A stretch of 64,000 nucleotides of DNA from Acidobacteriota bacterium (lineage in GTDB: Bacteria > Acidobacteriota > Terriglobia > Acidiferrales > UBA7541): assembly GCA_003225295.1 (NCBI GenBank), contig QHYZ01000056.1:1-64000 (forward strand), written 5' to 3'. The translations under genes were made by a program, and so were the position numbers. Under the pieces are notes generated by a model. It ran no database searches. It saw nothing but the letters and a program-made list of their open reading frames with translations, and had not been told where the DNA came from. Shown piece by piece: positions 1 through 64,000 of this stretch (position 1 is the first letter of the stretch; the number at the start of each line of letters is the position of its first letter).

Positions 1-1
1 T

Positions 2-277
2 TTCTACGCCAGCTCGAAGACTTGCAGCGAGTGCGGCTACGTAATGGAAGTCCTGCCGCTGAGCGTGCGGGAGTGGACGTGCCCGGCGTGCCAAACCACG
101 CACGACCGCGACGTGAACGCAGCGATCAACCTGAAACAAAATACCGTGGGCTACACGGGAATCAACGCCTGGGGACAGGGAGGCTCTGGCTTGGCTGGCA
201 CAGCAAGTGAAACCGGCCTGGTCGAACCAGGAACTTTGCCGTGGGTGAATACTCATTTTCACTCACAAGAAAGATAG
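2..277 (+). CDS. tnpB: TnpB (IS200/IS605 OrfB) C-terminal fragment, cut by left window edge
   Basis: Only the last 91 residues are in the window. They hold a zinc ribbon of the OrfB_Zn_ribbon type: CSECGY, then CPAC about 20 residues later. This is followed by HDRDVNAAINL, which carries the last RuvC-like aspartate of TnpB and IS1341-type proteins. In the family this is an RNA-guided DNA nuclease encoded in IS200/IS605 and IS607 elements, and its guide (omega) RNA usually overlaps the 3' end of the gene. The tail after the zinc ribbon is long (about 45 residues) and runs into the hairpins at 217-231 and 241-266, so the C-terminus overlaps the presumed transposon right end. Whether the gene is intact upstream cannot be seen. 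The zinc-ribbon/DRD signature makes the family assignment firm. Confidence 0.85.
   Translation, partial: FYASSKTCSECGYVMEVLPLSVREWTCPACQTTHDRDVNAAINLKQNTVGYTGINAWGQGGSGLAGTASETGLVEPGTLPWVNTHFHSQER
217..231 (+). repeat. Small hairpin inside the tnpB tail
   Basis: This is a perfect 6-bp stem, CCTGGT paired with ACCAGG, around a CGA loop. It lies in the last 60 nt of tnpB, where the guide-RNA scaffold of TnpB systems is normally encoded, so it could be part of an omega RNA. That role is inferred from position only. Confidence 0.4.
241..266 (+). repeat. Hairpin at presumed IS right end
   Basis: GTGGGTGAA (241-249) pairs with TTCACTCAC (258-266), giving a 9-bp stem with one G.T wobble and an 8-nt loop. 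It overlaps the end of tnpB. Its position fits the subterminal imperfect hairpin of an IS200/IS605 right end. It lies 20 bp before the ATG of the next gene. Confidence 0.45.
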
Positions 278-285
278 CAGCAGGT

Positions 286-2844
286 ATGGCAAATCTTTGG
301 CAAGACTTGCGATTCGCATTACGCATACTGCGGAAAAACTCCGGCCTCACCGTGATTGCCACCCTGACTCTTGCGCTGGGGATTGGAGCCAATACCGCGA
401 TCTTCAGTGTCCTTGACGCGGTCCTTCTGCGCTCGCTCCCCGTTCCGCATCCCGAAGAACTGGTCGCTCTTTCGGACCCAGACGAGCATGGTTCCAGCTT
501 CGGAAGTGAGAGCGGCGACCGCGGGCTCCTCGCCTACTCCGAGTTTGAGTACTTCCGAGATCACAACGAGGTCTTCTCTCGAATCTTCGCCGCCGACAGC
601 AGTCTTCCCCAATTGGAAGTCACCATCGCTGATTCCTCGTCCAAGACAGGAGCACAAAAGGAATCCGCTCGCGTCCGTCTTGTCAGCGGAGATTACTTCG
701 CCACCCTTGGAGTCACTCCCGCTGCTGGCAGGTTTTTCACCCGCGAAGTAGACCGCGCCAGGGGCGGCTCGCCGATCGCGGTTCTCAGCTACGGCTTCTG
801 GAAGCAACGCTTCGGGCTTGACCCGTTGACGCTTGGCAAGACCATACAGATTCGCCAAACGTCATTCCAAATTGTAGGTGTCACTCCGCCGGGATTCTTT
901 GGAGAGACCGTCGGAGCGTTCCCCGATCTTTGGATCCCTATGATGATGCAGGACTCCGTCTACCCGGGACGCGATCTCCTCACTGCGGCGAAAGACCTGA
1001 CCAACGTGCACATGTGGCTTCAGGTCATGGCGCGATTGAAGCCCGGGGTCACGCCAGAACAAGCCAAGGCCAGCGTCAATGTTGCGTTCCAGGCCCTCCT
1101 GGAATCCAAGGTTGGCGCCTCGATCTCAGCGGATGAGCGCCGTCAAGCTCTTGATCAGCGCATCAATTTGCAGCGAGCAGCGCAAGGTTCTTCCGCGCTC
1201 CGCGCGCATTTTGGTCAGCCGCTAAAAGTCTTGATGGCCCTGGTAGGACTCGTGCTTCTTATCGCCTGCGTCAACGTTGCGAACCTCCTGCTCGCTCGCG
1301 GCGCAGCACGGCAAAGAGAATTCGCCATGCGCATTGCCATCGGCGCGGGCCGCGGGCGGCTGATCAGGCAATTGCTGACGGAGAGCCTGCTTCTCGCCAT
1401 ATCGGGCGCCGCTGCGGGTTTGCTGCTCGCGCGCTGGGCCGACGCGCTTCTGCTGCGTATGGTTTCCGGCGCCTTGTCCAGCCCTCGAAGCATGGACCTC
1501 CATCTACAGCCCGACGCGCGCATGCTCGGCTTCACTCTGGGCATGACGCTGCTCACCACCATCCTTTTTGGATTGATTCCTTCATGGTACTCGACGCGCC
1601 TTGATCTCACGCCGGTCCTGAAGTCCACTCCAACCGGTGCGTCAAGCGAGGCGTCCCACCGTCGCTTTCCTGCAGGAAAAATCCTGATCGTCACCCAGGT
1701 AGCCGTTTCCGTGATTCTCCTTGTTTCCGCCGGGCTTTTTGTCCGCAGCCTCTCCAAACTCGGCGAGGTAAAACTTGGCTACAGCCGCGAGAACCTGATT
1801 CTCTTCCGAGTCGATGCTGCCCCCGGAGGCTACCGAGGCGCGGCGATCCCCCGGTTTCAACTCGACTTGCTCGCCAGGATTTCCGCCATCCCCGGTTTGC
1901 GCGGCGCCACGGTCTCCAAAAACGGCCTCTTCAGCCACTCGGAATCGGGAGATCCGGTTGCCGTCGAAGGGTACACTCCCAAGCCCGATGAGGAAATGAA
2001 TTCACGCATGGATCATGTCGGCCCGGGCTATTTCTCCACGCTCGGAATTCCCATCTTAATGGGGCGGGAAATTGAAGCACAGGACACTGCTGCCAGCATT
2101 CGCGCCGCGGTCGTGAACCAGACCTTCGCGCTCCGCTTTTTCCCCAACGCCAATCCCATCGGCAAGCACGTGAGCGATACGTATTCCGGCAACCTCGCCG
2201 AGATGGTCGTCGTGGGTGTCGCCGCAGACGCCAAGTACAACAACTTGCGCGAGAAGGCTGTGCCTCGCATCTACGCTCCACTGGCCAATCCCATGTGGGA
2301 AAATCCTGCTGCCGTCTATGAAGTGCGCACTTATGGCGATACCCAAGCTGTAGCTGTCGCGCTTCGCCAAGTTGTCCGGGAAACAGCTCCGACGCTCCCC
2401 CCCATCGAAATCCACACCATGTCGGAACTAGTTGACGACTCGCTCGAAACCGACCGCTTCATCGAGCGACTCGCAAGCGCTTTCAGCTTGCTGGCTCTTC
2501 TTCTCGCCGCCATTGGCCTCTACGGCCTGATGGCCTACTCGGTGGCTCGCCGGACGAGAGACTTCGGAATTCGCCTGGCCCTGGGCGCGGAGCCGGGAAA
2601 TGTTCTTTGGCAGGTGTTGCGCGAGACGCTGGTGCTCGTACTGCTCGGAATCTCCATAGGCGTGCCTTTGGCGCTGGGCGGGACTCATCTGGTACGTAGC
2701 ATGCTATTTGGGCTAGGTTTCGCGGACCCCGTCGCAATTCTGCTCGCGGCAACTCTGCTGACTATTGTTGCTGCGCTTGCCGGTTTTCTGCCAGCCTGGC
2801 GTGCTTCTCAGGTGGACCCCATGGTCGCGCTACGATACGAGTAA
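286..2844 (+). CDS. ADOP-family permease (duplicated MacB/FtsX-like ABC permease)
   Basis: The protein has 852 residues and the two-fold architecture of acidobacterial duplicated orphan permeases (TIGR03434). A first transmembrane helix and MacB periplasmic-core domain fill residues about 20-270, and a first FtsX-like permease unit lies near 315-430 (GLVLLIACVNVANLL, then REFAMRIAIGAGRGRLIRQLL). A second core domain spans about 480-700, and a second FtsX unit sits at the C-terminus (FGIRLALGAEPGNVLWQVL). The conserved opening LRFALRILRKNSGLT supports the ATG at 286 over an in-frame GTG at 241 that lies inside the IS end. These proteins are thought to act in membrane transport or efflux with a separate ATPase, but no ATPase gene adjoins it here. 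The upstream IS may have displaced its native promoter. Confidence 0.9.
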   Translation: MANLWQDLRFALRILRKNSGLTVIATLTLALGIGANTAIFSVLDAVLLRSLPVPHPEELVALSDPDEHGSSFGSESGDRGLLAYSEFEYFRDHNEVFSRIFAADSSLPQLEVTIADSSSKTGAQKESARVRLVSGDYFATLGVTPAAGRFFTREVDRARGGSPIAVLSYGFWKQRFGLDPLTLGKTIQIRQTSFQIVGVTPPGFFGETVGAFPDLWIPMMMQDSVYPGRDLLTAAKDLTNVHMWLQVMARLKPGVTPEQAKASVNVAFQALLESKVGASISADERRQALDQRINLQRAAQGSSALRAHFGQPLKVLMALVGLVLLIACVNVANLLLARGAARQREFAMRIAIGAGRGRLIRQLLTESLLLAISGAAAGLLLARWADALLLRMVSGALSSPRSMDLHLQPDARMLGFTLGMTLLTTILFGLIPSWYSTRLDLTPVLKSTPTGASSEASHRRFPAGKILIVTQVAVSVILLVSAGLFVRSLSKLGEVKLGYSRENLILFRVDAAPGGYRGAAIPRFQLDLLARISAIPGLRGATVSKNGLFSHSESGDPVAVEGYTPKPDEEMNSRMDHVGPGYFSTLGIPILMGREIEAQDTAASIRAAVVNQTFALRFFPNANPIGKHVSDTYSGNLAEMVVVGVAADAKYNNLREKAVPRIYAPLANPMWENPAAVYEVRTYGDTQAVAVALRQVVRETAPTLPPIEIHTMSELVDDSLETDRFIERLASAFSLLALLLAAIGLYGLMAYSVARRTRDFGIRLALGAEPGNVLWQVLRETLVLVLLGISIGVPLALGGTHLVRSMLFGLGFADPVAILLAATLLTIVAALAGFLPAWRASQVDPMVALRYE

Positions 2845-3222
2845 ATCATGGCTCTGGAGAGAGCCACACGAAGGATAAAAGTGGTGCCCGCATCTCGGTC
2901 TTGTCGTATCACCTTTGATTCTTGCACAAGTATGCCAATAGTCTGATAGACAGCTCGTCCGAGAGCTGGGGTGCAGTTTCTTATTGTCCAAATAGCTGTT
3001 CGAAAATTTCCTTCATGCCAGTTATCCGCCCGCGGCAGCGGCGTGCTGACTCGCAACAACTCCCGGTGGAGGAAGTGGAGCGCTGTTGAAAGTTGTTCGC
3101 GTTCCGGAACTCCGTTTTCTGGACCTCGACGGGCGAGTCGAGCTTGCCGGTCACGGGTAGCAGCAAAGAACATAATGAGCGCGCGTGCGTGAAAGCGAGC
3201 GAAAGGGAGCCGGTGCGGACGG
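2845..3222. other. Intergenic stretch, no gene recognised
   Basis: The 378 bp lie between convergent genes. Two 6-bp hairpins are visible: CAGCTC/GAGCTG at 2951-2968 and CTCGAC/GTCGAG at 3125-3142. Neither has a downstream T-run convincing enough to call a terminator. Short open frames on both strands look like GC-driven shadows. Confidence 0.5.
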
Positions 3223-5334
3223 TTACGGCACGAGCATGACGGGGGCCTGCCAAAACGCGCCCTTCTGTCCGGTTGGGTCTAACACGGTCACCTGGCAGTC
3301 ATACTTGCCTGGCGCAAGCTGACTGAGAGCAATGCTGAAGCTGAGAGGCATCGTTTTCAGCCGATTATTCAGCCCACCCGTCACTTCAATCGGTTGCGTT
3401 TCGAACGCTTTCGTCTGAGCGCGGTAGAAACCCACAAATGCGATTAGCGGCTGAACGCTTGGTGCGCCCTGCTCGTACGCTTGAAGATAGACATACATGT
3501 CCCGGCTTTTGCTGAACACCCGAGTTACGCTGGGAATCAATTTCTGACCATTCTGGACCAACGGGTTGACCGCCTCTTCTTTGTCTTTATCCTTATTCTT
3601 TGCCGCGTTATAGAGCGCCTCCTTGAGGTCGATGCGCTGGCTGCCCAGTACCACGGAGCTGATGGGAATTCTCTTTTCCTCTTTGTTCAGGTTGGGAATG
3701 ACAAAACTGGTTTGATAAGTCCCGATTCTCCCGGTTTCGGCATCCCGGGCAAGAAACTTGATCGTATATTTCCCGGGGAGAAGCGTGAACCCAGTGTCGT
3801 ATTCAATCGGCCGCTTGGATAATTCGAATGCCGTGCGATCGCTCAGCTTGATATTCACCTTGTCGCGCACATTGGTAACCGTCATGCCTCCGTAGTCGTC
3901 TTTGATCTCACCGATGAAATCGATGAGGGTGCGTTCGGCGCCGCCACGCTTGGCAATGGCAAGTTCCCGTCCTGGGATCTTCACAACGATGGGGACGAAA
4001 TATTCGGCCCGATTCAACTGGAAGTAATCTATTTCCATCGCGATGGTGAGTTCCGTAATCGGGTCGTCCAGCATCAGCGCATCTTCAAGTTGCCGTTCTT
4101 TATCGGCAGCGGTGAATTTGCTGAACTGTTTCGCGGCGTAATAGCCCTGGCGATAATCCAGATTGGCGGACAAGTTCGAGTTCAACGAGATTTTGATGCG
4201 CCGGAATTTTCCGTCTTGAGCCGCATTGCTGGTGTAATACCCCAGGATGTAGTAGCTCGAAACGGTTTGCTGGGCCTCGACGATTCCCCTGGTCAGGTCG
4301 TTATAGTCGAGCAGAGCCTTTCCGCCGGTATCCCCGGCGAGCGCATAAAGCGTGTCCTGCGACTGCTGAAAGTTCGTTGTTACCGCCAGTGCCGAGGCTC
4401 CGGAATACATCCCCATGTTGCCCGGCGAACCTTTCGTGGCGTCTCCCAGGGGGGCTTGGGCCACCAAACCGCGCGCGTCGATGGGCCAAAACGACACACC
4501 GGCACGGATGGCGGCGTCGATCGTAGCGTGGAGTTGCGCCTGGTTGTCTGCGCCATTCAGCCTCAGACCGCTGGCGAAGTAGACCAGCGACTTCTTCTCG
4601 CTGAGCTGCCCCAACATTTTGGCGGCAGTTTCGAGCGCCGCCAACTGGCGGTCGGTGTTGAAGATGTTGAACTCGCTGTCGTCCTGACCGAAAGCTGCTC
4701 CGGTATCGGAAGTGCTGGCGTCGTCTGTGGATTCATCCGATCCTTGGCCTTCTCCTACAATCAACGTTGCGATGACGCTCAACAGCCGGTTACGGTCACC
4801 GGTGAAATCGAGAAGTACGTCGACAGCGCCGCCCGAATATCTAAGGATGGAGACCAGATCCGCTGATGTCATCTGCGTCCTGATGAATTTCTGCGCCGCG
4901 GCCAGCGCACGTAACTGGTCCGAAGGCGGCATGGCACTCATGTCGAAGTACAGCGCCAACAGACGGCGGTCTTTGTATCGAATGTTCCCAGGCGTCTCGG
5001 GCGAAATTCGAGTCCTCGGAAGGTCATGGTAGATCTTGATATCTTCAGGCTTGGATGGAGCGGCGGGCGCGGCGCTCTGAGCCTCCGGCAGTTCCTGGTG
5101 TTCGCAGAAACGGATTGCCTGCGGCACGCCGTTCTCGGCCACAGTGAAATCCTTCGCCGTCAAGCCCTCAATGGGGTTCCCTTTCTTGTCCTTGACCACC
5201 ACCGTCTCGACGACTAACTGAGTGCTAACGGCGATCTTAGCCGTCCCTTTACCTTCAGGCGGAGTGTTCTGCCCGGTCTGCTGCGGAGCGGCAGCCAGCG
5301 TCCATAACAACAATGCGGCAATGACACCTCGCAT
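3223..5334 (-). CDS. VWFA-related acidobacterial secreted protein (TIGR03436 type)
   Basis: The protein has 703 residues, with a signal peptide at about 1-17 (MRGVIAALLLWTLAAA). An N-terminal beta domain follows, with the family phrase VVVKDKKGNPIEGLTAKDFTVAENG. A von Willebrand factor A-like fold spans about 120-340 (LLALYFDMSAMPPSDQLRAL; later KSLVYFASGLR). The canonical DxSxS MIDAS motif appears only as DMSAM, so metal binding may be altered. The long C-terminal half is beta-rich and not assigned. The start is 3 bp after the stop of the receptor gene upstream, and its GAGG ribosome site lies inside that gene's end, so translation is probably coupled. This is the last gene of the minus-strand run beginning with blaI. 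Export to the periplasm or cell surface is expected; no precise function is known for the family. Confidence 0.87.
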   Translation of the reverse strand: MRGVIAALLLWTLAAAPQQTGQNTPPEGKGTAKIAVSTQLVVETVVVKDKKGNPIEGLTAKDFTVAENGVPQAIRFCEHQELPEAQSAAPAAPSKPEDIKIYHDLPRTRISPETPGNIRYKDRRLLALYFDMSAMPPSDQLRALAAAQKFIRTQMTSADLVSILRYSGGAVDVLLDFTGDRNRLLSVIATLIVGEGQGSDESTDDASTSDTGAAFGQDDSEFNIFNTDRQLAALETAAKMLGQLSEKKSLVYFASGLRLNGADNQAQLHATIDAAIRAGVSFWPIDARGLVAQAPLGDATKGSPGNMGMYSGASALAVTTNFQQSQDTLYALAGDTGGKALLDYNDLTRGIVEAQQTVSSYYILGYYTSNAAQDGKFRRIKISLNSNLSANLDYRQGYYAAKQFSKFTAADKERQLEDALMLDDPITELTIAMEIDYFQLNRAEYFVPIVVKIPGRELAIAKRGGAERTLIDFIGEIKDDYGGMTVTNVRDKVNIKLSDRTAFELSKRPIEYDTGFTLLPGKYTIKFLARDAETGRIGTYQTSFVIPNLNKEEKRIPISSVVLGSQRIDLKEALYNAAKNKDKDKEEAVNPLVQNGQKLIPSVTRVFSKSRDMYVYLQAYEQGAPSVQPLIAFVGFYRAQTKAFETQPIEVTGGLNNRLKTMPLSFSIALSQLAPGKYDCQVTVLDPTGQKGAFWQAPVMLVP

Positions 5335-5337
5335 GGT

Positions 5338-8300
5338 TCAGAACCTCAAGCGCAGTGTGGTTTCGAGGCTGCGCATGGAATTGGCCGTCGCTGGCAATCC
5401 AAATTGCGTGCTGTTAACGGTCGCATTCCAACTGGTAAAAGTGACATGGTTCAGAAGGTTGGTGGAGTCCATCCGCAAATCGAGATTGAATCGACCATCC
5501 AAACGGAAGGTGCGCGCGATCGCAGCATTCAAGGTGAATTGAGCAGGGCCGATGATCGAGTTTCTTCCCGCGCTTCCCCATTGGCCCGGGAGAGGAGCCG
5601 TGTAAGCCGCCGGATTCAAGAACAAACCCGATGGGGCCGTGTAAATTGGCGCGCCCGTGTAGTCTGGCCGGATGCTTCCGGTTACCCCCGTACCCGGCAC
5701 CGCTGCAAGATAGATGGGTGTCTCGGGAAGACCGCTGCCGACTGCGATCTGGGTGAGGAAGGTCCACTCTTTGAAGAGCATCCCCTTCCAGCCGTTCAAC
5801 AGCGTTTTTCCTCCGAGTCCCAAGCCCGTGGTGTACTGCAGCTGGGTGTTCAGAAGGTGGCGCTGATCGAAAGTCGAAAGCCCCCGTTCGGCTCTCAAAT
5901 CAAGCCAGTTCTGCGCGATGGTAGGGGAGTTCTGGCTGGCGCTGTGGCTTGTTCCACCCAACACCACGGTAGCGGGACCAGACGAACTCGGCTGCGTGAT
6001 TTGTGTGGCGGCAAGAGCTCCCTGGCCTCCCAGGGCCGAATCATCATCGATGGATTTCGAAAAAGTGTACTGCAAGGTGGCCGTAAGACCATTACGCAAC
6101 CGTCGGCGTAGCTGAATTTGGCCAGCTTCGCGGGTCGAATTGCCATGCGAGGCGAGGTAAGCAAATCCGATGGGACAGCTTGGGCACGGATTCGATGCCC
6201 CGATCGGAACAGTATTGGGCAGGAATTCCTGAACTCCCCGCGTCCCTTTGATGCCCAGATATGTTGCGGACAGTTGCAGCGCGCCGGGCAGGTCGCGTTG
6301 TATAGAGAACTGCCAGTTTTGCGAATAACCGACACGAAAATTCGGGTCGACTGCGAAGGTGTTCGGCGTGACTGAGGAACAAGTGTTGAATCCATTGGCC
6401 ACCGTGAGCGGGCATGTCGGGCCGTTTTCGACGCTCAGACTCTTCGAGAGCGGCGCCTGCTGCGCCATTTGTAGAGAGATCGTTTGATAAACGGAAGTGT
6501 CAGAGTAGATTCCATACCCCGCGCGAACTAAAAGTGAGGACCCCGAGATCGGACGCCAAGCGATTCCGACACGCGGCTCAATAAGGCGCTTGTCGGTATG
6601 AATGAGAGAATCTGGGTATCTTTGGCCCGTCAGCGGCCCAACCGGATCGGTTGCTACAACCGGCGCTGCCGCCGCGAAATTCCGGGCGATGTCCAAATTT
6701 ACCAAGCGGCCATACAATTCCGTAATGGGTGCACCGTATTCCCATCGGATTCCCGCGTTTAGCGTGAATTGCGGACTCATTCTCCAATCATCCGTGAGGT
6801 AGGCGTCGTAAACGGATTCGCGAAAGTATTTATCAGCGTTGCCGAAAGCGATTGAACTGGTGTCCGGAATTCCCAGCAGAAAGTCGGCAAAATCCGAGCC
6901 ACCTACCCCAACGCCATTGGCGCTTCCCTGAGTAGCCGCGCCCGTGAAAGTAAACGTGCCTCGCGGATCTTGTTGAGACAGGTAATTGAACTGCTGTCTC
7001 CGGAAATCACCACCAAACCGGAAGTTGTGACGGTTGAAATTCCGTAGCATGGAATAGGACAACGCGCTGGTCTGGTTGCGATCGAATGCGCTCTGAGCAT
7101 CGGACAATGCTGCCACACCGCTCGAGAAGGCGAGGCTCGGCGGCCCCCAGTTCATTGGATCTTGGCTATTGCCGGCTATTCCCGCTTCTCCGGAAACATT
7201 TTCGCGATTGGCCCAGTATGGCTTGATCCGCGTAGACAACCGGCTAAACCGGTACCCCAGATTCAGGAAAAGCTCTTGGTTGAAGCGGTGCGACCAATGA
7301 ATGCCGGTATTGATGCCCAGCATATCCGTCGCATCCAGAAAGTCGAACAGGTTTGGGCTGTCTGTTCGCGTGCTCAGGAATGCAAAGTCGCCATAGAGTT
7401 GATTCTTGCGGTTGAGTGTCTTATCGAACCGTGATTCGAAAGCATCTTGATGCTTGTTGCTGATGATTGGAATTTGGTAGTTGTACCGAGGATTCCCGGC
7501 GACGTTTGGCAACGGATAGAAATTCAACAAAGCTTGCGCTTGGGGGCTGATGTGGCTCTGTGGAATCGTGTTTCCGGGAAACGGCAATCCCGTTGCCGGA
7601 TCGAACACTGGATTCAACGCCTGTGAGAAATCTCCGTCGCGTTCGGCCAAATTCGGCACCAGTGCGGACTGCGTGGTGGCATCGCGGTCTCGCGTCCATT
7701 GGTAGCCCACAAAAAAGTTAGGACCGTGCTGGAACAAATGGGGAATTCTCAGCGGCCCGCCCAACGTCAGCACACCCGTCACTCGGTTGTAACTGGCCTT
7801 GGGTGTGTTTTGCCCACTCAAGGAAAAAGGCCGGGCATCCAACCCCGCGTTGTCCAGGATCATGCCGATTCCGCCGTTATACAGCCCTTTCGCGCCGCTG
7901 CGATTATTGCCAAACGCCGCAAATTGCGCGAACGGTGAAGCAGCTCCGTTATTTACACTGCCATTGATGAGCAGGCCGTCGGAGGCGAGTTGGTTGAGAT
8001 CCTCTTGGGATGTCTTGATCTCAGGATCCTTGTTGTCCTGCGGTGTTGTTTGTTCGCTCTTGGCCTGTGGAGCCGCAACGCCGGCGGGAGAAACTGCCGA
8101 CGTGATCTCGGCCTTGACTTGGTCGAGTGGCAGCATCTTCAATTCCCATTTCGCGGCAGGCGCGTCCGGCGCAATCGCCACATCCTGTTTGATCGTCGAA
8201 AAGCCCGTCATCTTGACTTCAATTGTCCACGCTCCGTCTATCAAGTCAGGAAACGAATAGAGGCCTTGTTGGTCGGTGATGGTGCTCAATTCTTTGCTGC

Positions 8301-8451
8301 CCTGAGTGGCCGTTACCGTTGCTCCTGGAACCGGTAAGCCGCCGAAGGTGACCTGCCCGTGGTATTCCGAAGCTGCTAGCACGCTGGCGTTGGCCAGCCA
8401 CGCCATGGCGCAGAAAAGACGGAGGTAGTTGTTAATCTGCGGCCATAACAT
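5338..8451 (-). CDS. Oar-like TonB-dependent receptor with carboxypeptidase-regulatory domain
   Basis: The protein has 1037 residues. A signal sequence at about 1-27 is followed by a CarboxypepD_reg-like beta-sandwich near 28-105 (VTFGGLPVPGATVTATQG, then TITDQQGLYSFPDL). A proline-rich linker and a poorly conserved plug region follow at about 150-230. The large beta-barrel begins near 235 with LTLGGPLRIPHLFQHG and ends in LETTLRLRF, a typical aromatic outer-membrane C-terminus. Family members import bulky substrates across the outer membrane or act in surface protein handling. An alternative start is the internal Met16. The gene sits 18 bp downstream of a TIGR03435 gene and 3 bp upstream of the VWFA gene. 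Its first codons lie at the edge of the 142-bp repeat also found at 9405-9546, so the 5' end may have been remodelled by duplication. Confidence 0.88.
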   Translation of the reverse strand: MLWPQINNYLRLFCAMAWLANASVLAASEYHGQVTFGGLPVPGATVTATQGSKELSTITDQQGLYSFPDLIDGAWTIEVKMTGFSTIKQDVAIAPDAPAAKWELKMLPLDQVKAEITSAVSPAGVAAPQAKSEQTTPQDNKDPEIKTSQEDLNQLASDGLLINGSVNNGAASPFAQFAAFGNNRSGAKGLYNGGIGMILDNAGLDARPFSLSGQNTPKASYNRVTGVLTLGGPLRIPHLFQHGPNFFVGYQWTRDRDATTQSALVPNLAERDGDFSQALNPVFDPATGLPFPGNTIPQSHISPQAQALLNFYPLPNVAGNPRYNYQIPIISNKHQDAFESRFDKTLNRKNQLYGDFAFLSTRTDSPNLFDFLDATDMLGINTGIHWSHRFNQELFLNLGYRFSRLSTRIKPYWANRENVSGEAGIAGNSQDPMNWGPPSLAFSSGVAALSDAQSAFDRNQTSALSYSMLRNFNRHNFRFGGDFRRQQFNYLSQQDPRGTFTFTGAATQGSANGVGVGGSDFADFLLGIPDTSSIAFGNADKYFRESVYDAYLTDDWRMSPQFTLNAGIRWEYGAPITELYGRLVNLDIARNFAAAAPVVATDPVGPLTGQRYPDSLIHTDKRLIEPRVGIAWRPISGSSLLVRAGYGIYSDTSVYQTISLQMAQQAPLSKSLSVENGPTCPLTVANGFNTCSSVTPNTFAVDPNFRVGYSQNWQFSIQRDLPGALQLSATYLGIKGTRGVQEFLPNTVPIGASNPCPSCPIGFAYLASHGNSTREAGQIQLRRRLRNGLTATLQYTFSKSIDDDSALGGQGALAATQITQPSSSGPATVVLGGTSHSASQNSPTIAQNWLDLRAERGLSTFDQRHLLNTQLQYTTGLGLGGKTLLNGWKGMLFKEWTFLTQIAVGSGLPETPIYLAAVPGTGVTGSIRPDYTGAPIYTAPSGLFLNPAAYTAPLPGQWGSAGRNSIIGPAQFTLNAAIARTFRLDGRFNLDLRMDSTNLLNHVTFTSWNATVNSTQFGLPATANSMRSLETTLRLRF

Positions 8452-8585
8452 TGAATACCCCGCCCGGCGCTAATTCTCCGAAGGCCTTTCCACATGATCG
8501 ATGACCAGAACCTCCACCGGGCCTTTTTGTGGTTCCAGTCTTAGCCCAAGCTGTTCCTGAATCGCCGTGAAGATGGAAGGCCCGG
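8444..8585 (-). repeat. Direct repeat copy 1 (3' end of TIGR03435 gene plus start of receptor gene)
   Basis: These 142 bp match 9405-9546 with about five mismatches counted by eye, at an offset of 961 bp. The repeat covers the last about 115 bp of the TIGR03435 gene, the short spacer and the first few bases of the receptor gene. It is a signature of tandem duplication. Confidence 0.85.
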
Positions 8586-9387
8586 GTGGGGGAGTGTCGT
8601 CAGTCCCTTGCTGGCCAACTGTCGGAGTTCGGTTCTCATCTGGCGTCCACTGCAGTGTAAAATCATAGTTGCCTTTGAGCCCGGTCTTGTCGAGAACGGG
8701 GCGGCCCAGTTGCTGCTGTGATAACATCCGCACCAGGAACGCGATAGGAACGCCTTGACCTGTTAACAGGCCCCTTCCAAAGTGCATGATGTCCCCGTGG
8801 CCGTGGCCCTCAAGATCTTTCATTCCGTTGGGGTAGGTATCGCCGGGTTTTGCCTCCTGGACTTTGGGACCGCCCTTTGCGATGACCAGCACATACGCTG
8901 GAAGTTCTTTGCTTTCGCGATGGAGTGTCAGCTGGAAGCGGTCCACCAAGAGCGCCTGAAGCATTGGTTGCTGTTCAACACTACGTTGATCGAAGGTCAG
9001 CTTGCGCAGCTTATCGGCTACGGTACCGTCCAATTTCGCCTCAACGTTGTATGTTTCAGCGTTGAGCCACTTGGGCGCTCCTGAGATCTGGTAGTCTTCG
9101 ACACCATACGCCATTCGAATGAGCATCTGCAGTGTGATATTTTTTGCAGTGAACCCGTCCGGCCGGAAATCCCAGATGATCATACCGCCGCTACCGAACT
9201 TGCGTGGTCTGATCGAAGCGACCTCGTACACAGGCACAGTAGTTGTGTTCGAGGCCTGGAACTCAGCCCGGCTTTGCGTTGCGAGTAGGACGCCAAACAC
9301 GACCGGCACGGCAACCGCGCCCAATCCAGCCGCGCTGAGCAATAACCTTCTACTGAAATCCAGTGTGCGAGCAATACGCTCAGTCAT
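8470..9387 (-). CDS. Stand-alone TIGR03435-family protein (copy D)
   Basis: The protein has 305 residues. One N-terminal transmembrane or signal segment lies near 12-34 (LLLSAAGLGAVAVPVVFGVLL). The TIGR03435 domain runs from about 47 to the end: VYEVASIRP, then DGFTAKNITLQMLIRMAYGVEDYQISGAPKWL in outline, DRFQLTLHRESKELPAYVLV, VLDKTGLKGNYDFTLQW, and the terminal PSEN. The ATG at 9387 was preferred because residues MTERIARTLDFSRRLLL align with an internal stretch of the M56 fusion at 12293-14185. An upstream ATG at 9498 would add 37 residues overlapping the neighbouring gene. The domain is common in Acidobacteriota, its function is unknown, and the N-terminal segment places it outside the cytoplasmic membrane. 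It looks like a fusion gene that lost the protease half. Confidence 0.88.
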   Translation of the reverse strand: MTERIARTLDFSRRLLLSAAGLGAVAVPVVFGVLLATQSRAEFQASNTTTVPVYEVASIRPRKFGSGGMIIWDFRPDGFTAKNITLQMLIRMAYGVEDYQISGAPKWLNAETYNVEAKLDGTVADKLRKLTFDQRSVEQQPMLQALLVDRFQLTLHRESKELPAYVLVIAKGGPKVQEAKPGDTYPNGMKDLEGHGHGDIMHFGRGLLTGQGVPIAFLVRMLSQQQLGRPVLDKTGLKGNYDFTLQWTPDENRTPTVGQQGTDDTPPPGPSIFTAIQEQLGLRLEPQKGPVEVLVIDHVERPSEN

Positions 9388-9404
9388 GACATGGGCAATC
9401 CTTT

Positions 9405-9546
9405 CATAACATTGAATACGCCGCCCGGCGCTAATTCTCCGAAGGCCTTTCCACATGATCGATGACCAGAACCTCCACCGGGCCTTTTTGTGATTCAAGT
9501 CTTAGCCCAAGCTGTTCCTGAATCGCTGTGAAGATAGAAGGCCCGG
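9405..9546 (-). repeat. Direct repeat copy 2 (3' end of upstream TIGR03435 gene)
   Basis: This copy partners 8444-8585. It covers the end of the gene at 9431-10330 and carries the same bases that form the receptor's first codons in copy 1, here out of context. A shorter related block (taattctccgaag) also ends the fusion genes near 10346 and 12293. Confidence 0.85.
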
Positions 9547-10330
9547 AAGAATCAGGAGGGCTGTCAGGCCCCTGGCCGCCGTCTCTCGTCCCTTTAAACA
9601 TCGGAGCTCGGTTCTCCTCTGGTGTCCACTGCAGCGTGAAATCATATTTGCCGGTGAGCCCGGACTTATCGAGAACGGGGCGGCCCAGTCGCTGCTGTGA
9701 TAAGTGCCGCACCAGGAGCGCGATAGGAACTCCTTCACCTTTTAAGAGGCCCCATCCAAAGGTCATTCCAGTGGGGTCATTGTCGCCAGGATGTGTCTCC
9801 TGAAGTTTGGGACCTTTCTTCGCGATGACCAGCGCATATACAGGAAGTTCTTTGGTTTCGCGGTGGAGCGTCAGCTGGAAGCGGTCGCCTAGAAGTGCCT
9901 GAAGCATGCGTCGGTATTCAACCAGGCGCTGATCGAAGCTAAGCTTTTGCAGCTCATCAGCTACGGATTTGTCCGCTTTCGCCTCAATATCGTATCGTTC
10001 AGAATCGAGCCAGGCGGGTGCTCCTGAAATCTGATTGTCTTCGACTTCGTATGCCTCTCGAATGAGCCCTTGCAGCGTGACGCCCGTTGCGGTGAACCTT
10101 TCGATCCAAAACCCAAGCCCCAACATATGGCTGCTGTATTTGTTTGGTTTGATTGAAGCGACCTCGTACTGAAGCGCCGATGCACTTGTGTTTTGAACCC
10201 GCGACTCTGCCCGACTATGCGTTGCGAGTAACAGGCCAGACATAACCGGCACGGCGACTGCCGCGAATCCAGCTACAGCCAGCAATGGCTTTCTACTGAA
10301 ATCCCGTTTCGAAACAACATCCTCGGTCAT
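9431..10330 (-). CDS. Stand-alone TIGR03435-family protein (copy C)
   Basis: The protein has 299 residues with the same architecture as copy D. A membrane segment lies near 15-33 (LLAVAGFAAVAVPVMSGLLL). The TIGR03435 domain follows from about 47 (YEVASIKPNK, NQISGAPAWL, DRFQLTLHRETKELPVYALV, VLDKSGLTGKYDFTLQW), ending VIDHVERPSEN. The last about 40 residues are nearly identical to copy D because of the recent tandem repeat, while the middles have diverged more. The gene starts 15 bp downstream of the stop of the fusion gene at 10346-12217 and is followed after 43 bp by copy D, so co-transcription is likely. The protein is expected to sit outside the cytoplasmic membrane, anchored or released. 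Molecular function is unknown. Confidence 0.88.
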   Translation of the reverse strand: MTEDVVSKRDFSRKPLLAVAGFAAVAVPVMSGLLLATHSRAESRVQNTSASALQYEVASIKPNKYSSHMLGLGFWIERFTATGVTLQGLIREAYEVEDNQISGAPAWLDSERYDIEAKADKSVADELQKLSFDQRLVEYRRMLQALLGDRFQLTLHRETKELPVYALVIAKKGPKLQETHPGDNDPTGMTFGWGLLKGEGVPIALLVRHLSQQRLGRPVLDKSGLTGKYDFTLQWTPEENRAPMFKGTRDGGQGPDSPPDSSGPSIFTAIQEQLGLRLESQKGPVEVLVIDHVERPSEN

Positions 10331-10345
10331 GTACCCCGCCGGCCG

Positions 10346-12217
10346 TTAATTCTCCGAAGCCTTCTCGATACTTTCGATTACCAGGGTCTCTACCGGCCCT
10401 TTTTTCGCTTCCAGTTTTAGGCCCAGCTGCTCCTCGAGCGCTGTGAAGATCGACGGCCCCGAGGAATCTAGCGGAGGTGCATCGGCGGTTGCGTGGGCAT
10501 CATCTGCGCCCTTGGACATCTGGGCGGTCTGGTCTGGCGTCCATTTCAGCGTCCAATCATAATTACCCTTGAGCCCGGTCTGGTCTATGACCAGCCGTCC
10601 CAATTCGGGTTGCCCTGACAGTAGGTCCGCTAGAAGGTCGATGTTTATGTTAGTAGCGCTGAGTTGGCCGGGGCCCATCATTCTGATTCCGCGGAACCCC
10701 TTCTTCGGGGCAGAAGCGCCATCCGAGGCAGGTTGCGGAACTTCCGTCTGGATCAGTTTTGGACCACTCTTCGCTACAACCAATGCATAAACTGGAAGGT
10801 CTTTGGTCTGGTGACTCACCTTCAGATTAAAGCGATCCGCCAGCAGCGCCTGGACCATCAATCGGACTTGTCTCGCTTGCTCTTCAAAGGGAAGCTTCTG
10901 CAATTTGGCGGCTACTGAGGCCTCTTCTTTTGCCTCGATATCGTATTTTTCGGAATTAATCCAGCTTGGTCCTCCCGAAAGCTGATTGTCTGATTTGATG
11001 TCGTAAGCAAACTTAATAATTCCCTTTAGTGTTTCGCCCTTTGTCGTGAACTTGCCGGGAGACATGAAGAGTTGAACCATATTGTCTCCGGGGCGACTCG
11101 GCTTAATGGTGGCCACCTCAAACGGTTGCACCGCGGGACCGTCCGCTTCTTGCAATTGTGCAAGAAGTCGCGGTGGGCTGTTCGCCAGGCCCAGCACGAC
11201 TGGTACGGCGACAGCGGTTGAGCAGATTGTGAGGAGCAGCAGCCTCTTGCCAAAACCCAATCTCTCTGCCACGCGCTCGGACATGATCCGCACAATCCGT
11301 CTCTTGAGATCGGCGCCCGTTACTCCCGATACGCACGCCAGCGGAGCTTCCACACAAAATTCGCAGGTCTTCAAAATACTCTCGGCATAGACCTGCCGTT
11401 CGCTGCCCATTTCCAGGACCTCTTCGTCGCAGGCGCGCTCGCGTTCCTCCAGCAACCGCGCCCCCATCCACCAAACTAACGGGTGAAACCAGAAGATAGC
11501 TTCGACCACCATGTGGACCGCAGCGGCCAGATTGTCTCGACGACGCACATGCCACAGCTCATGAGCTAGAATTGCTTCCAGGTGCGCGTCTTCTAGGCGC
11601 CCGGAAATGCCTTCGGGCCATAGTAAGACCGGACGGATTATGCCGAATATCCCAGGCTCAAGAGCAGCCCGTGACAAGCGCACCTCGATTCGTTTCGGCA
11701 TTTCGCCTACACGCTCAAGCCGTCGCAGCGCCACAACTTCGCGTCCCTCTCGCAATGGCAGGGCTTGCCGTACGGCTGCGGAAATCTGGCGCCAACGCAC
11801 ATACCACACGAGGAGCACTACTAGAAATCCGCCGAGCCACGTTGCAGCAAGAAGCGCCGGAAGCACACGGATCAGGTTCGGGGAGGCCGTCGAGGGAGTG
11901 ACCCGAGCAATCACCGAGATCGTCGGCTGCGTAAAGGGCCGGCTGACCTCGTCAATCGCAGCGTACACCCCGGCTTGCGCCCGTGCGGAACCGTAAGACC
12001 AAGGTAAGTGGCTTCCCATACCTACCAACACTGAAAAGGGGATTAGAAATTTCACCGACGCTGCCAGCCAGAGCCAGTAGCGAGCCCGGGCCTGATTCTT
12101 TCGTAAAATCAAAGTTAATAAACCCACCGTGATGGCAAATAGCGTCGATTGCCACAAGTGATTGCCCAGCGCTGGCGCAATGGCCATACACATTGCAGAC
12201 AAATATTTCAGGATCAT
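10346..12217 (-). CDS. M56 BlaR1-type membrane metallopeptidase fused to a TIGR03435 domain (copy B)
   Basis: The protein has 623 residues. Residues 1-150 contain several transmembrane helices (NHLWQSTLFA, YWLWLAASVKFLIPF, LGGFLVVLLVWYV). The gluzincin motif HELWH lies at 219-223 in AILAHELWHVRRRDN, followed by FWFHPLVWWMGARLLEERERACDEEVLE with further candidate metal ligands. This matches peptidase family M56 (BlaR1/MecR1). A further transmembrane segment lies near 320-340, then a TIGR03435 domain from about 358 to the C-terminal SEN. In BlaR1 and MecR1 the C-terminal sensor is a penicillin-binding domain; here TIGR03435 takes that place. Inference: a signal bound by the extracytoplasmic TIGR03435 domain activates the cytoplasmic protease, which inactivates a BlaI-type repressor. 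It lies 75 bp after the paralogue at 12293-14185. Confidence 0.9.
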   Translation of the reverse strand: MILKYLSAMCMAIAPALGNHLWQSTLFAITVGLLTLILRKNQARARYWLWLAASVKFLIPFSVLVGMGSHLPWSYGSARAQAGVYAAIDEVSRPFTQPTISVIARVTPSTASPNLIRVLPALLAATWLGGFLVVLLVWYVRWRQISAAVRQALPLREGREVVALRRLERVGEMPKRIEVRLSRAALEPGIFGIIRPVLLWPEGISGRLEDAHLEAILAHELWHVRRRDNLAAAVHMVVEAIFWFHPLVWWMGARLLEERERACDEEVLEMGSERQVYAESILKTCEFCVEAPLACVSGVTGADLKRRIVRIMSERVAERLGFGKRLLLLTICSTAVAVPVVLGLANSPPRLLAQLQEADGPAVQPFEVATIKPSRPGDNMVQLFMSPGKFTTKGETLKGIIKFAYDIKSDNQLSGGPSWINSEKYDIEAKEEASVAAKLQKLPFEEQARQVRLMVQALLADRFNLKVSHQTKDLPVYALVVAKSGPKLIQTEVPQPASDGASAPKKGFRGIRMMGPGQLSATNINIDLLADLLSGQPELGRLVIDQTGLKGNYDWTLKWTPDQTAQMSKGADDAHATADAPPLDSSGPSIFTALEEQLGLKLEAKKGPVETLVIESIEKASEN

Positions 12218-12292
12218 TGCGCTTTTTCCTTTCTCTCAAACCCCCAGGGAATTCTCTCGCTCTTCCGTGACATCGTTGTCCCGTGCCCGCCG

Positions 12293-14185
12293 CTAATTCT
12301 CCGAAGGCTCTTCGACATGATCGATGACGAGAACTTGCCCAGGACCTTTTTGCGATTCCAGTTTCAGCCCAAGCTGCTCCTGAATCGCCGTGAAGAGTGA
12401 AGGCCCCGAAGATTCGGGCGGGGTAGTGCTACCGGTACCTTGCTGGTCGTCTTCCGCCCCTTTAAACATGGGACCTTGGCTCTCGTCTGCTATCGTCCAT
12501 TGCAGTGTGAAATCATAGCTGCCCGTGAGCCCCGTGTTGTTCAGAACGCCGCGGTTCAGAATGTTTTCCGACAACAGTCGTACCAGTTTCGCCATCGGCA
12601 GCCCTTGACCTATTAGCTCGCCCCTTCCTCTATGGAACCTTCCCAGCTTGAACATGCCCGCTCCGCTGCCGCCGTCAGCCCCTTGGAATCCGTTCGGATA
12701 AGTGTCGCCGGGTTTGGCCTCCTTAAGTTTGGGGCCATTCTTTGCAATGACCAGGACATACCCGCCAAGCTGTTTGGTTTCGCGGTGGAGCGTCAGCTTG
12801 AAGCGGTCGGCTAAAAGCGCCTGAAGCATGTGTCGCCTTTCAACGTTACGTTGATCTTCACTAAGCTTACGCAATCCATCGGCCACAGCACTGTCCATTC
12901 TTGCCTCAATATCGTATTTTTCAGAGTTGAGCCAATTCGGCGCTCCGAGGATTTGATTGTCGTTGACTCCGTATGCCGTTCGAATAAGCATCAGCATCGT
13001 GACGCTCGTTGCACTGAACCCATTCTGTTCGAACATCATTTTGAACAATCCGTTGTCAGATTTGTTTCGTTTGATCGAGGCGACCTCATATACAGTTGCA
13101 TTGGCGCCTTTGGTCTGGGGCTGCGACCCAGCTCGGCTTGCCGTTCCGTTTACCAAGCCAAAGACGACAGGTAGTACGACGACCACCAATCCACCCAGGC
13201 TGAGCAACAGCTTCCTACTGAAATTCAATCTGCGTGCGACACCCTCGGTCATGATACGAACAATCCGTTTCTCGAGATCGGCACCCGTAACTCCGGACAC
13301 ACAGTCCAGCGGAGATTCCACACAGAATTCGCATATCTTCAAAATACTCTCGGCATAGACATGGCGATCGCTGCCCGATTCCAAGACTTCTTCGTCGCAG
13401 GCGCGCTCGCGCTCCTCCACCAACCGGGCTCCCAACCACCAGACCAACGGGTGAAACCAGAAGATGGCTTCTACCACCATGTGCATTGAAGCGGCCAGAT
13501 TGTCGCGACGGCGTACGTGCCACAGTTCGTGGGCAAGAATGGCTTCCAGATGCGCATCGTCGAGACGTTCAGAGATGCCTTCCGGCCACACCAAAACGGG
13601 CTGGGCAATGCCGAAAATCCCAGGTTCTAGAGAAGCTCGCGAGGATAGCAGTTCGATTCGTTGCTGCATTCCTGTAATACATCCGATCCGACGCAGCGCT
13701 TCCACTTCGCGCCCTTCCCGCAAGGGCACCGCTTCACGAATGGCCACGGAAATCCCCCGCCAACGCAGGTACCACACGGAAAGGACCACCAGGAATCCGC
13801 AGAGCCACGCGGCCGCAAGCAGCCCCGGAAGCACATGGATCACACTCGGGGAAACTGTTGAGGGAGTGGCCCGGGAAATCACCGTCATCGCCGGCTGCGA
13901 AAAGGGCTGGCTGACCTCCTCCATCGCAAAGTACAAGCCGGCTTTCGTTCCTGCCGAGCCGCGTGACCATGGGAGATGGCTTCCAATGGCGACCAGCAGC
14001 GAAAAGGGAACTAGGAATTTCATCGACGCGGCCAGCCATAGCCAATAACGAGCCCGGGCGTGGTTGTTTCTCAAAATCAGTGTCAATAGTCCGGCTACGA
14101 CGGCAAATAGCGTCGACTGCCATAAGTGATCGCCCAGCGCTGCTGCGAAAGCGGTCCACGTCGCCGGCAAATATTCTGGAATCAT
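12293..14185 (-). CDS. M56 BlaR1-type membrane metallopeptidase fused to a TIGR03435 domain (copy A)
   Basis: The protein has 630 residues and is a close paralogue of copy B. Multiple N-terminal helices include LWQSTLFAVVAGLLTLIL and LLAAAWLCGFLVVLSVWYL. HELWH lies at 219-223, followed by EERERACDEEVLE. A transmembrane segment near 323-343 (KLLLSLGGLVVVVLPVVFGL) precedes a TIGR03435 domain from about 365, ending EEPSEN. The region just before that last helix (IMTEGVARRLNFSRKLLL) corresponds to the N-terminus of the stand-alone proteins C and D. The start codon overlaps the blaI stop (ATGA, 14182-14185), the standard coupling of blaI-blaR1 pairs. No penicillin-binding motifs (SxxK, KTG) were seen in the C-terminal half, so a beta-lactam sensor role is unlikely. 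Confidence 0.9.
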   Translation of the reverse strand: MIPEYLPATWTAFAAALGDHLWQSTLFAVVAGLLTLILRNNHARARYWLWLAASMKFLVPFSLLVAIGSHLPWSRGSAGTKAGLYFAMEEVSQPFSQPAMTVISRATPSTVSPSVIHVLPGLLAAAWLCGFLVVLSVWYLRWRGISVAIREAVPLREGREVEALRRIGCITGMQQRIELLSSRASLEPGIFGIAQPVLVWPEGISERLDDAHLEAILAHELWHVRRRDNLAASMHMVVEAIFWFHPLVWWLGARLVEERERACDEEVLESGSDRHVYAESILKICEFCVESPLDCVSGVTGADLEKRIVRIMTEGVARRLNFSRKLLLSLGGLVVVVLPVVFGLVNGTASRAGSQPQTKGANATVYEVASIKRNKSDNGLFKMMFEQNGFSATSVTMLMLIRTAYGVNDNQILGAPNWLNSEKYDIEARMDSAVADGLRKLSEDQRNVERRHMLQALLADRFKLTLHRETKQLGGYVLVIAKNGPKLKEAKPGDTYPNGFQGADGGSGAGMFKLGRFHRGRGELIGQGLPMAKLVRLLSENILNRGVLNNTGLTGSYDFTLQWTIADESQGPMFKGAEDDQQGTGSTTPPESSGPSLFTAIQEQLGLKLESQKGPGQVLVIDHVEEPSEN

Positions 14186-14568
14186 TGTGACTTATCCTTG
14201 CGTTCAAGCTTCCGGAGAGTTTTCTGGGCTTCCTTTACATCCTCTAGCGTGAGTTTGCCGGACTCGATCAGGTGTGCCATTACGGGTTGAGTGTGTCCCC
14301 CGAACAAGGCCAGCAGGTCATCAATCAACCTTCGCTCGGCGGCATTGCGGGAGACCGTGGCCTCGAAAATGTGAAAGTTGCCGACCTTCTTGATGCGTCG
14401 CACGGCGCTTTTCCCTTCCAGACGATAAACGGTTGTCTGGATAGTCGTGTAGGCTGGTCGGTTTTTTTCGGGGAACGTTTCCTGAATCTCGCGGATGGAG
14501 GCCTTGCCCTGCGTCCACAGTGCCTCCATGATCTGAAGTTCGAGCTTGGTTAGTTTGGGTTCGGCCAT
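14182..14568 (-). CDS. blaI: BlaI/MecI/CopY-family transcriptional repressor
   Basis: The protein has 128 residues, the usual length for the family. A winged helix fills residues about 5-80: LTKLELQIMEALWTQGKASIREI, then YTTIQTTVYRLEGKSAVRR. A helical dimerisation tail follows. Such repressors bind as dimers to promoter operators and are cleaved after activation of their M56 partner. The ATG at 14568 has an AGAGG ribosome site, and an upstream frame extension to 14679 is not conserved-looking. The gene overlaps the first M56-TIGR03435 gene by 4 bp and heads the seven-gene minus-strand run to 3223. The likely regulon is its own operon, including the receptor and VWFA genes. Confidence 0.92.
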   Translation of the reverse strand: MAEPKLTKLELQIMEALWTQGKASIREIQETFPEKNRPAYTTIQTTVYRLEGKSAVRRIKKVGNFHIFEATVSRNAAERRLIDDLLALFGGHTQPVMAHLIESGKLTLEDVKEAQKTLRKLERKDKSQ

Positions 14569-14620
14569 TGGTCCTCTACTATGCACGTATGTAAACCTAC
14601 TATAGCAATAGGCACCGTGC
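14569..14620 (-). promoter_or_regulatory. Candidate blaI promoter/operator with 21-bp direct repeat
   Basis: On the plus strand CTACTAT occurs at 14576-14582 and 14597-14603, exactly 21 bp (two helical turns) apart; each copy is followed by GCA or AGCA. On the coding strand a TTGCAC box lies upstream near 14618-14623. The position directly before the ribosome site fits autoregulation by BlaI, but the repeat is direct rather than the usual inverted TACA/TGTA arrangement. Confidence 0.3.
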
Positions 14621-14682
14621 AAGTGTCTTTTGTGGCCCCCCGTTGCGGGCCATTGTTCCCTCCTGAGGAACAGTGGCACACC

Positions 14683-14930
14683 ATGTCACCCTTTAGGCGC
14701 GTTCCTTGGCACAGGGAGTTCCGGAGTAAGCACAAAGAGAGCGGGTTAACCGTCGTTGCGTTTCAGTGGATGAAGATGCGTGGAAATCGGTCGAGCCATT
14801 ACCGGAAGAGAAAAAAGTCCACTATCCAGTCGTGATTGGCGATGGGGACTTCGCGAAGTTAGTCGGCGTTACGGCGTTGCCGGTAATGCTACTGATCGAC
14901 CGCGATGGTGAGCGCGCGGACTCGGGACGT
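14683..14930 (+). pseudogene. Decayed TlpA/thioredoxin-like (redoxin) fragment, frameshifted
   Basis: Two frames together spell a TlpA-like domain. In one frame, WHREFRSKHKESGLTVVA resembles the segment after the active site. A one-step frame change near 14757-14766 continues as VSVDEDAWKSVEPL, then YPVVIGDGDFAKL, then GVTALPVMLLIDRDG, the cis-proline and strand region of the fold. The N-terminal part with the CxxC motif is not recognisable and the 3' end drifts out of frame. No start or ribosome site fits. I read it as a relic rather than an expressed gene. Confidence 0.6.
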
Positions 14931-14948
14931 GGTTGTGTTCCGCAGAAG

Positions 14949-15368
14949 TCAGGACACCCCTACCAGGGCCGGCTTGGTCTGAGCATTGGTTCCATTCTGC
15001 AGATTTTGGCGGTCGATGGCTGACCACACGATGCGTTCTGTTTCGGCCGAATCAGGCGGGCATGCCAGGTAATCAAAGGCTCCGGCGCGAAGAGCGGTGA
15101 GATAGTGGTCCCATTCGGCGAACCGGGATAGTACGACGACTGGGGTGGGATTCACTGCTGCGATCACTCCCCGGAAATCGCCATCCGGCAGAGTGTCATG
15201 GCAAAACACCACTCTAAACTTCTGTCGGGCCAGGAAGCTTCGTGCTTCGACGAATTCCTTGCAGTAGATTGAGCCTAGACCACATCTCTCGACTGCACCG
15301 CTAATCTTTTGATGATGGTCTGCTTCGGGAGAGATCACCAATACCTGGTCGATGCTGCTCATGTTCAT
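14949..15368 (-). CDS. Divergent response-regulator receiver-like protein
   Basis: The protein has 139 residues and consists of a single CheY-like domain: QVLVISPEADHHQKISGAVE, then FRVVFCHDTLPDGDFRGVI, then PVVVLSRFAEWDHYLTALRAGAFDYLACP. In CheY the phosphoacceptor Asp lies four residues before the conserved Pro. Here His occupies that position and an Asp follows, so phosphorylation may be shifted or lost. The lysine expected after the fourth strand is also not clear (DYLACPP). ATG 15368 is preferred over a GTG at 15392 because GGTAGAG precedes it. There is no output domain, and no histidine kinase lies nearby. A single-domain regulator or pseudo-receiver role is inferred. Confidence 0.7.
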   Translation of the reverse strand: MNMSSIDQVLVISPEADHHQKISGAVERCGLGSIYCKEFVEARSFLARQKFRVVFCHDTLPDGDFRGVIAAVNPTPVVVLSRFAEWDHYLTALRAGAFDYLACPPDSAETERIVWSAIDRQNLQNGTNAQTKPALVGVS

Positions 15369-15868
15369 AGTCTCTACCTTTCCCAGCGACACGCTGCATA
15401 CGAGAACGGAAAGAAATTGGTTTCGAAGGGGGAAAAGATGATGGCAAGGAGCCTGCTATTTGTCCATAGAACTAAAGCTGATTTTGCAATTTTTTTTCAT
15501 GGGGCACGCCCCACTCGGGAATAGCGGGTGCCCCGTGCCGAACCGAGAAGGCGCGCGGCCTTGGCTAAACGCGCTGCTCCAAAAATAGGCGTAAGTCCTT
15601 TGAATTCAATGCGGCGTTCCCGCTAAACCGCCTTCCTTCCTGCTCGGTGGTACGCCAGGGGGCTGAAAACGAGATCTCAGTGTCCGGCTTAGCCGGGCCA
15701 TTGGCGCGCGAACACCCAAGATTGGCGTCTTCTGGGCTGACCGGCACACCGTGGGGGCGACGCACAGCACCGATATCGCCGCGCCGTGATCAGATTTGCG
15801 GACGGGTTGGACCAGGACAAGCCCATCACATGATGTAAGGATCGAAGCGCGACTCGAAACTCCGCCGC
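15369..15868. other. Intergenic stretch with one long palindrome
   Basis: No gene is recognised in these 500 bp. CATGGGGCAC (15498-15507) pairs with GTGCCCCGTG (15528-15537), a 10-bp stem with one wobble and a 20-nt loop that itself contains GC-rich inverted bits. T-runs precede rather than follow the stem on the plus strand, so it is not a clear terminator. It could be a REP-like extragenic palindrome. A second small stem, CCGGC/GCCGG, is at 15684-15696. Confidence 0.4.
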
Positions 15869-17524
15869 TCATGGCACTTCACCGCCTGAAGGGATCAGTT
15901 TCAGGACTACGTTTTTTCGTGTACCTTCGTCCAGTTGCACGATCTCCCCGCGAGTGCCGTAAGACTTCATGAAATCAGGCTGACGAACATCTTCCTGCAA
16001 TTCTTCGAAGGCCAGCACCGTGTACTTCCCGGGATTTAGGCCGCGCAAGCTGAAATGTCCGCTCTCATCAGTTGTATCTCGCTGGAAAAGATCCGAGCGC
16101 GTTCTGTGCTCCGCGCTGGGAACATCCACAACGGTCGCATTCGCGATCGGCTGGCCGTTGCCGTCGACAACTCTCCCTGTAATACTCGCTCCGTTTGCGC
16201 TGATTACTACTTCCAGGAACGTCTGGGGAAGAATTGGGAAACCAGAATCGGCCACATCCCGCCCGTCGAGATGGACCGATTTTGTGATGTAATCGGGCAG
16301 ATCATTGGATCTGGCCACAACCAGCAGCTGGTAATTGCCTCCGGGCACGTTCTTCAGTTCAAAAGTTCCGTCACTGTTCACATTGGAACTTGTCGGAAGG
16401 TCCATCGCGCGTTCCTCTACAAGTTCGGCACCTTGCTCCTCGACAGAGACGAGGGTCACGCTCAATTGTGTCCAATCGAATTTCTGGCCCGTATCTAGGC
16501 TGAATTTTCCCCGAACCTGTCCACCGGCCTCTGGCTGAAGTCGCAATCCCTCGACGTGAGCATTACTGACTTCGATCGGCTGACCCAAGCGGAGCATCCG
16601 TATGGCTGGCTGACCGCCTTCAAATGTGACCATGATTAGCCTTGCCACATAGGACCCGGGTAAGACGTTTGCAAATTCGAATCTGCCGCCCTCGCCAAGC
16701 TCTTGCGGAGCCACCTGCAAGCCCCCACGGCCCTTCGCTTGCAACATGATCTGAGCCATGCCGCCCTGGCTCGGGACCCCCGTTACGGACCCGCTGACGC
16801 GGTACGCCCGGCCCGTCAGGAGGCCAAAGTTAATCCGTGTTTCTCCCCCCGCATGAATCTCCACGGCAACAGCTTGGTCCTCATCCAAAACTCCCGGATA
16901 GTGAGTGGTTAGCAATATCGATGGATCCTTCCCGTTCTTGTTCTCTTTCAGACCCGGCGGTGGGGACGTTGGCGGGGGAGAGGCAGTAATCTTATAGCGT
17001 CCCGCTCGCAAATCGGAGATACGAAATTCCCCAAGATCGTTCGTGGCTGCATTGCCGTAGTTGCGGGAATTCCGTTCCGCTCCCATAGAGCCAGCCCTGG
17101 TCGCTGTGACGCTAACACCACCGATCGGGTCTCCGTCCAAGTCTGCGATCTTCCCGGTGATGACGGCGGCAGGTTGCATGTGCAAGATCAAGTCGTTCTT
17201 GCCGGACGCCGGTTCGACCGAAATGGTTATTCGGCGGTTGGACTGCACAAATCCGGGGCGCTCGACGACCACGACGTACTGTCCAGGTTGCACGCCATCA
17301 ATGGTGAATTGGCCTTGCGCATCGCTAATTGCCGAATAGTTTGAGCCGGTGGGCCTTTTTCGTCCATACAACTGCACGTTTGCCTTCCTTATCGGTTGCC
17401 CGTCCGGCTCCTTTAAGACCTTGCCTTGTATGCTGGGCGTAGAGGCTTGTTCGGGCGGGCTCGCTTGAATTGCACCAGCGATTGGAACCAAGATCAGAGA
17501 AAATGCCATGATCAGGAGTTTCAC
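15869..17524 (-). CDS. Secreted protein with several carboxypeptidase-regulatory-like repeats
   Basis: The protein has 551 residues. A signal peptide (GTG start, MKLLIMAFSLILVPIAGAIQA) is followed by at least three beta-sandwich units of the CarboxypepD_reg type: residues about 32-115 (GKVLKEPDGQPIRKANVQLYG, then AQGQFTIDGVQPGQY), about 117-200 (GKIADLDGDPIGGVSVTATR, then LGEFRISDLRAGRYKI), and about 450-530 (GRVVDGNGQPIANATVVDVP, then SGHFSLRGLNPGKYTVLAF). A related unit in the middle ends GTFELKNVPGGNYQLLV. No enzyme or barrel domain is attached. GGAGG sits 7 nt before the start. Such proteins are exported and thought to act as structural or binding modules at the envelope. It is separated from the TPR gene by 70 bp on the same strand. 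Confidence 0.85.
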   Translation of the reverse strand: MKLLIMAFSLILVPIAGAIQASPPEQASTPSIQGKVLKEPDGQPIRKANVQLYGRKRPTGSNYSAISDAQGQFTIDGVQPGQYVVVVERPGFVQSNRRITISVEPASGKNDLILHMQPAAVITGKIADLDGDPIGGVSVTATRAGSMGAERNSRNYGNAATNDLGEFRISDLRAGRYKITASPPPTSPPPGLKENKNGKDPSILLTTHYPGVLDEDQAVAVEIHAGGETRINFGLLTGRAYRVSGSVTGVPSQGGMAQIMLQAKGRGGLQVAPQELGEGGRFEFANVLPGSYVARLIMVTFEGGQPAIRMLRLGQPIEVSNAHVEGLRLQPEAGGQVRGKFSLDTGQKFDWTQLSVTLVSVEEQGAELVEERAMDLPTSSNVNSDGTFELKNVPGGNYQLLVVARSNDLPDYITKSVHLDGRDVADSGFPILPQTFLEVVISANGASITGRVVDGNGQPIANATVVDVPSAEHRTRSDLFQRDTTDESGHFSLRGLNPGKYTVLAFEELQEDVRQPDFMKSYGTRGEIVQLDEGTRKNVVLKLIPSGGEVP

Positions 17525-17594
17525 GAAGGGCCTCCGAGCTGCTACCTAGCCAACCGGAGCGAACGTGGCGTCACAAATCCGAGGGCGAAAGAAT

Positions 17595-18536
17595 CTAGCT
17601 CGGTAGCAAAGTAAGATTCTTCCTGGCCAGCGGTACTGCATATGCGGCGGCGGGATTGTGCGCGATTGCCGTTGAAGCCTTGGAGTAGTACTCGAAGGCT
17701 TTGTCTTTCTCGCCCAGCTTCTGGTAGGTCTGGCCAATCATGCATTGGATGAATGGGTCGTTCTGGTTGGCCTTTAGCAGTTCCTCGAGGGCCGCCTGGT
17801 AATCTCCCGCATAGAATGCGACATAGCCTTGAAGGTAGGGAAGGAACTGCGCCTGCTCCGGATTGGTTCCCTTGCCGAACACGTTCTTCGCCGCAGCGAT
17901 GTGTTTTTGTGCCTCGGCTTGATTCCCTCGCCGGGCAGCGATGCGGGCCTGGGCGTGCTCCCAACGGAACTCCCAAAGGTCTTGGCGAGCCGGTTTGATA
18001 TCTGGTTCCTTCAGTCCGGTGTCGTGCCCGAGCTGATACCAGTGATATGCGGCGTCCAAATCCCCTGATTCAATGCAAACGCGAGCGGCCTCGTCGGCAA
18101 TCTCGCCCTGCTGAAAAAAGTTCTTCTCGCTTCCGTAGATGTCGAAGACCTGTTGTTCGTGCTCGACGGTTTTCTTGCAGTTTCTCTCAAAGGCGTACGA
18201 CATGGCCATCGCCCTTTGCGCCATGGCCTTGTGCTCGGGCGTGTCCGCAACTTCGATTCCTCGGGCAAAATACTTGCGGCCCTCCTGGCCTCGCCCCTGG
18301 AGGTCCAGCACACTCCCCGCCGCGATGTTGGCGGCAACGGAATTCGGCGAGGTCTCTAGAGTCCTGCGATACAGCGCCAGGGCGTCGTCCAACTTTCCTT
18401 CGCGCATCAATTGCTGACCCTGCCGGATGAACTCGGGCTGCTGCTGTTGGCTACCCGGCGTTTGCGCCAGTAGAGGTGCGAGAGAAGCCGAAACGACGAG
18501 AAAGGCTCGGGGAAATATGGCCATGGTCACTTTCAT
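17595..18536 (-). CDS. Exported tetratricopeptide-repeat protein
   Basis: The protein has 313 residues. A signal-like N-terminus (MKVTMAIFPRAFLVVSASLAPLLAQ) is followed by TPR-type helical pairs: AFIRQGQQLMREGKLDDALALYRRTLETSPN-like near 40-70, then further repeats to the end (LPYLQGYVAFYAGDYQAALEELLKAN, CMIGQTYQKLGEKDKAFEYYSKAS). The ATG at 18536 gives a proper signal peptide; an upstream in-frame start at 18629 would add 31 residues of unlikely sequence. TPR proteins are scaffolds for protein interaction, so a partner cannot be deduced. The downstream carboxypeptidase-regulatory-repeat gene lies 70 bp away on the same strand and may be co-transcribed. Confidence 0.82.
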   Translation of the reverse strand: MKVTMAIFPRAFLVVSASLAPLLAQTPGSQQQQPEFIRQGQQLMREGKLDDALALYRRTLETSPNSVAANIAAGSVLDLQGRGQEGRKYFARGIEVADTPEHKAMAQRAMAMSYAFERNCKKTVEHEQQVFDIYGSEKNFFQQGEIADEAARVCIESGDLDAAYHWYQLGHDTGLKEPDIKPARQDLWEFRWEHAQARIAARRGNQAEAQKHIAAAKNVFGKGTNPEQAQFLPYLQGYVAFYAGDYQAALEELLKANQNDPFIQCMIGQTYQKLGEKDKAFEYYSKASTAIAHNPAAAYAVPLARKNLTLLPS

Positions 18537-18708
18537 GAGCGCGATTATCCCACAAAGCCGTTGGCGTGACGTTAACATCGTCGTTCCGCTAACAACAGCA
18601 GGCAGACTATCGACGGCCGAGACATCCACAACTTGCTTTCGGAATCGTATGGCACCGAGGCCATGAATGAATCGATTTAGACCCGGGCAACATCCTGCGA
18701 AGTTGCAG

Positions 18709-18782
18709 TGGGCTCCCCGGGACTCGAACCCGGAACCAATCGATTATGAGCCGATTGCTCTAACCAGTTGAGCTAGGAGCCC
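18709..18782 (-). tRNA. tRNA with CAT anticodon (Met elongator or lysidine-modified Ile)
   Basis: The 74-nt cloverleaf on the minus strand has acceptor GGGCTCC paired with GGAGCCC and discriminator A. The D-arm is AGCTCAACTGGTTAGAGC. The anticodon arm ATCGG-CTCATAA-TCGAT has CAT in the loop, and the T-arm is CCGGGTTCGAGTCCCGG. CCA is not encoded. G1-C72 pairing excludes a typical initiator tRNA. Whether it reads AUG, or AUA after lysidine modification by TilS, cannot be settled here: it resembles both classes. Confidence 0.93.
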
Positions 18783-19170
18783 GACGCGTTGATATTGTAC
18801 TTCGACTTCCAAGCCCTCTCCAGCTTCTTCCTTCCGGCCTGCTGCACACCGGATTCGTTCAACCTCGTCCCGACCCCCCACGGAACGCCTGCCAGCCAAA
18901 CCCCAAGCGCCGCTGATGTATTGAGGGATATCCCGTCGATGGGGTGTCAAGGTCCGCACCGGTTGAGAATTTTTTGGCTTGGACATTTGTCTTACGAATT
19001 TGCCGTTAAATTCTTCTCAATCCATTCTGAATTGACCTGATCGACAGCGCCGGCCGCATGTTTTCTTGCTCACTCATGTTCGGAGGGGACGTCTATCGCT
19101 ACTGGGGTGTAAGGCCGGCGCGGGTCCGGCGAGATCATCTTAGAGTTTCTTTTGGAGAGGAGATAGGACG
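18783..19170. other. Upstream region of the DUF2911 gene; no gene seen
   Basis: These 388 bp lie between the tRNA and the next plus-strand gene. A 7-bp inverted pair TTGAGAA (18963-18969) and TTCTCAA (19014-19020) flanks an AT-richer stretch that stands out from the GC-rich background and may hold the promoter. No confident -35/-10 pair was found. A strong ribosome site (GGAGAGGAG) precedes the ATG at 19171. Confidence 0.4.
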
Positions 19171-20256
19171 ATGCGCAAGGTGTGGAAGTTTGCTTTGGGC
19201 CTGGTCGTGGGACTCGGCGTTTTGGCAGGGAATGCCGGCGCGCAATTCAAGAACGGAAGCCAGCCGACGGAGTTGAACATTCCTCGTGTCAGCCAGCGCG
19301 GCACGGTGTCCCAACGGATCGGACTGACAGATATCACGATCACGTATCACCGGCCGGCAGTCGGCGGGCGGGAGATCTGGGGCAAGACCGTGCCTTACGG
19401 GAAAGTATGGCGAGCGGGCGCGAACGAGAATACCACCATCACTGTTTCGAGCGATGTTTCCGTGGAAGGGAAACCCCTGGCAGCCGGCACCTATGGCCTG
19501 CACACCATCCCGGACAAAGATCAGTGGACGGTGATTTTCTCGAAAAACTCGACTTCCTGGGGCAGTTTCAGCTACGACGAAAAAGAGGATGCCCTGCGCG
19601 TGAACGTGAAACCGCACGCCGCAGAATCCTTTGAGGTGCTGACCTATGTCTTCGATGACATCAAGCCAGATTCGGCAACGGCAGTTCTTAGATGGGAGAA
19701 GCTTGCCGTGCCCTTCCATGTCTCCGTGGACGTGAAGGCCGTTGTTTTGCAAAGCATCAGGAACGAGCTTCGGAGTGTTGGCGGATTCAGCTGGGGCGGA
19801 TACGACGAGGCGGCGCAATGGTGCCTAGACAACAACTACAACCTCGAAGAAGCGCTCAAGTGGGAAGACACCTCGATCCAAAATGAAGCGCGATTTGAAA
19901 ACTATGAAACAAAATCGCGAATCCTCGATGCCATGGGACGAAAAGAAGATTCAGCCAAAGTGCTTTCGGCGGCGCTCGATAAAGCTAACGCCATCCAGCT
20001 TTATTCTTATGCCCGCGGCCTCCAGCGCCAGGGCAATGCCAAACGCGCCTTTGAACTGTATCCCCAGGTTCCCCAGAAGGACCGAAACCACTGGATCAGC
20101 CACCTGGCGCTCGCACGCATCTCTTCGAATACCGGAGACTTCACCGCCGCAGCCAAGGAAATGACAGAAGCAATCAATGGGGCCCCTGAGACGACCAAGC
20201 CCTTTCTTCAGCCGCTTCTCAAGCGCTTGGAAGCCAAGGACGACATTAACAAATAG
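19171..20256 (+). CDS. DUF2911-domain secreted protein with C-terminal TPR-like helices
   Basis: The protein has 361 residues with a signal peptide at 1-24 (MRKVWKFALGLVVGLGVLAGNAGA). The DUF2911 beta domain follows at about 38-185: VSQRIGLTDITITYHRPAVGGREIWG, then YGKVWRAGANENTTI and TYGLHTIPDKDQWTVIFSKN in outline. Residues about 215-355 are helical with TPR-like pairing (YSYARGLQRQGNAKRAFELYPQVP). The family is exported and common in Bacteroidota and Acidobacteriota; its function is unknown. The gene stands alone with a strong ribosome site. It converges with the gabT-like gene downstream. Confidence 0.88.
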   Translation: MRKVWKFALGLVVGLGVLAGNAGAQFKNGSQPTELNIPRVSQRGTVSQRIGLTDITITYHRPAVGGREIWGKTVPYGKVWRAGANENTTITVSSDVSVEGKPLAAGTYGLHTIPDKDQWTVIFSKNSTSWGSFSYDEKEDALRVNVKPHAAESFEVLTYVFDDIKPDSATAVLRWEKLAVPFHVSVDVKAVVLQSIRNELRSVGGFSWGGYDEAAQWCLDNNYNLEEALKWEDTSIQNEARFENYETKSRILDAMGRKEDSAKVLSAALDKANAIQLYSYARGLQRQGNAKRAFELYPQVPQKDRNHWISHLALARISSNTGDFTAAAKEMTEAINGAPETTKPFLQPLLKRLEAKDDINK

Positions 20257-20287
20257 TCCGCGTGCCGCCCCTGGGGCGTTGCGAGAT

Positions 20288-20301
20288 GGGGGTACACCCC
20301 C
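20288..20301. terminator. Possible terminator hairpin between convergent genes
   Basis: GGGGG-TACA-CCCCC forms a 5-bp stem, followed within 5 nt on the plus strand by ATTTTG. It lies 32 bp past the end of the DUF2911 gene and before the converging aminotransferase. The stem is short, so the call is weak. Confidence 0.25.
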
Positions 20302-20404
20302 GCGGATTTTGTCGCGGTGTCTTGCATATCAACCTCCTGGAAATTGCGCATCGATAGATGTGGCTCACACGAGCCGGGGCATCTTTCGGGACGCGAGCCG
20401 GGGG

Positions 20405-21754
20405 CTAGGCCAGCGACAGCGCGGCCTGCTTGCGGTCCGCGACGGCGGCCAGCGCGGCCTCGATCACACTGCATCCTTCGTCGAGCTGCTCGTCGGTGAC
20501 TACCAGCGGAACGAGGATGCGAATCACATTGTTGAAGGTGCCGGCGGTGATGGTGATGAGGCCGTGCTGGTAGCAATACTTTGCGACTTCCGTGGTCTCG
20601 GAGTCCGCCGGCTCGCGCGTCCGCGCGTTGCGCACCAATTCAATGGCGCACATGCCGCCCAGGCCACGAATCTCGCCCACTAGCGGCCATTTTTTCTGCC
20701 AGGCTTGGGCGCGCTGTTCGAAATGCTTGCCGATGGAGGTGGATCGCGCCAGCAGGCCGTCTTTCTCAATCGTCTCGATGGCCGCGAGCGCAGCGGCGCA
20801 CGAAGCGGGGTGACCGCAGTAGGTGCCACCGAGAGATCCAACGCCGGGTGCGTCCATGATCTCGGCGCGACCGGTCACCGCGGCGATGGGCATGCCACCG
20901 CCCAGCGACTTGGCCATGGTGATCAAATCAGGCTCAATGCCGAAATGTTCCGAGGCGAACCACTTGCCGGTGCGGGCAAAACCGCATTGCACTTCGTCGG
21001 CGATGAAGAGAATGCCGTGTTGGCGGCAGATATTTTGCAGCAACTGGAAGTAGTCGCGCGGCGGAATGACGAAGCCGCCTTCGCCGAGAACGGGTTCGGC
21101 GATAACCGCGGCGACGGATTCCGGAGCGACGGAACGTTTGAAAGCGTCTTCCAGGTAATGGGCGAAGGTTTCCGCGGTGGCCCCTATTTGGCCCCGGTAG
21201 GGATAGGCAAAAGGAATACGGTAAATGTCGCTGGCAAAAGGTTCGAAGCCGGCTTTGTAGGGATGCGTTTTGCTGGTGAGCGACATAGCCAGAAGCGTGC
21301 GGCCGTGGAAGGCATCTTCGAAACAGATCACCGCCGGGCGCTTGGTATGGGCACGCGCGATCTTGATGGAATTTTCGATAGCCTCGGCGCCAGAGTTGAC
21401 CAGGATGGTTTTTTTCGGGAAATTGCCGGGAGCCAGCGCATTAAGTTTTTCCGCGACGGCCACGTAGCTCTCGTAAGGAGTCACGGCGAAGCATAGATGC
21501 AAGTGCTTCTCGAGCTGCTCGCGGATCGCGGAGATCACCCGCGGAGAGCGATGGCCGATGTTCAGGCAGCCGATGCCGCCGGCGAAATCCAGATAGCGAT
21601 TGCCGTCGACATCATCGATGGCGGCCCCCGCGGCACTTGCGGCGAAGACCGGGGTGGCATTTGAAGGGCCGCGTGGAATCGCGGCCGCGCGGCGCGCCAT
21701 CAAAGCGCGTGACTTTGGTCCCGGAATTTCCGTGCGAATCTGAATGGTAGCCAT
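20405..21754 (-). CDS. gabT: Class III PLP aminotransferase, 4-aminobutyrate aminotransferase-like
   Basis: The protein has 449 residues, normal for the family. Key sites are SGAEAIENSIKIAR (phosphate binding), FHGRT, IADEVQCGFARTGKWF (the PLP ring Asp-Glu-Val), and the Schiff-base lysine in ITMAKSLGGGMP. The C-terminus has the small-domain strand (FNNVIRILVPLVVTDEQL). The expected reaction is transfer of the amino group of GABA or a similar omega-amine to 2-oxoglutarate, giving succinate semialdehyde, in the cytoplasm. It is the last gene of the minus-strand amine operon, 24 bp after the aldehyde dehydrogenase. That neighbour could supply GABA from 4-aminobutyraldehyde. AAGGA precedes the ATG at 21754. 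Putrescine or another diamine as substrate is an alternative. Confidence 0.85.
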   Translation of the reverse strand: MATIQIRTEIPGPKSRALMARRAAAIPRGPSNATPVFAASAAGAAIDDVDGNRYLDFAGGIGCLNIGHRSPRVISAIREQLEKHLHLCFAVTPYESYVAVAEKLNALAPGNFPKKTILVNSGAEAIENSIKIARAHTKRPAVICFEDAFHGRTLLAMSLTSKTHPYKAGFEPFASDIYRIPFAYPYRGQIGATAETFAHYLEDAFKRSVAPESVAAVIAEPVLGEGGFVIPPRDYFQLLQNICRQHGILFIADEVQCGFARTGKWFASEHFGIEPDLITMAKSLGGGMPIAAVTGRAEIMDAPGVGSLGGTYCGHPASCAAALAAIETIEKDGLLARSTSIGKHFEQRAQAWQKKWPLVGEIRGLGGMCAIELVRNARTREPADSETTEVAKYCYQHGLITITAGTFNNVIRILVPLVVTDEQLDEGCSVIEAALAAVADRKQAALSLA

Positions 21755-21778
21755 TTTTTGTTTTCCTTGCTTTGAAAT

Positions 21779-23260
21779 TTAATACCAGCCGATGGGCGTC
21801 TCGTCGAGATTGACGAACACCTGTTTGGTTTCGAGATATTCTTCAAGTCCCCAGGGACCCAACTCCCGACCGAAGCCAGACTGCTTGTAGCCGCCCCACG
21901 GTGCCTCCACGTAGGTCGGCTGCATGTGGTTGACCCACACGATGCCGGCGCGGAGCGACTTCACCACGCGGAACGCTTTGAAAATGTCGCGCGTCCAGAC
22001 GGCCGCGGCGAGGCCATAGGGCGTGTCGTTGGCGATGCGAATGGCCTCCGGCTCGTCTTCGAAGGGAATCACGGAAGCGACGGGACCGAAGATTTCTTCG
22101 CGAGCGATGCGCGCGTTGTTATCCACGTCATAAAAGATGGTCGGCTCGATATAGTAGCCCTTGCCGAATTGTTTCGGCCGCCCGCCGCCGATGGCCACTT
22201 TTGCTTCCTTCTTGCCGACTTCGAGGTAGGCGCTAACGCGCTCGTATTGCTCCTTGCTCACCAGCGGCCCCATTTTCGTTTCGCGTTCCAGCGGTGCGCC
22301 CAGCTTGACGCGCTTGGCCTTCTCGGTCATGGCTTCGAGGAATTTGGAGTAGATTTTCTTTTCGACCAGGATGCGGCTGCCTGCGGAGCAGACTTCGCCT
22401 TGATTGATGAACACCCCGAAAAGCGCCCCGTCAACGGCAGCTTCCCAATCGGCGCCAGCGAAGAAAATATTGGGAGACTTGCCGCCGAGCTCCAATGTGA
22501 CGCGCTTGAGGGTGTCCGCCGCACTCTTTACAATTACCTTGCCAACCGCAGCGCTGCCCGTGAAGGCGATCTTGTCCACCGCGGGATGGGCCACAAGTGC
22601 GGCTCCCGTTGTTTCGCCAAGCCCATTGACAATATTAATGACCCCGGGCGGCAGCCCCAGCTCTTCAAACCAGTTGGCGACTTCCATCATGGTGAGCGGC
22701 GTCTGTTCGGCAGGTTTAAGCACGCACGTACAACCCGCGGCGATTGCGGGAGCGAGCTTCCAGGAGGCCATCACCAGCGGGTAGTTCCAGGGAATAATCT
22801 GTCCGGCGACGCCGACCGGTTCACGAAGTGTCAAACTCAGCGCGTTGGCGGGCACGGGATTAACGTGCCCGAGAACTTTGTTCGCCAGCCCGGCGTAATA
22901 TTCGAAGCAGGTGGCGGCGTCCGCGATGTCGTACTCCGCTTCCACAATGGGCTTGCCGGAATTGCGGCATTCCAGCTCGGCGAGCTGCTGAGCATTGGCT
23001 CGAATCTTCTCCGCCAAGCGGTGCAGCAGGCGACCCCGCTCGGCAGCGCTGCTCTCTTGCCAGGGGCCGGAATCAAACGCGGCTCGCGCGGCCTTCACGG
23101 CGTCGCCGACATCGGCTACCGTGGCCGCGGCCACGTGCGCAATTACCTCTTCGGTCGAAGGATCGTAGACGGGAAACATCTCCCCGGAAGAACTCTTGAC
23201 CCACTGTCCATTGATGTAGTTTTGATAGGCTCGCACGACGGTTTTCACACTGCTCGGCAT
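21779..23260 (-). CDS. NAD(P)-dependent aldehyde dehydrogenase, aminobutyraldehyde/betaine-aldehyde type
   Basis: The protein has 493 residues of the ALDH superfamily. It shows the cofactor segment IIPWNYPLVMASWKLAPAIAAG, FTGSAAVGK, the general base Glu in TLELGGKSPNIFFAGAD, the nucleophile Cys in NQGEVCSAGSR, and EEIFGPVASVIPF near the end. The start at 23260 is backed by GGGAGG 6 nt upstream; an earlier ATG at 23284 would overlap the previous gene. In this operon of aminotransferases and amine transport, the best inference is oxidation of 4-aminobutyraldehyde (from putrescine) to GABA, as by PuuC/PatD. Sequence alone does not exclude betaine aldehyde, succinate semialdehyde or another aldehyde. 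Confidence 0.87.
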   Translation of the reverse strand: MPSSVKTVVRAYQNYINGQWVKSSSGEMFPVYDPSTEEVIAHVAAATVADVGDAVKAARAAFDSGPWQESSAAERGRLLHRLAEKIRANAQQLAELECRNSGKPIVEAEYDIADAATCFEYYAGLANKVLGHVNPVPANALSLTLREPVGVAGQIIPWNYPLVMASWKLAPAIAAGCTCVLKPAEQTPLTMMEVANWFEELGLPPGVINIVNGLGETTGAALVAHPAVDKIAFTGSAAVGKVIVKSAADTLKRVTLELGGKSPNIFFAGADWEAAVDGALFGVFINQGEVCSAGSRILVEKKIYSKFLEAMTEKAKRVKLGAPLERETKMGPLVSKEQYERVSAYLEVGKKEAKVAIGGGRPKQFGKGYYIEPTIFYDVDNNARIAREEIFGPVASVIPFEDEPEAIRIANDTPYGLAAAVWTRDIFKAFRVVKSLRAGIVWVNHMQPTYVEAPWGGYKQSGFGRELGPWGLEEYLETKQVFVNLDETPIGWY

Positions 23261-23280
23261 AGCTGCCTCCCAAATTCCAT

Positions 23281-24717
23281 TCAAAGCGCGGGCGCTGCCG
23301 CCAGTTTCCGCGCGGCCTTGCGCCTGCCGTAGATAAAAAAGAAAAACGCCGCCAGACCGACCAGCGACAAAGTCCCGGCAACCATCTTGATTTCAAATAA
23401 CCTTATGGACTCGATTTGATGCGAGGGAATGAACGCCACGCCGATTCCCAAGATGGTGGTGATGAGTCCGCAGCTGCCCGCCAGGACCAGCGTGGTCTTG
23501 CTGTAATACCCCTCGCCAGGGGGCGATTGTTTAGCGAGTTTCAGCAACGCCCCATGCATATAGAGAAAAGGCACGAGCTGCAATACCACGGCCAAGTCCA
23601 GCATGGTAACAAAGGCTTCCTTCACTCCGGCGCCGACAAAACTCATGGCCAGGAAGATCGCGGAAAAGCTGGCATGCACAATCAGCGCGACGTACGGCGT
23701 GGCAAACCTCTTGTGCAACTTGCCCAAACCCTCCGGCAAGTACAGATCGAGACCGGCAACAAAAGGAATCCGCGCCGAGCCAGAAAGCCAAGCCGAGGCG
23801 ATTCCGGCAATGGAAATGCTGAGTACCAAGGCGAAGGGGGAGACGATCCAGGGCACCTGGACTTGCTCGGCCATGTGACTGACCGCTTGGACGACGCCCT
23901 GCAGGACCCCGATATCCTGTTTGCTCACGGCCAGAAGCAAGGTCAGAGTTGCCCCGATATACAAAATACCCGACAGCAGACCTCCCCAGCCAACGGCTCC
24001 CGGAAGCGTGCGCCCCGGATCCTGAATCTCGTCACCCATGATGGAAGCCAGTTCCAGTCCCACCAGGCCGAAGCAAATGATCCCGAACGATCCGATCAAA
24101 CGAAGGTCGCCGGTAATACGAAAGTCGGCGGCGGTCATGGTGGTGCCAAAACGAAAGAGCACGACAAGTCCGAGGCCGATGAGCATGATTGCGGTGACCG
24201 AGGTGCCCATCCCCCCCAGATTATTGATCCACTTACCCACGCCCAAACCGCGCACATTCAGGGCCACCAGGAGGACCAGAAGCACGGTCGATGCGCCCAG
24301 CGCAAACAAGTGATTGTCAGCCAAGGTACGGGCGCGCGGACCCGCGACATAAACGGAGATGCCCACGAAATAGAGGAGCACCGTGGGCACGTAGAATATG
24401 TTGTTCGTCCAGTAGCACCAGCCCGAGAGGAAACCGTGGAAGTCGCCGAATACCTTCTTCGCCCAGAGGTACACGCCGCCCTCACCGGGATAGCGGTGCG
24501 CCAGTTCGATGACCGCGATGCCCTGCGGCCAGAAAAACAGCAGCAACGCCAAAGACCACAGCCACACCGTTACTCCGCCGTTGGCGGCGATGGTCGGAAC
24601 CACATTGAGGTTAACGATGGCCACAACAAATAACAAAACGAGGTCCCCCGCACCCAGAACGCGGCGCAAGTGGGGTGCTCCCGGTGCCGCGGGCGTTCGG
24701 CTGACCTCGTTCGCCAA
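23281..24717 (-). CDS. APC-superfamily amino acid/polyamine permease
   Basis: The protein has about 478 residues and around 12 hydrophobic helices. The first half carries the APC hallmarks (WPQGIAVIELAHRYPGEGGVYLWAKKVFG, near helix 2-3) and SFGIICFGLVGLELASIMGDEIQDPGRTLPGA, the conserved stretch after helix 6. The start is uncertain. TTG at 24717 has GGGGGAG 8 nt upstream and is preferred; TTG 24771 or GTG 24765 would extend the protein and overlap the end of the aminotransferase gene. As in PuuP-type systems, it probably imports an amino acid or amine across the cytoplasmic membrane for the aminotransferases and aldehyde dehydrogenase encoded on either side. Substrate is inferred from context only. 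Confidence 0.86.
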   Translation of the reverse strand: MANEVSRTPAAPGAPHLRRVLGAGDLVLLFVVAIVNLNVVPTIAANGGVTVWLWSLALLLFFWPQGIAVIELAHRYPGEGGVYLWAKKVFGDFHGFLSGWCYWTNNIFYVPTVLLYFVGISVYVAGPRARTLADNHLFALGASTVLLVLLVALNVRGLGVGKWINNLGGMGTSVTAIMLIGLGLVVLFRFGTTMTAADFRITGDLRLIGSFGIICFGLVGLELASIMGDEIQDPGRTLPGAVGWGGLLSGILYIGATLTLLLAVSKQDIGVLQGVVQAVSHMAEQVQVPWIVSPFALVLSISIAGIASAWLSGSARIPFVAGLDLYLPEGLGKLHKRFATPYVALIVHASFSAIFLAMSFVGAGVKEAFVTMLDLAVVLQLVPFLYMHGALLKLAKQSPPGEGYYSKTTLVLAGSCGLITTILGIGVAFIPSHQIESIRLFEIKMVAGTLSLVGLAAFFFFIYGRRKAARKLAAAPAL

Positions 24718-24748
24718 TGGCTTTCTCCCCCGACTGCCATACCAAAGC

Positions 24749-26131
24749 CTAGTGTCCTGCCGCACCGACAAAAGCGAGGCCTCGCTCTTCCTGGGCCTTT
24801 CTAAGGGCCGGTGCGACTTCTTCGAATACCGCGAGGTGTTTGTCGATATCCGCCTCGGTATGCTGCACGGAGATGGTCCACTGCTCGTCCCACCAATAGG
24901 GCTGCGCCAACACGCCTCGATTGACCATGCCGAACCAGTAGTGGCGCCACAGATCGACGTCGATCTTGGTCCAGTCGCGGTAGTTTTGAATTTCCTTCGG
25001 ATAGAGCATCAACGCGCCGTTGACGCCGGCGCTGGCGACATAGGCCAGGAGGCCGCATTTCTTGACGATGGCGCGATAGCCCTCGGTGAGCCGCTTGCTG
25101 AGATTACCGACGTGAACATAGTTCTCGCGCGTAAGAACTTCGCGGAACGTCGCGAGACCAGCAGCCATGGCCACGCGGTTGGTGTTGTAGGTGCCGCCGT
25201 GGAAGACCTTGTGCTGCGAAATCAGATCCATCACTGCGCGGCTTGCACCGAACGCTCCCAGCGGCAAGCCGCCGCCGATGGACTTGGCCAGACAGATCAG
25301 GTCCGGCTTCACGCCGAAAAATTCGCTGGCGCCGCCCCAGGCCAGCTTCGCGCCGGTCTTCACTTCATCGAAGATCAGCAAAGCGCCGTTTTTGTTGCAG
25401 GTATCGCGCAGCGCTTGGAGAAAACCAGGCTGCGGGAGGCATAGACCGACGTTCATCAGAATGGGCTCGAGAATAATGGCGGCGATTTGTCCGGGATACT
25501 GCTGGAAGCGGTTTTCGACGCTTTTCAGATTGTTGAAGCTGGCGACCACAACATTTTGAAGCGCGGACTTTGGCACCCCGCCGCCACCGGGAACGGAACT
25601 GGGAGCATCAGGATCCCCGTAGTCTTCCGCCTTGGGCTTGACACTGACAAGCGCGGTGTCATGCAGACCATGGTAGGAGCCCTCGAACTTCAGAATCTTG
25701 TCGCGGCCGGTCGCGGCGCGCGCGATGCGGCAGGCGTGCATGGTGACTTCCGTCCCGCTGGAACCGAAACGCACCATTTCGACGGGATAGCGCTTCGAAA
25801 TCTCTTCGGCAAGTTCCCATTCCTGTTCATGGGGCATCCCGAAAGTCGTGCCCTGGTGCAGTTTTTGCTCGACGGCTTGGACGACGGCAGGGTGACAATG
25901 CCCCGCCATCAAGGCTCCAAAACACAGGTTGTGATCAATGTATTCGTTGCCGTCGACGTCGTGAATCCGGCTGCCCTTCCCGTCCTGCACAAAAATCGGA
26001 TAAGGCTCGTAGTGGCGATAATTGCTGGCTACACCGAGCGGGATTCGCTCGAGAGCACGTTTGTGAGCTAGCGCCGATTTCCTGGTGCGCTTTTCGTAGG
26101 TGGCGATTTCTTTCTGTAGTGCGTCGTGCAT
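24749..26131 (-). CDS. Class III PLP aminotransferase, glutamate-1-semialdehyde-aminomutase-like
   Basis: The protein has 460 residues. Motifs are VRFGSSGTEVTMHACRIAR (phosphate binding), FEGSYHGLHD, ALLIFDEVKTG (PLP ring), and the Schiff-base lysine in LICLAKSIGGGLPLGAFG. The order and spacing match the HemL-like branch of class III enzymes. A true HemL role in tetrapyrrole synthesis is unlikely: the gene sits with amine transport genes and has an unusual Trp/Tyr-rich segment near 400 (LWRHYWFGMVNRGVLAQPYWWDEQW). An amine or omega-amino-acid transaminase is more likely. GGAG lies 7 nt before ATG 26131. It is followed by the permease gene with little or no gap. Confidence 0.82.
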   Translation of the reverse strand: MHDALQKEIATYEKRTRKSALAHKRALERIPLGVASNYRHYEPYPIFVQDGKGSRIHDVDGNEYIDHNLCFGALMAGHCHPAVVQAVEQKLHQGTTFGMPHEQEWELAEEISKRYPVEMVRFGSSGTEVTMHACRIARAATGRDKILKFEGSYHGLHDTALVSVKPKAEDYGDPDAPSSVPGGGGVPKSALQNVVVASFNNLKSVENRFQQYPGQIAAIILEPILMNVGLCLPQPGFLQALRDTCNKNGALLIFDEVKTGAKLAWGGASEFFGVKPDLICLAKSIGGGLPLGAFGASRAVMDLISQHKVFHGGTYNTNRVAMAAGLATFREVLTRENYVHVGNLSKRLTEGYRAIVKKCGLLAYVASAGVNGALMLYPKEIQNYRDWTKIDVDLWRHYWFGMVNRGVLAQPYWWDEQWTISVQHTEADIDKHLAVFEEVAPALRKAQEERGLAFVGAAGH

Positions 26132-26281
26132 GGGAGTACTCCGTGATTGCAGGACTGTTCCCTGCGGTCAGTTTGTGCGAGGAAAATCTCTTGAAGCTGG
26201 TGCTGGTCTCGCAATTTTCTTGAACGTGAGAAGGCCACGCCCCCGCGGACCGCGCCAAAGAAATCTTTGCTTCCATTTGCG

Positions 26282-29200
26282 CTAGAAGTGAAACTTCAGC
26301 GCGAACTGCAGCAATCGCGGATCGCGGACGTGCAGAACCTGGCCAAACGTCCCGCCCTGATTGGAAATGTTGCCGTCCACGGTGTAAAACTGCGCGTGGT
26401 TCCAGATGTTAAAGACGTCGGCCCGGAACTCCATTTGCCATCTCTCTCCCAATCTGGTGTTCTTCAGAAAACTCATGTCCCAATTGTTGATTCCGGGACC
26501 GCAGCAGATGGAGCGCGGGGCATTGCCGATGGTTCCCGGAGCAACCGTCGAGTTGGTGAACAAATTAGGATCGAAGGCATAACCGGAAACCGGCTGGCAA
26601 GCGGGGAGCGTGGGATCAACGACTTGTGCCAGTGGGCCGGTGAAGGCCGCACAGACGGTGTTCCGGGGGTTAACTGATTTGAAGGCGCTAACGAAGTTCG
26701 GCTGGCCCGGCGCCTCAAAGTCAAATGTGGTGTCCAGTTCCTCGACATCATCCTGTGAAGTGATGCGCACCGGGAAGCCGGTCTGGAAACTCAGAATTCC
26801 CGATACTTCCCAGCCATCCAGAAGCTGGCCTTTAAAACCATCAAATTTCGGCACCGGCAAGTCCCATACATAGTTGAAAACGAAACGATGCCGCGCATCG
26901 TAGTTGGACAAGCCATAGGTGGCGTTGAAGTTGAGAGGATTCAGGGCACTTTCAAAGCTCGAGGCGTTGTCTAGAGACTTGCTGAACGTATAGGAGGCCT
27001 GAAACTGCAGGCCATGAGAGAAGCGCTTCTCAAAGAGCGCCTGTAGGGAGTTGTAGTTCGAATGCGCAATGGTGTCCTCGCTGAATATCCCGGAGAATGG
27101 CGGCACGCCGGTGGCTGGACACTGCTGGCCCGTCAATGGATCGCAAAGAGGAGATGAGTAGCGGCGCAACCCCACCAAGGTGATGCCCTGGGAACCAACT
27201 ACCGACCCGGCAGCGAGTGTGGTCGGCCCGCTGGGACCGTAAGGAAGATAAAGACCTCCGCTCGGAATGGGCGTTCCCGGAAGGATGAAGTAGGGACTGT
27301 CTTCGCCGAAAGAACTACAGGTGGTCTCGCTCCCTCCCAACGCCGTAAGCACGTTTCCGGGATTGGCGGCGGCGATGGCGGCGATGGCGTTGCAAGTTTG
27401 CGGGGCCCCCGGGCTAACCTCATAGGTGGCCAGCAAGCGGTGGCCCTGTGAGCCGACATAAGCCACCTGGAGGAGGGTATTGCCGGGCAGTTCGCGCTTG
27501 ATCGTCAAGTTGTATTGGTCTTGATATTGAGGCCGCATATTGGGCGGAAATTGTCCAAAATAAACACTGCCGGCGAAGTTGGACCAGTCGAGCGGTTGAC
27601 CTCGTTTGGGATTCAGAATCCCGGTAAATGGATTGGCAAAGACCGCGCCGGTCTGGTCCACGTAGGGCATCTGAAGGAACGAGGAGCCGATGAAGTTGCT
27701 ACCACCGAAGGGCGGCTCGGCGCTGAACTGCTCGAGGACCAACTGCTCGATAGGATTATAAAAGATGCCATATCCCATGCTGACGCTGGTTTTGCTGGGA
27801 CCGCCGGTCAATTTGGCCAGTAACCCATCATGCCAGCCCGGGCTCCAGTTTAGGCCGAGGCGCGGGGCAAAGCCTTTGTAGTACGTGTTAGTCAAGCCGT
27901 TGGGAACGCCTTTGTCACCCGGAACAACCAACCCCACGGGAGTGACGCCTGCGGCGTCGCATCCGGCCTCTCCGGGTCCAAACGTTGCGAAAAGAGGATT
28001 GCTGGGGTCCAGGCTACAAGGATAGACGGTCGAGCGCTGCCCCGGGTGAAAGGTCTGCACTTTCTGGCCGATGTCAGAGAGCGGCGTATTCATCTCCCAA
28101 CGCACACCGTAGTTCAGCGTCAGGTTGGATTTGATCTTCCAGCTATCCTGCGCAAAAAGATACGTGGATTTGCTGCGCACCAGTTCGTGCTGCGCCGAGC
28201 CTTGGATGTAGCTGTTCGCCAATCCCAGGAAATAATCGGGGTAGGCGCTATCGGATCCTAAGTCACTCCCGGTTGGCCCAGCCGTTGTGGAATTAAAGGT
28301 CATCCAGCCATTGACGTCGAAATACAACAGTTGATCGAACTTCTGGTAGCGCACATCGCCGCCAAATTTGAAACTATGGTTCCCCACGATCTTGCTGAAG
28401 TTGTCGCTGACCTGGAAGGTGTTGCCCACCTGCGGCAATTGGCCTCCCGCGTTATTTCCGATGGAGAAGCCGCCGTTCACTTGAATAAACGGCACGCCTT
28501 CTATCTTGGAGCCTAGTCCGGAATGGATGCCGCAGTCGGCGGGGCTGGTGGCCCCGGCGGCGCAGGCGGCGTTCAATGTGGCGGAATCGCTCACCCCGGT
28601 AAAACAAAACGCCGCTGCCGCTCCGCTACCACAGGAGGCCTGAATGGCATTCGTCTTTGTCGGACTATCAAATTTGAGCTGGCCCTCACGGAAAAAGGTA
28701 AAGCGGAGCTCGTTGACGCTCCGGGAGCCGATGGTCGAGGAGTGGCTGGCGTTTATTTGCTGCGTGCGCGTTGCGTAAACTCCCGGGAAGTTTCCGAGCG
28801 GAGCTCCCTCGGCTTGAAATTTGGCGAACGGATCGAGGGTATTGTCGTCGTCAAAATAGTAGTACACGGCGGTTTTCTGACTGTTATTAAAAGCATGATC
28901 GATCTTGATTTGAAATTGATCGCCCCGGTCTCTCTTCTTTGGAACTGTGACTACCGTGGATGCGCTTCCCCCTGCGCCGGGTACGTACTGAAGCAAGCTC
29001 AGTGCCACAGGATCAAAACAAGCTGCGGGAATTTGGTTATCCACTCCGGTGTTGAAGTTGGTGAAAATACCGGGAGAAGTTAAATTGCCGTTGGCATCAT
29101 AGGTACCGCCGTACTTGTTGCCGACGGCTATGGGTAAACCGCCCTGTGCCTGCACGGCTTGAGCGCATCCCGGGCGGTCGTTCAAAACACCCGCCACCGT

Positions 29201-30271
29201 GGCGTCGGCCAGCGTACCCTGAAATGGTGTCGCCCCCCCGCCAAAAAAGTCGCCGCCGACCTGGGCGGCCGTGGGCACGGTAACGGGTTGAGAGACAATC
29301 CCCTGCACAATTCGCCGGCCCTCATAGGAGGCGAAAAAGAAGGTTTTGTCCTTCTTGATTGGCCCTCCGAGCGTGCCCCCAAACTGGTTTTGTTTGAAAG
29401 CCGGCTTGGGAGAGGGAGTGAATGTGAAGGGATGGGTATTCAAGTGATCGTTGCGCAAGAACTCGTAAAAGCCGCCATGTACATTGTTGGTGCCGGACTT
29501 GGTGACCACGTTGACGACCGCTCCAGAGTTCCGGCCGTATTCGGCATCAAAGGAATTGGAGATGACGCGAAACTCTTCAATACTGTCCGGTGAGGGTTCT
29601 ACCGCGGGCAGGTTCGCGAATAGATCGTTGCCGTCGCCGCCGTTCACGGTGTAGTTGTTGGAGCGGCCGCGGCCACCATTCACGGTGACCACCCCGGCCC
29701 GATCCGATCCGTAGAACAGGTCGTTGCCGAGCTGGGATTGCACTCCCGGTTGCAGCTGGAGCAGTTGATAGACATCGCGTTGATTTAGAGGCAGTTGCGT
29801 AGAAGAGCGCTCGTTCACGACGGCGCCAAGCTGAGTCGAGGTGGTATCGACGACCGGCGGCGCGCCGGTGACTTCGACGATATCGGTCGAACCGCCCAGC
29901 TGCAGGGCGATGTCCAGAGTGAGGACTTGGTTAAGGTCCAGCACTATTCCCTTACGGACATATTTCTTGAAACCTTGGAGGGTGAGATCGACTTCGTAAC
30001 TGCCGACCGGCACTTCAATGAAAATGTATTCACCATTCGCGCCCGACAGTGTTTCGCGCGTGGCGTGCGTGCCCTCGTTGATCAGCTGCACGGTGGCGGC
30101 CGGTACTGCGCCGCCGCTCGGGTCCATCACCGTGCCGCGGATGCGGCCGCCGGTGCTCTGCGCGCGGGCCAACGGCACGGCCAGGCACAAGGCCATGGCC
30201 AAGACGGTTTCGAATAGGATGCTGCGGTAACACCAGGAACGCAGTTGCCGGAATCGTGCGTCAACCTTCAT
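26282..30271 (-). CDS. Oar-like TonB-dependent receptor with carboxypeptidase-regulatory domain
   Basis: The protein has 1329 residues, one of the largest in the window. The signal peptide ends near ARAQ (about 37). A CarboxypepD_reg domain spans about 40-125 (RGTVMDPSGGAVPAATVQL, then GEYIFIEVPVGSYEV). A well-preserved plug lies at about 150-260 (LPLNQRDVYQLLQLQPG, then DSIEEFRVISNSFDAEYGR, SGAVVNVVTKSGTN). A long beta-barrel ends in LLQFALKFHF. ATG 30271 has AGGGGTGA upstream and gives a better signal peptide than ATG 30310. It is transcribed away from the MerR-XRE-cupin regulator and heads the minus-strand amine genes, so it may bring the substrate or a carrier complex across the outer membrane. 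That link is inferred from position. Confidence 0.9.
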   Translation of the reverse strand: MKVDARFRQLRSWCYRSILFETVLAMALCLAVPLARAQSTGGRIRGTVMDPSGGAVPAATVQLINEGTHATRETLSGANGEYIFIEVPVGSYEVDLTLQGFKKYVRKGIVLDLNQVLTLDIALQLGGSTDIVEVTGAPPVVDTTSTQLGAVVNERSSTQLPLNQRDVYQLLQLQPGVQSQLGNDLFYGSDRAGVVTVNGGRGRSNNYTVNGGDGNDLFANLPAVEPSPDSIEEFRVISNSFDAEYGRNSGAVVNVVTKSGTNNVHGGFYEFLRNDHLNTHPFTFTPSPKPAFKQNQFGGTLGGPIKKDKTFFFASYEGRRIVQGIVSQPVTVPTAAQVGGDFFGGGATPFQGTLADATVAGVLNDRPGCAQAVQAQGGLPIAVGNKYGGTYDANGNLTSPGIFTNFNTGVDNQIPAACFDPVALSLLQYVPGAGGSASTVVTVPKKRDRGDQFQIKIDHAFNNSQKTAVYYYFDDDNTLDPFAKFQAEGAPLGNFPGVYATRTQQINASHSSTIGSRSVNELRFTFFREGQLKFDSPTKTNAIQASCGSGAAAAFCFTGVSDSATLNAACAAGATSPADCGIHSGLGSKIEGVPFIQVNGGFSIGNNAGGQLPQVGNTFQVSDNFSKIVGNHSFKFGGDVRYQKFDQLLYFDVNGWMTFNSTTAGPTGSDLGSDSAYPDYFLGLANSYIQGSAQHELVRSKSTYLFAQDSWKIKSNLTLNYGVRWEMNTPLSDIGQKVQTFHPGQRSTVYPCSLDPSNPLFATFGPGEAGCDAAGVTPVGLVVPGDKGVPNGLTNTYYKGFAPRLGLNWSPGWHDGLLAKLTGGPSKTSVSMGYGIFYNPIEQLVLEQFSAEPPFGGSNFIGSSFLQMPYVDQTGAVFANPFTGILNPKRGQPLDWSNFAGSVYFGQFPPNMRPQYQDQYNLTIKRELPGNTLLQVAYVGSQGHRLLATYEVSPGAPQTCNAIAAIAAANPGNVLTALGGSETTCSSFGEDSPYFILPGTPIPSGGLYLPYGPSGPTTLAAGSVVGSQGITLVGLRRYSSPLCDPLTGQQCPATGVPPFSGIFSEDTIAHSNYNSLQALFEKRFSHGLQFQASYTFSKSLDNASSFESALNPLNFNATYGLSNYDARHRFVFNYVWDLPVPKFDGFKGQLLDGWEVSGILSFQTGFPVRITSQDDVEELDTTFDFEAPGQPNFVSAFKSVNPRNTVCAAFTGPLAQVVDPTLPACQPVSGYAFDPNLFTNSTVAPGTIGNAPRSICCGPGINNWDMSFLKNTRLGERWQMEFRADVFNIWNHAQFYTVDGNISNQGGTFGQVLHVRDPRLLQFALKFHF

Positions 30272-30290
30272 GAACTCACCCCTATGCGGT

Positions 30291-30316
30291 GAAGAATTTT
30301 TGAACAACAATTCTTC
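30291..30316. promoter_or_regulatory. Perfect 8-bp inverted repeat, candidate operator
   Basis: GAAGAATT (30291-30298) and AATTCTTC (30309-30316) are separated by 10 bp. The repeat lies between the divergent receptor and regulator genes, 5 bp before the -35 box of the rightward promoter. It is AT-rich in a GC-rich region. The dyad spacing suits a dimeric HTH protein, most simply the adjacent regulator. Confidence 0.55.
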
Positions 30317-30320
30317 GTAG

Positions 30321-30349
30321 TTGCTGTGTCCCTCGAACCTTACTATAAT
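30321..30349 (+). promoter_or_regulatory. Sigma70-type promoter for the regulator/pot cluster
   Basis: TTGCTG (30321-30326) and a perfect TATAAT (30344-30349) are separated by 17 bp, placing the transcript start near 30356, 22 nt before the GTG at 30378. The inverted repeat just upstream suggests control by a DNA-binding protein. Confidence 0.6.
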
Positions 30350-30377
30350 CCTGTAAACTTAGAGAAAGCCGGGACCG

Positions 30378-31208
30378 GTGTCAAGCAGAAAGAATTTATC
30401 CAACGCCTCGGCCGCGCGCAAGCCGCCGCGCCCGTTGCGCATCAGCGAAGTGGCCCGCCGCGTGGGTATTTCCTCCTCGGCGCTGCGCGCCTGGGAGGCC
30501 TTGGGCCTGCTCTCGCCCGAGCGGACCGAGAGCCGCTACCGTCTCTTTACCGAATCCGATGTGCGCCTGCTGCAACGCGCCATTTTCCTGCGCCGGGTCC
30601 GCGGCCTCAATCCCGCCGCCATCGTTCACGTGCTCAAACGCCAGGGAGTTGTCTCTGCTCCCCGGGAAAGCTCGCTCCTTCCCGGGCAGCGTTTCCGCCG
30701 CTTGCGCACCCGCCGCGACCTTTCGCTAGCTCAGGTGGCTCGCGCCACGGGCGTCTCGGTCGGTTTTCTCAGCGGCCTCGAACGCGGCCAGATGCGTTCC
30801 TCGATCGCCACGCTGCGCCGCATCGCCCGCTTCTACCGTACCAACATTCTTTCCCTCTTCGAAACCGCCGGCGATAATCCGCGCCTGGTGCGCCCGCACC
30901 AGCGAAAAATCCTGGAGACCACGCCGGACGTGCGCATGGAGCTGCTGGCCTGGGGAAACACGGTGATGGAGCCGCATCTTTTTCGCATCAAACCTGGTGG
31001 CGGCAGCGGTGCATCCTACTCGCACGAAGGCGAGGAATTCCTGCATGTCCTTCGCGGAAATTTTGAGATCTGGCTCGGCGCCAAGGAGCATTATCATTTG
31101 AAGCCTGGCGACAGCCTGTATTTCGAAAGTTCCCTTCCGCACCGCTGGAAGAATCCCGGACGGACGGAAACTTGGCTATTGTGGATCAACACGCCGCCAA
31201 CATTCTGA
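30378..31208 (+). CDS. MerR-XRE-cupin three-domain transcriptional regulator
   Basis: The protein has 276 residues. A MerR-type winged HTH lies at about 20-88 (RISEVARRVGISSSALRAWE, then GLLSPERTESRYRLFTESDV). A second, Xre-type HTH lies at about 102-157 (LRTRRDLSLAQVARATGVS, then FLSGLERGQMRSSIATLRRIA). A cupin at about 195-272 contains SHEGEEFLHVLRGNFEI and LKPGDSLYFESSLPHRW. XRE plus cupin is the layout of PuuR, the putrescine-responsive repressor of E. coli; the extra MerR DNA-binding domain is unusual. GTG 30378 is the best start available, though with a weak ribosome site. It sits at the head of the plus-strand amine genes, beside a divergent receptor and an inverted repeat, so local control with an amine bound in the cupin is inferred. 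Confidence 0.85.
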   Translation: MSSRKNLSNASAARKPPRPLRISEVARRVGISSSALRAWEALGLLSPERTESRYRLFTESDVRLLQRAIFLRRVRGLNPAAIVHVLKRQGVVSAPRESSLLPGQRFRRLRTRRDLSLAQVARATGVSVGFLSGLERGQMRSSIATLRRIARFYRTNILSLFETAGDNPRLVRPHQRKILETTPDVRMELLAWGNTVMEPHLFRIKPGGGSGASYSHEGEEFLHVLRGNFEIWLGAKEHYHLKPGDSLYFESSLPHRWKNPGRTETWLLWINTPPTF

Positions 31209-31227
31209 TTCCGAGGACTAGGTGCCC

Positions 31228-32949
31228 ATGAAAGTTCGAGCGTTTCGCGTCGTTCTTCAGTCGCTCCCGCTGTTGCTCTCCTCTGCTGGGATGGCGCGCC
31301 CGCAAGGCCGGATCGTCGAACCGGCGGATATCATCGTCGTTCACGGTCGCGTTTACACCGAAAACCCCAAGCAGCCGTGGGCCCAGGCCGTGGCCATTCG
31401 CCACGGCAAGATCACCGTGGTCGGTGACGACCCGGAAATCGAGCGCCGGCGTGGCATGGGCACAAAAGTCATCAACGCCGGCGGAAAACTTGTGCTCCCG
31501 GGTTTCGTCGATTGTCACATCCACTTTATGGACGGCTCTTTGAGTCTCGGCCGGGTGAATCTTGAAGGCGCAAAAGACCCCTCGGAGATTCAAAAACGAT
31601 TGCGCCAATATGCCGTCGAACATCCGGGGGATGACTGGATTCTTGGCCGCGGATGGAATTACGCCATGTTCGGTCCCGAGGCCCTCCCGCACAAGAAATA
31701 TCTGGATGAAATCTTTCCCAATCGCCCGGTATTCCTCGAAGGCTATGACGAACATACCTACTGGGTCAATTCCAAGGCCCTTGTGCTGGCCGGGATCACC
31801 CGCGATACGCCGGATCCGCCCAACGGCACGATTGTTCGCGACCCCCAAACGGGGGAGGCCACCGGTGCGTTAAAAGAGTCGGCTCAGGACCTGGTCGCCA
31901 AGATTATTCCCAAGCCGTCTCGCGCCGAAAAGCTTTTGGCGCTGCGCGCGGGCATGAGATGGGCGAACCAACACGGCATCACGCGGGTCCACAGCGCCGG
32001 CCAGGATTTCGAAGATCTCGATCTTTTCGACGAAATGCGCCGCCGCGGCGATCTCAGCGTGCGCTTGTATATCGCTTACTTCCTCAATCCGCCCGAGCTC
32101 CGGCCCCAGGACCTCCAGGCCATCGAGCATGCCCGCAAAAAATTCCACGACGACTGGATCGACGCCGAGGCCGTCAAATTCATGGTGGATGGCGTCGTCG
32201 AATCGCACACCGCCGCAATGCTTGAACCCTACAGCGACGGTCCCTCCTTGAAAGGCAAGCTCTTCTGGGAACCCTCCAAGTACAAGGCGGCAGTCGTGGA
32301 ATTGGACAAGCACGGGTTGCAGCTCTTCACCCATGCGATCGGCGACTACGCGGTGCGGACGGCGCTGGATGCCTATGAAAATGCCGAAACGCAAAATCAC
32401 AAAAAAGGTGATCGCCGGCCGCGCATCGAACACATCGAGACCATCGCCCAGTCCGACATTCCGCGATTCGGCAAGCTGGGGGTTATCGCCAGCATGCAAC
32501 CGCTCCATGCTTACCCGGATTCCAATACGCTGGACGTCTGGGCGCGCAATGCCGGCCCCGATCGCGCCTCCCGCGCTTGGGCTTGGAAGAGCATCGCCGA
32601 TGCCGGAGGCCGCCTGGCCTTCGGCAGCGATTGGCCGGTCGTCACTCTCAATCCGTGGGAAGGGATGCAGACCGCGGTAACTCGCCAAACCTCTGACGGA
32701 AAACCGGCAGCCGGTTTTGTTCCTGAGCAGCGGTTGACGGTGGCGCAAGTGGTTGAGGGCTACACTCTGGGAGCGGCGTTTGCCGGCCGCCGCGAAAAAT
32801 CGGAGGGTTCGCTGGAGGTCGACAAGTTGGCCGACCTGATCGTCGTTTCTCAGAATATCTTCGACATAAACCCGCATAACATCGGGGTCACAAAAGTTGT
32901 CACCACCATCGTGGGCGGGCATCTGGTGTATCAAGCGGATACCAAGTAA
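31228..32949 (+). CDS. Exported amidohydrolase (amidohydrolase 3 / YtcJ-like)
   Basis: The protein has 573 residues. A signal-like start (VVLQSLPLLLSSAGMA) precedes a metal-dependent hydrolase TIM barrel. The HxH motif is in PGFVDCHIHFMDG. Further ligands are suggested by LQLFTHAIGDYAVRTA, RIEHIETI and the Asp in FGSDWPV. The C-terminal beta piece ends DLIVVSQNIF. YtcJ-like enzymes hydrolyse amide or related bonds of varied small substrates. The gene lies 19 bp after the regulator and 12 bp before potD, in one transcription unit. It may therefore release an amine from an N-acylated form for uptake by the Pot system; this is inferred. ATG 31228 was chosen over GTG 31222. Confidence 0.85.
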   Translation: MKVRAFRVVLQSLPLLLSSAGMARPQGRIVEPADIIVVHGRVYTENPKQPWAQAVAIRHGKITVVGDDPEIERRRGMGTKVINAGGKLVLPGFVDCHIHFMDGSLSLGRVNLEGAKDPSEIQKRLRQYAVEHPGDDWILGRGWNYAMFGPEALPHKKYLDEIFPNRPVFLEGYDEHTYWVNSKALVLAGITRDTPDPPNGTIVRDPQTGEATGALKESAQDLVAKIIPKPSRAEKLLALRAGMRWANQHGITRVHSAGQDFEDLDLFDEMRRRGDLSVRLYIAYFLNPPELRPQDLQAIEHARKKFHDDWIDAEAVKFMVDGVVESHTAAMLEPYSDGPSLKGKLFWEPSKYKAAVVELDKHGLQLFTHAIGDYAVRTALDAYENAETQNHKKGDRRPRIEHIETIAQSDIPRFGKLGVIASMQPLHAYPDSNTLDVWARNAGPDRASRAWAWKSIADAGGRLAFGSDWPVVTLNPWEGMQTAVTRQTSDGKPAAGFVPEQRLTVAQVVEGYTLGAAFAGRREKSEGSLEVDKLADLIVVSQNIFDINPHNIGVTKVVTTIVGGHLVYQADTK

Positions 32950-32961
32950 CCGGGAGGAGCA

Positions 32962-34023
32962 ATGAGCTCTCGCGCTATTCTTCTGGGAATTCTGGCGCTG
33001 GCCCTGGCCGGCAGCGCGTGCAGGAAAAAAGAAGAAGCGCTAAGCCTGCTCGTTTGGGAAGGCTATTCCGACCCCTCCTTCGTCCAGGCTTTCGAGCAGC
33101 GTCATCACTGCAAGGTGCAGGCCTCCTACATGGGCTCCAGCGACGAACTGGTCGCCAAACTTCGCGGTGGCAGTGCGTCAAATTATGATGTGATCTCCCC
33201 GTCCAGCGATGTGGCCGCCTCCCTTGTGAGTGCTGGCCTGGCCGCACCGCTCGACCTAGGGAAAATCCCGTCGTATTCGCAACTTTCCCCCAAGCTGCGT
33301 GAGCTTCGGCTGGTGAAGAGGAATGGCCAGACCTACGGCGTGCCGTTTGTCTGGGGGCCCAACCCGATTCTCTATGACACCACGGCTTTTGCCCGGCCGC
33401 CGGATTCCTGGAGCATCTTTTGGGATCCCCGACACAAGGGAAAGATTTCGCTGTGGGATGAGCTTTCCAGCGTGTACATGGCCGCCCAGGTCCTCGGCTA
33501 CGACCATCCCAATCCCGACCAGATTTACAACCTGAGCGACGACCAGCTGGAAGCCGTCAAGAAAAAACTGATCGAATTGAAACCCAACATCCGTAAATAC
33601 TGGTCAACCGGCGGTGATTTGACCAACCTGTTCCAAAACCATGAAATCACCCTGGCCATGGGATGGCCGCTCGTGACCAACCAGCTGCGCGCCCTGAACT
33701 TTCCTATCGGCGAAGTGATTCCTAAAGAAAACACTACCGGCTGGATCGATCACCTGATGGTCACGGCGGCGAGTTCCCACCAGGAATTGGCGACGCAGTT
33801 CTTGGAGTACATGATCGAAGCCGAGACCCAGAAGAAAGTGAGCGACGTCACTCACTACACGCCCGCAAATCCTGGAGCATCCCAATACCTCAGCGAAGAC
33901 GAAAAGAAGAGCCTGCACCTCGACAATCCGGATGCCTATATGCAAAGGATCTATTTCTGGCGGGATGTTCCGCGTCGAGCCAAGTACACCGAGATATGGA
34001 ATGAGGTGAAAAACGCCTCGTGA
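32962..34023 (+). CDS. potD: Spermidine/putrescine ABC transporter, substrate-binding lipoprotein
   Basis: The protein has 353 residues, close to PotD (about 348). Residues 1-20 are a lipoprotein signal ending in LAGSAC with Cys20 as lipid anchor. The mature part has the class II/PotD fold: [20 protein letters not shown], then [25 protein letters not shown] and [20 protein letters not shown]. It captures a polyamine or similar cation in the periplasm for the PotABC membrane complex. GGGAGGAGC lies directly before the ATG. Its stop codon overlaps the GTG of potA (GTGA). The exact ligand cannot be read from sequence; polyamine is the family expectation. Confidence 0.87.
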
Positions 34024-35087
34024 GTTCCGTGGCTGCAAATTCGCTCGACCCGGCTTCGGCAGTACTTCTTGAAATCCGCGGTGTGGCCAAGCGTTTCGGC
34101 GCGCGGGAGGTGCTGAGGAACATCTCCTTGAACATTGCCGAGGGAGAATTCCTTGCCCTGCTCGGTGAAAGCGGTTCCGGCAAAACTACTCTTCTTCGTC
34201 TCGTGGCCGGATTCGAAGAACCGACGGCGGGAGAAATCTGGATGAGCGGCGAGCGTTTGGACCTGCTTCCGCCGTACCGGCGCCGAGTAAACACGGTGTT
34301 CCAAAACTACGCGTTATTCCCGCATTTGAGCGTGCGGGAGAACGTCGCTTACGGCTTACGCGTCAAGAAAACTGCTGCCACCGAGATCGACGGCCGCGTC
34401 GATGAAGCTCTGCGCATGGTGAAGATCGAGGAATTCGCGGCTTGGCGTCCGTCCAAACTGAGCGGTGGGCAGCAACAACGTGTGGCGCTGGCACGCGCGC
34501 TCGTCAATCGTCCTCGGCTTCTCCTGCTCGACGAGCCACTTTCCGCGTTGGACGCCAATCTGCGCAAGCAGATGCAGAGCGAATTGAAAGCGCTGCAGCG
34601 CGAAATTGGCATCACTTTTCTTTTCGTCACCCACGACCAGGAAGAAGCCATGGCGCTGTCCGACCGCATCGCGCTGCTGCGCGACGGAGCGCTGGAGCAG
34701 GTCGCCTCGGCCCGTGAAATCTACGCGCATCCCGCCACGGCGTACACCGCCCGGTTCATCGGGCAAACCAATTTATTGCGTGGAGAGATTCTTGACGGCA
34801 TGGCCAGGTGCGGGGCCATAGCATGGCCCTCGGATGACCCCGGTGGTGCCGCCATTTTCTCGTTGCGCCCGGAGGCCATCCGTCTCGCCTCGGATGCGGT
34901 GGCGCGCCCGGGAACCGCGCGGTTTCGCGCCGCCCTCGAGCAGCAGTTCTTCAGTGGCGCGAGTGAATTGCTTGAAGTGAATTGCAGCGGTCAGCTCTTG
35001 CGCGTGCGTGTCTCCGCGCGCGGGCCGCTTTCCGGTGAACACGAGTTTGTTTTTTCGACCGCCGACGCCATCCGCGTCCAGGAGTAA
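34020..35087 (+). CDS. potA: Spermidine/putrescine ABC transporter, ATP-binding subunit
   Basis: The protein has 355 residues. Walker [10 protein letters not shown] lies at 49-57, the Q-loop in [12 protein letters not shown] at about 94, the signature LSGGQQQR at 147-154, Walker B LLLLDEP at 167-173, and the H-loop in [17 protein letters not shown]-terminal TOBE_2-type regulatory domain follows from about 275. This is the full PotA architecture. It hydrolyses ATP on the cytoplasmic face to drive uptake through PotB and PotC. The GTG start overlaps the potD stop by 4 bp, indicating coupled translation. Confidence 0.92.
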
Positions 35088-35103
35088 TTGCCCTTTTCCT
35101 GCC

Positions 35104-35946
35104 ATGTACTCAAAGGCGTACAAAAAGCTCGTTGCTCTCCCACCGCTCCTGTGGGTCGGATTGTTCCTCCTCGTTCCTTACGCGCTGATGTTGGCGCACA
35201 GTTTCTGGGCCGTTCATGACGGGATGCTGGTCCGACAGCCGGACCTGCACAATTATGTGACCCTCTTTTCCAAGCCCGTCTACGCCGCCGTCCTAGTGCG
35301 AACCATGCGCATCGCCGCTGCGGTGACGCTGTGCTCCCTGCTGCTGGGCTACCCGCTGGCCTATTACCTGTCGTTTCATGCTGGTGCTCCTAAAGAGCTG
35401 CTCTACCAGCTCGTCATCGTGCCGCTGTGGGTGAGCTACCTGGTGCGCGGCTATGCTTGGAAGACCATTCTCGGCAGCGAAGGCGTGCTCAATGGCTTCT
35501 TCGAATACCTGCATCTCACCCATGAGCCCGTCGCGTTCCTTCTTTACAGCCCTTTCGCCGTCGTGGTTATGCTCACGCACATTTACACGCCTTTCGTCTT
35601 TCTGCCCGTCTACGCCGCCCTCGAGCACATCCCGCGCGGGCTGGTGGAAGCCTCGGAAGACCTGGGCGCTGGAGCGGCTCAAACATTTCTGCGGGTCATC
35701 CTGCCTCTGTCGATTCCCGGCCTACTCGCTGGTGCCACGTTCGCCTTCGTCCTCTCGCTGGGCGATTTCCTGGCGCCGCTCCTTGTGGGTGGCGCTTCCG
35801 GCACGATGATCGCCAACGTGGTACAAAGCCTTTTCGGTGCGGCCTATGATTGGCCGCTGGGCGCGGCGATTTCTGTGGGGCTCCTGATCATCACCGTCTC
35901 CCTGCTTTTCCTCAGCGAGCGGCTCGAAAAGCGGTGGCGCTACTAA
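35104..35946 (+). CDS. potB: Spermidine/putrescine ABC transporter, permease subunit B
   Basis: The protein has 280 residues with six predicted helices (LLWVGLFLLVPYALMLAHSFW; VTLCSLLLGYPLAYYLSFH; FAVVVMLTHIYTPFVFLPVYAAL). The EAA loop is EASEDLGAGAAQTFLRVILP, the contact site for the ATPase. ATG 35104 begins the typical short N-terminus; an upstream in-frame start inside potA is not needed. The stop shares one base with the potC start (TAATG). Confidence 0.9.
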   Translation: MYSKAYKKLVALPPLLWVGLFLLVPYALMLAHSFWAVHDGMLVRQPDLHNYVTLFSKPVYAAVLVRTMRIAAAVTLCSLLLGYPLAYYLSFHAGAPKELLYQLVIVPLWVSYLVRGYAWKTILGSEGVLNGFFEYLHLTHEPVAFLLYSPFAVVVMLTHIYTPFVFLPVYAALEHIPRGLVEASEDLGAGAAQTFLRVILPLSIPGLLAGATFAFVLSLGDFLAPLLVGGASGTMIANVVQSLFGAAYDWPLGAAISVGLLIITVSLLFLSERLEKRWRY

Positions 35947-36767
35947 TGAGCGGCCACTCTCGAAGCCGCCGCGGTGCGCCGCTCCTCGTTTATGCCGCGC
36001 TCGTTTTCGTCTTTATCTATCTGCCGGTCATCGTTCTCATTCTTTATTCCTTCAATCGTGACGGCGTCGGCGGTTTCCCTCCCCGCCATCTCACGCTCGC
36101 TTGGTACCGCCAGCTTTTCGCCGATGCCCCCCTCTGGGATGCTGTCCTTAACAGCCTGAAGGTCGCCGCCGGCAGCGTGGCGCTCTCCTTGACCCTGGGA
36201 TTGCTTGCGGCGCTGGCGCTCGACCGCGCCAGCTTCCCCGGAAAAGCTCTCTTTCGCCGCCTGGTGCTTTTGCCGCTGATTCTTCCCGGCATCATCACCG
36301 GGCTCTCCCTGCTCATGTTCCTCGTTTTTGTGGGCGCCCAGCTCAGTTTGTTCACCGTTTTTCTTGGCCATGGCACCGCGCTGATTTCTGTCGCTACCAC
36401 CGAGCTCTTCGCGGGCCTTCAAAAACTGGACCGCGCCCAGGAGGAAGCTTCCCTGGACCTCGGCGCGACCCCCTGGCAAACCTTCTGGCGCGTCACTGTT
36501 CCGAATCTGAAGCTTTCTCTGATTGCCGCCGGCCTCTTGATCTTTACGCTGTCGATGGATGAGATCGCCGTCACTTTTTTCTTGACCGGCCGCGACAATA
36601 CCTTGCCGCTCGAAATTTGGGGCCGCCTCCGCCGCGGCATCACTCCTGAAATCAACGCCGTATCAGCGCTGATCTTGGCCGTCTCGGTGGCCTTAATCGT
36701 CATCTGGCACCGCGTGCGCACCCGCGGCCTCGGCGCCGATGCGCCGGAACTTCTCGAAAGACCCTAG
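35946..36767 (+). CDS. potC: Spermidine/putrescine ABC transporter, permease subunit C
   Basis: The protein has 273 residues with six helices (LLVYAALVFVFIYLPVIVLIL at the start; AGLLIFTLSMDEIAVTFFL near the end, a stretch well conserved in PotC). The EAA loop is EEASLDLGATPWQTFWRVTVP. The start at 35946 overlaps the potB stop by one base. With PotB it forms the inner-membrane channel. The flavin oxidase gene follows after 8 bp. Confidence 0.9.
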   Translation: MSGHSRSRRGAPLLVYAALVFVFIYLPVIVLILYSFNRDGVGGFPPRHLTLAWYRQLFADAPLWDAVLNSLKVAAGSVALSLTLGLLAALALDRASFPGKALFRRLVLLPLILPGIITGLSLLMFLVFVGAQLSLFTVFLGHGTALISVATTELFAGLQKLDRAQEEASLDLGATPWQTFWRVTVPNLKLSLIAAGLLIFTLSMDEIAVTFFLTGRDNTLPLEIWGRLRRGITPEINAVSALILAVSVALIVIWHRVRTRGLGADAPELLERP

Positions 36768-36775
36768 GAGGCTCG

Positions 36776-38323
36776 GTGACGCCGTCACGCCGTGAGTTCA
36801 TCAAGTTTGTCGTCGCCGGTTCTGTGGCCGCCGGCGGTCCTATCGACCCGACGCTTCTGGCCGTGCCGGACTCGAAATCGCCATCGGTGCCGCTCGTTCA
36901 CGGGGAACGCTTCGAAGTCTGCCACCAGATTCGCGACGGGCATCCGTTCAAACACCCGGACACCACCCGCAATGCGGATATCGTTATCGTGGGAGGAGGC
37001 CTCGCCGGTCTTTCCGCCGCTTATTTCCTCCGGGGCAAGGACTGGCTGCTTCTTGAGAAAGAACCTCAGTTCGGCGGCAACGCTCTTCAGGAAGAATTCC
37101 AAGGCCAGATTTATGGGACCGGCTCCGCATACGCCTATCGAGATGACGAAGGCGATCAGCTTGCTTCGGAAATCGGCCTGCGCATGCCTCTGGTCAACTC
37201 GCCCGATCCCACCATCGTCAACCGCACCTATGTCCCCGACACCTGGAAAACCGGCATCGATCAACTTCCCTATCCGAAGGAAGTGCGCGAAAGCTTCAAG
37301 AAATTTCGTGACGACACAATGAAAATCAAGGTTGGCGAGAAAATGGCCGAGCTCGACGCGCAGCCGTTTTCGAATTTCACCGCCGCTTACGCGCCCGAAG
37401 TTCAGCAATGGTGGGACGGCTTCGGCGCTTCGAATTGGGGCGCGACCACGGAAGAGAGCTCCGCCTATGTCGGGCTCGCCAATGTGCAGGATCTCACGAG
37501 CGGCGGCGACTCGAAGCGCGCCATCCTTCCCGGCGGACTCGGTTGCCTCACCCACAAGCTCGTCGAAGTCCTCCAGCCGAAATACCAGGAGCGCATGCTC
37601 GACAATGCCGCTGTCGTTGCCGCCATCCAGGACCACGGCGTCGTCCGCGTCACCTACCTCCACCAAGGAAAACTCATCACCGTCTCGGCCAAAGCTGTCT
37701 TGATGTGCGCACCAAAGCACATCGCCTCGCGCATCGTCATGGGTCTCCCCTCTCGACAGAAAACCGCGATGCGCCGCTATCGCTTCGCGCCCTATCCCGT
37801 CGTCAACGTCATCTTCCCTAAGCCGGTCTACAACCGCGGCTACGACAATTGGTGCCCCGGAAGCGTGTTTACGGATTTCATCGTGGCCGACTGGACCATG
37901 CAGAAAAATCCCGGATACCAGCAGAAGCACAACATCCTTTCGTTCTACACGCCGCTGCGCGAACTGGAGCGCTCCACGCTGCTCGACGAAAACGGCTGCA
38001 AGTCTCTGGCGGCCCGGGTGCTCTCCGATTTCCAAAAGCTGCTGCCGGAATTCAACGTAGACCCCGTGGAAGTGCGCATCTACCGCCGTGGCCATCCGAT
38101 GTTCATGGCCGTGCCAGGCCAGTACACCAAGAATCGCCCGGTGGCCTCGCGTCCGCTGGACCGCATCTTTTTCGGCAACTCCGATTCCGGCGGCCCGGAA
38201 TCACTGACTAGCGAAGCCGTGCGCCTTTCGAGAGCGGGCGCCGAGTGGGCGGAACTCCTCGTCGGGGGGAAGCCCGGAGCAAGAGAGTTAGCGGAGAAAG
38301 CCTTGCTCGCGATTCCAGAGTAA
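36776..38323 (+). CDS. Tat-exported FAD-dependent amine oxidase-like enzyme
   Basis: The protein has 515 residues. The N-terminus MTPSRREFIKFVVAG is a near-consensus twin-arginine signal, pointing to folding with cofactor before export. A dinucleotide-binding motif, VIVGGGLAGLSAAYFL, lies at about 65-80, followed by the FAD-contacting Glu (LLLEKEPQFGGNA). The C-terminal FAD loop is near FFGNSDSGGPESLTSEAVRLSRAG. This is the layout of flavin amine oxidases and related monoamine/polyamine oxidoreductases. The GTG start has a perfect AGGAGG 5 nt upstream, and the gene lies 8 bp after potC. Oxidation of a polyamine in the periplasm, giving an aminoaldehyde and ammonia or a shorter amine, fits the neighbourhood. 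Substrate and electron acceptor are not proven. Confidence 0.82.
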   Translation: MTPSRREFIKFVVAGSVAAGGPIDPTLLAVPDSKSPSVPLVHGERFEVCHQIRDGHPFKHPDTTRNADIVIVGGGLAGLSAAYFLRGKDWLLLEKEPQFGGNALQEEFQGQIYGTGSAYAYRDDEGDQLASEIGLRMPLVNSPDPTIVNRTYVPDTWKTGIDQLPYPKEVRESFKKFRDDTMKIKVGEKMAELDAQPFSNFTAAYAPEVQQWWDGFGASNWGATTEESSAYVGLANVQDLTSGGDSKRAILPGGLGCLTHKLVEVLQPKYQERMLDNAAVVAAIQDHGVVRVTYLHQGKLITVSAKAVLMCAPKHIASRIVMGLPSRQKTAMRRYRFAPYPVVNVIFPKPVYNRGYDNWCPGSVFTDFIVADWTMQKNPGYQQKHNILSFYTPLRELERSTLLDENGCKSLAARVLSDFQKLLPEFNVDPVEVRIYRRGHPMFMAVPGQYTKNRPVASRPLDRIFFGNSDSGGPESLTSEAVRLSRAGAEWAELLVGGKPGARELAEKALLAIPE

Positions 38324-38374
38324 AATGCCCGGATCTCAAAACAAATTGTGTCGTCTCGGAGCGAGGATCAACCT

Positions 38375-40081
38375 ATGACGAACGGTAGGCTTCATCCATG
38401 GAAGTCCGTGTTGGGGGCGGTGATTATGCTTTTCGGCGTCGCTCCCCTGGTGGCCCGGGAACCGGCGCAGTCTTTCGATATCGTCATCACCAACGGCCGC
38501 ATCATCGATGGCACGGGCTCGCCTTGGTATATGGGCGATATCGGAATTCGCAGCGGAAAGATTGCCGCCATTGGCAATCTCAGCGCCGCACGACGCGCCC
38601 GCACCATCGATGCGCGCCGCATGGTTGTTGCTCCCGGTTTCATCGACATGCTCGGACAGTCGGAGTACACCATCCTTGTCGACCCCCGCCTGCCGTCGAA
38701 GATTTTCCAAGGGATCACCACGGAAATCACCGGCGAGGGCGAATCCATCGCCCCGCTGAACGACGCCATTCTCCGCGCCGATCAGGAGCAATACGATCAT
38801 TACCACATTCAGGCCGACTGGCGGACGTTCCGCGAATACTTTTCCCGGCTGGAAAAGCAACGCATCGGAATCAACCTGGCCAGCTACGTAGGCGCCACGC
38901 GCGTCAGGCGGATGGTGCTCGGCGACCATGACGTGCAGCCCACGCCCGCCCAGCTTGAGGAGATGAAAGAATTTGTAAGCCAAGCCATGCGCGACGGCGC
39001 CGTGGGGGTCTCCACTTCGCTCGAATATGCCCCCGCTCCCTACGCCAAGACCGAAGAGTTGATCGCCCTGGCCGGGGAAGCCTCCAAGTTCGGCGGCATT
39101 TACGCCACCCACATGCGCAACGAAGGCACCGGCATCTTGCCGGCCATCGACGAGGCCCTGCGCATCGGCCGCGAAGGCCATATCCCCGTCGAAATCTGGC
39201 ACCTGAAGGTCGGCGGCAAACCGAGCTGGGGGCGCATGCCGGAAGTGGTTGCCAAGATCAATGCCGCCAGAGCACAAGGACTGGATGTCACCGCGGACAC
39301 CTACGCCTACACCGCATGGTTCAACGATTTTTCCGCTTTTATTCCTGCTTGGGCGCACGACGGCGGCAACGCCAAGCTGCTCGAACGCTTGAAGGATCCA
39401 CGAACGCGCGACCGCATCCGCACGGATATGCTCACGCCGTCCGACCAGTGGGATAACGAATGGCAGGAGATTCCGGGCCCCGAAGCGGTGCTCATCGGCG
39501 TCGTGCACACTCCTCAATTGCTTCCGTTGCAAGGCAAGACGCTGGCCGAGATAGCCAGAATCGGGAACAAGGATCCCATGGACGCTCTCTTCGACCTGCT
39601 GATCGAAGACCATGCCCTCACTTCCGTGGCCGTCTTCGGCATGTCCGAGCCGGACGTGGCCCTCGCGCTCCAGCAGCCCTGGGTCTCCGTCGATAACGAC
39701 TCCTCCGGCACTTCGCCCGATGGCATCCTCGGGCAGGAACATCCCCATCCGCGCGCCTACGGCACGTTCCCTCGCATTCTGCACAAATATGTTCGTGAAG
39801 AACGCAAGCTCACCCTCGAAGACGCGGTCCGCAAATTCAGCGCATTGCCGGCTCAACGCATGCGCTTGACCGACCGCGGCGTCTTGAAGGCGGGCTTGTG
39901 GGCCGACCTGGTCATATTTGATCCTGCAAGAGTTCACGACGTGGCCACCTTCGACAATCCCAACCAATTGTCGCAGGGCATGGAATATGTGCTGGTCAAC
40001 GGCGTGCCCGTCATCGACCATAGCGAAATGACCGGAGCGTTACCCGGGAAAGTGCTCCGCGGTCCCGGTTACCTGCCCTAA
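38375..40081 (+). CDS. N-acyl-D-amino-acid deacylase (D-aminoacylase)-like hydrolase, HxH motif missing
   Basis: The protein has 568 residues with a signal peptide (SVLGAVIMLFGVAPLVA). The amidohydrolase frame FDIVITNGRIIDGTGSPWYMGDIGI is typical of D-aminoacylases. At the place where PGFIDxHxH normally supplies two metal ligands, the sequence reads APGFIDMLGQSEYTIL, with no histidine. Other family sites persist: VGVSTSLEYAP, ATHMRNEG, VEIWHLKVGG and SVDNDSSGTSPDG. The metal centre is therefore altered, which either changes the chemistry (one metal) or the substrate. The gene follows the amine oxidase by 51 bp and ends the plus-strand amine cluster. A role in deacylating an imported or periplasmic amide is possible but inferred. 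Confidence 0.8.
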   Translation: MTNGRLHPWKSVLGAVIMLFGVAPLVAREPAQSFDIVITNGRIIDGTGSPWYMGDIGIRSGKIAAIGNLSAARRARTIDARRMVVAPGFIDMLGQSEYTILVDPRLPSKIFQGITTEITGEGESIAPLNDAILRADQEQYDHYHIQADWRTFREYFSRLEKQRIGINLASYVGATRVRRMVLGDHDVQPTPAQLEEMKEFVSQAMRDGAVGVSTSLEYAPAPYAKTEELIALAGEASKFGGIYATHMRNEGTGILPAIDEALRIGREGHIPVEIWHLKVGGKPSWGRMPEVVAKINAARAQGLDVTADTYAYTAWFNDFSAFIPAWAHDGGNAKLLERLKDPRTRDRIRTDMLTPSDQWDNEWQEIPGPEAVLIGVVHTPQLLPLQGKTLAEIARIGNKDPMDALFDLLIEDHALTSVAVFGMSEPDVALALQQPWVSVDNDSSGTSPDGILGQEHPHPRAYGTFPRILHKYVREERKLTLEDAVRKFSALPAQRMRLTDRGVLKAGLWADLVIFDPARVHDVATFDNPNQLSQGMEYVLVNGVPVIDHSEMTGALPGKVLRGPGYLP

Positions 40082-40170
40082 CAGAATGGCCCGAGTTGGT
40101 CCATACTAGCGGCACGGTTGGTGCGCTCGAATAGGTCTCTACCGGAGAGACGGGCCTTGAAAGATCAAAG

Positions 40171-40815
40171 ATGAACGCCACGTCCAACCCCGCGATTTCT
40201 CAGCCGGAGAGTTTCGGCAAGCGGCTTCGTCATTTGGCCATAGCAACTCTGTTCGCCTTGGTGATGCTTATCCCCAAGATCGTACATATGCGAAGCAACC
40301 CGCGCTCTTGGATGCTCTTCCGCATTTTCTTGGGCGTGGCCGGGGCGGCGCTGGTGGTCCTGCCGCTGGGCTTGGGGGCTAGCTTCGTTCCGGCCATCGT
40401 CGGTCTGGCCATGTTCGTCACCGCCATTCTTCTGCCTCCCGCCAAACTGGGCACCGACGCCGACGACAAAGCCCGAGCACTGGCAGCTCTGGTTGTCGTC
40501 AATGGAGGGCGCTATCAACAAGGAAGCGCGCCGCCTGCTGCCGCGCAGCTCTTCGTCGGCGTCGAACGTGTCTTCGTTCTCGACCGGCGCCTCCAGCCGC
40601 TCCTGGATATCCCCGTCAGCGAGATTACTGCTGCCTGCGCCGAGGAATTCGACGAGTCCTGGCGCCTGCGCTTGACCTGGGCCAGGCACACCGCTGAATT
40701 CTCCTACGGTGGCCTCTTTGCCGAACATCTCGCGCGCGTTGCCGAGAGCTCCATCCGCAGGGTGATGCGTCCGGCCCTCCCCGTTCTTCCCCAACGCCGC
40801 GCCGCCGGCGCATGA
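40171..40815 (+). CDS. Membrane protein of unknown function
   Basis: The protein has 214 residues. Two or three hydrophobic segments lie near 22-40 (LAIATLFALVMLIP), 50-72 (IFLGVAGAALVVLPLGLGA) and 73-90 (FVPAIVGLAMFVTAILL). A soluble C-terminal half follows with a compact alpha-beta pattern (LQPLLDIPVSEITAACAEEF; LRLTWARHTAEFSYGG) and a basic end. The half after the membrane region looks like a small PH-type or regulatory domain, but I do not recognise the family. The gene stands 89 bp from the deacylase and 67 bp from the small gene downstream. Confidence 0.65.
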   Translation: MNATSNPAISQPESFGKRLRHLAIATLFALVMLIPKIVHMRSNPRSWMLFRIFLGVAGAALVVLPLGLGASFVPAIVGLAMFVTAILLPPAKLGTDADDKARALAALVVVNGGRYQQGSAPPAAAQLFVGVERVFVLDRRLQPLLDIPVSEITAACAEEFDESWRLRLTWARHTAEFSYGGLFAEHLARVAESSIRRVMRPALPVLPQRRAAGA

Positions 40816-40882
40816 TTTTACTTTCGCAACTCTTCCCATCTGAACCGCGCGCGGCTCGGCCAAACTATGTCACACTCTAGGC

Positions 40883-41128
40883 ATGGCACGCGGCTGGGAA
40901 AGCAAGGACGTCGAATCGCAGGTCGAAGCTACGGAAGCCCCCAAGCAGAAACCGCATTCGGGACCCAAAACCCCGGAACAACTCGCGCGCGAAGAACAGT
41001 GCAAGGATCTTCAACTATCCCGTATCCGGATCGTAAACGATCTCGCTGCCGCCACGCATCCAAACCATCGCAAATCGCTCGAAGCGGCCCTCGCCCACCT
41101 GGACAAAAAAATCGCCGATTTGAGTTAG
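40883..41128 (+). CDS. Small conserved-looking charged protein
   Basis: The protein has 81 residues and no membrane segment. A Pro/Lys-rich N-terminal third (VEATEAPKQKPHSGPKTPEQ) leads into an amphipathic, probably coiled-coil helix (LREEQ-type spacing in EQLAREEQCKDLQLSRIRIV) and a C-terminal helix ending LDKKIADLS. The opening MARGWESK recalls small hypothetical proteins I associate with Acidobacteriota. Function is unknown. Confidence 0.65.
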   Translation: MARGWESKDVESQVEATEAPKQKPHSGPKTPEQLAREEQCKDLQLSRIRIVNDLAAATHPNHRKSLEAALAHLDKKIADLS

Positions 41129-41176
41129 ACGCGGTCGATTGTCCAGCGCACTGACGGCTGATCCTAAAATTTAAGA

Positions 41177-42346
41177 TTAATCGGTGAACACTACGCCCAC
41201 GGCCACATGCCCCTTTTCCGGCCCCGCGTCGATTCGCACGACGTAACCGCGCAGGTTCATCGCCTGCACGCCATCCGGGCCTGGTGCCTCCATGGTGACT
41301 TGCAGCTCGGACTGCAGCCGCGGCAGGTGCGTCAGCGATATGAGCGCGCCTTGCAGGGAAATGTCCCGGACCATGGTCTCTTCCTCGAAGTCCTTCCCGC
41401 CTTCGGTTACCCCGCAAACCTTCGCATGAAATTGTGCTTCGCGGCGCAGCGCCGTTCGCGTTCCCGGCATGTGGGCTTGCACCTGGTCTCCCGGCGCCCC
41501 CAGCGTGATTACCATGCCTTCGCTGGCCGCGTAAACAGAAGCGAACTCTTCGCGGGCCTGCCGCAGAATCGAATCCACCATGCGATCGGTCGAATCGGGA
41601 TCGTGATGGAAAAGCACCAGGGTCTTGACCCCGGCTTGCCGGGCCATTTTCGCTCCCTCCAGCCAGGAGGAATGCCCCCAGCCTTTTCTCTTGGTGGCCA
41701 GCTGTTCGGGGGTAAATTGCGCGTCGTTAATGAGGATGTCCGCCCCGGCCGCTAGTTCCAGCAGGCTCTCGTCCAGTTGCGCGTCGCCCGGTTCGTTGTC
41801 GGTGGCGTAAGTCACGGTACCCGCCGGCGTCTCGATGCGAAAGCCCAGGCAGCCCTGCGGATGATTCAGCCAGCGCGCCGTGACTTTGTTCTGTCCAACC
41901 TTGAACGAATCGCCGCCGTCCATTTCCTTGAACTTTCGCTTGGCGTTCATCGCGGACACGTTCACGGGAAAATAGGGCAGTGCCATCTGCGTTTCGAAGA
42001 CTTGTTTCAGGCTATCGCGCCCCAGAAATCTGGATCGGAAGCTGTAGAAATGAAATTCGTTGTTCTCCGCATACAGCGGCGAAAAAAACGGAATCCCCTG
42101 GATATGATCCCAATGATAATGCGTAACCAGGATATGTGTCTCCGGAGCTTTCCCGCTGTTTGGCGCGGCCCAGCGGCTCCCCAGCATGCGCAGCCCCGTC
42201 CCGCAATCCAGAATGAATTGCGTGCCGTCCGGCGCGATCAGTTCGAGACAAGGCGTATTCCCCCCGTAGCGCCACGTCGCCGGGTCTACCGTCGGCGTAG
42301 AACCGCGCACGCCCCAGAAACTCAATTTGGCGATGGGTTCCGTCAT
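41177..42346 (-). CDS. MBL-fold metallo-hydrolase fused to a C-terminal PilZ-like domain
   Basis: The protein has 389 residues. The beta-lactamase-fold part covers about 1-280. FWGVRGSTPT and the GGNTPCLEL strand open it, and the metal motif THYHWDH lies at 75-81. Further ligands are suggested by NHPQGCLGFRIE, YATDNEP and GHSSW. Residues about 285-385 resemble a PilZ domain (VRDISLQGALISL, the usual D/N-x-S-x-x-G core, and LRGYVVRID). PilZ domains bind cyclic di-GMP, so this may be a c-di-GMP-controlled hydrolase of a phosphodiester or similar substrate. The RxxxR arm of a canonical PilZ is only partly visible (TALRREAQFHAKV). ATG 42346 was chosen because MTEPIAKLSFWGVRG matches the family start. 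Confidence 0.82.
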   Translation of the reverse strand: MTEPIAKLSFWGVRGSTPTVDPATWRYGGNTPCLELIAPDGTQFILDCGTGLRMLGSRWAAPNSGKAPETHILVTHYHWDHIQGIPFFSPLYAENNEFHFYSFRSRFLGRDSLKQVFETQMALPYFPVNVSAMNAKRKFKEMDGGDSFKVGQNKVTARWLNHPQGCLGFRIETPAGTVTYATDNEPGDAQLDESLLELAAGADILINDAQFTPEQLATKRKGWGHSSWLEGAKMARQAGVKTLVLFHHDPDSTDRMVDSILRQAREEFASVYAASEGMVITLGAPGDQVQAHMPGTRTALRREAQFHAKVCGVTEGGKDFEEETMVRDISLQGALISLTHLPRLQSELQVTMEAPGPDGVQAMNLRGYVVRIDAGPEKGHVAVGVVFTD

Positions 42347-42532
42347 TGCTCTGCGTCGAAAACCCCTGTGTGCAGGCTCGTTCCGCTCGAACACGCGCGG
42401 AACGGGAAGCCTGTTTCATGGTCGCAGCGGACTCGAGGAGCGTCAATCAATTCGCGGAGCCGAAGTGTCATACTGCCCAATAAGCGCGGGAAACGACTGC
42501 ACCGCCGTCATGGTGCGGGTAGAATAAGAAGG

Positions 42533-43498
42533 ATGGCCGCTCATTCCCACGACCACAGTCACCCCGGTCATTCGCATTCCCCCGGCCACGCTCACGCCGG
42601 CCACACTCACGCCGCGCTGCGCCCCGCGGTGCTTGGCTGGGCCATGGCCGCCACCCTCGGTTTGGTGGTCGCGGAGGTTTTTGGCGGCATTCTCGGCCGT
42701 AGCGTCGCCCTTTTAAACGACGCGGTTCACAATCTTTCCGACGTCCCCGCGCTCGGCATTTCCTACCTCGCGATGCGCTGGGCCGAGCGGCCGGCCGATG
42801 GCGAAAAGACCTACGGCTATCATCGTGCCGGCACACTCGCTGCATTCACCAACGCCTTCGTCCTCGTCCTGCTTTCGCTCTGGCTCGGATATGAAGCTTT
42901 CGAACGCTTCCGTTCCCCGGTCGCGGTGGTGGAGAGCTGGATGATCTGGACTTCTGTGGCCGCGCTCGCCGTGAATGGCGGCATCACGCTCGCGCTCGTC
43001 CGCGGACGAGAAGACCTCAATCTGCGCAGCATCCTCATTCACAACTTTGGCGATGCACTCTCCAATATCGCTATTATCGCCGGCGCGCTAATCATCCATG
43101 CCACCGGTGCGTCCTGGATCGATCCGCTTCTGGGCCTGGCCATCGGCTTGCTTGTGCTCTGGTCCAGCATCGGCATCCTGCGCGAATCCTCACACATTCT
43201 TCTCGAAGGCCGGCCGCCGGATTTGCGGGTTGAAGATGTCGCCCGGGCCATCTTGACAATCGAAGGCGTCGAGGAAGTGCATGATGTGCATCTCTGGTCC
43301 CTCGGTGGGGGCCACCACGCGCTCAGTCTGCACGCGCGCATTCCGGATATGCACCTCGACGAGTGTGAGCTCCTTCTCGCTTCGATCCAGCGAGTCGCCG
43401 CAAAGGAATTTGGAGTTGAGCACACCACCGTGCAGTTGGAGCGCGCCGGCCTACCGGCAAAATCCGGCTACGTCATGCCGGAACCCGCGAAAAAATAG
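42533..43498 (+). CDS. Cation diffusion facilitator (CDF) metal-ion exporter
   Basis: The protein has 321 residues. A histidine-rich cytoplasmic N-terminus lies at residues 4-27 (alternating His-Ser/Gly/Ala). Six transmembrane helices follow, with metal-site residues in VALLNDAVHNLSDVPAL (the HxxxD pair of helix 2) and SILIHNFGDALSNIAII (helix 5). A C-terminal cytoplasmic ferredoxin-like domain begins near 225 (IEGVEEVHDVHLWSLGGGHHALSLHARI). It most likely exports zinc, cobalt or cadmium, like CzcD/ZitB, using proton antiport. The gene diverges from the MBL-PilZ gene. Confidence 0.92.
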   Translation: MAAHSHDHSHPGHSHSPGHAHAGHTHAALRPAVLGWAMAATLGLVVAEVFGGILGRSVALLNDAVHNLSDVPALGISYLAMRWAERPADGEKTYGYHRAGTLAAFTNAFVLVLLSLWLGYEAFERFRSPVAVVESWMIWTSVAALAVNGGITLALVRGREDLNLRSILIHNFGDALSNIAIIAGALIIHATGASWIDPLLGLAIGLLVLWSSIGILRESSHILLEGRPPDLRVEDVARAILTIEGVEEVHDVHLWSLGGGHHALSLHARIPDMHLDECELLLASIQRVAAKEFGVEHTTVQLERAGLPAKSGYVMPEPAKK

Positions 43499-43501
43499 CC
43501 T

Positions 43502-44266
43502 TCAGGGTGGCAATCGAAAACTCAATCCACGTTGTTCGTTGAATTGTCGCGTGGCGTCCAGATCCAGCGTGTCCTCGGTAATCGTGCGGGGCAATCCTTG
43601 GCTGGTGATGTAGTGCAGCGTCCCCTTTTCCCAGGAGTACGCCACGGCAAAAAATACCGTGCCATCGCGTCGCACAAAAACAAATTCCTCGTGGTCGGGA
43701 GGTCCAGAGCTGGCCGTTTCAGCCACCGGCGCCGTGGCCGGCTCGGGAGCCCGGTACCGCCGGCGTGTCTCGGCAGCTTCGGCATCGGTGGTCTCCGGCT
43801 GTGGAGTCTCCGCCGCCGGACCTTCGTCGACTGCTAGCGGAGAACTGGGCACGAACCATCCACCGTCAAAAAACGGAAAGAAAGACGGGTACCCTCTGGG
43901 GCCGAAGCGAAGCACGCCTGATCCGCAGGTGGCCGCCAGGTGTACGGCATCGAATCCCAATCCAGGCGCCGAACTGCAATCCGATCTAAGACCGATACTT
44001 TGCTCATCGATCGGTCTTTGTGTGCTGAGCTGCGGCCGCCTGCCTCGCACCCCCGGCACCACCGTTTTCGGGCGCAGCGCTCCGCCGTTCATCGCCGTCC
44101 GCGTCCCAGCCACCACGTGTGCAGTCATCGCCTGGGGGGCCGGCATCACCGCTCTCGGGGCAACATGGACAGCACGAGAGACAGAAGGCATCGCTCCGCG
44201 CCCCTGAGCGCCGAGCCCAGCCGGAAGAAACACCACAAAACCTGCGACGATGATCTGACGGACCAT
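43502..44266 (-). CDS. Secreted protein of unknown function
   Basis: The protein has 254 residues. A signal peptide (VRQIIVAGFVVFLPAGLGAQ) is followed by a low-complexity Ala/Pro/Arg/Val region and a Gly/Phe-rich segment (GYPSFFPFFDGGWF). A Pro/Glu-rich linker leads to a conserved-looking C-terminal unit of about 60 residues (EFVFVRRDGTVFFAVAY, then GTLHYITSQGLPRTI, then DLDATRQFNEQRGL). The end resembles a short beta domain seen in other acidobacterial exported proteins. It is convergent with the CDF gene (3 bp apart). Function is unknown. Confidence 0.65.
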   Translation of the reverse strand: MVRQIIVAGFVVFLPAGLGAQGRGAMPSVSRAVHVAPRAVMPAPQAMTAHVVAGTRTAMNGGALRPKTVVPGVRGRRPQLSTQRPIDEQSIGLRSDCSSAPGLGFDAVHLAATCGSGVLRFGPRGYPSFFPFFDGGWFVPSSPLAVDEGPAAETPQPETTDAEAAETRRRYRAPEPATAPVAETASSGPPDHEEFVFVRRDGTVFFAVAYSWEKGTLHYITSQGLPRTITEDTLDLDATRQFNEQRGLSFRLPP

Positions 44267-44423
44267 GGTTCCCACTCCAAAGGCCCGGCCTGCCGAGCCC
44301 TTCCCGAACAACCGTTCCCAATACCCAAGATGCGCCTAGTGCAGCATTGGTTTCAATTCCATTCGCTCTTGGGGGAAGGGAGTTCTCCCTTATTCCCGCC
44401 CACTGTGCTATAACCGTCGAGCC

Positions 44424-44630
44424 GTGCAACGCACCACGAAGCGGGAGCTAACCCCAGTCCAGGCCGAGCCGGCACAGGCTTCGCCTTTGCCGGGCAGTAC
44501 GAGTCTCGCCGCTCGGACCGAGGATCCTTCGTGGTATTGTCCTGTCTGCTCGCAGCGGTTGGAGTCGCGGGGCTGCCGGTTGATCTGTTCCGCATGCGGC
44601 TATTACATGTCCTGCGCGGACTATTATTAG
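44424..44630 (+). CDS. Small zinc-ribbon protein
   Basis: The protein has 68 residues with a GTG start. The C-terminal half has two cysteine pairs, CPVCSQRL and CSACGYYMSC, spaced as in a rubredoxin-type zinc ribbon, plus an extra Cys between them (RGCRL) and an aromatic tail CADYY. The N-terminal 35 residues are disordered-looking. It probably binds one zinc and acts in nucleic-acid or protein contacts. No known partner is adjacent. Confidence 0.65.
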   Translation: MQRTTKRELTPVQAEPAQASPLPGSTSLAARTEDPSWYCPVCSQRLESRGCRLICSACGYYMSCADYY

Positions 44631-44763
44631 CCGCGCGGCGATTTGACCGTTGGCTGGTCTTCGATTACGATTCATCGCTCAGGGATCATCTCTATGTTAC
44701 AAAGCTCTAGGGCTCCGGCGTGGGTTGCCGGCGGAACCGCTTTCCGATGAGGAGGAAAATAAC

Positions 44764-45111
44764 GTGGCTTTGAAGATGACAAATCGCGAAGTGGACGGCG
44801 TGTCCGTGGTGGCGCTGGACGGCCGCATTGTGCTCGGCGAGGAAAGCAACGCCTTGCGCGAAAAAGTAAAAGGCTTGATCGCCGAGGGGAAAAAGAAAAT
44901 TGTCCTCAATATGGACAACGTCACCTTCATCGACAGCGCCGGTCTGGGCACGCTGGTTGCCGCGCATCACAGCGTGAAGTCGCAGGGCGCCTCTCTGCGC
45001 CTCTGCCACCTCGGCAGCAAGTTCCAGGAAGTCCTGCAAATCACCAAGTTGCTGACCGTCTTTGATGTCTTCAACACCGAAGCCGAAGCCGTGTCCAGCT
45101 TCGCAAAGTAG
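44764..45111 (+). CDS. STAS-domain anti-sigma factor antagonist
   Basis: The protein has 115 residues and is one STAS domain: VVALDGRIVLGEESNALREKV, then KKIVLNMDNVTFIDSAGLGTLV, where the Ser in DSAGL is the usual phosphorylation site of SpoIIAA/RsbV proteins. In the family, the unphosphorylated form releases a sigma factor by binding its anti-sigma kinase. GTG 44764 has a strong GAGGAGG site 8 nt upstream. No anti-sigma kinase or sigma gene is adjacent, so the partner is elsewhere. Confidence 0.88.
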   Translation: MALKMTNREVDGVSVVALDGRIVLGEESNALREKVKGLIAEGKKKIVLNMDNVTFIDSAGLGTLVAAHHSVKSQGASLRLCHLGSKFQEVLQITKLLTVFDVFNTEAEAVSSFAK

Positions 45112-45206
45112 TATTGCTACCTCTAAGCAAAAGCCTTTGAACACCCAGGGCACGGTCTGGCGTGCCCTCTTCTTGTTCCGCAGCCACGCCGGCGGCATAT
45201 TTGCTC

Positions 45207-45899
45207 ATGAAATCGGCGCTCAAACCAGTCGCGAAATCATTTCAAGCCGCGCTTGAGCGTATGCCGTCAAACCTCGGCTGGGTCATCGTGCGCATTCCGC
45301 TGGATGTCCCGAAGGTCTGGGGAACGCGCGGCATGCTCAAGGTAAAAGGCGAAATCAACGGCTTCGCGTTTCGCACCTCGCTCTTCCCCACCGGCAAGGG
45401 CTACCACTACCTGCTCGTCAATAAGCGCATGCAGGCCGGCGCCGGCGCTCGCCCGGGCATGGTCGCGCGGTTCCACCTCCAGCCCGACACCGAAAAACGA
45501 GTCGCCATCGTCCCTCGAGAACTCCAGCGCATCCTCAACGAAGAACGCTCCTTCCGCCGCTGGTTCGAGCAGCTCAACCACTCCACGCGCAAGTGGATCA
45601 CCGATTGGGTCATGCAAGTAAAGAGCCCCGAGGCCCGCGGACGCCGCGCCGAGCAGGTTGCCGAGCAGCTCCTGGCCACCATGGAAGCCGAACGCGAGCT
45701 GCCACCCATTCTCAAGCTGGCGTTTGCCCGCGATCCCCGCGCATATACTGGCTGGCAACGCATGTCACCGTCGCACCGCCGCGGCCACCTGCTGGCCATC
45801 TTCCATTACCGCTCCCCGGACGCTCGCGACCGCCGCATCGCCAAACTGCTGGAGGACGCCCTCACCTTCGCCGAGAGAAAAACGAACCAGCAGTCCTAG
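45207..45899 (+). CDS. YdeI/DUF1905 family protein
   Basis: The protein has 230 residues. The N-terminal DUF1905 beta domain lies at about 15-100 (GWVIVRIPLDVPKVWGTRGMLKVKGEINGFAF-like segment; GYHYLLVNKRMQ). A helical YdeI/OmpD-associated-type segment follows at about 110-225 (RSFRRWFEQLNHSTRKWITDWV, then RRAEQVAEQLLATME). Family members have been linked to stress or antimicrobial-peptide tolerance, without a known mechanism. ATG 45207 was chosen; an earlier in-frame start adds 15 unlikely residues. Gene order with STAS is on the same strand, 95 bp apart. Confidence 0.82.
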   Translation: MKSALKPVAKSFQAALERMPSNLGWVIVRIPLDVPKVWGTRGMLKVKGEINGFAFRTSLFPTGKGYHYLLVNKRMQAGAGARPGMVARFHLQPDTEKRVAIVPRELQRILNEERSFRRWFEQLNHSTRKWITDWVMQVKSPEARGRRAEQVAEQLLATMEAERELPPILKLAFARDPRAYTGWQRMSPSHRRGHLLAIFHYRSPDARDRRIAKLLEDALTFAERKTNQQS

Positions 45900-46020
45900 C
45901 CGCCCGGGGGCCCTCGGCGCGACCACGAGAAATCGAAACTAAGCCCCGCAGTAACACTGGCATTCTGCCGTAACTCCCTACCGGCGAGCGGGTGTTCCGT
46001 AACGCAACACGGTCGGCTTC

Positions 46021-47367
46021 TCAGCTTTCGACACGGTACATGGTGATGCCGCTCAGGAGCTTGGGATAGAAATCAGTGGATTTTTGCGGCATGACTTCGC
46101 CGGACGTGGCCATTTTCATGACCTGCTCGACTTCGCAGGGATTCAGCAAGAACGAAATCTGCGCCCGGCCGCGATCAACCGCATCCAATGCCGCGCTGGC
46201 TTCCCGCTCATAGCTAAGGTTGGCTTCCGCGGTCACCGCTCGCGGGGTGATCCCCAGCGCCGGTTCCAGGATTCCTTCATGGAGCAGCACCACGTCCAAC
46301 TCGCGCTGGAGCGGCGAGACGTTCGGAAGGAGCTGCGCCAGGCTGACTCCGTCGCGCAGCGTCAACACGTAGAAAGCGGTCTTCTGCGGGTCAGCGGCAG
46401 GATAAACGCCGATGGCGCGTTTCTTTCGCGCGCTCACCAGTTTTCCGAGAAACTCTCTTCGCGCCTCGGCTTTGTTTTCTTCACTGGAAAACGGCAACGC
46501 TTCCGCCGCAAACCACGGCTCAAGGTGGCGCCGCACGCCGCTCCAGGAAAAATCGTGCAGGTGCGCCGCGACGCGGTGCGCGGGCAGAATTGTCAGCCCT
46601 TCGCTGTGGGTGTTGACAAGTGTCATCATGGCCCGCTCGTACGGCGCTTGCGGATCCGTCTTTCCGGCGTGCGCGCGGCATTCGTTGCGGTAGTTCAGCG
46701 CGGTTTCGTAGCGGTGATGCCCGTCGGCGATCACCAGCTGGTGATCTTTCATGGCTGCTTGGATGGCCGCCACTCGCTGCGGTTCCGCAATCACCCACAG
46801 CCGGTGCACGACGCCGCACTCATCGCGCATTTCGGTGGCCGGAGCCGCGGCCTCTTCGGCTTCCTCAAGAATCGTCTCGATGCGCCGTTGCGGATCCGCA
46901 TACAGCATAAAAAGCTGGCCGGTATGCGTTTTGGTGTGTCGCAGAAGTTCCAGGCGGTCGGCCTTCGGCCCGGTAAGGGTGTGCTCGTGCCGGAAGACAA
47001 CTCTCGCGGAATAGTCTTCCAGCTTGCCGGCGCCGATGAATCCCCGGCGGGTGCGGCGCTCTTCCGTGCCGGGCACGGTATATTCCTGGATGTAGGCATA
47101 AAAAGCCGGGGCGGGATCCTCGACCACGACGTGATTGCGAATCCAGTTCTCAATGGCCCCGCCCGCGCGCGTGTAAACATTGTTTTGTGGCGTGTCGCCC
47201 GCGTACCCCCGGCCTTTCTCCACGACGATCAGGTTGTGTGGGTCTCGAGCGTAGTACTTTTCCTGCATCGCCGGAGATATCTTGTCGTAAGGCTCGGTCA
47301 GCACGCGGTCAAAAGGGGCACGGTCTGGGTTGTAGCGAAAAGCGCGGAAGGGGTAAACCTGGGCCAT
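46021..47367 (-). CDS. DUF1015 family protein
   Basis: The protein has 448 residues. It shows the family opening VYPFRAFRYNPDRA, then EPYDKISPAMQEKYYARDPHN, and the central ADGHHRYETALNYRNEC motif. The C-terminus contains FLLNPCEVEQVMKMATSGEVMPQKSTDFYPKL in outline, another hallmark. The conserved His and Asp residues suggest an enzyme, possibly acting on a phosphate- or amino-acid-type substrate, but no reaction is established. It is convergent with the YdeI-like gene and divergent from the HAD phosphatase. Confidence 0.9.
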   Translation of the reverse strand: MAQVYPFRAFRYNPDRAPFDRVLTEPYDKISPAMQEKYYARDPHNLIVVEKGRGYAGDTPQNNVYTRAGGAIENWIRNHVVVEDPAPAFYAYIQEYTVPGTEERRTRRGFIGAGKLEDYSARVVFRHEHTLTGPKADRLELLRHTKTHTGQLFMLYADPQRRIETILEEAEEAAAPATEMRDECGVVHRLWVIAEPQRVAAIQAAMKDHQLVIADGHHRYETALNYRNECRAHAGKTDPQAPYERAMMTLVNTHSEGLTILPAHRVAAHLHDFSWSGVRRHLEPWFAAEALPFSSEENKAEARREFLGKLVSARKKRAIGVYPAADPQKTAFYVLTLRDGVSLAQLLPNVSPLQRELDVVLLHEGILEPALGITPRAVTAEANLSYEREASAALDAVDRGRAQISFLLNPCEVEQVMKMATSGEVMPQKSTDFYPKLLSGITMYRVES

Positions 47368-47522
47368 GGAGTCTCCAGAATCGTTTTCTACTGCTTCTGA
47401 ATCTCTCTAGTTTACGCGAAGTGACGGGAATACGAAAAAAGCCGATCGTTTATTTGGCATGGAAATTTGGCTGGAGATTCCTGACCGTTGAAAAAGAACG
47501 GGCATATTACAATGGTTTGTTC

Positions 47523-48194
47523 ATGAGTGAGGCGAATTTTTCTTTGGTGCGCGCATTGATCTTCGATCTGGATGGCACGCTCATCGATTCTCAGCGCGAC
47601 TTGATTCGCTCCGTCAACGCCATGCGGCGCGAAATGCGCCGCGACGAACTCGAGGAGGACACCATCTCCGGCTACATCGGCCACGGGGCGCCACAGCTCG
47701 TGGGACGCGCCTTGGGCGAGAGCGCTTCGGCACAGGAGCGCGAGCAAGCGCTGAAATTCTTTCTGGCGCACTACGAGGAGCACAAATTGGATTCGACCTG
47801 CGCTTACCCGGGCGTGACAGAAGCACTCGAACAGCTCGCCGCATTCCCCATGGCCATACTCACGAACAAGCCGGTGCGCGTCAGCGTGCGCATTCTCGAA
47901 GGGCTAGGACTGGCAAAATATTTTCGCGCGGTGTATGGCGGTAACAGTTTTCGAACAAAAAAGCCCGATCCTCTCGGCGCGCACACGATTCTCCGCGAAT
48001 TCGGCGCCGCTCCGGCCGAAGCCATGCTGATTGGCGATTCCGAAGTCGATGTCGAGACCGCGCGCAACGCCGGAATGCTGGCTGCCGCCGTGAATTATGG
48101 CTTCGGCACCCACGACCGCGCCGCGTGCCCCGCCGACATTTATCTCGACCGCCTCACCGATCTTGTCCCGCTCCTCGGAAACGGCCGGCCATGA
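47523..48194 (+). CDS. gph: HAD-superfamily phosphatase, phosphoglycolate phosphatase-like
   Basis: The protein has 223 residues. Motif I FDLDGTLIDS has the nucleophile Asp, followed by an alpha-helical cap (about 20-90). Motif II is AILTNKP, motif III Lys lies in TKKPDPLGAH, and motif IV is LIGDSEVDVETARNAG. This is the Gph/PGMB layout. The likely reaction is 2-phosphoglycolate to glycolate, or another small phosphomonoester. No clear Shine-Dalgarno precedes ATG 47523. The substrate is inferred from family level only. Confidence 0.83.
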   Translation: MSEANFSLVRALIFDLDGTLIDSQRDLIRSVNAMRREMRRDELEEDTISGYIGHGAPQLVGRALGESASAQEREQALKFFLAHYEEHKLDSTCAYPGVTEALEQLAAFPMAILTNKPVRVSVRILEGLGLAKYFRAVYGGNSFRTKKPDPLGAHTILREFGAAPAEAMLIGDSEVDVETARNAGMLAAAVNYGFGTHDRAACPADIYLDRLTDLVPLLGNGRP

Positions 48195-48318
48195 ACGGAC
48201 TCTTGCTGGTTTCTCGACCGTACCTCTTTATGCACAGCCTGGGAGTTCCATTTCTCGTGAGCAAAAACCATCTTACGCTGAGATAGAAGCGTGGCATCTT
48301 CGGACCAGCAGGTGCAGC

Positions 48319-49185
48319 ATGATATCGATCACCAAGTACGTTGGCGTAGTCGTCTGTGTCTTGCTGCCAGCAAGCGTCAAAGCGCAGAGCGCCGGTCAGG
48401 TGGAATGCCCGCGCTCGGGCGACTACGTCTATCTATACAGCTCCATGACCACGCTGGATGTGCGCACTACGCTCCAGTGTGGAGAGCAGCTGCAGATCAC
48501 CGGCCGGTACGACCGCTACTTCGGAGTGCGCACGGCCAAGGGTGAGATAGGTTACGTCCCGGTGGAGAGCCTTCTGCTCCTGAAAGACAAGCCGGGCACG
48601 AAGGCACCGCAACCGAAGACCATGCAGCCCTCTAGAGAGCGCACTCCTTACGACGCACCGGTCAAGCCTAGCGAAGTTGCATCAAGTGCTCCCCCCTCTC
48701 CATCGGAGTTCACTTTGCGCAATGGCACTCCGATTCACCTGAAACTTGGCAAGACCATTTCTTCCGCGACCGCTCACGTGGGCGAGGTGGTCGATCTGCG
48801 GGTCGTGGAGGAGGTGATCGTAAATGGCCTTTCCGTGATTCCCAGCGGCGCAGCGGCCATCGGCTTGGTGACGGACGCAGAACCAAAAAAGCGCATGGGC
48901 CACGGCGGAAAGCTGGCTTTCAGTATCAACTTTGTGCATCTTAAAGACGACGAAAAGGCCGCCGTCCGCTTTTTCCAGGAGGGCACCGGCTCAAACAATT
49001 CGGCGGGAGCGATTCTCCCACTGTCTTCTCGAAAAGAAGTGGTGTTCACCGAGGGAACCGAATTCACCGCTTATGTTGATGGAGACATGCAGCTAAAGAA
49101 AGAGGCTTTTCAAGCCCAAAAGGACCCTTCCAGCGCCGCGCCGGCGCCCCGGGCTCAAAACCCCTCTCAACCACACCGGCGTTGA
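48319..49185 (+). CDS. Secreted SH3-like protein of unknown function
   Basis: The protein has 288 residues. A signal peptide (TKYVGVVVCVLLPASVKAQ) is followed by a bacterial SH3-like unit at about 28-95 (GDYVYLYSSMTTLDVRTTLQCGEQLQITGRYDRYFGVRT in outline, then GYVPVESLLLL). A Pro/Ser-rich linker follows, then a beta domain at about 135-260 (FTLRNGTPIHLKLGKTISSATAHVGEVVDLRV, with VIPSGAAAIG). The second domain resembles one found in many acidobacterial exported proteins. The Pro-rich C-terminal tail is disordered-looking. It probably acts in the envelope; no partner is visible. Confidence 0.75.
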   Translation: MISITKYVGVVVCVLLPASVKAQSAGQVECPRSGDYVYLYSSMTTLDVRTTLQCGEQLQITGRYDRYFGVRTAKGEIGYVPVESLLLLKDKPGTKAPQPKTMQPSRERTPYDAPVKPSEVASSAPPSPSEFTLRNGTPIHLKLGKTISSATAHVGEVVDLRVVEEVIVNGLSVIPSGAAAIGLVTDAEPKKRMGHGGKLAFSINFVHLKDDEKAAVRFFQEGTGSNNSAGAILPLSSRKEVVFTEGTEFTAYVDGDMQLKKEAFQAQKDPSSAAPAPRAQNPSQPHRR

Positions 49186-49332
49186 GAGATCTTTCTGTAC
49201 TCCAGCCAGGATTGCCCGATCCGGGGCCTAACCATCAAGAAATACAAGGACCAACCAGACGAGGGCAAGGCCATCGGTATCCCGCTGGCCTCGGGACTTG
49301 CCATTGGGCGCGGCACTTGTCAGACTTTCGGC

Positions 49333-50445
49333 GTGCTCATTGGTCTCTTTCCCGAACTGAACGCCCCCGGCGGGGTACAGCGGGCCAGCCGCCACCTGGC
49401 GGCCGTGCTCACGGAATTCGCCTCCAGCCGAGGCATGGATTGCCGCCTGCTCAGCTTGAATGATTCTCCGGAGCTGCACCGCATGACCCTGGGGGGGCGG
49501 GAATTTGTGTTCACCGGGTGCGACCGCGCCAAGGGTCAATTCACGATGACCGCACTACGAGCAGCCCGGCGCAAAGCAAAACTCGTACTGGCCGCGCACC
49601 CGAATCTGGGACCGGTGGTACAGGCGATGCGGTTTGTAGCGCCCTGGATGAAGCGCATTATCTGCACGCATGGGATTGATGTCTGGGAGCCGCTCGGGGG
49701 CTTGCGCAGGTTTGCGCTGAGCAACGCAAACCTGGTGCTGGCACCAAGCCGGGACACCGCCGACCGCGTGGCACAGGAGCAAAGGGTCGCGCGCGAACGG
49801 ATTCGCGTTCTGCCCTGGGCACTCGATCCGCAATTCGAAGCACTGCTCGCGGCGGGAGCCAAAGCCGCTCCGCCGGAGGGCTTCCCCGCCGGCCGCGTCA
49901 TCCTGACCGTGGCACGCTGGCTGGCCACGGAACGATACAAGGGCATGGACACTTTGATTATCGCGCTGCCGAGACTGCTGACGAGCTGGCCGGAGCTGCA
50001 ACTAGTTCTAGTGGGAACAGGCGATGACCGTGTCTGGCTTGAGGATCTCATGCAGAAAAACGGCGTGGAACGCCACGTGCATTTTCTGACGGGATTGAGC
50101 TACTCGGAACTTGCCGCGTGCTACTCCGCGTGCGAAATTTTTGCTTTGCCGAGCGGAGGCGAAGGATTCGGGATGGTGTATCTCGAGGCCATGGCGTACG
50201 GCAAGCCGGTCATCGGGGGCGCGCACGGTGGCGCACCGGAAATCATCGAGGACGGCGTGTCCGGGTACCTGGTGCCGCATGGCGATCCGATCCATCTGGC
50301 TACATGCATTGAAGCTTTGCTGGCCGACCCCGCGCATGCCAAGGAAATGGGCGCGCGCGGGCAGCAGCGCGCCGAGCACGAGTTTCGTTTTAATGTCTTC
50401 GCAAGATCACTGAAAAAAATCCTGCGCGAACAATGCGAATCCTGA
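49333..50445 (+). CDS. GT4-family glycosyltransferase
   Basis: The protein has 370 residues of GT-B fold. The N-terminal domain starts FPELNAPGGVQRASRHLAAVL. The C-terminal nucleotide-sugar domain has VARWLATERYKGMDTLI, VLVGTGDDRVWLEDL and the catalytic EGFGMVYLEAMAYGKPVIGG (Ex7E) motif. It should transfer a sugar from a nucleotide donor, retaining configuration, during polysaccharide assembly in the cytoplasm. The GTG start is the only initiator available in a frame open back to 49186. It overlaps the next glycosyltransferase gene by 13 bp and heads the polysaccharide locus. Confidence 0.88.
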   Translation: MLIGLFPELNAPGGVQRASRHLAAVLTEFASSRGMDCRLLSLNDSPELHRMTLGGREFVFTGCDRAKGQFTMTALRAARRKAKLVLAAHPNLGPVVQAMRFVAPWMKRIICTHGIDVWEPLGGLRRFALSNANLVLAPSRDTADRVAQEQRVARERIRVLPWALDPQFEALLAAGAKAAPPEGFPAGRVILTVARWLATERYKGMDTLIIALPRLLTSWPELQLVLVGTGDDRVWLEDLMQKNGVERHVHFLTGLSYSELAACYSACEIFALPSGGEGFGMVYLEAMAYGKPVIGGAHGGAPEIIEDGVSGYLVPHGDPIHLATCIEALLADPAHAKEMGARGQQRAEHEFRFNVFARSLKKILREQCES

Positions 50446-51662
50446 ACGTCACGGAAACGTACGCTCCCTTTCTCGAATTCGGCGGCCCCCCGGTAAAGGT
50501 GCGCGCGCTTTCCGAAGGTCTGGCGCGGCGAGGCCACCAGGTCACCGTTCTCACCGCCGACTGGGGACTGGAAAAGCGATTGCAAACTCGGGAAGAAAAA
50601 ATCACCGCTGAACGGTCTCCGTTTGGTTGGCGGTGGAATGAGAATGGCGTGCAGGCCATCTATGTGCCAACATGGCTGCATTACCGGAGAGTGAGTTGGA
50701 ATCCGGCGGTCAGGCGTTACTGCCGGGCGCGGCTGCAGAATTTTGACGTGGTGCACATTTTCGGGCTTTACGACCTGCTGGGTCCGGTGGTTGCCGCCGC
50801 CAGCCGCAAGCGAAGACTGCCGTACGTGCTCGAGCCCATCGGCATGTTTGTGCCCATGGTGCGAAATCTTTGGCTGAAACGGATGTATCATGCGGCTTGG
50901 GGTAGGCGGCTACTCGAGGGGGCAAGCGCAGTTATTGCCACCTCGGATCAGGAAGCCGGCGAACTCCTCGCCGGTGGCCTTCCTCGCGCCAGGCTCGTGG
51001 CGCGGCGGAACGGTGTGGAAGTGCCTGCGACGTGGCCCGCGCGAGGCACGTTTCGGAAGGCGCGCGGTATTTCGGCCGAGGAGAAGCTGGTCCTTTTCCT
51101 TGGGCGCCTATCCGCCAAGAAGAGCCCGGATTTGCTGCTACGGGCATTCGCGGAACTTTCAGGGCGCGCCACCGGAATCTCCATGACACTGGTCTTCGCC
51201 GGACCTGACGAAAGCGGCGTGGAAGCAGAACTGGGTCAGATGGCCACGCAACTGGGCGTGCAGTCGAAGGTTCAATTTGCCGGACCGGTCTTTGGCGAGT
51301 CCAAGTGGGCGGCCTATAGGGATGCGGACGTTTTCGTGCTTCCGTCGCGCAATGAAAACTTTGGGAATACCGCGGCGGAAGCGGTGGCGGCTGGGACTCC
51401 CGTTATCGTGACGGAACAATGCGGGATTGCGCCACTACTTGCGGATGAGGCTGGCTTGGTGGTGCGCCACGACACGACGGCACTATCAAACGCGCTGGCG
51501 CGCATCCTGAGTGAAGCGCAACTCCGCGCGCGGCTGGTGGCTGGATGCGCCGTGGTCGCATCGCGTCTGGGGTGGGAAGAACCCGTTCGCGACATGGAGG
51601 CGTTATACGCCGGGCTTGCGTCACCGCAGGCCGCGGGGGCAGAATCTAAGGCGATGGGATAG
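50433..51662 (+). CDS. GT4-family glycosyltransferase
   Basis: The protein has 409 residues of GT-B fold. It begins MRILNVTETYAPFLEFGGPP, typical of wall/EPS transferases. The donor site has LFLGRLSAKKSPDLLLRAFA, VFAGPDESGVEAEL and ENFGNTAAEAVAAGTPVIVT. It overlaps the upstream transferase gene by 13 bp and ends 4 bp before the transglutaminase-like gene, so the cluster is tightly coupled. The transferred sugar is unknown. Confidence 0.88.
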   Translation: MRILNVTETYAPFLEFGGPPVKVRALSEGLARRGHQVTVLTADWGLEKRLQTREEKITAERSPFGWRWNENGVQAIYVPTWLHYRRVSWNPAVRRYCRARLQNFDVVHIFGLYDLLGPVVAAASRKRRLPYVLEPIGMFVPMVRNLWLKRMYHAAWGRRLLEGASAVIATSDQEAGELLAGGLPRARLVARRNGVEVPATWPARGTFRKARGISAEEKLVLFLGRLSAKKSPDLLLRAFAELSGRATGISMTLVFAGPDESGVEAELGQMATQLGVQSKVQFAGPVFGESKWAAYRDADVFVLPSRNENFGNTAAEAVAAGTPVIVTEQCGIAPLLADEAGLVVRHDTTALSNALARILSEAQLRARLVAGCAVVASRLGWEEPVRDMEALYAGLASPQAAGAESKAMG

Positions 51663-51666
51663 TTTC

Positions 51667-52527
51667 TTGCCAACACTGGGACATAGTACTTTTCGCGGTA
51701 TCTGGTGGAGCAGCAACCTACTGCTGGCCGTCGCGTTTGTGTCCATGCTGTACTCCTGGCACCGAGAATATTCCGTGCGCTGGTATCTCGACGGCTTCTC
51801 GGATGCGATTGTGTCCAATACCGTGCCCCCCGAGCAAAGGGTCGAAGCCATTTTGAGCTGGATGCGCAGCGAGCCGTCGAGAGCCACCGCCCCAAATCCG
51901 GACACCCTTCGGAAACGCGACCCGGAAACGACGCTTACCTACCACCAGCTGTTGAACGTCTGCGGTACGGCGACGAACGCCTTCTTGAATCTTGCGCGAA
52001 GCTCCGATCTGCGAGTCCGCCGCCTACTCCTGTTGACCCCCGATCGCCAAACCAAGCATGTGGTTGCCGAGGTTCTAATCGACGATCGCTGGGTCATCGT
52101 CGATCCCACCTACCGGCTCATCATGAAGGATGCACGGGGCCACTATCTGACGCGCAAGGATTTGCAGGATCCGGTCTTGTTTTCCCAGGCCACTGGCGCC
52201 GTACAGAACTACCCGCATGAGTACACTTATGACCAATTCGCGCACGTACGGCTGGCGCGGCTACCGCTCGAGGGCTTGCATATGCGGCGGGTGTTAGATT
52301 GGGTATACCCGGGCTGGGATGAAGTGGTCGACTGGAGCCTACTGCTGGAACGCGAATCGTTCTTTTATGTGGTTCTCACGGTTTCAGCGACCTTGTTCTT
52401 CTTGTTGTTGCGGGCCCTGCTGGCCTGGTATGCGGACAGCCGTTTGAGAATCCCGCGCTTCCAATTGCGAAAGCATGCTGTCCGTGCCGGCGCCGCCTTC
52501 TTCTCCGCGCCGGAGATCAAACAGTAG
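51667..52527 (+). CDS. Membrane-anchored transglutaminase-like protein
   Basis: The protein has about 286 residues from TTG 51667; the start is uncertain because the frame is open further upstream into the previous gene. A transmembrane segment lies near residues 11-31 (GIWWSSNLLLAVAFVSMLYSW), a transglutaminase-core domain follows, and a second transmembrane segment is near 230-255. The papain-like triad is visible: Cys99 in LLNVCGTATNAFL, His131 in TKHVVAEVL, Asp146 in VIVDPTYRL. Such enzymes cleave or form amide bonds. Placed between glycosyltransferases and asparagine synthase, it probably acts on a surface glycan or its carrier. The next gene begins 1 bp after its stop. Confidence 0.75.
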   Translation: MPTLGHSTFRGIWWSSNLLLAVAFVSMLYSWHREYSVRWYLDGFSDAIVSNTVPPEQRVEAILSWMRSEPSRATAPNPDTLRKRDPETTLTYHQLLNVCGTATNAFLNLARSSDLRVRRLLLLTPDRQTKHVVAEVLIDDRWVIVDPTYRLIMKDARGHYLTRKDLQDPVLFSQATGAVQNYPHEYTYDQFAHVRLARLPLEGLHMRRVLDWVYPGWDEVVDWSLLLERESFFYVVLTVSATLFFLLLRALLAWYADSRLRIPRFQLRKHAVRAGAAFFSAPEIKQ

Positions 52528-52528
52528 C

Positions 52529-54487
52529 GTGTGCGGTATATGCGGCGTCGCGTTCGCTTCGCGCAGCGCCAGCGCTGAGTCTCGCGTACGGGCGATGACC
52601 GCGGCGATGCACCATCGCGGTCCGGATGAAGAAGGGTTTCTTGCCGGCGATGCGCGGGCGCCGGGACTTGCACTGGGGATGCGCCGGTTGAGCATCATCG
52701 ATCTGGCCGGCGGCCACCAGCCCACCTGGAACGAAACCAAGGATGTCGCGGTCATCTTCAATGGCGAGCTGTACAACTATCGCGACCTGCGCGAGCGCCT
52801 CATGCTCTGCGGTCACCACTTCGTCACACAATCGGACACGGAGATACTCGTTCACGCCTGGGAGGAATGGGGCGACGACTTCCTCGCCGAACTGCGGGGC
52901 ATGTTCGCTTTCGCGTTGCTTGATCTTCGCGCGCGATATGCCCCGGCACCGCTTCTCTTGCTGGCGCGCGATCCGCTGGGCATCAAGCCGCTCTATTACA
53001 CGCAGACGCCGGAAGGTTTTGCGTTCGCTTCGGAGGTGCGCGCGTTGCTGGCCTCGGGCGCGGTTCCCCAACGCTTGTCGCAGGACGCGGTCACCGCCTA
53101 TCTGCTTTTTGGCAGCGTCTCCGAGCCAGTGACGCTTGTGGAAGGAGTGTTTTCCCTTGCTCCCGGACATCGCATGCTGCTGCATGTCCCGGAGCGGCGG
53201 CGCACCCCGCGGGCGCGGCCTTGGTGGGACCCCGCGGTTTCGCCCGCGGCGCGCGAACCGCGCAAGCCGCGCGATCTTCCAACGGCGACGAAAAAGCTGC
53301 GGCCGCTTCTTGAAGATGCCGTGCGCGCGCATCTCGTCGCCGACGTGCCCGTGGGTTTGTTCCTTTCAAGCGGGTTGGACTCCGGCGCCATCGGGGCGCT
53401 CGCCGCCCAGGCCCGCGCCGGAATCCAGAGCTTTACACTGACGTTTCCGGGCACGGAGTTCGATGAAGCGGAGCTGGCGCGGCTGGCGGCAAATCGATTC
53501 AAGACCAAACACACCGAAGTGCCTTTGAGCGGAGCGGCGGTCCTTTCGCGGCTGGATGAAGCCCTGGCCGCGCTCGACCAGCCCACCATGGACGCGATCA
53601 ATACTTACTTTGTTTCTTGGGCGGCAAGAGAAGTCGGGCTGAAAGTTGCGCTATCGGGGCTGGGGGGAGATGAGCTTTTCGCGGGCTATCCAACTTTTAC
53701 AGATACGCCGCGTCTTGCCCGACTGATCAGATGCGCGTGGTACCTGCCTGGAGCGGTGCGGCAAATGACTGCTCCACTGGTTGGCGGTCTCGCCGCGCGG
53801 CCAGCCTCACCGGACGCTCGGCACAAGGCCGCGGCCGCGTGGGCCCGTCCCGACGCCTTGCCGCATCCTTATTTCTACGCGCGGACGCTCTTCCCGCCGG
53901 GGCAGCTCGATCGAATCATCGAGCCGCGGTTTCGCCCCAGCGCGGTGGGCGCCGACGGCGTCACGCTCGAGCCGACTTGGCTCGCATGGCTCGAACGAAC
54001 GGCCGACGAAGCCCGCAAGCTGGAACCGGTGGCCGCCGTTTCCTGGCTTGAAATGCGCACCTACATGGCCAGCACGCTGCTGCGCGACACGGATGCCGTC
54101 AGCATGGCGCAATCGCTGGAAGTTCGCGTGCCGTTGCTCGATACACCGCTGGTTGAATTTGTTGAGTCCCTGCCGGATGGCGCGCGCCGCCGCTCCGGTC
54201 GACAAAAGGCGCTGCTGGTGGAAGCGCTCGGCGATTTGCTGCCGCGAGAAATCCTAACGCAACGGAAACGCACGTTTACTCTGCCGTGGGAGGAGTGGCT
54301 GCGTGGACCACTGCGCGCGCGGATGGAAGCGAGCTTCGCCGACCCTGCGCCGCCGCTGGCGGTTTATCTCCGCCCGGGAGGTGTCTCGTCGGTGTGGACG
54401 AATTTTCTTGCCGGGAAAACCAGCTGGTCGCGCCCCTGGTCCTTGTATGTCCTGAACGAGTGGTGCCGCCGACATCTCGCGGCATAA
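52529..54487 (+). CDS. asnB: Glutamine-dependent asparagine synthase-family amidotransferase
   Basis: The protein has 652 residues. The GTG at 52529 is chosen because it places Cys at position 2 (M-CGICGV), the required N-terminal nucleophile of Ntn glutaminases. The glutaminase domain spans 2-215 with HHRGPDEEG, FNGELYNYRDLR and SDTEILVHAWEEWG. The synthetase domain has the ATP pyrophosphatase motif SSGLDS at 280-285 and SGLGGDELFAGYP. It should form an amide from a carboxylate using glutamine nitrogen and ATP. In an EPS locus, paralogues are thought to amidate sugar acids rather than aspartate; that role is inferred here. Confidence 0.9.
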   Translation: MCGICGVAFASRSASAESRVRAMTAAMHHRGPDEEGFLAGDARAPGLALGMRRLSIIDLAGGHQPTWNETKDVAVIFNGELYNYRDLRERLMLCGHHFVTQSDTEILVHAWEEWGDDFLAELRGMFAFALLDLRARYAPAPLLLLARDPLGIKPLYYTQTPEGFAFASEVRALLASGAVPQRLSQDAVTAYLLFGSVSEPVTLVEGVFSLAPGHRMLLHVPERRRTPRARPWWDPAVSPAAREPRKPRDLPTATKKLRPLLEDAVRAHLVADVPVGLFLSSGLDSGAIGALAAQARAGIQSFTLTFPGTEFDEAELARLAANRFKTKHTEVPLSGAAVLSRLDEALAALDQPTMDAINTYFVSWAAREVGLKVALSGLGGDELFAGYPTFTDTPRLARLIRCAWYLPGAVRQMTAPLVGGLAARPASPDARHKAAAAWARPDALPHPYFYARTLFPPGQLDRIIEPRFRPSAVGADGVTLEPTWLAWLERTADEARKLEPVAAVSWLEMRTYMASTLLRDTDAVSMAQSLEVRVPLLDTPLVEFVESLPDGARRRSGRQKALLVEALGDLLPREILTQRKRTFTLPWEEWLRGPLRARMEASFADPAPPLAVYLRPGGVSSVWTNFLAGKTSWSRPWSLYVLNEWCRRHLAA

Positions 54488-54520
54488 ACTTCCGGCTGAG
54501 GTACACTGACAAATCGCGAG

Positions 54521-56269
54521 ATGAATATTCTTGGGATCAATGCGTACCACGGGAACGCTTCGGCGGCCATTGTCTGTGACGGCCGGTTAATCGCCGCGGT
54601 CGAAGAAGAACGCTTCAACCGCGTGAAGTATGCAGCCGGATTTCCCGCGCAGGCCATTCGTTATTGCTTGAAGGAAGCAGGCCTCACGCTCTGTGACATC
54701 CATCACGTTGCCGTGCCGCGAAATCCGTACGCCAGGCTGGCCACCAAACTCTTGTACGCGCTGCGCATGCCGTCTTTCGCGCGGACACGCGTCAAAGTTC
54801 TCGCGAAATTCACGGGTATTCCCGAGGCGCTGGCGGCAGCCTTTGACGCCGATCCAAAAAAAACTGGCGCCACGTTTCACCGCGTCGAACACCACCAGGC
54901 GCATCTTGCGAGCAGCTTTTTTGTTTCACCGTTCGAACGTGCCGCGTTGCTTTCCGCTGACGGCCTCGGCGATTTCGCGAGCACCATGTGGGGCGCCGGC
55001 GCCGACAACCGCATGAGGATCGACGGGGCGGTAGCTTTTCCGCATTCGCTGGGGCTGTTTTACACCGCGGTGACGCAATATCTCGGCTTCCTGAAATTTG
55101 GCGACGAGTACAAAGTCATGGGGCTCGCCGCTTATGGCCACCCGGACCAGCTCGGCTCTTTTCGCGACATGGTGCGTTTTGATAGCCGCTCCAATGGCAA
55201 CGGTTTCCGCCTGGGGCTGGCGTACTTTTCGCATCACCGCACTGGCCCGGAAATGTCCTGGGCCGAAGGCCAGCAGACCCCCACGCTCGGCAAAATGTTT
55301 TCGGGGCACATGGCCAAGCGGCTGGGACCAGTTCGCGCTCCCGAAGAAGCGCTCGAGGAGCGCCACCGCAATTTGGCTTGTTCGTTGCAAGCGCGGCTCG
55401 AAGAGGTCTATCTCGGCATGTTGAAAAAGCTCGGCGAGAGAACCGGACTCAAGGCGGTGTGTTTGGCAGGCGGCGTGGCTTTCAATTGCGTGGCGAACGG
55501 GAAAGTTTTTGACGCGACGCCGTTCGAGCAGGTTTACGTTCATCCGGCGGCGGGAGACGCGGGATTAGCAGTGGGGGCCGCGTACTACGTCTGGCATCAT
55601 AAACTCGGCAAGCCGCGCTCCTTCGTGATGCATCACGCCTACTGGGGACCTGGATATTTGCGGGAAGAAATTCGCCGCGCCATTGATTCGAACGGTCTGG
55701 CACAAAGCGGCTATTCCATCGCTGAACTGAACGAAGAGGAGTTGTCGCGGAGCGCCGCCAGGATCATCGCGGACGGAAAGATTCTCGGCTGGTTTCAGGG
55801 CCGCGCCGAATGGGGCCCGCGCGCGCTTGGCAACCGCAGCATCGTGGCCGACCCGCGCCGTCCGGAAATGAAGGAAATTCTCAACCGCCGGATCAAGCAC
55901 CGGGAAATCTTTCGACCGTTTGCGCCTTCCATCCTGGCAGAAGCCACCGCGGAGTATTTTGAGAAGTCCTACCCTTCGCCCTTCATGACCCTGGCGTATT
56001 CCGTGCGCCCGGAGAAACGCGACAAGATCCCGGCACCGACGCACGTGGACGGCACCGGCCGACTGCAAACCGTCACGCGCGAGGCCAATCCTCGCTATCA
56101 CGCGCTCATTTCCGCTTTCCGTGATCTCACCGGCGTGCCCGTGGTGCTCAATACTTCCTTCAACGACAACGAACCCATCGTCTGCCGCCCCCAAGAAGCG
56201 ATCGATTGTTTCCGGCGCACGCACATGGATGCCCTGGTTCTCGGCGATTTCCTCGTCTCGCGCCCCTAA
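54521..56269 (+). CDS. Carbamoyltransferase (NodU/CmcH family)
   Basis: The protein has 582 residues. The N-terminal Kae1-like domain begins NILGINAYHGNASAAIV and has the metal-site VEHHQAHLASSFF near 125. LSADGLGDFAS and AYGHPDQLG follow. The C-terminal YrdC-independent domain has GRAEWGPRALGNRSI and FNDNEPIVCRP. Family enzymes place a carbamoyl group, from carbamoyl phosphate via carbamoyl-AMP, on a hydroxyl of a sugar or natural product. With the adjacent glycosyltransferases, carbamoylation of a surface sugar is the likely role. The gene lies 33 bp after asnB on the same strand. Confidence 0.9.
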   Translation: MNILGINAYHGNASAAIVCDGRLIAAVEEERFNRVKYAAGFPAQAIRYCLKEAGLTLCDIHHVAVPRNPYARLATKLLYALRMPSFARTRVKVLAKFTGIPEALAAAFDADPKKTGATFHRVEHHQAHLASSFFVSPFERAALLSADGLGDFASTMWGAGADNRMRIDGAVAFPHSLGLFYTAVTQYLGFLKFGDEYKVMGLAAYGHPDQLGSFRDMVRFDSRSNGNGFRLGLAYFSHHRTGPEMSWAEGQQTPTLGKMFSGHMAKRLGPVRAPEEALEERHRNLACSLQARLEEVYLGMLKKLGERTGLKAVCLAGGVAFNCVANGKVFDATPFEQVYVHPAAGDAGLAVGAAYYVWHHKLGKPRSFVMHHAYWGPGYLREEIRRAIDSNGLAQSGYSIAELNEEELSRSAARIIADGKILGWFQGRAEWGPRALGNRSIVADPRRPEMKEILNRRIKHREIFRPFAPSILAEATAEYFEKSYPSPFMTLAYSVRPEKRDKIPAPTHVDGTGRLQTVTREANPRYHALISAFRDLTGVPVVLNTSFNDNEPIVCRPQEAIDCFRRTHMDALVLGDFLVSRP

Positions 56270-56338
56270 TCTTTGTTCATGCAATTTGGAATTTCGGGCC
56301 CCTAGCCACGGCGAACGAACTATGGCAAGATAACGGGC

Positions 56339-56449
56339 ATGGGAAACAAAGACGCGCGAAAACGTGAAGTGAAGAAGCCGCCAAAAAAGAAACCAACCGC
56401 CCATGAGCTGAATCGGGCCGCTGCGCCGGTTTTCAAGAAGCCTGCCTGA
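56339..56449 (+). CDS. Very small lysine-rich protein
   Basis: The protein has 36 residues, beginning MGNKDARKREVKKPPKKK. It has 11 or more Lys/Arg residues and no hydrophobic segment. The opening MGxKDxxKRExKKPxKKK resembles a small basic protein pattern seen in diverse bacteria, which supports coding rather than chance. The ribosome site is weak (ATAACGGGC). It lies between the carbamoyltransferase and the next glycosyltransferase. Function is unknown; nucleic-acid binding is possible. Confidence 0.5.
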   Translation: MGNKDARKREVKKPPKKKPTAHELNRAAAPVFKKPA

Positions 56450-56505
56450 AATCGTTCAGGCGACACTGCCCTGCCGAGCGACGGAACTCTGTACAATCTT
56501 TCCCC

Positions 56506-57711
56506 GTGCGCATCCTGCTGCTCAATCTCTATTTTCCGCCCGACAGCTCCGCGACCGCGAAGATGATCGAAAGCGTCGTGGATGCTCTTTCTCTCGCGCA
56601 TGGCGTGACCGTACTGTGCGGGCGGCCGTCCTACGATCCCACCGAACGGCGACCGTGGCGTCCTTACCAAACGGAAATCGCGGGCCGGGCGCGCATCATT
56701 CGTGTGGGTTCGACGGCCTTTCCGCGCTTCGAAATGAAAAAACGAGTGCTGAATTATCTCAGCTACGTCGCGCTGGCGATTCCGCGTGGGCTCCTGGTGC
56801 CCTGTGACGCCATCGTGGCCATGACCGATCCTCCGTTTCAGGGAATCGTTGGCGCGGTCGTCGCCATGCTGAAACGTAAGCCGTACGTCTACAACATACG
56901 GGACATGTATCCGGACATGGCCGTGGGGGGCTCCCTGGTTCGACCTGGCAGGCTCGCGACGATGTGGGAGAAGCTCCATCGCTGGGCGCTGCGCCGCGCT
57001 ACCCGCGTTATCGTTCTCGGTGAGGACATGCGCGCGCGCATTATCGGCAAGGGTGTAGAACCCGCCCGCGTGCTGATCGTTCGCGATGGAACCGAAATCC
57101 TTCCGCCCAATACGCCGCTTCCGGCCCCCGATTCTGAAGTTGTCCGCGCGATCCGCGGCAGTTTTTCCTTTGTTCTTGTGCACGCCGGCAACCTTGGTTT
57201 CTATGGCGCTTGGAACAGCCTGGTGAGCGCCGCGCGCCTGCTGGCGAACGATGGTGTGGGCTTGGTGTTCGTGGGCGACGGAGCGCAGCGCTCCGAAATC
57301 GAAGCCGCGGCCGCGGGTTCCGGCAATATCCGTTTTCTGGAGTTCTTCCCGGCGAGCAAAATCCCGTCTGTCCTGGCGGCCGCCGATGCTCACGTCATTA
57401 CCGTGAAGCGGGGTCTGGAAGGCGTGGTGGTGCCCAGCAAAATGTACGGGATTCTCGCAGCGGGAAAACCCATCGTCGCGGTGGCGCCGAAAGAGACGGA
57501 CGCCGTGTCGCTGGGGATTCGGCGTGGCTTCGCGGTAGCTGCAGATCCCGACCGCGCCGCGGAAGTTGTCAGCGCCGTGCGCGGTCTTGTCTCCGACCCC
57601 CATAAGCTGAAGACCATGGGCCAGGCGGCGCGGGCCGCCGCTCCCGATTATGATAGAGTCAAGGAATTGCAAAAATTTGTGGAAATCATCGACCACCTCG
57701 CGGTGGAATAG
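56506..57711 (+). CDS. GT4-family glycosyltransferase (WbuB-like)
   Basis: The protein has 401 residues from GTG 56506. MRILLLNLYFPPDSSATAKMIE opens the acceptor domain and YNIRDMYPDMAVGGSLV follows. The donor domain has FVLVHAGNLGFYGAWNSLV, LVFVGDGAQRSEIEAA and EGVVVPSKMYGILAAGKPIVAV, matching the WbuB/WcaI branch. It should act in O-antigen- or EPS-type assembly. The epimerase gene follows after 25 bp. Confidence 0.87.
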   Translation: MRILLLNLYFPPDSSATAKMIESVVDALSLAHGVTVLCGRPSYDPTERRPWRPYQTEIAGRARIIRVGSTAFPRFEMKKRVLNYLSYVALAIPRGLLVPCDAIVAMTDPPFQGIVGAVVAMLKRKPYVYNIRDMYPDMAVGGSLVRPGRLATMWEKLHRWALRRATRVIVLGEDMRARIIGKGVEPARVLIVRDGTEILPPNTPLPAPDSEVVRAIRGSFSFVLVHAGNLGFYGAWNSLVSAARLLANDGVGLVFVGDGAQRSEIEAAAAGSGNIRFLEFFPASKIPSVLAAADAHVITVKRGLEGVVVPSKMYGILAAGKPIVAVAPKETDAVSLGIRRGFAVAADPDRAAEVVSAVRGLVSDPHKLKTMGQAARAAAPDYDRVKELQKFVEIIDHLAVE

Positions 57712-57736
57712 AGAAAATCAAGGAGGCCACTCAAGC

Positions 57737-58771
57737 GTGACGACGGCGGATGGGTTTTGGACGGGCAAGACTGTTCTGGTAACCGGCGGAGTATCGTTCA
57801 TCGGCTCGACGCTTACCGATCGGCTCCTGGCGCGAGGCGTGAAAAAGGTTCGCATCGTCGACGACCTAAGCAGCGGCCATCTCGACAACATTCGTCAGCA
57901 TCTCGGTACCGGCAAGGTCGATTTTCTGCAGGCCGATTTGCGGGAACCAGGTGTGACCCGGGCCGCCATGCAGGGCGTCGACACGGTTTTCCATCTCGCC
58001 GCGGATCACGGCGGGCGCGGCTACGTGGACCTCCACCAAGCCGGCCCGGCGTCGAACTTTTTCCTGGACGGACTGGTCTTTGCCGAGGCCCTCAAAGCCA
58101 AAGTAGGAAAAGTGGTGTTCGCTTCTTCCGGCTGCGTGTATCCGAATTTCCTGCAATCGGACACCAAAAAAGAGCTTTATCTCACCGAAGACCTGACCAA
58201 AGGCCCGAATGATGCCGACAATACCTATGGCTGGGCCAAGTTGATGGGCGAATTCACGCTGCAGGCTTATGCCAAGGAACACGGAATGGGAACGGCTTCC
58301 TGCCGTTATTTCACGGTGTATGGTCCTCGCGGGGTGGAGAATCACGCGGTCATCGCCATGATTGCGCGCGCTTTCCTCGGGCAGAACCCTTTCGAAGTGT
58401 GGGGCGACGGCACTCAGATCCGCAACTGGACCTATATTGAGGACATTGTCGAGGGTACCATCCTGGCCGGGGAGAAGATCCACGACGGCACGGCGATTAA
58501 CCTCGGAACGATGGAGCGTATCCGGGTGATCGATTGCGCGAAAATGGTGTGCGAATTCACCGGACACAAAGCCGAAATCAAGCTCCGCCCGGATATGCCC
58601 ACCGGTCCGCTCAACCGCGTGGCCGACAATTCTCTCGCCAAGAAACTTCTCGGCTGGGAACCGCGAGTGCTCTTCCGCGAAGGCCTCAAGCGCACCATCG
58701 AGTGGTACTACGCCACGAGGAACAAAGAGGAAGTGAAGCGCATCTTCACACGCATGCTCACGGAAAGATAA
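57737..58771 (+). CDS. NAD-dependent nucleotide-sugar epimerase/dehydratase (extended SDR)
   Basis: The protein has 344 residues from GTG 57737, with AAGGAGG upstream. The Rossmann motif is VTGGVSFIGSTL (GxxGxxG). NADH contacts include LSSGHLDNIR. The catalytic pair is in ASSGCVYPNF (Ser) and YGWAKLMGE (YxxxK). The C-terminal half has VYGPRGVENHAVIAMIA and RNWTYIEDIVEG. The closest type is UDP-glucose 4-epimerase or GDP-mannose 3,5-epimerase; the substrate cannot be fixed. It likely prepares a donor for the neighbouring transferases. Confidence 0.87.
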   Translation: MTTADGFWTGKTVLVTGGVSFIGSTLTDRLLARGVKKVRIVDDLSSGHLDNIRQHLGTGKVDFLQADLREPGVTRAAMQGVDTVFHLAADHGGRGYVDLHQAGPASNFFLDGLVFAEALKAKVGKVVFASSGCVYPNFLQSDTKKELYLTEDLTKGPNDADNTYGWAKLMGEFTLQAYAKEHGMGTASCRYFTVYGPRGVENHAVIAMIARAFLGQNPFEVWGDGTQIRNWTYIEDIVEGTILAGEKIHDGTAINLGTMERIRVIDCAKMVCEFTGHKAEIKLRPDMPTGPLNRVADNSLAKKLLGWEPRVLFREGLKRTIEWYYATRNKEEVKRIFTRMLTER

Positions 58772-59146
58772 GGAATGCTAGGATGCAGACGGCCTGCGGG
58801 TTAAAAAAGAAACTCCGAGTCATTGGTCTGGCAAAAAGCAATGGATTTAGAACTGTGTATGGGCCTTCCCGTCAAGCGCACTGTTGGCCCATATTCGCCG
58901 GGCTGCGGTTTCCATGCATCTCTCCTCCCCACCAACGCCTATTCCCTACCCCCTCTTTCCCACACCAGCAACCATCCTGACGATCCCGATTGAAGCAAAA
59001 CTAAAATCGCAGTATTGTGTTTGGGCTGTGTGGGACAGCGATTTGTTAGCGTCACTGGGGAGCCGGACCCCATTCCGGCAAGGATCACCTGAGGCACCGG
59101 CGGCAGCAGTGCGGCCGGATTCGGCTCATCTGATAAACGAGGTTGC
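58772..59146. other. Intergenic stretch upstream of the phosphosugar transferase gene
   Basis: No gene is recognised in these 375 bp. The second half is AT-richer and holds the candidate promoter at 58990-59018. A 7-bp inverted pair AAATCGC (59004-59010) and GCGATTT (59038-59044) overlaps that promoter and could be an operator. The gap splits the locus into two transcription units. Confidence 0.4.
58990..59018 (+). promoter_or_regulatory. Candidate sigma70-type promoter
   Basis: TTGAAG (58990-58995) and TATTGT (59013-59018) are 17 bp apart, about 130 bp before the ATG at 59147. Each box matches four of six consensus bases. Confidence 0.35.
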
Positions 59147-60199
59147 ATGGCCGCAGACCTGCTGGCTTTTTTCATCGCCCTGTTCGCGTCGCTGATGCTC
59201 GTCGTTCCCGTGCGCGCTCTCGCCTTGCGCGTTGGAATGGTCGATCTGCCTGGGCCGCGCAAAGTTCACCTTACGCCCATCCCGCTTCTTGGCGGCCTGG
59301 CGATGTACGCTGCGGTGGTCATGGCTGTGCTGTTGGCCTTCAATGGACCTGCACGCGCCCAGATTGTGGGCATACTCATCGGCGCGACGCTCGTCGCCGG
59401 TGTTGGCATTCTCGACGACCGGGGGTTGCTCCATCATCAGGTCAAACTGTTTGTGGGCATGCCCCTGGCGGCGGCGATACTGCTCGTCAGCGGAATTCGT
59501 GCGCAGGTTTTCAGCGTGCTGGTGGGCGGGCGCGGCGGGGATTTTCTGGACGCCGTTCTCACGGTTGTCTGGGTGGTGGGAATTACCGCCTCCTTCAGCA
59601 TCCTTGATCACATGGACGGCTTGTGTGCAGGCGTTGCGGCCATGGCATCTGTTTCTTTCGCCATGCTGGCCTATCTGAACGGCCAGACGCTGGTTACCAC
59701 GCTGGCTGCCGCCGTTCTCGGCGCGGCCAGCGGGTTTCTGCGCTGGAATTTTAAGCCCGCCAAGATCTTCATGGGCGATGGCGGCGCCATGTTTCTCGGT
59801 TACTTGATGGCCACGCTGGGGCTGAAACTACGCCTGGAGAACACCAATCATCTGTCCGCCTGGCTGGCGCCGATTCTGGTCCTAGGTGTGACCATATTCG
59901 ACACCACGCTGGTGACGATTTCCCGCTCGCGGCGCGGGCTGCTGCCTTTTGCGACGCCCGGGAAGGACCACGCGGCTCATCGCCTTTCGAATCTAGGTCT
60001 CGGCCACCGCGGCGCCGTTCTCACCCTGTATGTGCTCGGCGCCCTCGGCGGCGGCGCCGCCGTACTGGTCAGTTATCTTTCCGCGCGAATGGCTTTCTTC
60101 GTTGGGGTTCTGGCCTGCGGCATCATCTTTGCCGGCGTTGCCTATCTTGAGCGCGCACCCTATGAGCGCCAGACGCCGAAGACCTCCACCGCTTCCTAA
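59147..60199 (+). CDS. wecA: Polyprenyl-phosphate phosphosugar transferase (WecA/MraY family)
   Basis: The protein has 350 residues and about 10 or 11 hydrophobic helices. Family sites are RKVHLTPIPLLGG, ILDDRG (the Asp-Asp metal site), SILDHMDGLCAG, KIFMGDGGAMFLGY and GKDHAAHRLSNLG (the His loop). It should transfer a sugar-1-phosphate (for example GlcNAc-1-P) from UDP-sugar to undecaprenyl phosphate in the cytoplasmic membrane, starting polysaccharide assembly. WecA rather than MraY is favoured by the EPS neighbourhood. It lies 375 bp after the epimerase gene with its own promoter candidate. Confidence 0.85.
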   Translation: MAADLLAFFIALFASLMLVVPVRALALRVGMVDLPGPRKVHLTPIPLLGGLAMYAAVVMAVLLAFNGPARAQIVGILIGATLVAGVGILDDRGLLHHQVKLFVGMPLAAAILLVSGIRAQVFSVLVGGRGGDFLDAVLTVVWVVGITASFSILDHMDGLCAGVAAMASVSFAMLAYLNGQTLVTTLAAAVLGAASGFLRWNFKPAKIFMGDGGAMFLGYLMATLGLKLRLENTNHLSAWLAPILVLGVTIFDTTLVTISRSRRGLLPFATPGKDHAAHRLSNLGLGHRGAVLTLYVLGALGGGAAVLVSYLSARMAFFVGVLACGIIFAGVAYLERAPYERQTPKTSTAS

Positions 60200-60390
60200 G
60201 ACAACTTGCCGATTCGAACGCATCGTCCATCGTTGGTTTTGCGACTCTCCGCGTGTTGGCCGTCGGTGGCGGATTCGCTATACTTAGCGGTCGTCCTCTC
60301 ACTCACAACTCGAGCAGCCCGCACGGCTCGAGCGGGAAGCAGGTAAGTTTTTGGCGTGGGATCCCTAGAATTTACAGGGAAGGCACGTCC

Positions 60391-61581
60391 TTGGGAAGCA
60401 CGGAAACTTTGGAAAACACAGAAGCGCAGCTCCGGCCTGGACGGGGCGACCGGGAAGTCATCGTTGTTGGCGGCTCCGCTGCGGGACTCTTCACCGCCGC
60501 GAGGGTGGCACGCGGCGGCCGTAGCGTGCGCGTGCTGGAATCAAAACCGCAATTCGAGCCCGCGGCTCGGACGTTGATTGTTACGGATCACTTCCGCAAC
60601 CAAATGGGGGTTTCCGCTCGCGAAAGCATCATCAACGAGATTCGCCGTTTCGAGCTTTTTACCGACGGCCGCTCGGCACAGGTCGCGCTGAGCAAGCCTG
60701 ATCTGATCATTGAGCGCTCGCGCCTGATTCCCGCGCTGGCCCGCGAGGCCCACGAGGCCGGCGCGGCACTATCGTTCGATACGCGTTTCCTGGGTATCGG
60801 TCCGAATGCCCGCGGCTTGCGGCTGGAAGTGGAATCCGGCGGCAAGCGCGAAGAGCTGCACGCGGACAGCGTGGTTGGCGCAGATGGCGCCGCGAGCCGA
60901 GTGGCGCGTGCTTCCGGCTGGCCCCCCATCGAGACGGTGCCACTCGTTCAAGCCATCGTGCGCCTGCCGAAAGACTGCCCTCCCGATACCACCCGCGTCT
61001 GGTTCGTGCCCGATGATACGCCTTACTTTTACTGGCTGATTCCCGAATCGCCCGAACGTGGCGCGCTGGGTGTGATCGGCGAGCACGGCAGCGACACGAA
61101 GCGCTGCTTCGAACGCTTCCTTGAAAAGAAACAGTTGGAGCCGCTCGAATGGCAAGGCGCGCGCATCCCGGTCTATCGCGGCTGGGTGCCGGTACGGCGG
61201 CAAGTCGGGAACGGCGAAGTTTACCTGGTGGGTGACGCCGCAGCGCAGGTCAAAGTTTCAACTGTAGGGGGAATCGTTACCGGTTTTCGCGGCGCGCTGG
61301 GCGTCTCCGAGGCACTCTTGCAGAATGGCAAGAGCCGGGAGCTAGCCGCCTTGCGGCGCGAACTCGGAACCCATTGGCTGATTCGCCGCGCGCTGCACCA
61401 TTTTGAGCAGAAGGATTATTCACAGCTCGTGGATCTGCTGGATGCTTCGACGCGGCAATCGCTTGGCGAAATCAACCGCGATGAGTCCACCCGTTTATTG
61501 TGGAACGTGGTGCGCCGGCAGCCGCGCCTCGTACTCCTCGGGCTGCGCGGCTTGCTCATGGGCAAAGCCGAAAGTAGTTAG
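60391..61581 (+). CDS. FAD-dependent oxidoreductase (geranylgeranyl-reductase-like)
   Basis: The protein has about 396 residues. The dinucleotide site is VIVVGGSAAGLFTAARV, followed by RVLESKP. A second FAD contact is VVGADGAASRVAR, and a third is VYLVGDAAAQVKVSTVGGIVTG, the GDA motif of the p-hydroxybenzoate hydroxylase/geranylgeranyl reductase group. The C-terminal 100 residues are helical. The start is uncertain: TTG 60391 has GGGAAGG upstream, and the frame is open to 60253. The substrate is unknown; a lipid (polyprenol or lipid carrier) is possible given the WecA-like gene before it. Confidence 0.78.
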   Translation: MGSTETLENTEAQLRPGRGDREVIVVGGSAAGLFTAARVARGGRSVRVLESKPQFEPAARTLIVTDHFRNQMGVSARESIINEIRRFELFTDGRSAQVALSKPDLIIERSRLIPALAREAHEAGAALSFDTRFLGIGPNARGLRLEVESGGKREELHADSVVGADGAASRVARASGWPPIETVPLVQAIVRLPKDCPPDTTRVWFVPDDTPYFYWLIPESPERGALGVIGEHGSDTKRCFERFLEKKQLEPLEWQGARIPVYRGWVPVRRQVGNGEVYLVGDAAAQVKVSTVGGIVTGFRGALGVSEALLQNGKSRELAALRRELGTHWLIRRALHHFEQKDYSQLVDLLDASTRQSLGEINRDESTRLLWNVVRRQPRLVLLGLRGLLMGKAESS

Positions 61582-61610
61582 ACCAAGCCTCGGCCGGCCT
61601 GCCCAATCAC

Positions 61611-64000
61611 TCAAAACAAATCGAACGAGAAGATGTGGCCGGTCGAGTCACCCACATAGAATTTCTGGATAACGGTGTCAAAACTTGGATCGCCGATGGT
61701 CGCGCCGGCATTAATGAGGCGATTCGCGGCGTTCGCGCCGGTTGTCGGATTGATCTTGTACAAATGACCGTCCGAAGAAGCGACGTACATGAATTCGGCT
61801 TGCGGCGGCGGACTGAACACGAGTGAAGAGGGGTTGGTAATCGCGGGATTCACCCATCCGCCGGGTGAAACCGAGAAGGTGACGGGGGCACATGTCGCGA
61901 GCGGATAGGCCACGTGGACTTTGGATACGCCGGTCGAAGTGGAAAAGAACACATCGTCGTTTAAGGCCGCGGTTTCAATGGGAATGGGGAAGCCCCGGGG
62001 AGTGACGCCCAGAGCGGCGCTGCCCGTGGCGCAATTGATGATATCCGTGCGCACGGCGTAAAGCACCCCGCCGTTGGTGGTGACATAGATCACCCGGCCG
62101 TCGAAGTTTTCGGTCGGCGCCTGGTCGATATCGTTCAGGCTGAAGGACGCCGATAGAGCTCCGGTATTGGTGCTGATTTTCCAAAGGCTGGGCTGGGCAA
62201 TACCACCAGCGGAGCGGCTGGCGACCCAAGCCATGTTGTTGACGTAGTCTACATACGGAGTGGCGTTCACGATGTCCATGTTCCCCGGATTGAGTGTCCA
62301 AACCGTTGCGCCGGTGTTTCCGTTCAAGCCGAAAACCCTATTGTTGGTTGTGCTGCCCGCGCCGACATTTCGCGTGGCCACGATGACCAGGTCAAAAGCG
62401 CTGAGGTAGCCAACTCCGCTGAACGACTTCACCTGGACGGCTGGGGCCGCCAGGAAACCGCTGCCAGCGCCAGTGGTCAGCACTGCGGTTTGCCACAGCA
62501 AGGCGCCCGTGTCTGCACGGAAGGCATAAACCGTGCCGTCGCCTGCGGCCACATAAGTGACGGCACAGACGTTTTTGCAGGTGGGATGGGATGTATCTGA
62601 AGCAGCGATAAGCGGAGGCCGTCCCTGGATCGCGCCACCGGTAACACCCGATGTTCCACCGGGCTGATAATTGCGCTGGCCGTTGGTGACGCTCATGGCG
62701 TGAACCGAGTTGTCGTTTCCACCGGTAACAACAATATTTCCGGGATCCAAGGCCGGTGCCGCCAGAGTCGTTGCGCCCGTCTTGTAACTCCAGTTCTTGT
62801 TCGCGCCCCCGCCGGCCACCGTGGTGTTCGTTTGTGTAGCGGTGTTGCCGAAAGAATAGTGAGGTGCAGCAGTGGAAGCCGCCCCGGCAATGGCCGTGGC
62901 ATCGTGGGTGTAGGCTCTGTAGGCGTACGGCGTGCCAGGAAGAACGATGCTGTTGTCTCCGTTTTCATCAAAGGCGCTGACGGTCGCGAACGCGCCGGTG
63001 TTGGCGGCGATGAATTGCCCGGCAACGGGCTGCGCCCCGGTGTTGTAGACCGTACCGTCGGCCGGAGCAAACGTCGGCGCGACGCCTCCTGCCTGCTTGG
63101 CGAACAATACGCCGTCGTAATTGGCATTTGTCGAGCCGATCGGAAACGTCCAGTTCAGCGTGATTTCCGAAATTCCCAGCGTCGGCACGCCGAGCGTCAC
63201 ATCGCGCAGATAGCGCAGGTTGAGCGTCGGCTGGTTGGCCACGATGTTTTCGCGCGATCCATACAAAGGCGACAAGGCATTGGCCGACTCGGCGGCGACG
63301 GCGGTCACCGGCTCGGGCTCGGTGTAGCGGCGGGCCAGGAAATTGTCGAAGTCGTAGTTCACTGGATTGCCGTCATAGACAAAGAGTCCGACGGAGCCGG
63401 CGGTCGTAACGTTGTTGTTGCCGACGATGGACGGCGCCTGCAGTACGCCACCGACGTAGGTGCGCATCGTTGCGGGGCTTCCGAAAAATGCTCCGGCGAC
63501 GGTATAGAACGTGGCGTCGACCCAGGGGTAGAGCGGCTCCTGCAAGCTAAGGAACGCGCCGGCATTCCAAGACGCGAGCTGCGACACTCGCTGGTTCGTA
63601 AGTGCTCCGATGGTGATGAACTGCAAGCAAGAACGGTACGCGGTCATATTGGCAGCCGTGGTCCCGCCAACCCGCCCCAGCGGGCATCCCGTGCTCTCCA
63701 GCCCCGCGACGGTAGTCATTCGAACGTCGGCCTGAACCAGCACGTCCCTCTCGTTGGCAACAGCAGTAAAGTAAATGACGTTTCGATTGGCGCCCACGGC
63801 ATTGGATTCGCGAAGGATCCGGTTTGTCCCGACGTCGGCCACCACGTTCCAAGGCCCCCCACCTTGTACCGTCCAGCCGGCAGGCGGCTGAGCAAGCGTA
63901 TCGGCGTCAAAATTGTCGTAGGCAAGATAGACGTTGTTCAGGTTAGCCGGGGGAGCAGGTGCGTTGGCGCTGCCGTAGAACAACGAGTAGCTCGCGTCTG
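61611..64000 (-). CDS. Large secreted beta-propeller (PQQ-repeat-like) protein, 5' part beyond window
   Basis: At least 796 residues are present and the frame runs off the right edge, so the N-terminus is missing. The first about 220 residues are a beta-rich domain of LamG/jelly-roll type (AYDNFDADTLAQPPAGW; later GSVGLFVYDGNPVNYDFDNF). The remainder consists of PQQ-like blades: DGTVYAFRADTGALLWQTAV, VFGLNGNTGATVWTLNPG, LWKISTNTGALSAS, GVLYAVRTD and DGHLYKINPTTGA. It lacks enzyme motifs in the visible part and is expected to be secreted or surface-attached. It is convergent with the FAD oxidoreductase gene (29 bp apart). Confidence 0.8.
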   Translation of the reverse strand, partial: DASYSLFYGSANAPAPPANLNNVYLAYDNFDADTLAQPPAGWTVQGGGPWNVVADVGTNRILRESNAVGANRNVIYFTAVANERDVLVQADVRMTTVAGLESTGCPLGRVGGTTAANMTAYRSCLQFITIGALTNQRVSQLASWNAGAFLSLQEPLYPWVDATFYTVAGAFFGSPATMRTYVGGVLQAPSIVGNNNVTTAGSVGLFVYDGNPVNYDFDNFLARRYTEPEPVTAVAAESANALSPLYGSRENIVANQPTLNLRYLRDVTLGVPTLGISEITLNWTFPIGSTNANYDGVLFAKQAGGVAPTFAPADGTVYNTGAQPVAGQFIAANTGAFATVSAFDENGDNSIVLPGTPYAYRAYTHDATAIAGAASTAAPHYSFGNTATQTNTTVAGGGANKNWSYKTGATTLAAPALDPGNIVVTGGNDNSVHAMSVTNGQRNYQPGGTSGVTGGAIQGRPPLIAASDTSHPTCKNVCAVTYVAAGDGTVYAFRADTGALLWQTAVLTTGAGSGFLAAPAVQVKSFSGVGYLSAFDLVIVATRNVGAGSTTNNRVFGLNGNTGATVWTLNPGNMDIVNATPYVDYVNNMAWVASRSAGGIAQPSLWKISTNTGALSASFSLNDIDQAPTENFDGRVIYVTTNGGVLYAVRTDIINCATGSAALGVTPRGFPIPIETAALNDDVFFSTSTGVSKVHVAYPLATCAPVTFSVSPGGWVNPAITNPSSLVFSPPPQAEFMYVASSDGHLYKINPTTGANAANRLINAGATIGDPSFDTVIQKFYVGDSTGHIFSFDLF

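Follow-up and report, generated by a model that had tools for sequence, protein, structure and literature searches.

A question raised by this locus is what a BlaI-type repressor and M56 metalloproteases might control when their genes are in line with that of an outer-membrane barrel. The genes form a cluster on one strand in a soil Acidobacteriota genome, which was examined in a window of 64,000 nucleotides (the whole stretch of DNA analysed). They include blaI, two M56-DUF3738 (TIGR03435) fusions, two further DUF3738 genes, an Oar-like barrel gene, and a TIGR03436 gene. This gene order is kept in relatives and suggests a cell-envelope system that has not been described before. In it, an unusual pore of the outer membrane and the partner of this pore are probably under the control of a membrane protease whose sensor domain is uncharacterised.

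Layout of the cluster and the operator-like site

All seven genes are carried on the minus strand. The first, blaI (14182..14568), codes for a BlaI/MecI-type repressor of 128 amino acids, and the PF03965 (Penicillinase_R) model covers residues 6-119 with 86.8 bits (cut-off 22.6), indicating a full-length family member. The CopY/TcrY model TIGR02698 gives 55.2 bits, under its cut-off of 121.95. The two M56 metalloprotease-DUF3738 fusions, copy 1 (12293..14185; 630 amino acids; PF05569 132.5 bits, PF12543 197.8 bits) and copy 2 (10346..12217; 623 amino acids; PF05569 143.2 bits, PF12543 201.3 bits), are 58% identical and share an HELWH motif. Two lone DUF3738 genes come next, located at 9431..10330 (299 amino acids; PF12543 216.3 bits) and 8470..9387 (PF12543 214.1 bits). 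Thus, PF12543 scores 198-216 bits in four proteins of the cluster, and the same four score 219-244 bits with TIGR03435 (cut-off 40). The last two genes code for a class-1 Oar-like outer-membrane barrel (5338..8451; 1037 amino acids; PF25183 521.6 bits, CarboxypepD_reg 42.8 bits) and a TIGR03436 VWA protein (3223..5334; 703 amino acids; TIGR03436 236.6 bits, cut-off 81.25).

The gaps calculated from these coordinates, in transcription order, are -4, 75, 15, 43, 18, and 3 bp, wherein blaI overlaps fusion copy 1 by 4 bp and the barrel gene is separated from the TIGR03436 gene by 3 bp. The longest ORF of the second lone DUF3738 gene reaches 9498, and the ATG at 9387 yields the 43-bp gap. An earlier note had described seven genes in one direction with these positions and gaps, and the ORF positions and family matches bear this out. 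The genes presumably form a single transcript. Some of the families are common in this genome, with 28 match rows for TIGR03436 and at least 105 for the barrel (several per gene; 150 of 211 candidates scored). There are only five rows for TIGR03435, four of them in the operon, and eight for M56, two of them in the operon.

A putative double BlaI operator of the form RTAGTAG-N14-RTAGTAG (14576..14603, minus strand) is located 7 bp before the blaI ATG. The pair has no mismatches and is the sole exact match in the genome, and BlaI is predicted to bind there. A sigma-70 consensus scan upstream of blaI gave no promoter match. The leave-one-out matrix score of the site is 36.6, compared with 0.6 for the 99% point of a null whose stretches were drawn from the same loci and may contain real sites. 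With a matrix built from blaI genes close to the M56-DUF3738 of the window, the motif exceeds this 99% point before 37 of the 50 blaI genes compared, falls below it before the other 13, and is clearly above the 99.9% point (28.7) before only 17. None of 15 class-1 runs that lack blaI exceeds the 99% point. Four of nine held-out blaI upstreams from class-1 operons pass it and five fail, as do four of the five other blaI genes in the genome of the window, and the exact pair is absent from all 14 of these newly tested upstreams. Judged by these scores, the operator-like pair is weaker in the more distant blaI-headed operons (4/9).

We do not claim a BlaI regulon outside the operon, because the two further sites in this genome each have three mismatches and the reversed control gave four matches. 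One of these sites is directly before another blaI gene (C178), and the other precedes a barrel gene (C75) by about 120 bp.

Gene order in other genomes

Each of the 37 distinct barrels of this subfamily (class 1) is directly preceded by a DUF3738 gene and followed by a TIGR03436 gene, and because there is no exception this gene order reflects more than chance. A blaI gene is present in 18 of the 37 runs and an M56 gene in 21. In 15 runs, neither blaI nor the operator accompanies the DUF3738, barrel, and VWFA genes, and four more runs, which lie at a contig edge, are assigned to neither group. Occallatibacter savannae AB23 (locus L102) carries blaI, M56-DUF3738, the barrel, and VWFA in this sequence. 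Six runs begin less than 600 bp from the 5' end of the sequence, where genes further upstream may be missed. Since those 15 runs keep DUF3738-barrel-VWFA without blaI, the conserved core judged from gene order consists of these three genes, and BlaI/M56 is an optional addition. Thus, the survey of other genomes that the earlier note had proposed finds the order conserved, and none of the note's tests accessible from sequence gave a refuting outcome. Its description of the operon as BlaI-headed holds with respect to the operator-like site and the 18 runs that carry blaI, but not for the family as a whole.

The link to DUF3738 extends to whole genomes, as each of the 24 genomes (among 396) with a class-1 barrel also encodes DUF3738 (Fisher 2e-29, uncorrected for relatedness). 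Of about 46 weaker genes, 15 class-2 barrels were compared, namely a sample of 14 and C316, a paralogue from the genome of the window. They also have TIGR03436 downstream, with no DUF3738, BlaI, or M56 in the sequence stretch covered. By this comparison, the arrangement is restricted to one barrel clade. The duplicate loci L067, L068, L080, and L081 were dropped, and L220 was also dropped from the DUF3738 tail and domain sets.

The association does not apply in reverse. Loci with blaI, M56, and DUF3738 and no class-1 barrel match were found in the same genus (G016, G018, G022, and G024; 86-97% complete), and the class-1 barrel is absent from G152, G161, G234, and G416, four of the 28 genomes sampled for their strong DUF3738 matches. 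Therefore, the sensor domain also occurs independently of this barrel. These loci, together with the 15 runs in which the barrel occurs without blaI, would fit an arrangement of mere neighbours, in which blaI-M56-DUF3738 regulates itself and the barrel and VWFA genes are linked to it but transcribed separately. However, the 18- and 3-bp gaps in the window and the single strand common to blaI, the M56 gene, and the barrel in 18 runs make this quite improbable. Furthermore, the operon gaps contain nothing resembling a promoter or terminator according to a weak scan, which also missed a blaI promoter.

In two class-1 operons (L226 and L228), the M56 domain of one protein is followed by CarboxypepD_reg-TonB_C, in the place occupied elsewhere by DUF3738, and L228 also has a CarboxypepD_reg-TonB_C-DUF3738 frame. 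TonB_C is the portion of TonB that makes contact with barrels of this kind. Like the fusions in the window, these proteins and another from the genome of the window (L171) adjoin blaI and have a periplasmic C-terminal extension, but theirs is TonB_C rather than DUF3738.

The barrel and its VWA partner

Class-1 barrel proteins are built from a CarboxypepD_reg domain, a linker of about 90 residues, and the barrel itself. The AF2 model of the barrel has pLDDT block means of 27-48 across residues 111-190. It matches TonB-dependent transporters with Z scores of 18-22, and this, together with the PF25183 score, identifies a TonB-transporter-like beta-barrel. Oar from Myxococcus xanthus and the Oar-like TonB-dependent transporters have the same order of an N-terminal CarboxypepD_reg and a barrel. 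Unlike them, the class-1 barrels have no recognisable plug, and their neighbours are DUF3738 and TIGR03436 genes in every run. The Plug model (PF07715, E<=0.1) matches none of the 37 class-1 and none of the 15 class-2 barrels, compared with 20 of 34 ordinary barrels (set A5, which omits the class-2 fragment L160). A median of 89 residues is present where ordinary relatives have 147 (a comparison whose 35 'ordinary' rows include L160), and class-1 barrels may retain a reduced plug remnant. The protein had been called an Oar-like receptor. The barrel is confirmed, but the term receptor is doubtful, because it assumes a TonB-dependent receptor and this subfamily has no recognisable plug.

The TIGR03436 (acidobact_VWFA) protein matches its family above the curated cut-off but differs from it in having about 300 additional residues after the family domain and a degenerate metal-binding motif. 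Where the MIDAS sequence DxSxS would be expected, the window protein reads FDMSAM. The pattern D-x-[ST]-x-M is found in 26 of 36 class-1 VWFA rows, and DxSxS is found in none of the 32 class-1 rows listed.

The CarboxypepD_reg domain, the presence of SusC-type transporters among the fold matches of the barrel, and a partner gene directly downstream might suggest nutrient uptake. By this account, the barrel would be a SusC-like importer with the VWA protein standing in for SusD, and the binding of a periplasmic degradation product by DUF3738 would induce the locus through BlaI. We consider this rather unlikely, given that there is no plug match, that neither of two class-1 VWFA proteins scanned has a SusD-type match, and that the small gaps leave no space for catabolic enzymes within the block.

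DUF3738 and the proposed sensor proteins

The pairing of a repressor gene with an adjoining gene for an M56 membrane metalloprotease, which carries a C-terminal extracytoplasmic domain, is shared with the BlaR1-BlaI and MecR1-MecI systems of Staphylococcus and Bacillus licheniformis. BlaR1 is reported to cleave BlaI directly (PMC9834060). The HEXXH motif is present in all 64 full-length M56 homologues, only eight of which match a stricter, window-like pattern. The family matches to BlaI and M56 are consistent with a genuine BlaR1-kind switch for resistance to beta-lactams or cell-wall damage, but there is very little chance that this is correct. No transpeptidase or penicillin-binding domain was matched in the M56-DUF3738 sensors, where DUF3738 occupies that position, and the blaR1_generic model scores 91-95 bits, short of its cut-off of 400. 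In addition, no beta-lactamase or PBP2a match was found among the seven products, and the further genes of the operon code for a barrel and a VWA protein. Passages of PMC7074687 and PMC3174227 contain no occurrence of BlaR or M56, and our search of the open-access literature found no paper on TIGR03435 or DUF3738 by name.

DUF3738 has a confident predicted fold, and no solved relative was found. Sequence comparison with solved structures gave chance-level matches only (best E 0.096, troponin I), and a fold search gave none at E<=0.001, an absence that does not prove a new fold. The DUF3738 domain set (A3) used 115 of 119 non-redundant domains, with four omitted. A resemblance to STN/secretin-type domains is suggestive by eye, but we do not claim it, as the hhalign probability for the DUF3738 halves is below 1% (with a narrow 12-sequence profile). 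One of two weak VIA rows for DUF3738 is BfpBG, a complex of type IV pili (Z 2.3, 59 aligned), of which BfpB is a secretin.

The N-terminus of each lone DUF3738 protein in the window is collinear with the end of M56. By sequence, the genes look like 5'-truncated duplicates of M56-DUF3738 that keep the last M56 membrane segment, and such a duplication history would account for both. The family is expanded in some genomes, with 53 DUF3738 matches alongside one class-1 barrel in one sampled genome (G031). Many free-standing copies have signal-peptide-like N-termini (judged by eye), and two proteins carry a Redoxin domain. Among the 125 genes in which the end of the domain is covered (119 distinct tails), 108 end in Asn and 106 stop exactly at the end of the domain, whereas seven of nine internal tandem copies lack Asn at the equivalent place.

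These characteristics, and the contrast in each genome between one or two class-1 barrels and as many as 53 DUF3738 matches, can be explained by Oar-type export. The barrel/VWFA pair would export DUF3738 proteins, or proteins carrying DUF3738, with the C-terminal Asn used in recognition. M56-DUF3738 would imitate a substrate while staying tethered, and so report whether the exporter is free. There is precedent in M. xanthus, where Oar is required for PopC secretion (PMC6434023). However, according to the same source, a TonB box within the plug is necessary for Oar. Because no plug is recognisable in the class-1 barrels, we keep export as a rival that is unlikely, rather than as our main reading. 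Moreover, the last residues of DUF3738 (mean pLDDT 89) may simply be part of the fold, two internal copies read PN at the equivalent position, and in some a QN follows a few residues later.

The reading we prefer, which could equally turn out right or wrong, is an autoregulated operon of the BlaR1/BlaI type in which DUF3738 replaces the beta-lactam-binding domain and the plug-less barrel/VWFA module is under control. BlaI would bind the double site beside its own start codon and repress the whole operon. A change of state in the periplasmic DUF3738 domain of M56-DUF3738 would then cause the M56 protease to cut BlaI, which would induce the operon. The effectors would be the conserved envelope module, comprising the TonB-transporter-like barrel, its VWA-type partner, and DUF3738 proteins that also act on this barrel. 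Most likely, DUF3738 is the periplasmic partner of the barrel/VWFA pair, so that what the sensor monitors would be not a drug but the pair itself, whether free, occupied, or jammed. In favour of this reading are the gene order of the class-1 runs, the lack of DUF3738, BlaI, and M56 around the class-2 barrels, the presence of DUF3738 in all 24 class-1 genomes, the operator-like motif, the HEXXH motif, the missing Plug match, and the TonB_C proteins of L226 and L228. Weighing against it are the blaI-M56-DUF3738 loci with no class-1 barrel match, the 53 DUF3738 matches beside a single class-1 barrel in G031, the uneven operator scores, the lack of a sigma-70 match before blaI, and the few fits to the stricter M56 pattern. 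We infer BlaI cleavage, contact between DUF3738 and the barrel, and what is sensed, as well as the cargo of the barrel and the direction of transport.

A more tentative possibility is a trans-envelope system of plug-less barrel and VWA protein, on which DUF3738 acts in trans as a gate, plug substitute, or cargo. M56-DUF3738 might then let the inner membrane read the state of the barrel and tune expression through BlaI cleavage.

The previously uncharacterised DUF3738/TIGR03435 family thus gains a recurrent set of partners, a confident predicted fold, and a testable switch. If our preferred reading is correct, proteolytic signalling of the BlaR1 type would extend from the sensing of drugs to the monitoring of an outer-membrane machine. 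It would also single out a natural clade of barrels that resemble TonB transporters but have no recognisable plug, in which gating and the direction of transport become testable.

Operon content and conservation of the gene neighbourhood

ORF and domain searches recovered all seven genes of the BlaI-headed operon described in the earlier note. On the minus strand these are blaI (14182-14568), two M56-DUF3738 fusions (12293-14185 and 10346-12217), two lone DUF3738 (TIGR03435) genes (9431-10330 and 8470-9387), an Oar-like barrel (5338-8451) and a TIGR03436 VWFA gene (3223-5334). The claimed gaps of -4, 75, 15, 43, 18 and 3 bp are correct, provided that the second lone DUF3738 gene, whose longest ORF extends to 9498, begins at the ATG at 9387. 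HELWH is retained in both M56 copies. The lone DUF3738 genes look like 5'-truncated copies of the fusion gene, because the last M56 membrane segment (MTE...DFSRK.LL...VAVPV) aligns with both of their proteins. A MacB/FtsX-type permease gene (241-2844), convergent with the operon, lies downstream. A short stand-alone receiver-like ORF (14949-15392, minus strand) has weak NCBIfam response-regulator matches and no match in a Pfam search. Between it and blaI, a stop-interrupted plus-strand frame (14713-14958) that by eye resembles the C-terminal half of a thioredoxin-like protein is a possible gene remnant; a Pfam search of the open frame 14766-15023 gave no match. GC content is about 0.54-0.56 in the operon and at 15-20 kb (3223-20000), versus 0.609 at 34001-64000.

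The window's barrel (P0006) was searched against 396 Acidobacteriota genomes (E<=1e-60), and its matches fall into two groups with a wide score gap between them. The first has 27 genes scoring above 750 bits, spread over 24 genomes that include the window's own; no further gene exceeds 386 bits. Class 1, the window's subfamily, was represented by all 26 other genes of the first group, 10 from a named collection and the window itself (37 distinct barrels). For class 2, the weaker group, we examined 15 loci: 14 sampled from about 46 genes (a figure that includes the paralogue in the window's own genome) plus that paralogue.

The proposed gene order is conserved elsewhere in its downstream part, with a DUF3738 gene directly upstream of the barrel and a TIGR03436 gene downstream in 37/37 class-1 loci, but blaI is within the run in only 18/37 and M56 in 21/37. 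Among the 19 runs without blaI, 15 have sufficient upstream sequence and four are cut. The barrel-VWFA gap is -4 to 10 bp in 23/27 class-1 operons; in the other 10 the VWFA start is uncertain, because the longest ORF overlaps the barrel gene. All 15 class-2 loci likewise have a TIGR03436 gene after the barrel, and DUF3738, BlaI and M56 are absent from the stretch examined around each. At the own-genome paralogue (L167, contig C316), a second barrel-TIGR03436 pair, DUF3738 and BlaI were not found within the 20 kb examined. A tree built from 87 barrels recovers class 1 as a single clade (37/37, support 1.0), and likewise classes 1 and 2 together (support 1.0), the sole extra row in the latter being a fragment of the same C316 gene. 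From these neighbourhoods and the tree, the barrel-VWFA pair appears to be an ancient module, one of whose branches is marked by DUF3738.

TIGR03435 is present in 37/396 genomes (E<=1e-10), including all 24 class-1 genomes, which span six families (Fisher 2e-29, not corrected for relatedness); no class-1 barrel occurs without DUF3738 in this sample. The class-1 barrel is missing from 13 of the 37 TIGR03435 genomes, including four of the 28 whose matches are strong (E<=2e-40). Within the genus to which the window belongs, G016, G018, G022 and G024 carry blaI-M56-DUF3738 but only weaker barrel matches, and G015 has a class-1 barrel fragment that is 96% identical. Judged by such genomes, BlaI/M56-DUF3738 is a portable putative sensor.

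A putative BlaI operator

The blaI start codon is preceded, 7 bp upstream, by an operator-like pair at 14576-14603 (RTAGTAG-N14-RTAGTAG), the single exact copy in the genome. Pairs spaced 20-22 bp occur in 19/50 blaI upstreams, at loci chosen by similarity to the window's M56-DUF3738 or DUF3738, versus 18/10,000 random 130-mers from the same loci. With a matrix built from 18 pair sites (leave-one-out for those 18), 37/50 blaI upstreams score higher than the 99% point set by 3,000 random stretches, a level reached by 0/15 blaI-less class-1 upstreams. For nine blaI upstreams from a second set of class-1 operons, 4/9 pass this point and 0/9 carry the exact pair. The genome also holds two three-mismatch sites, one directly before another blaI; a reversed control pattern gives four matches. 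The other (L168, contig C75, 96767-96794) lies some 120 bp upstream of a barrel gene truncated at the contig end and is at chance level. Many blaI upstreams show by eye a TTGAC/TTGC-like box ahead of the pair; a consensus promoter scan upstream of the window's blaI found no match there.

Barrel and TIGR03436 protein

Pfam Plug is detected in 0/37 class-1 and 0/15 class-2 barrels, even at E<=0.1, and in 20/34 ordinary barrels encoded in these genomes and loci. One ordinary barrel in the window (26282-30310, minus strand), which served as a control, has a weak match (20.2 bits versus a cut-off of 23.9). Between CarboxypepD_reg and the barrel, class-1 members have a median of 89 residues, class-2 members 169 and the 35 others 147. 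The AF2 model of the window's barrel (pLDDT 75, pTM 0.67) has low confidence over most of residues 117-187. It matches TonB-dependent transporters (Z 18-22), and class-1 barrels may keep a reduced plug remnant, since these alignments start at model residues 138-190. Despite the low model confidence in this part, residues 159-191 (GLLINGSVNNGAASPF...) show good conservation, with a mean identity of 0.65 versus 0.25 for 104-158, and are a candidate contact or gating segment. The MIDAS is degenerate in the window's TIGR03436 protein and most class-1 orthologues (D-x-[ST]-x-M, not DxSxS; 26/36 rows).

The BlaI/M56 regulator represents a known type. The coupling of this regulator to the barrel module and a clade lacking a recognisable plug appear undescribed in the open-access library searched, where we found nothing on TIGR03435 or DUF3738, nothing on "VWFA-related" with Acidobacteria, and for Acidobacteria, BlaI and M56 jointly a sole match that is unrelated by title.

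DUF3738 and a model for a proposed switch

An AF2 model of DUF3738 from an alignment of 115 sequences is confident (pLDDT 91.1, pTM 0.85), and neither fold nor sequence searches found a related solved structure. An internal duplication probably gave rise to the domain, because hhalign aligns its halves over 94 columns (probability 67.6, E 5e-5); eight control comparisons stayed below 1%. DUF3738 genes encode a C-terminal Asn in 108/125 cases and stop exactly at the domain end in 106/125; in seven M56-DUF3738-DUF3738 proteins (L087, L089, L071, L069, L079, L098 and L090) the internal copy lacks Asn at its end. Many free-standing copies have N-termini that by eye resemble signal peptides, and two DUF3738 proteins carry a Redoxin domain. 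The main rival to the model below is that the barrel/VWFA pair might export DUF3738 proteins, by analogy with Oar and PopC (PMC6434023).

The closest known switch is BlaR1-BlaI, in which BlaR1 cuts BlaI directly (PMC9834060); DUF3738 occupies the BlaR1 sensor position in the window's operon. In two class-1 operons (L226 and L228) an M56 protein bears CarboxypepD_reg-TonB_C where DUF3738 otherwise sits. This protein adjoins blaI in both and at an own-genome locus (L171, contig C143), and L228 has an additional CarboxypepD_reg-TonB_C-DUF3738 frame. TonB_C touches TonB-type barrels. Given this swap of domains, the invariant gene neighbourhood and a co-occurrence that holds in one direction only, DUF3738 is likely a periplasmic partner of the barrel/VWFA pair. 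We infer DUF3738-barrel contact, BlaI cleavage and transport direction alike. M56-DUF3738 would report the state of the barrel/VWFA pair, and the extra DUF3738 copies would compete or act with it.
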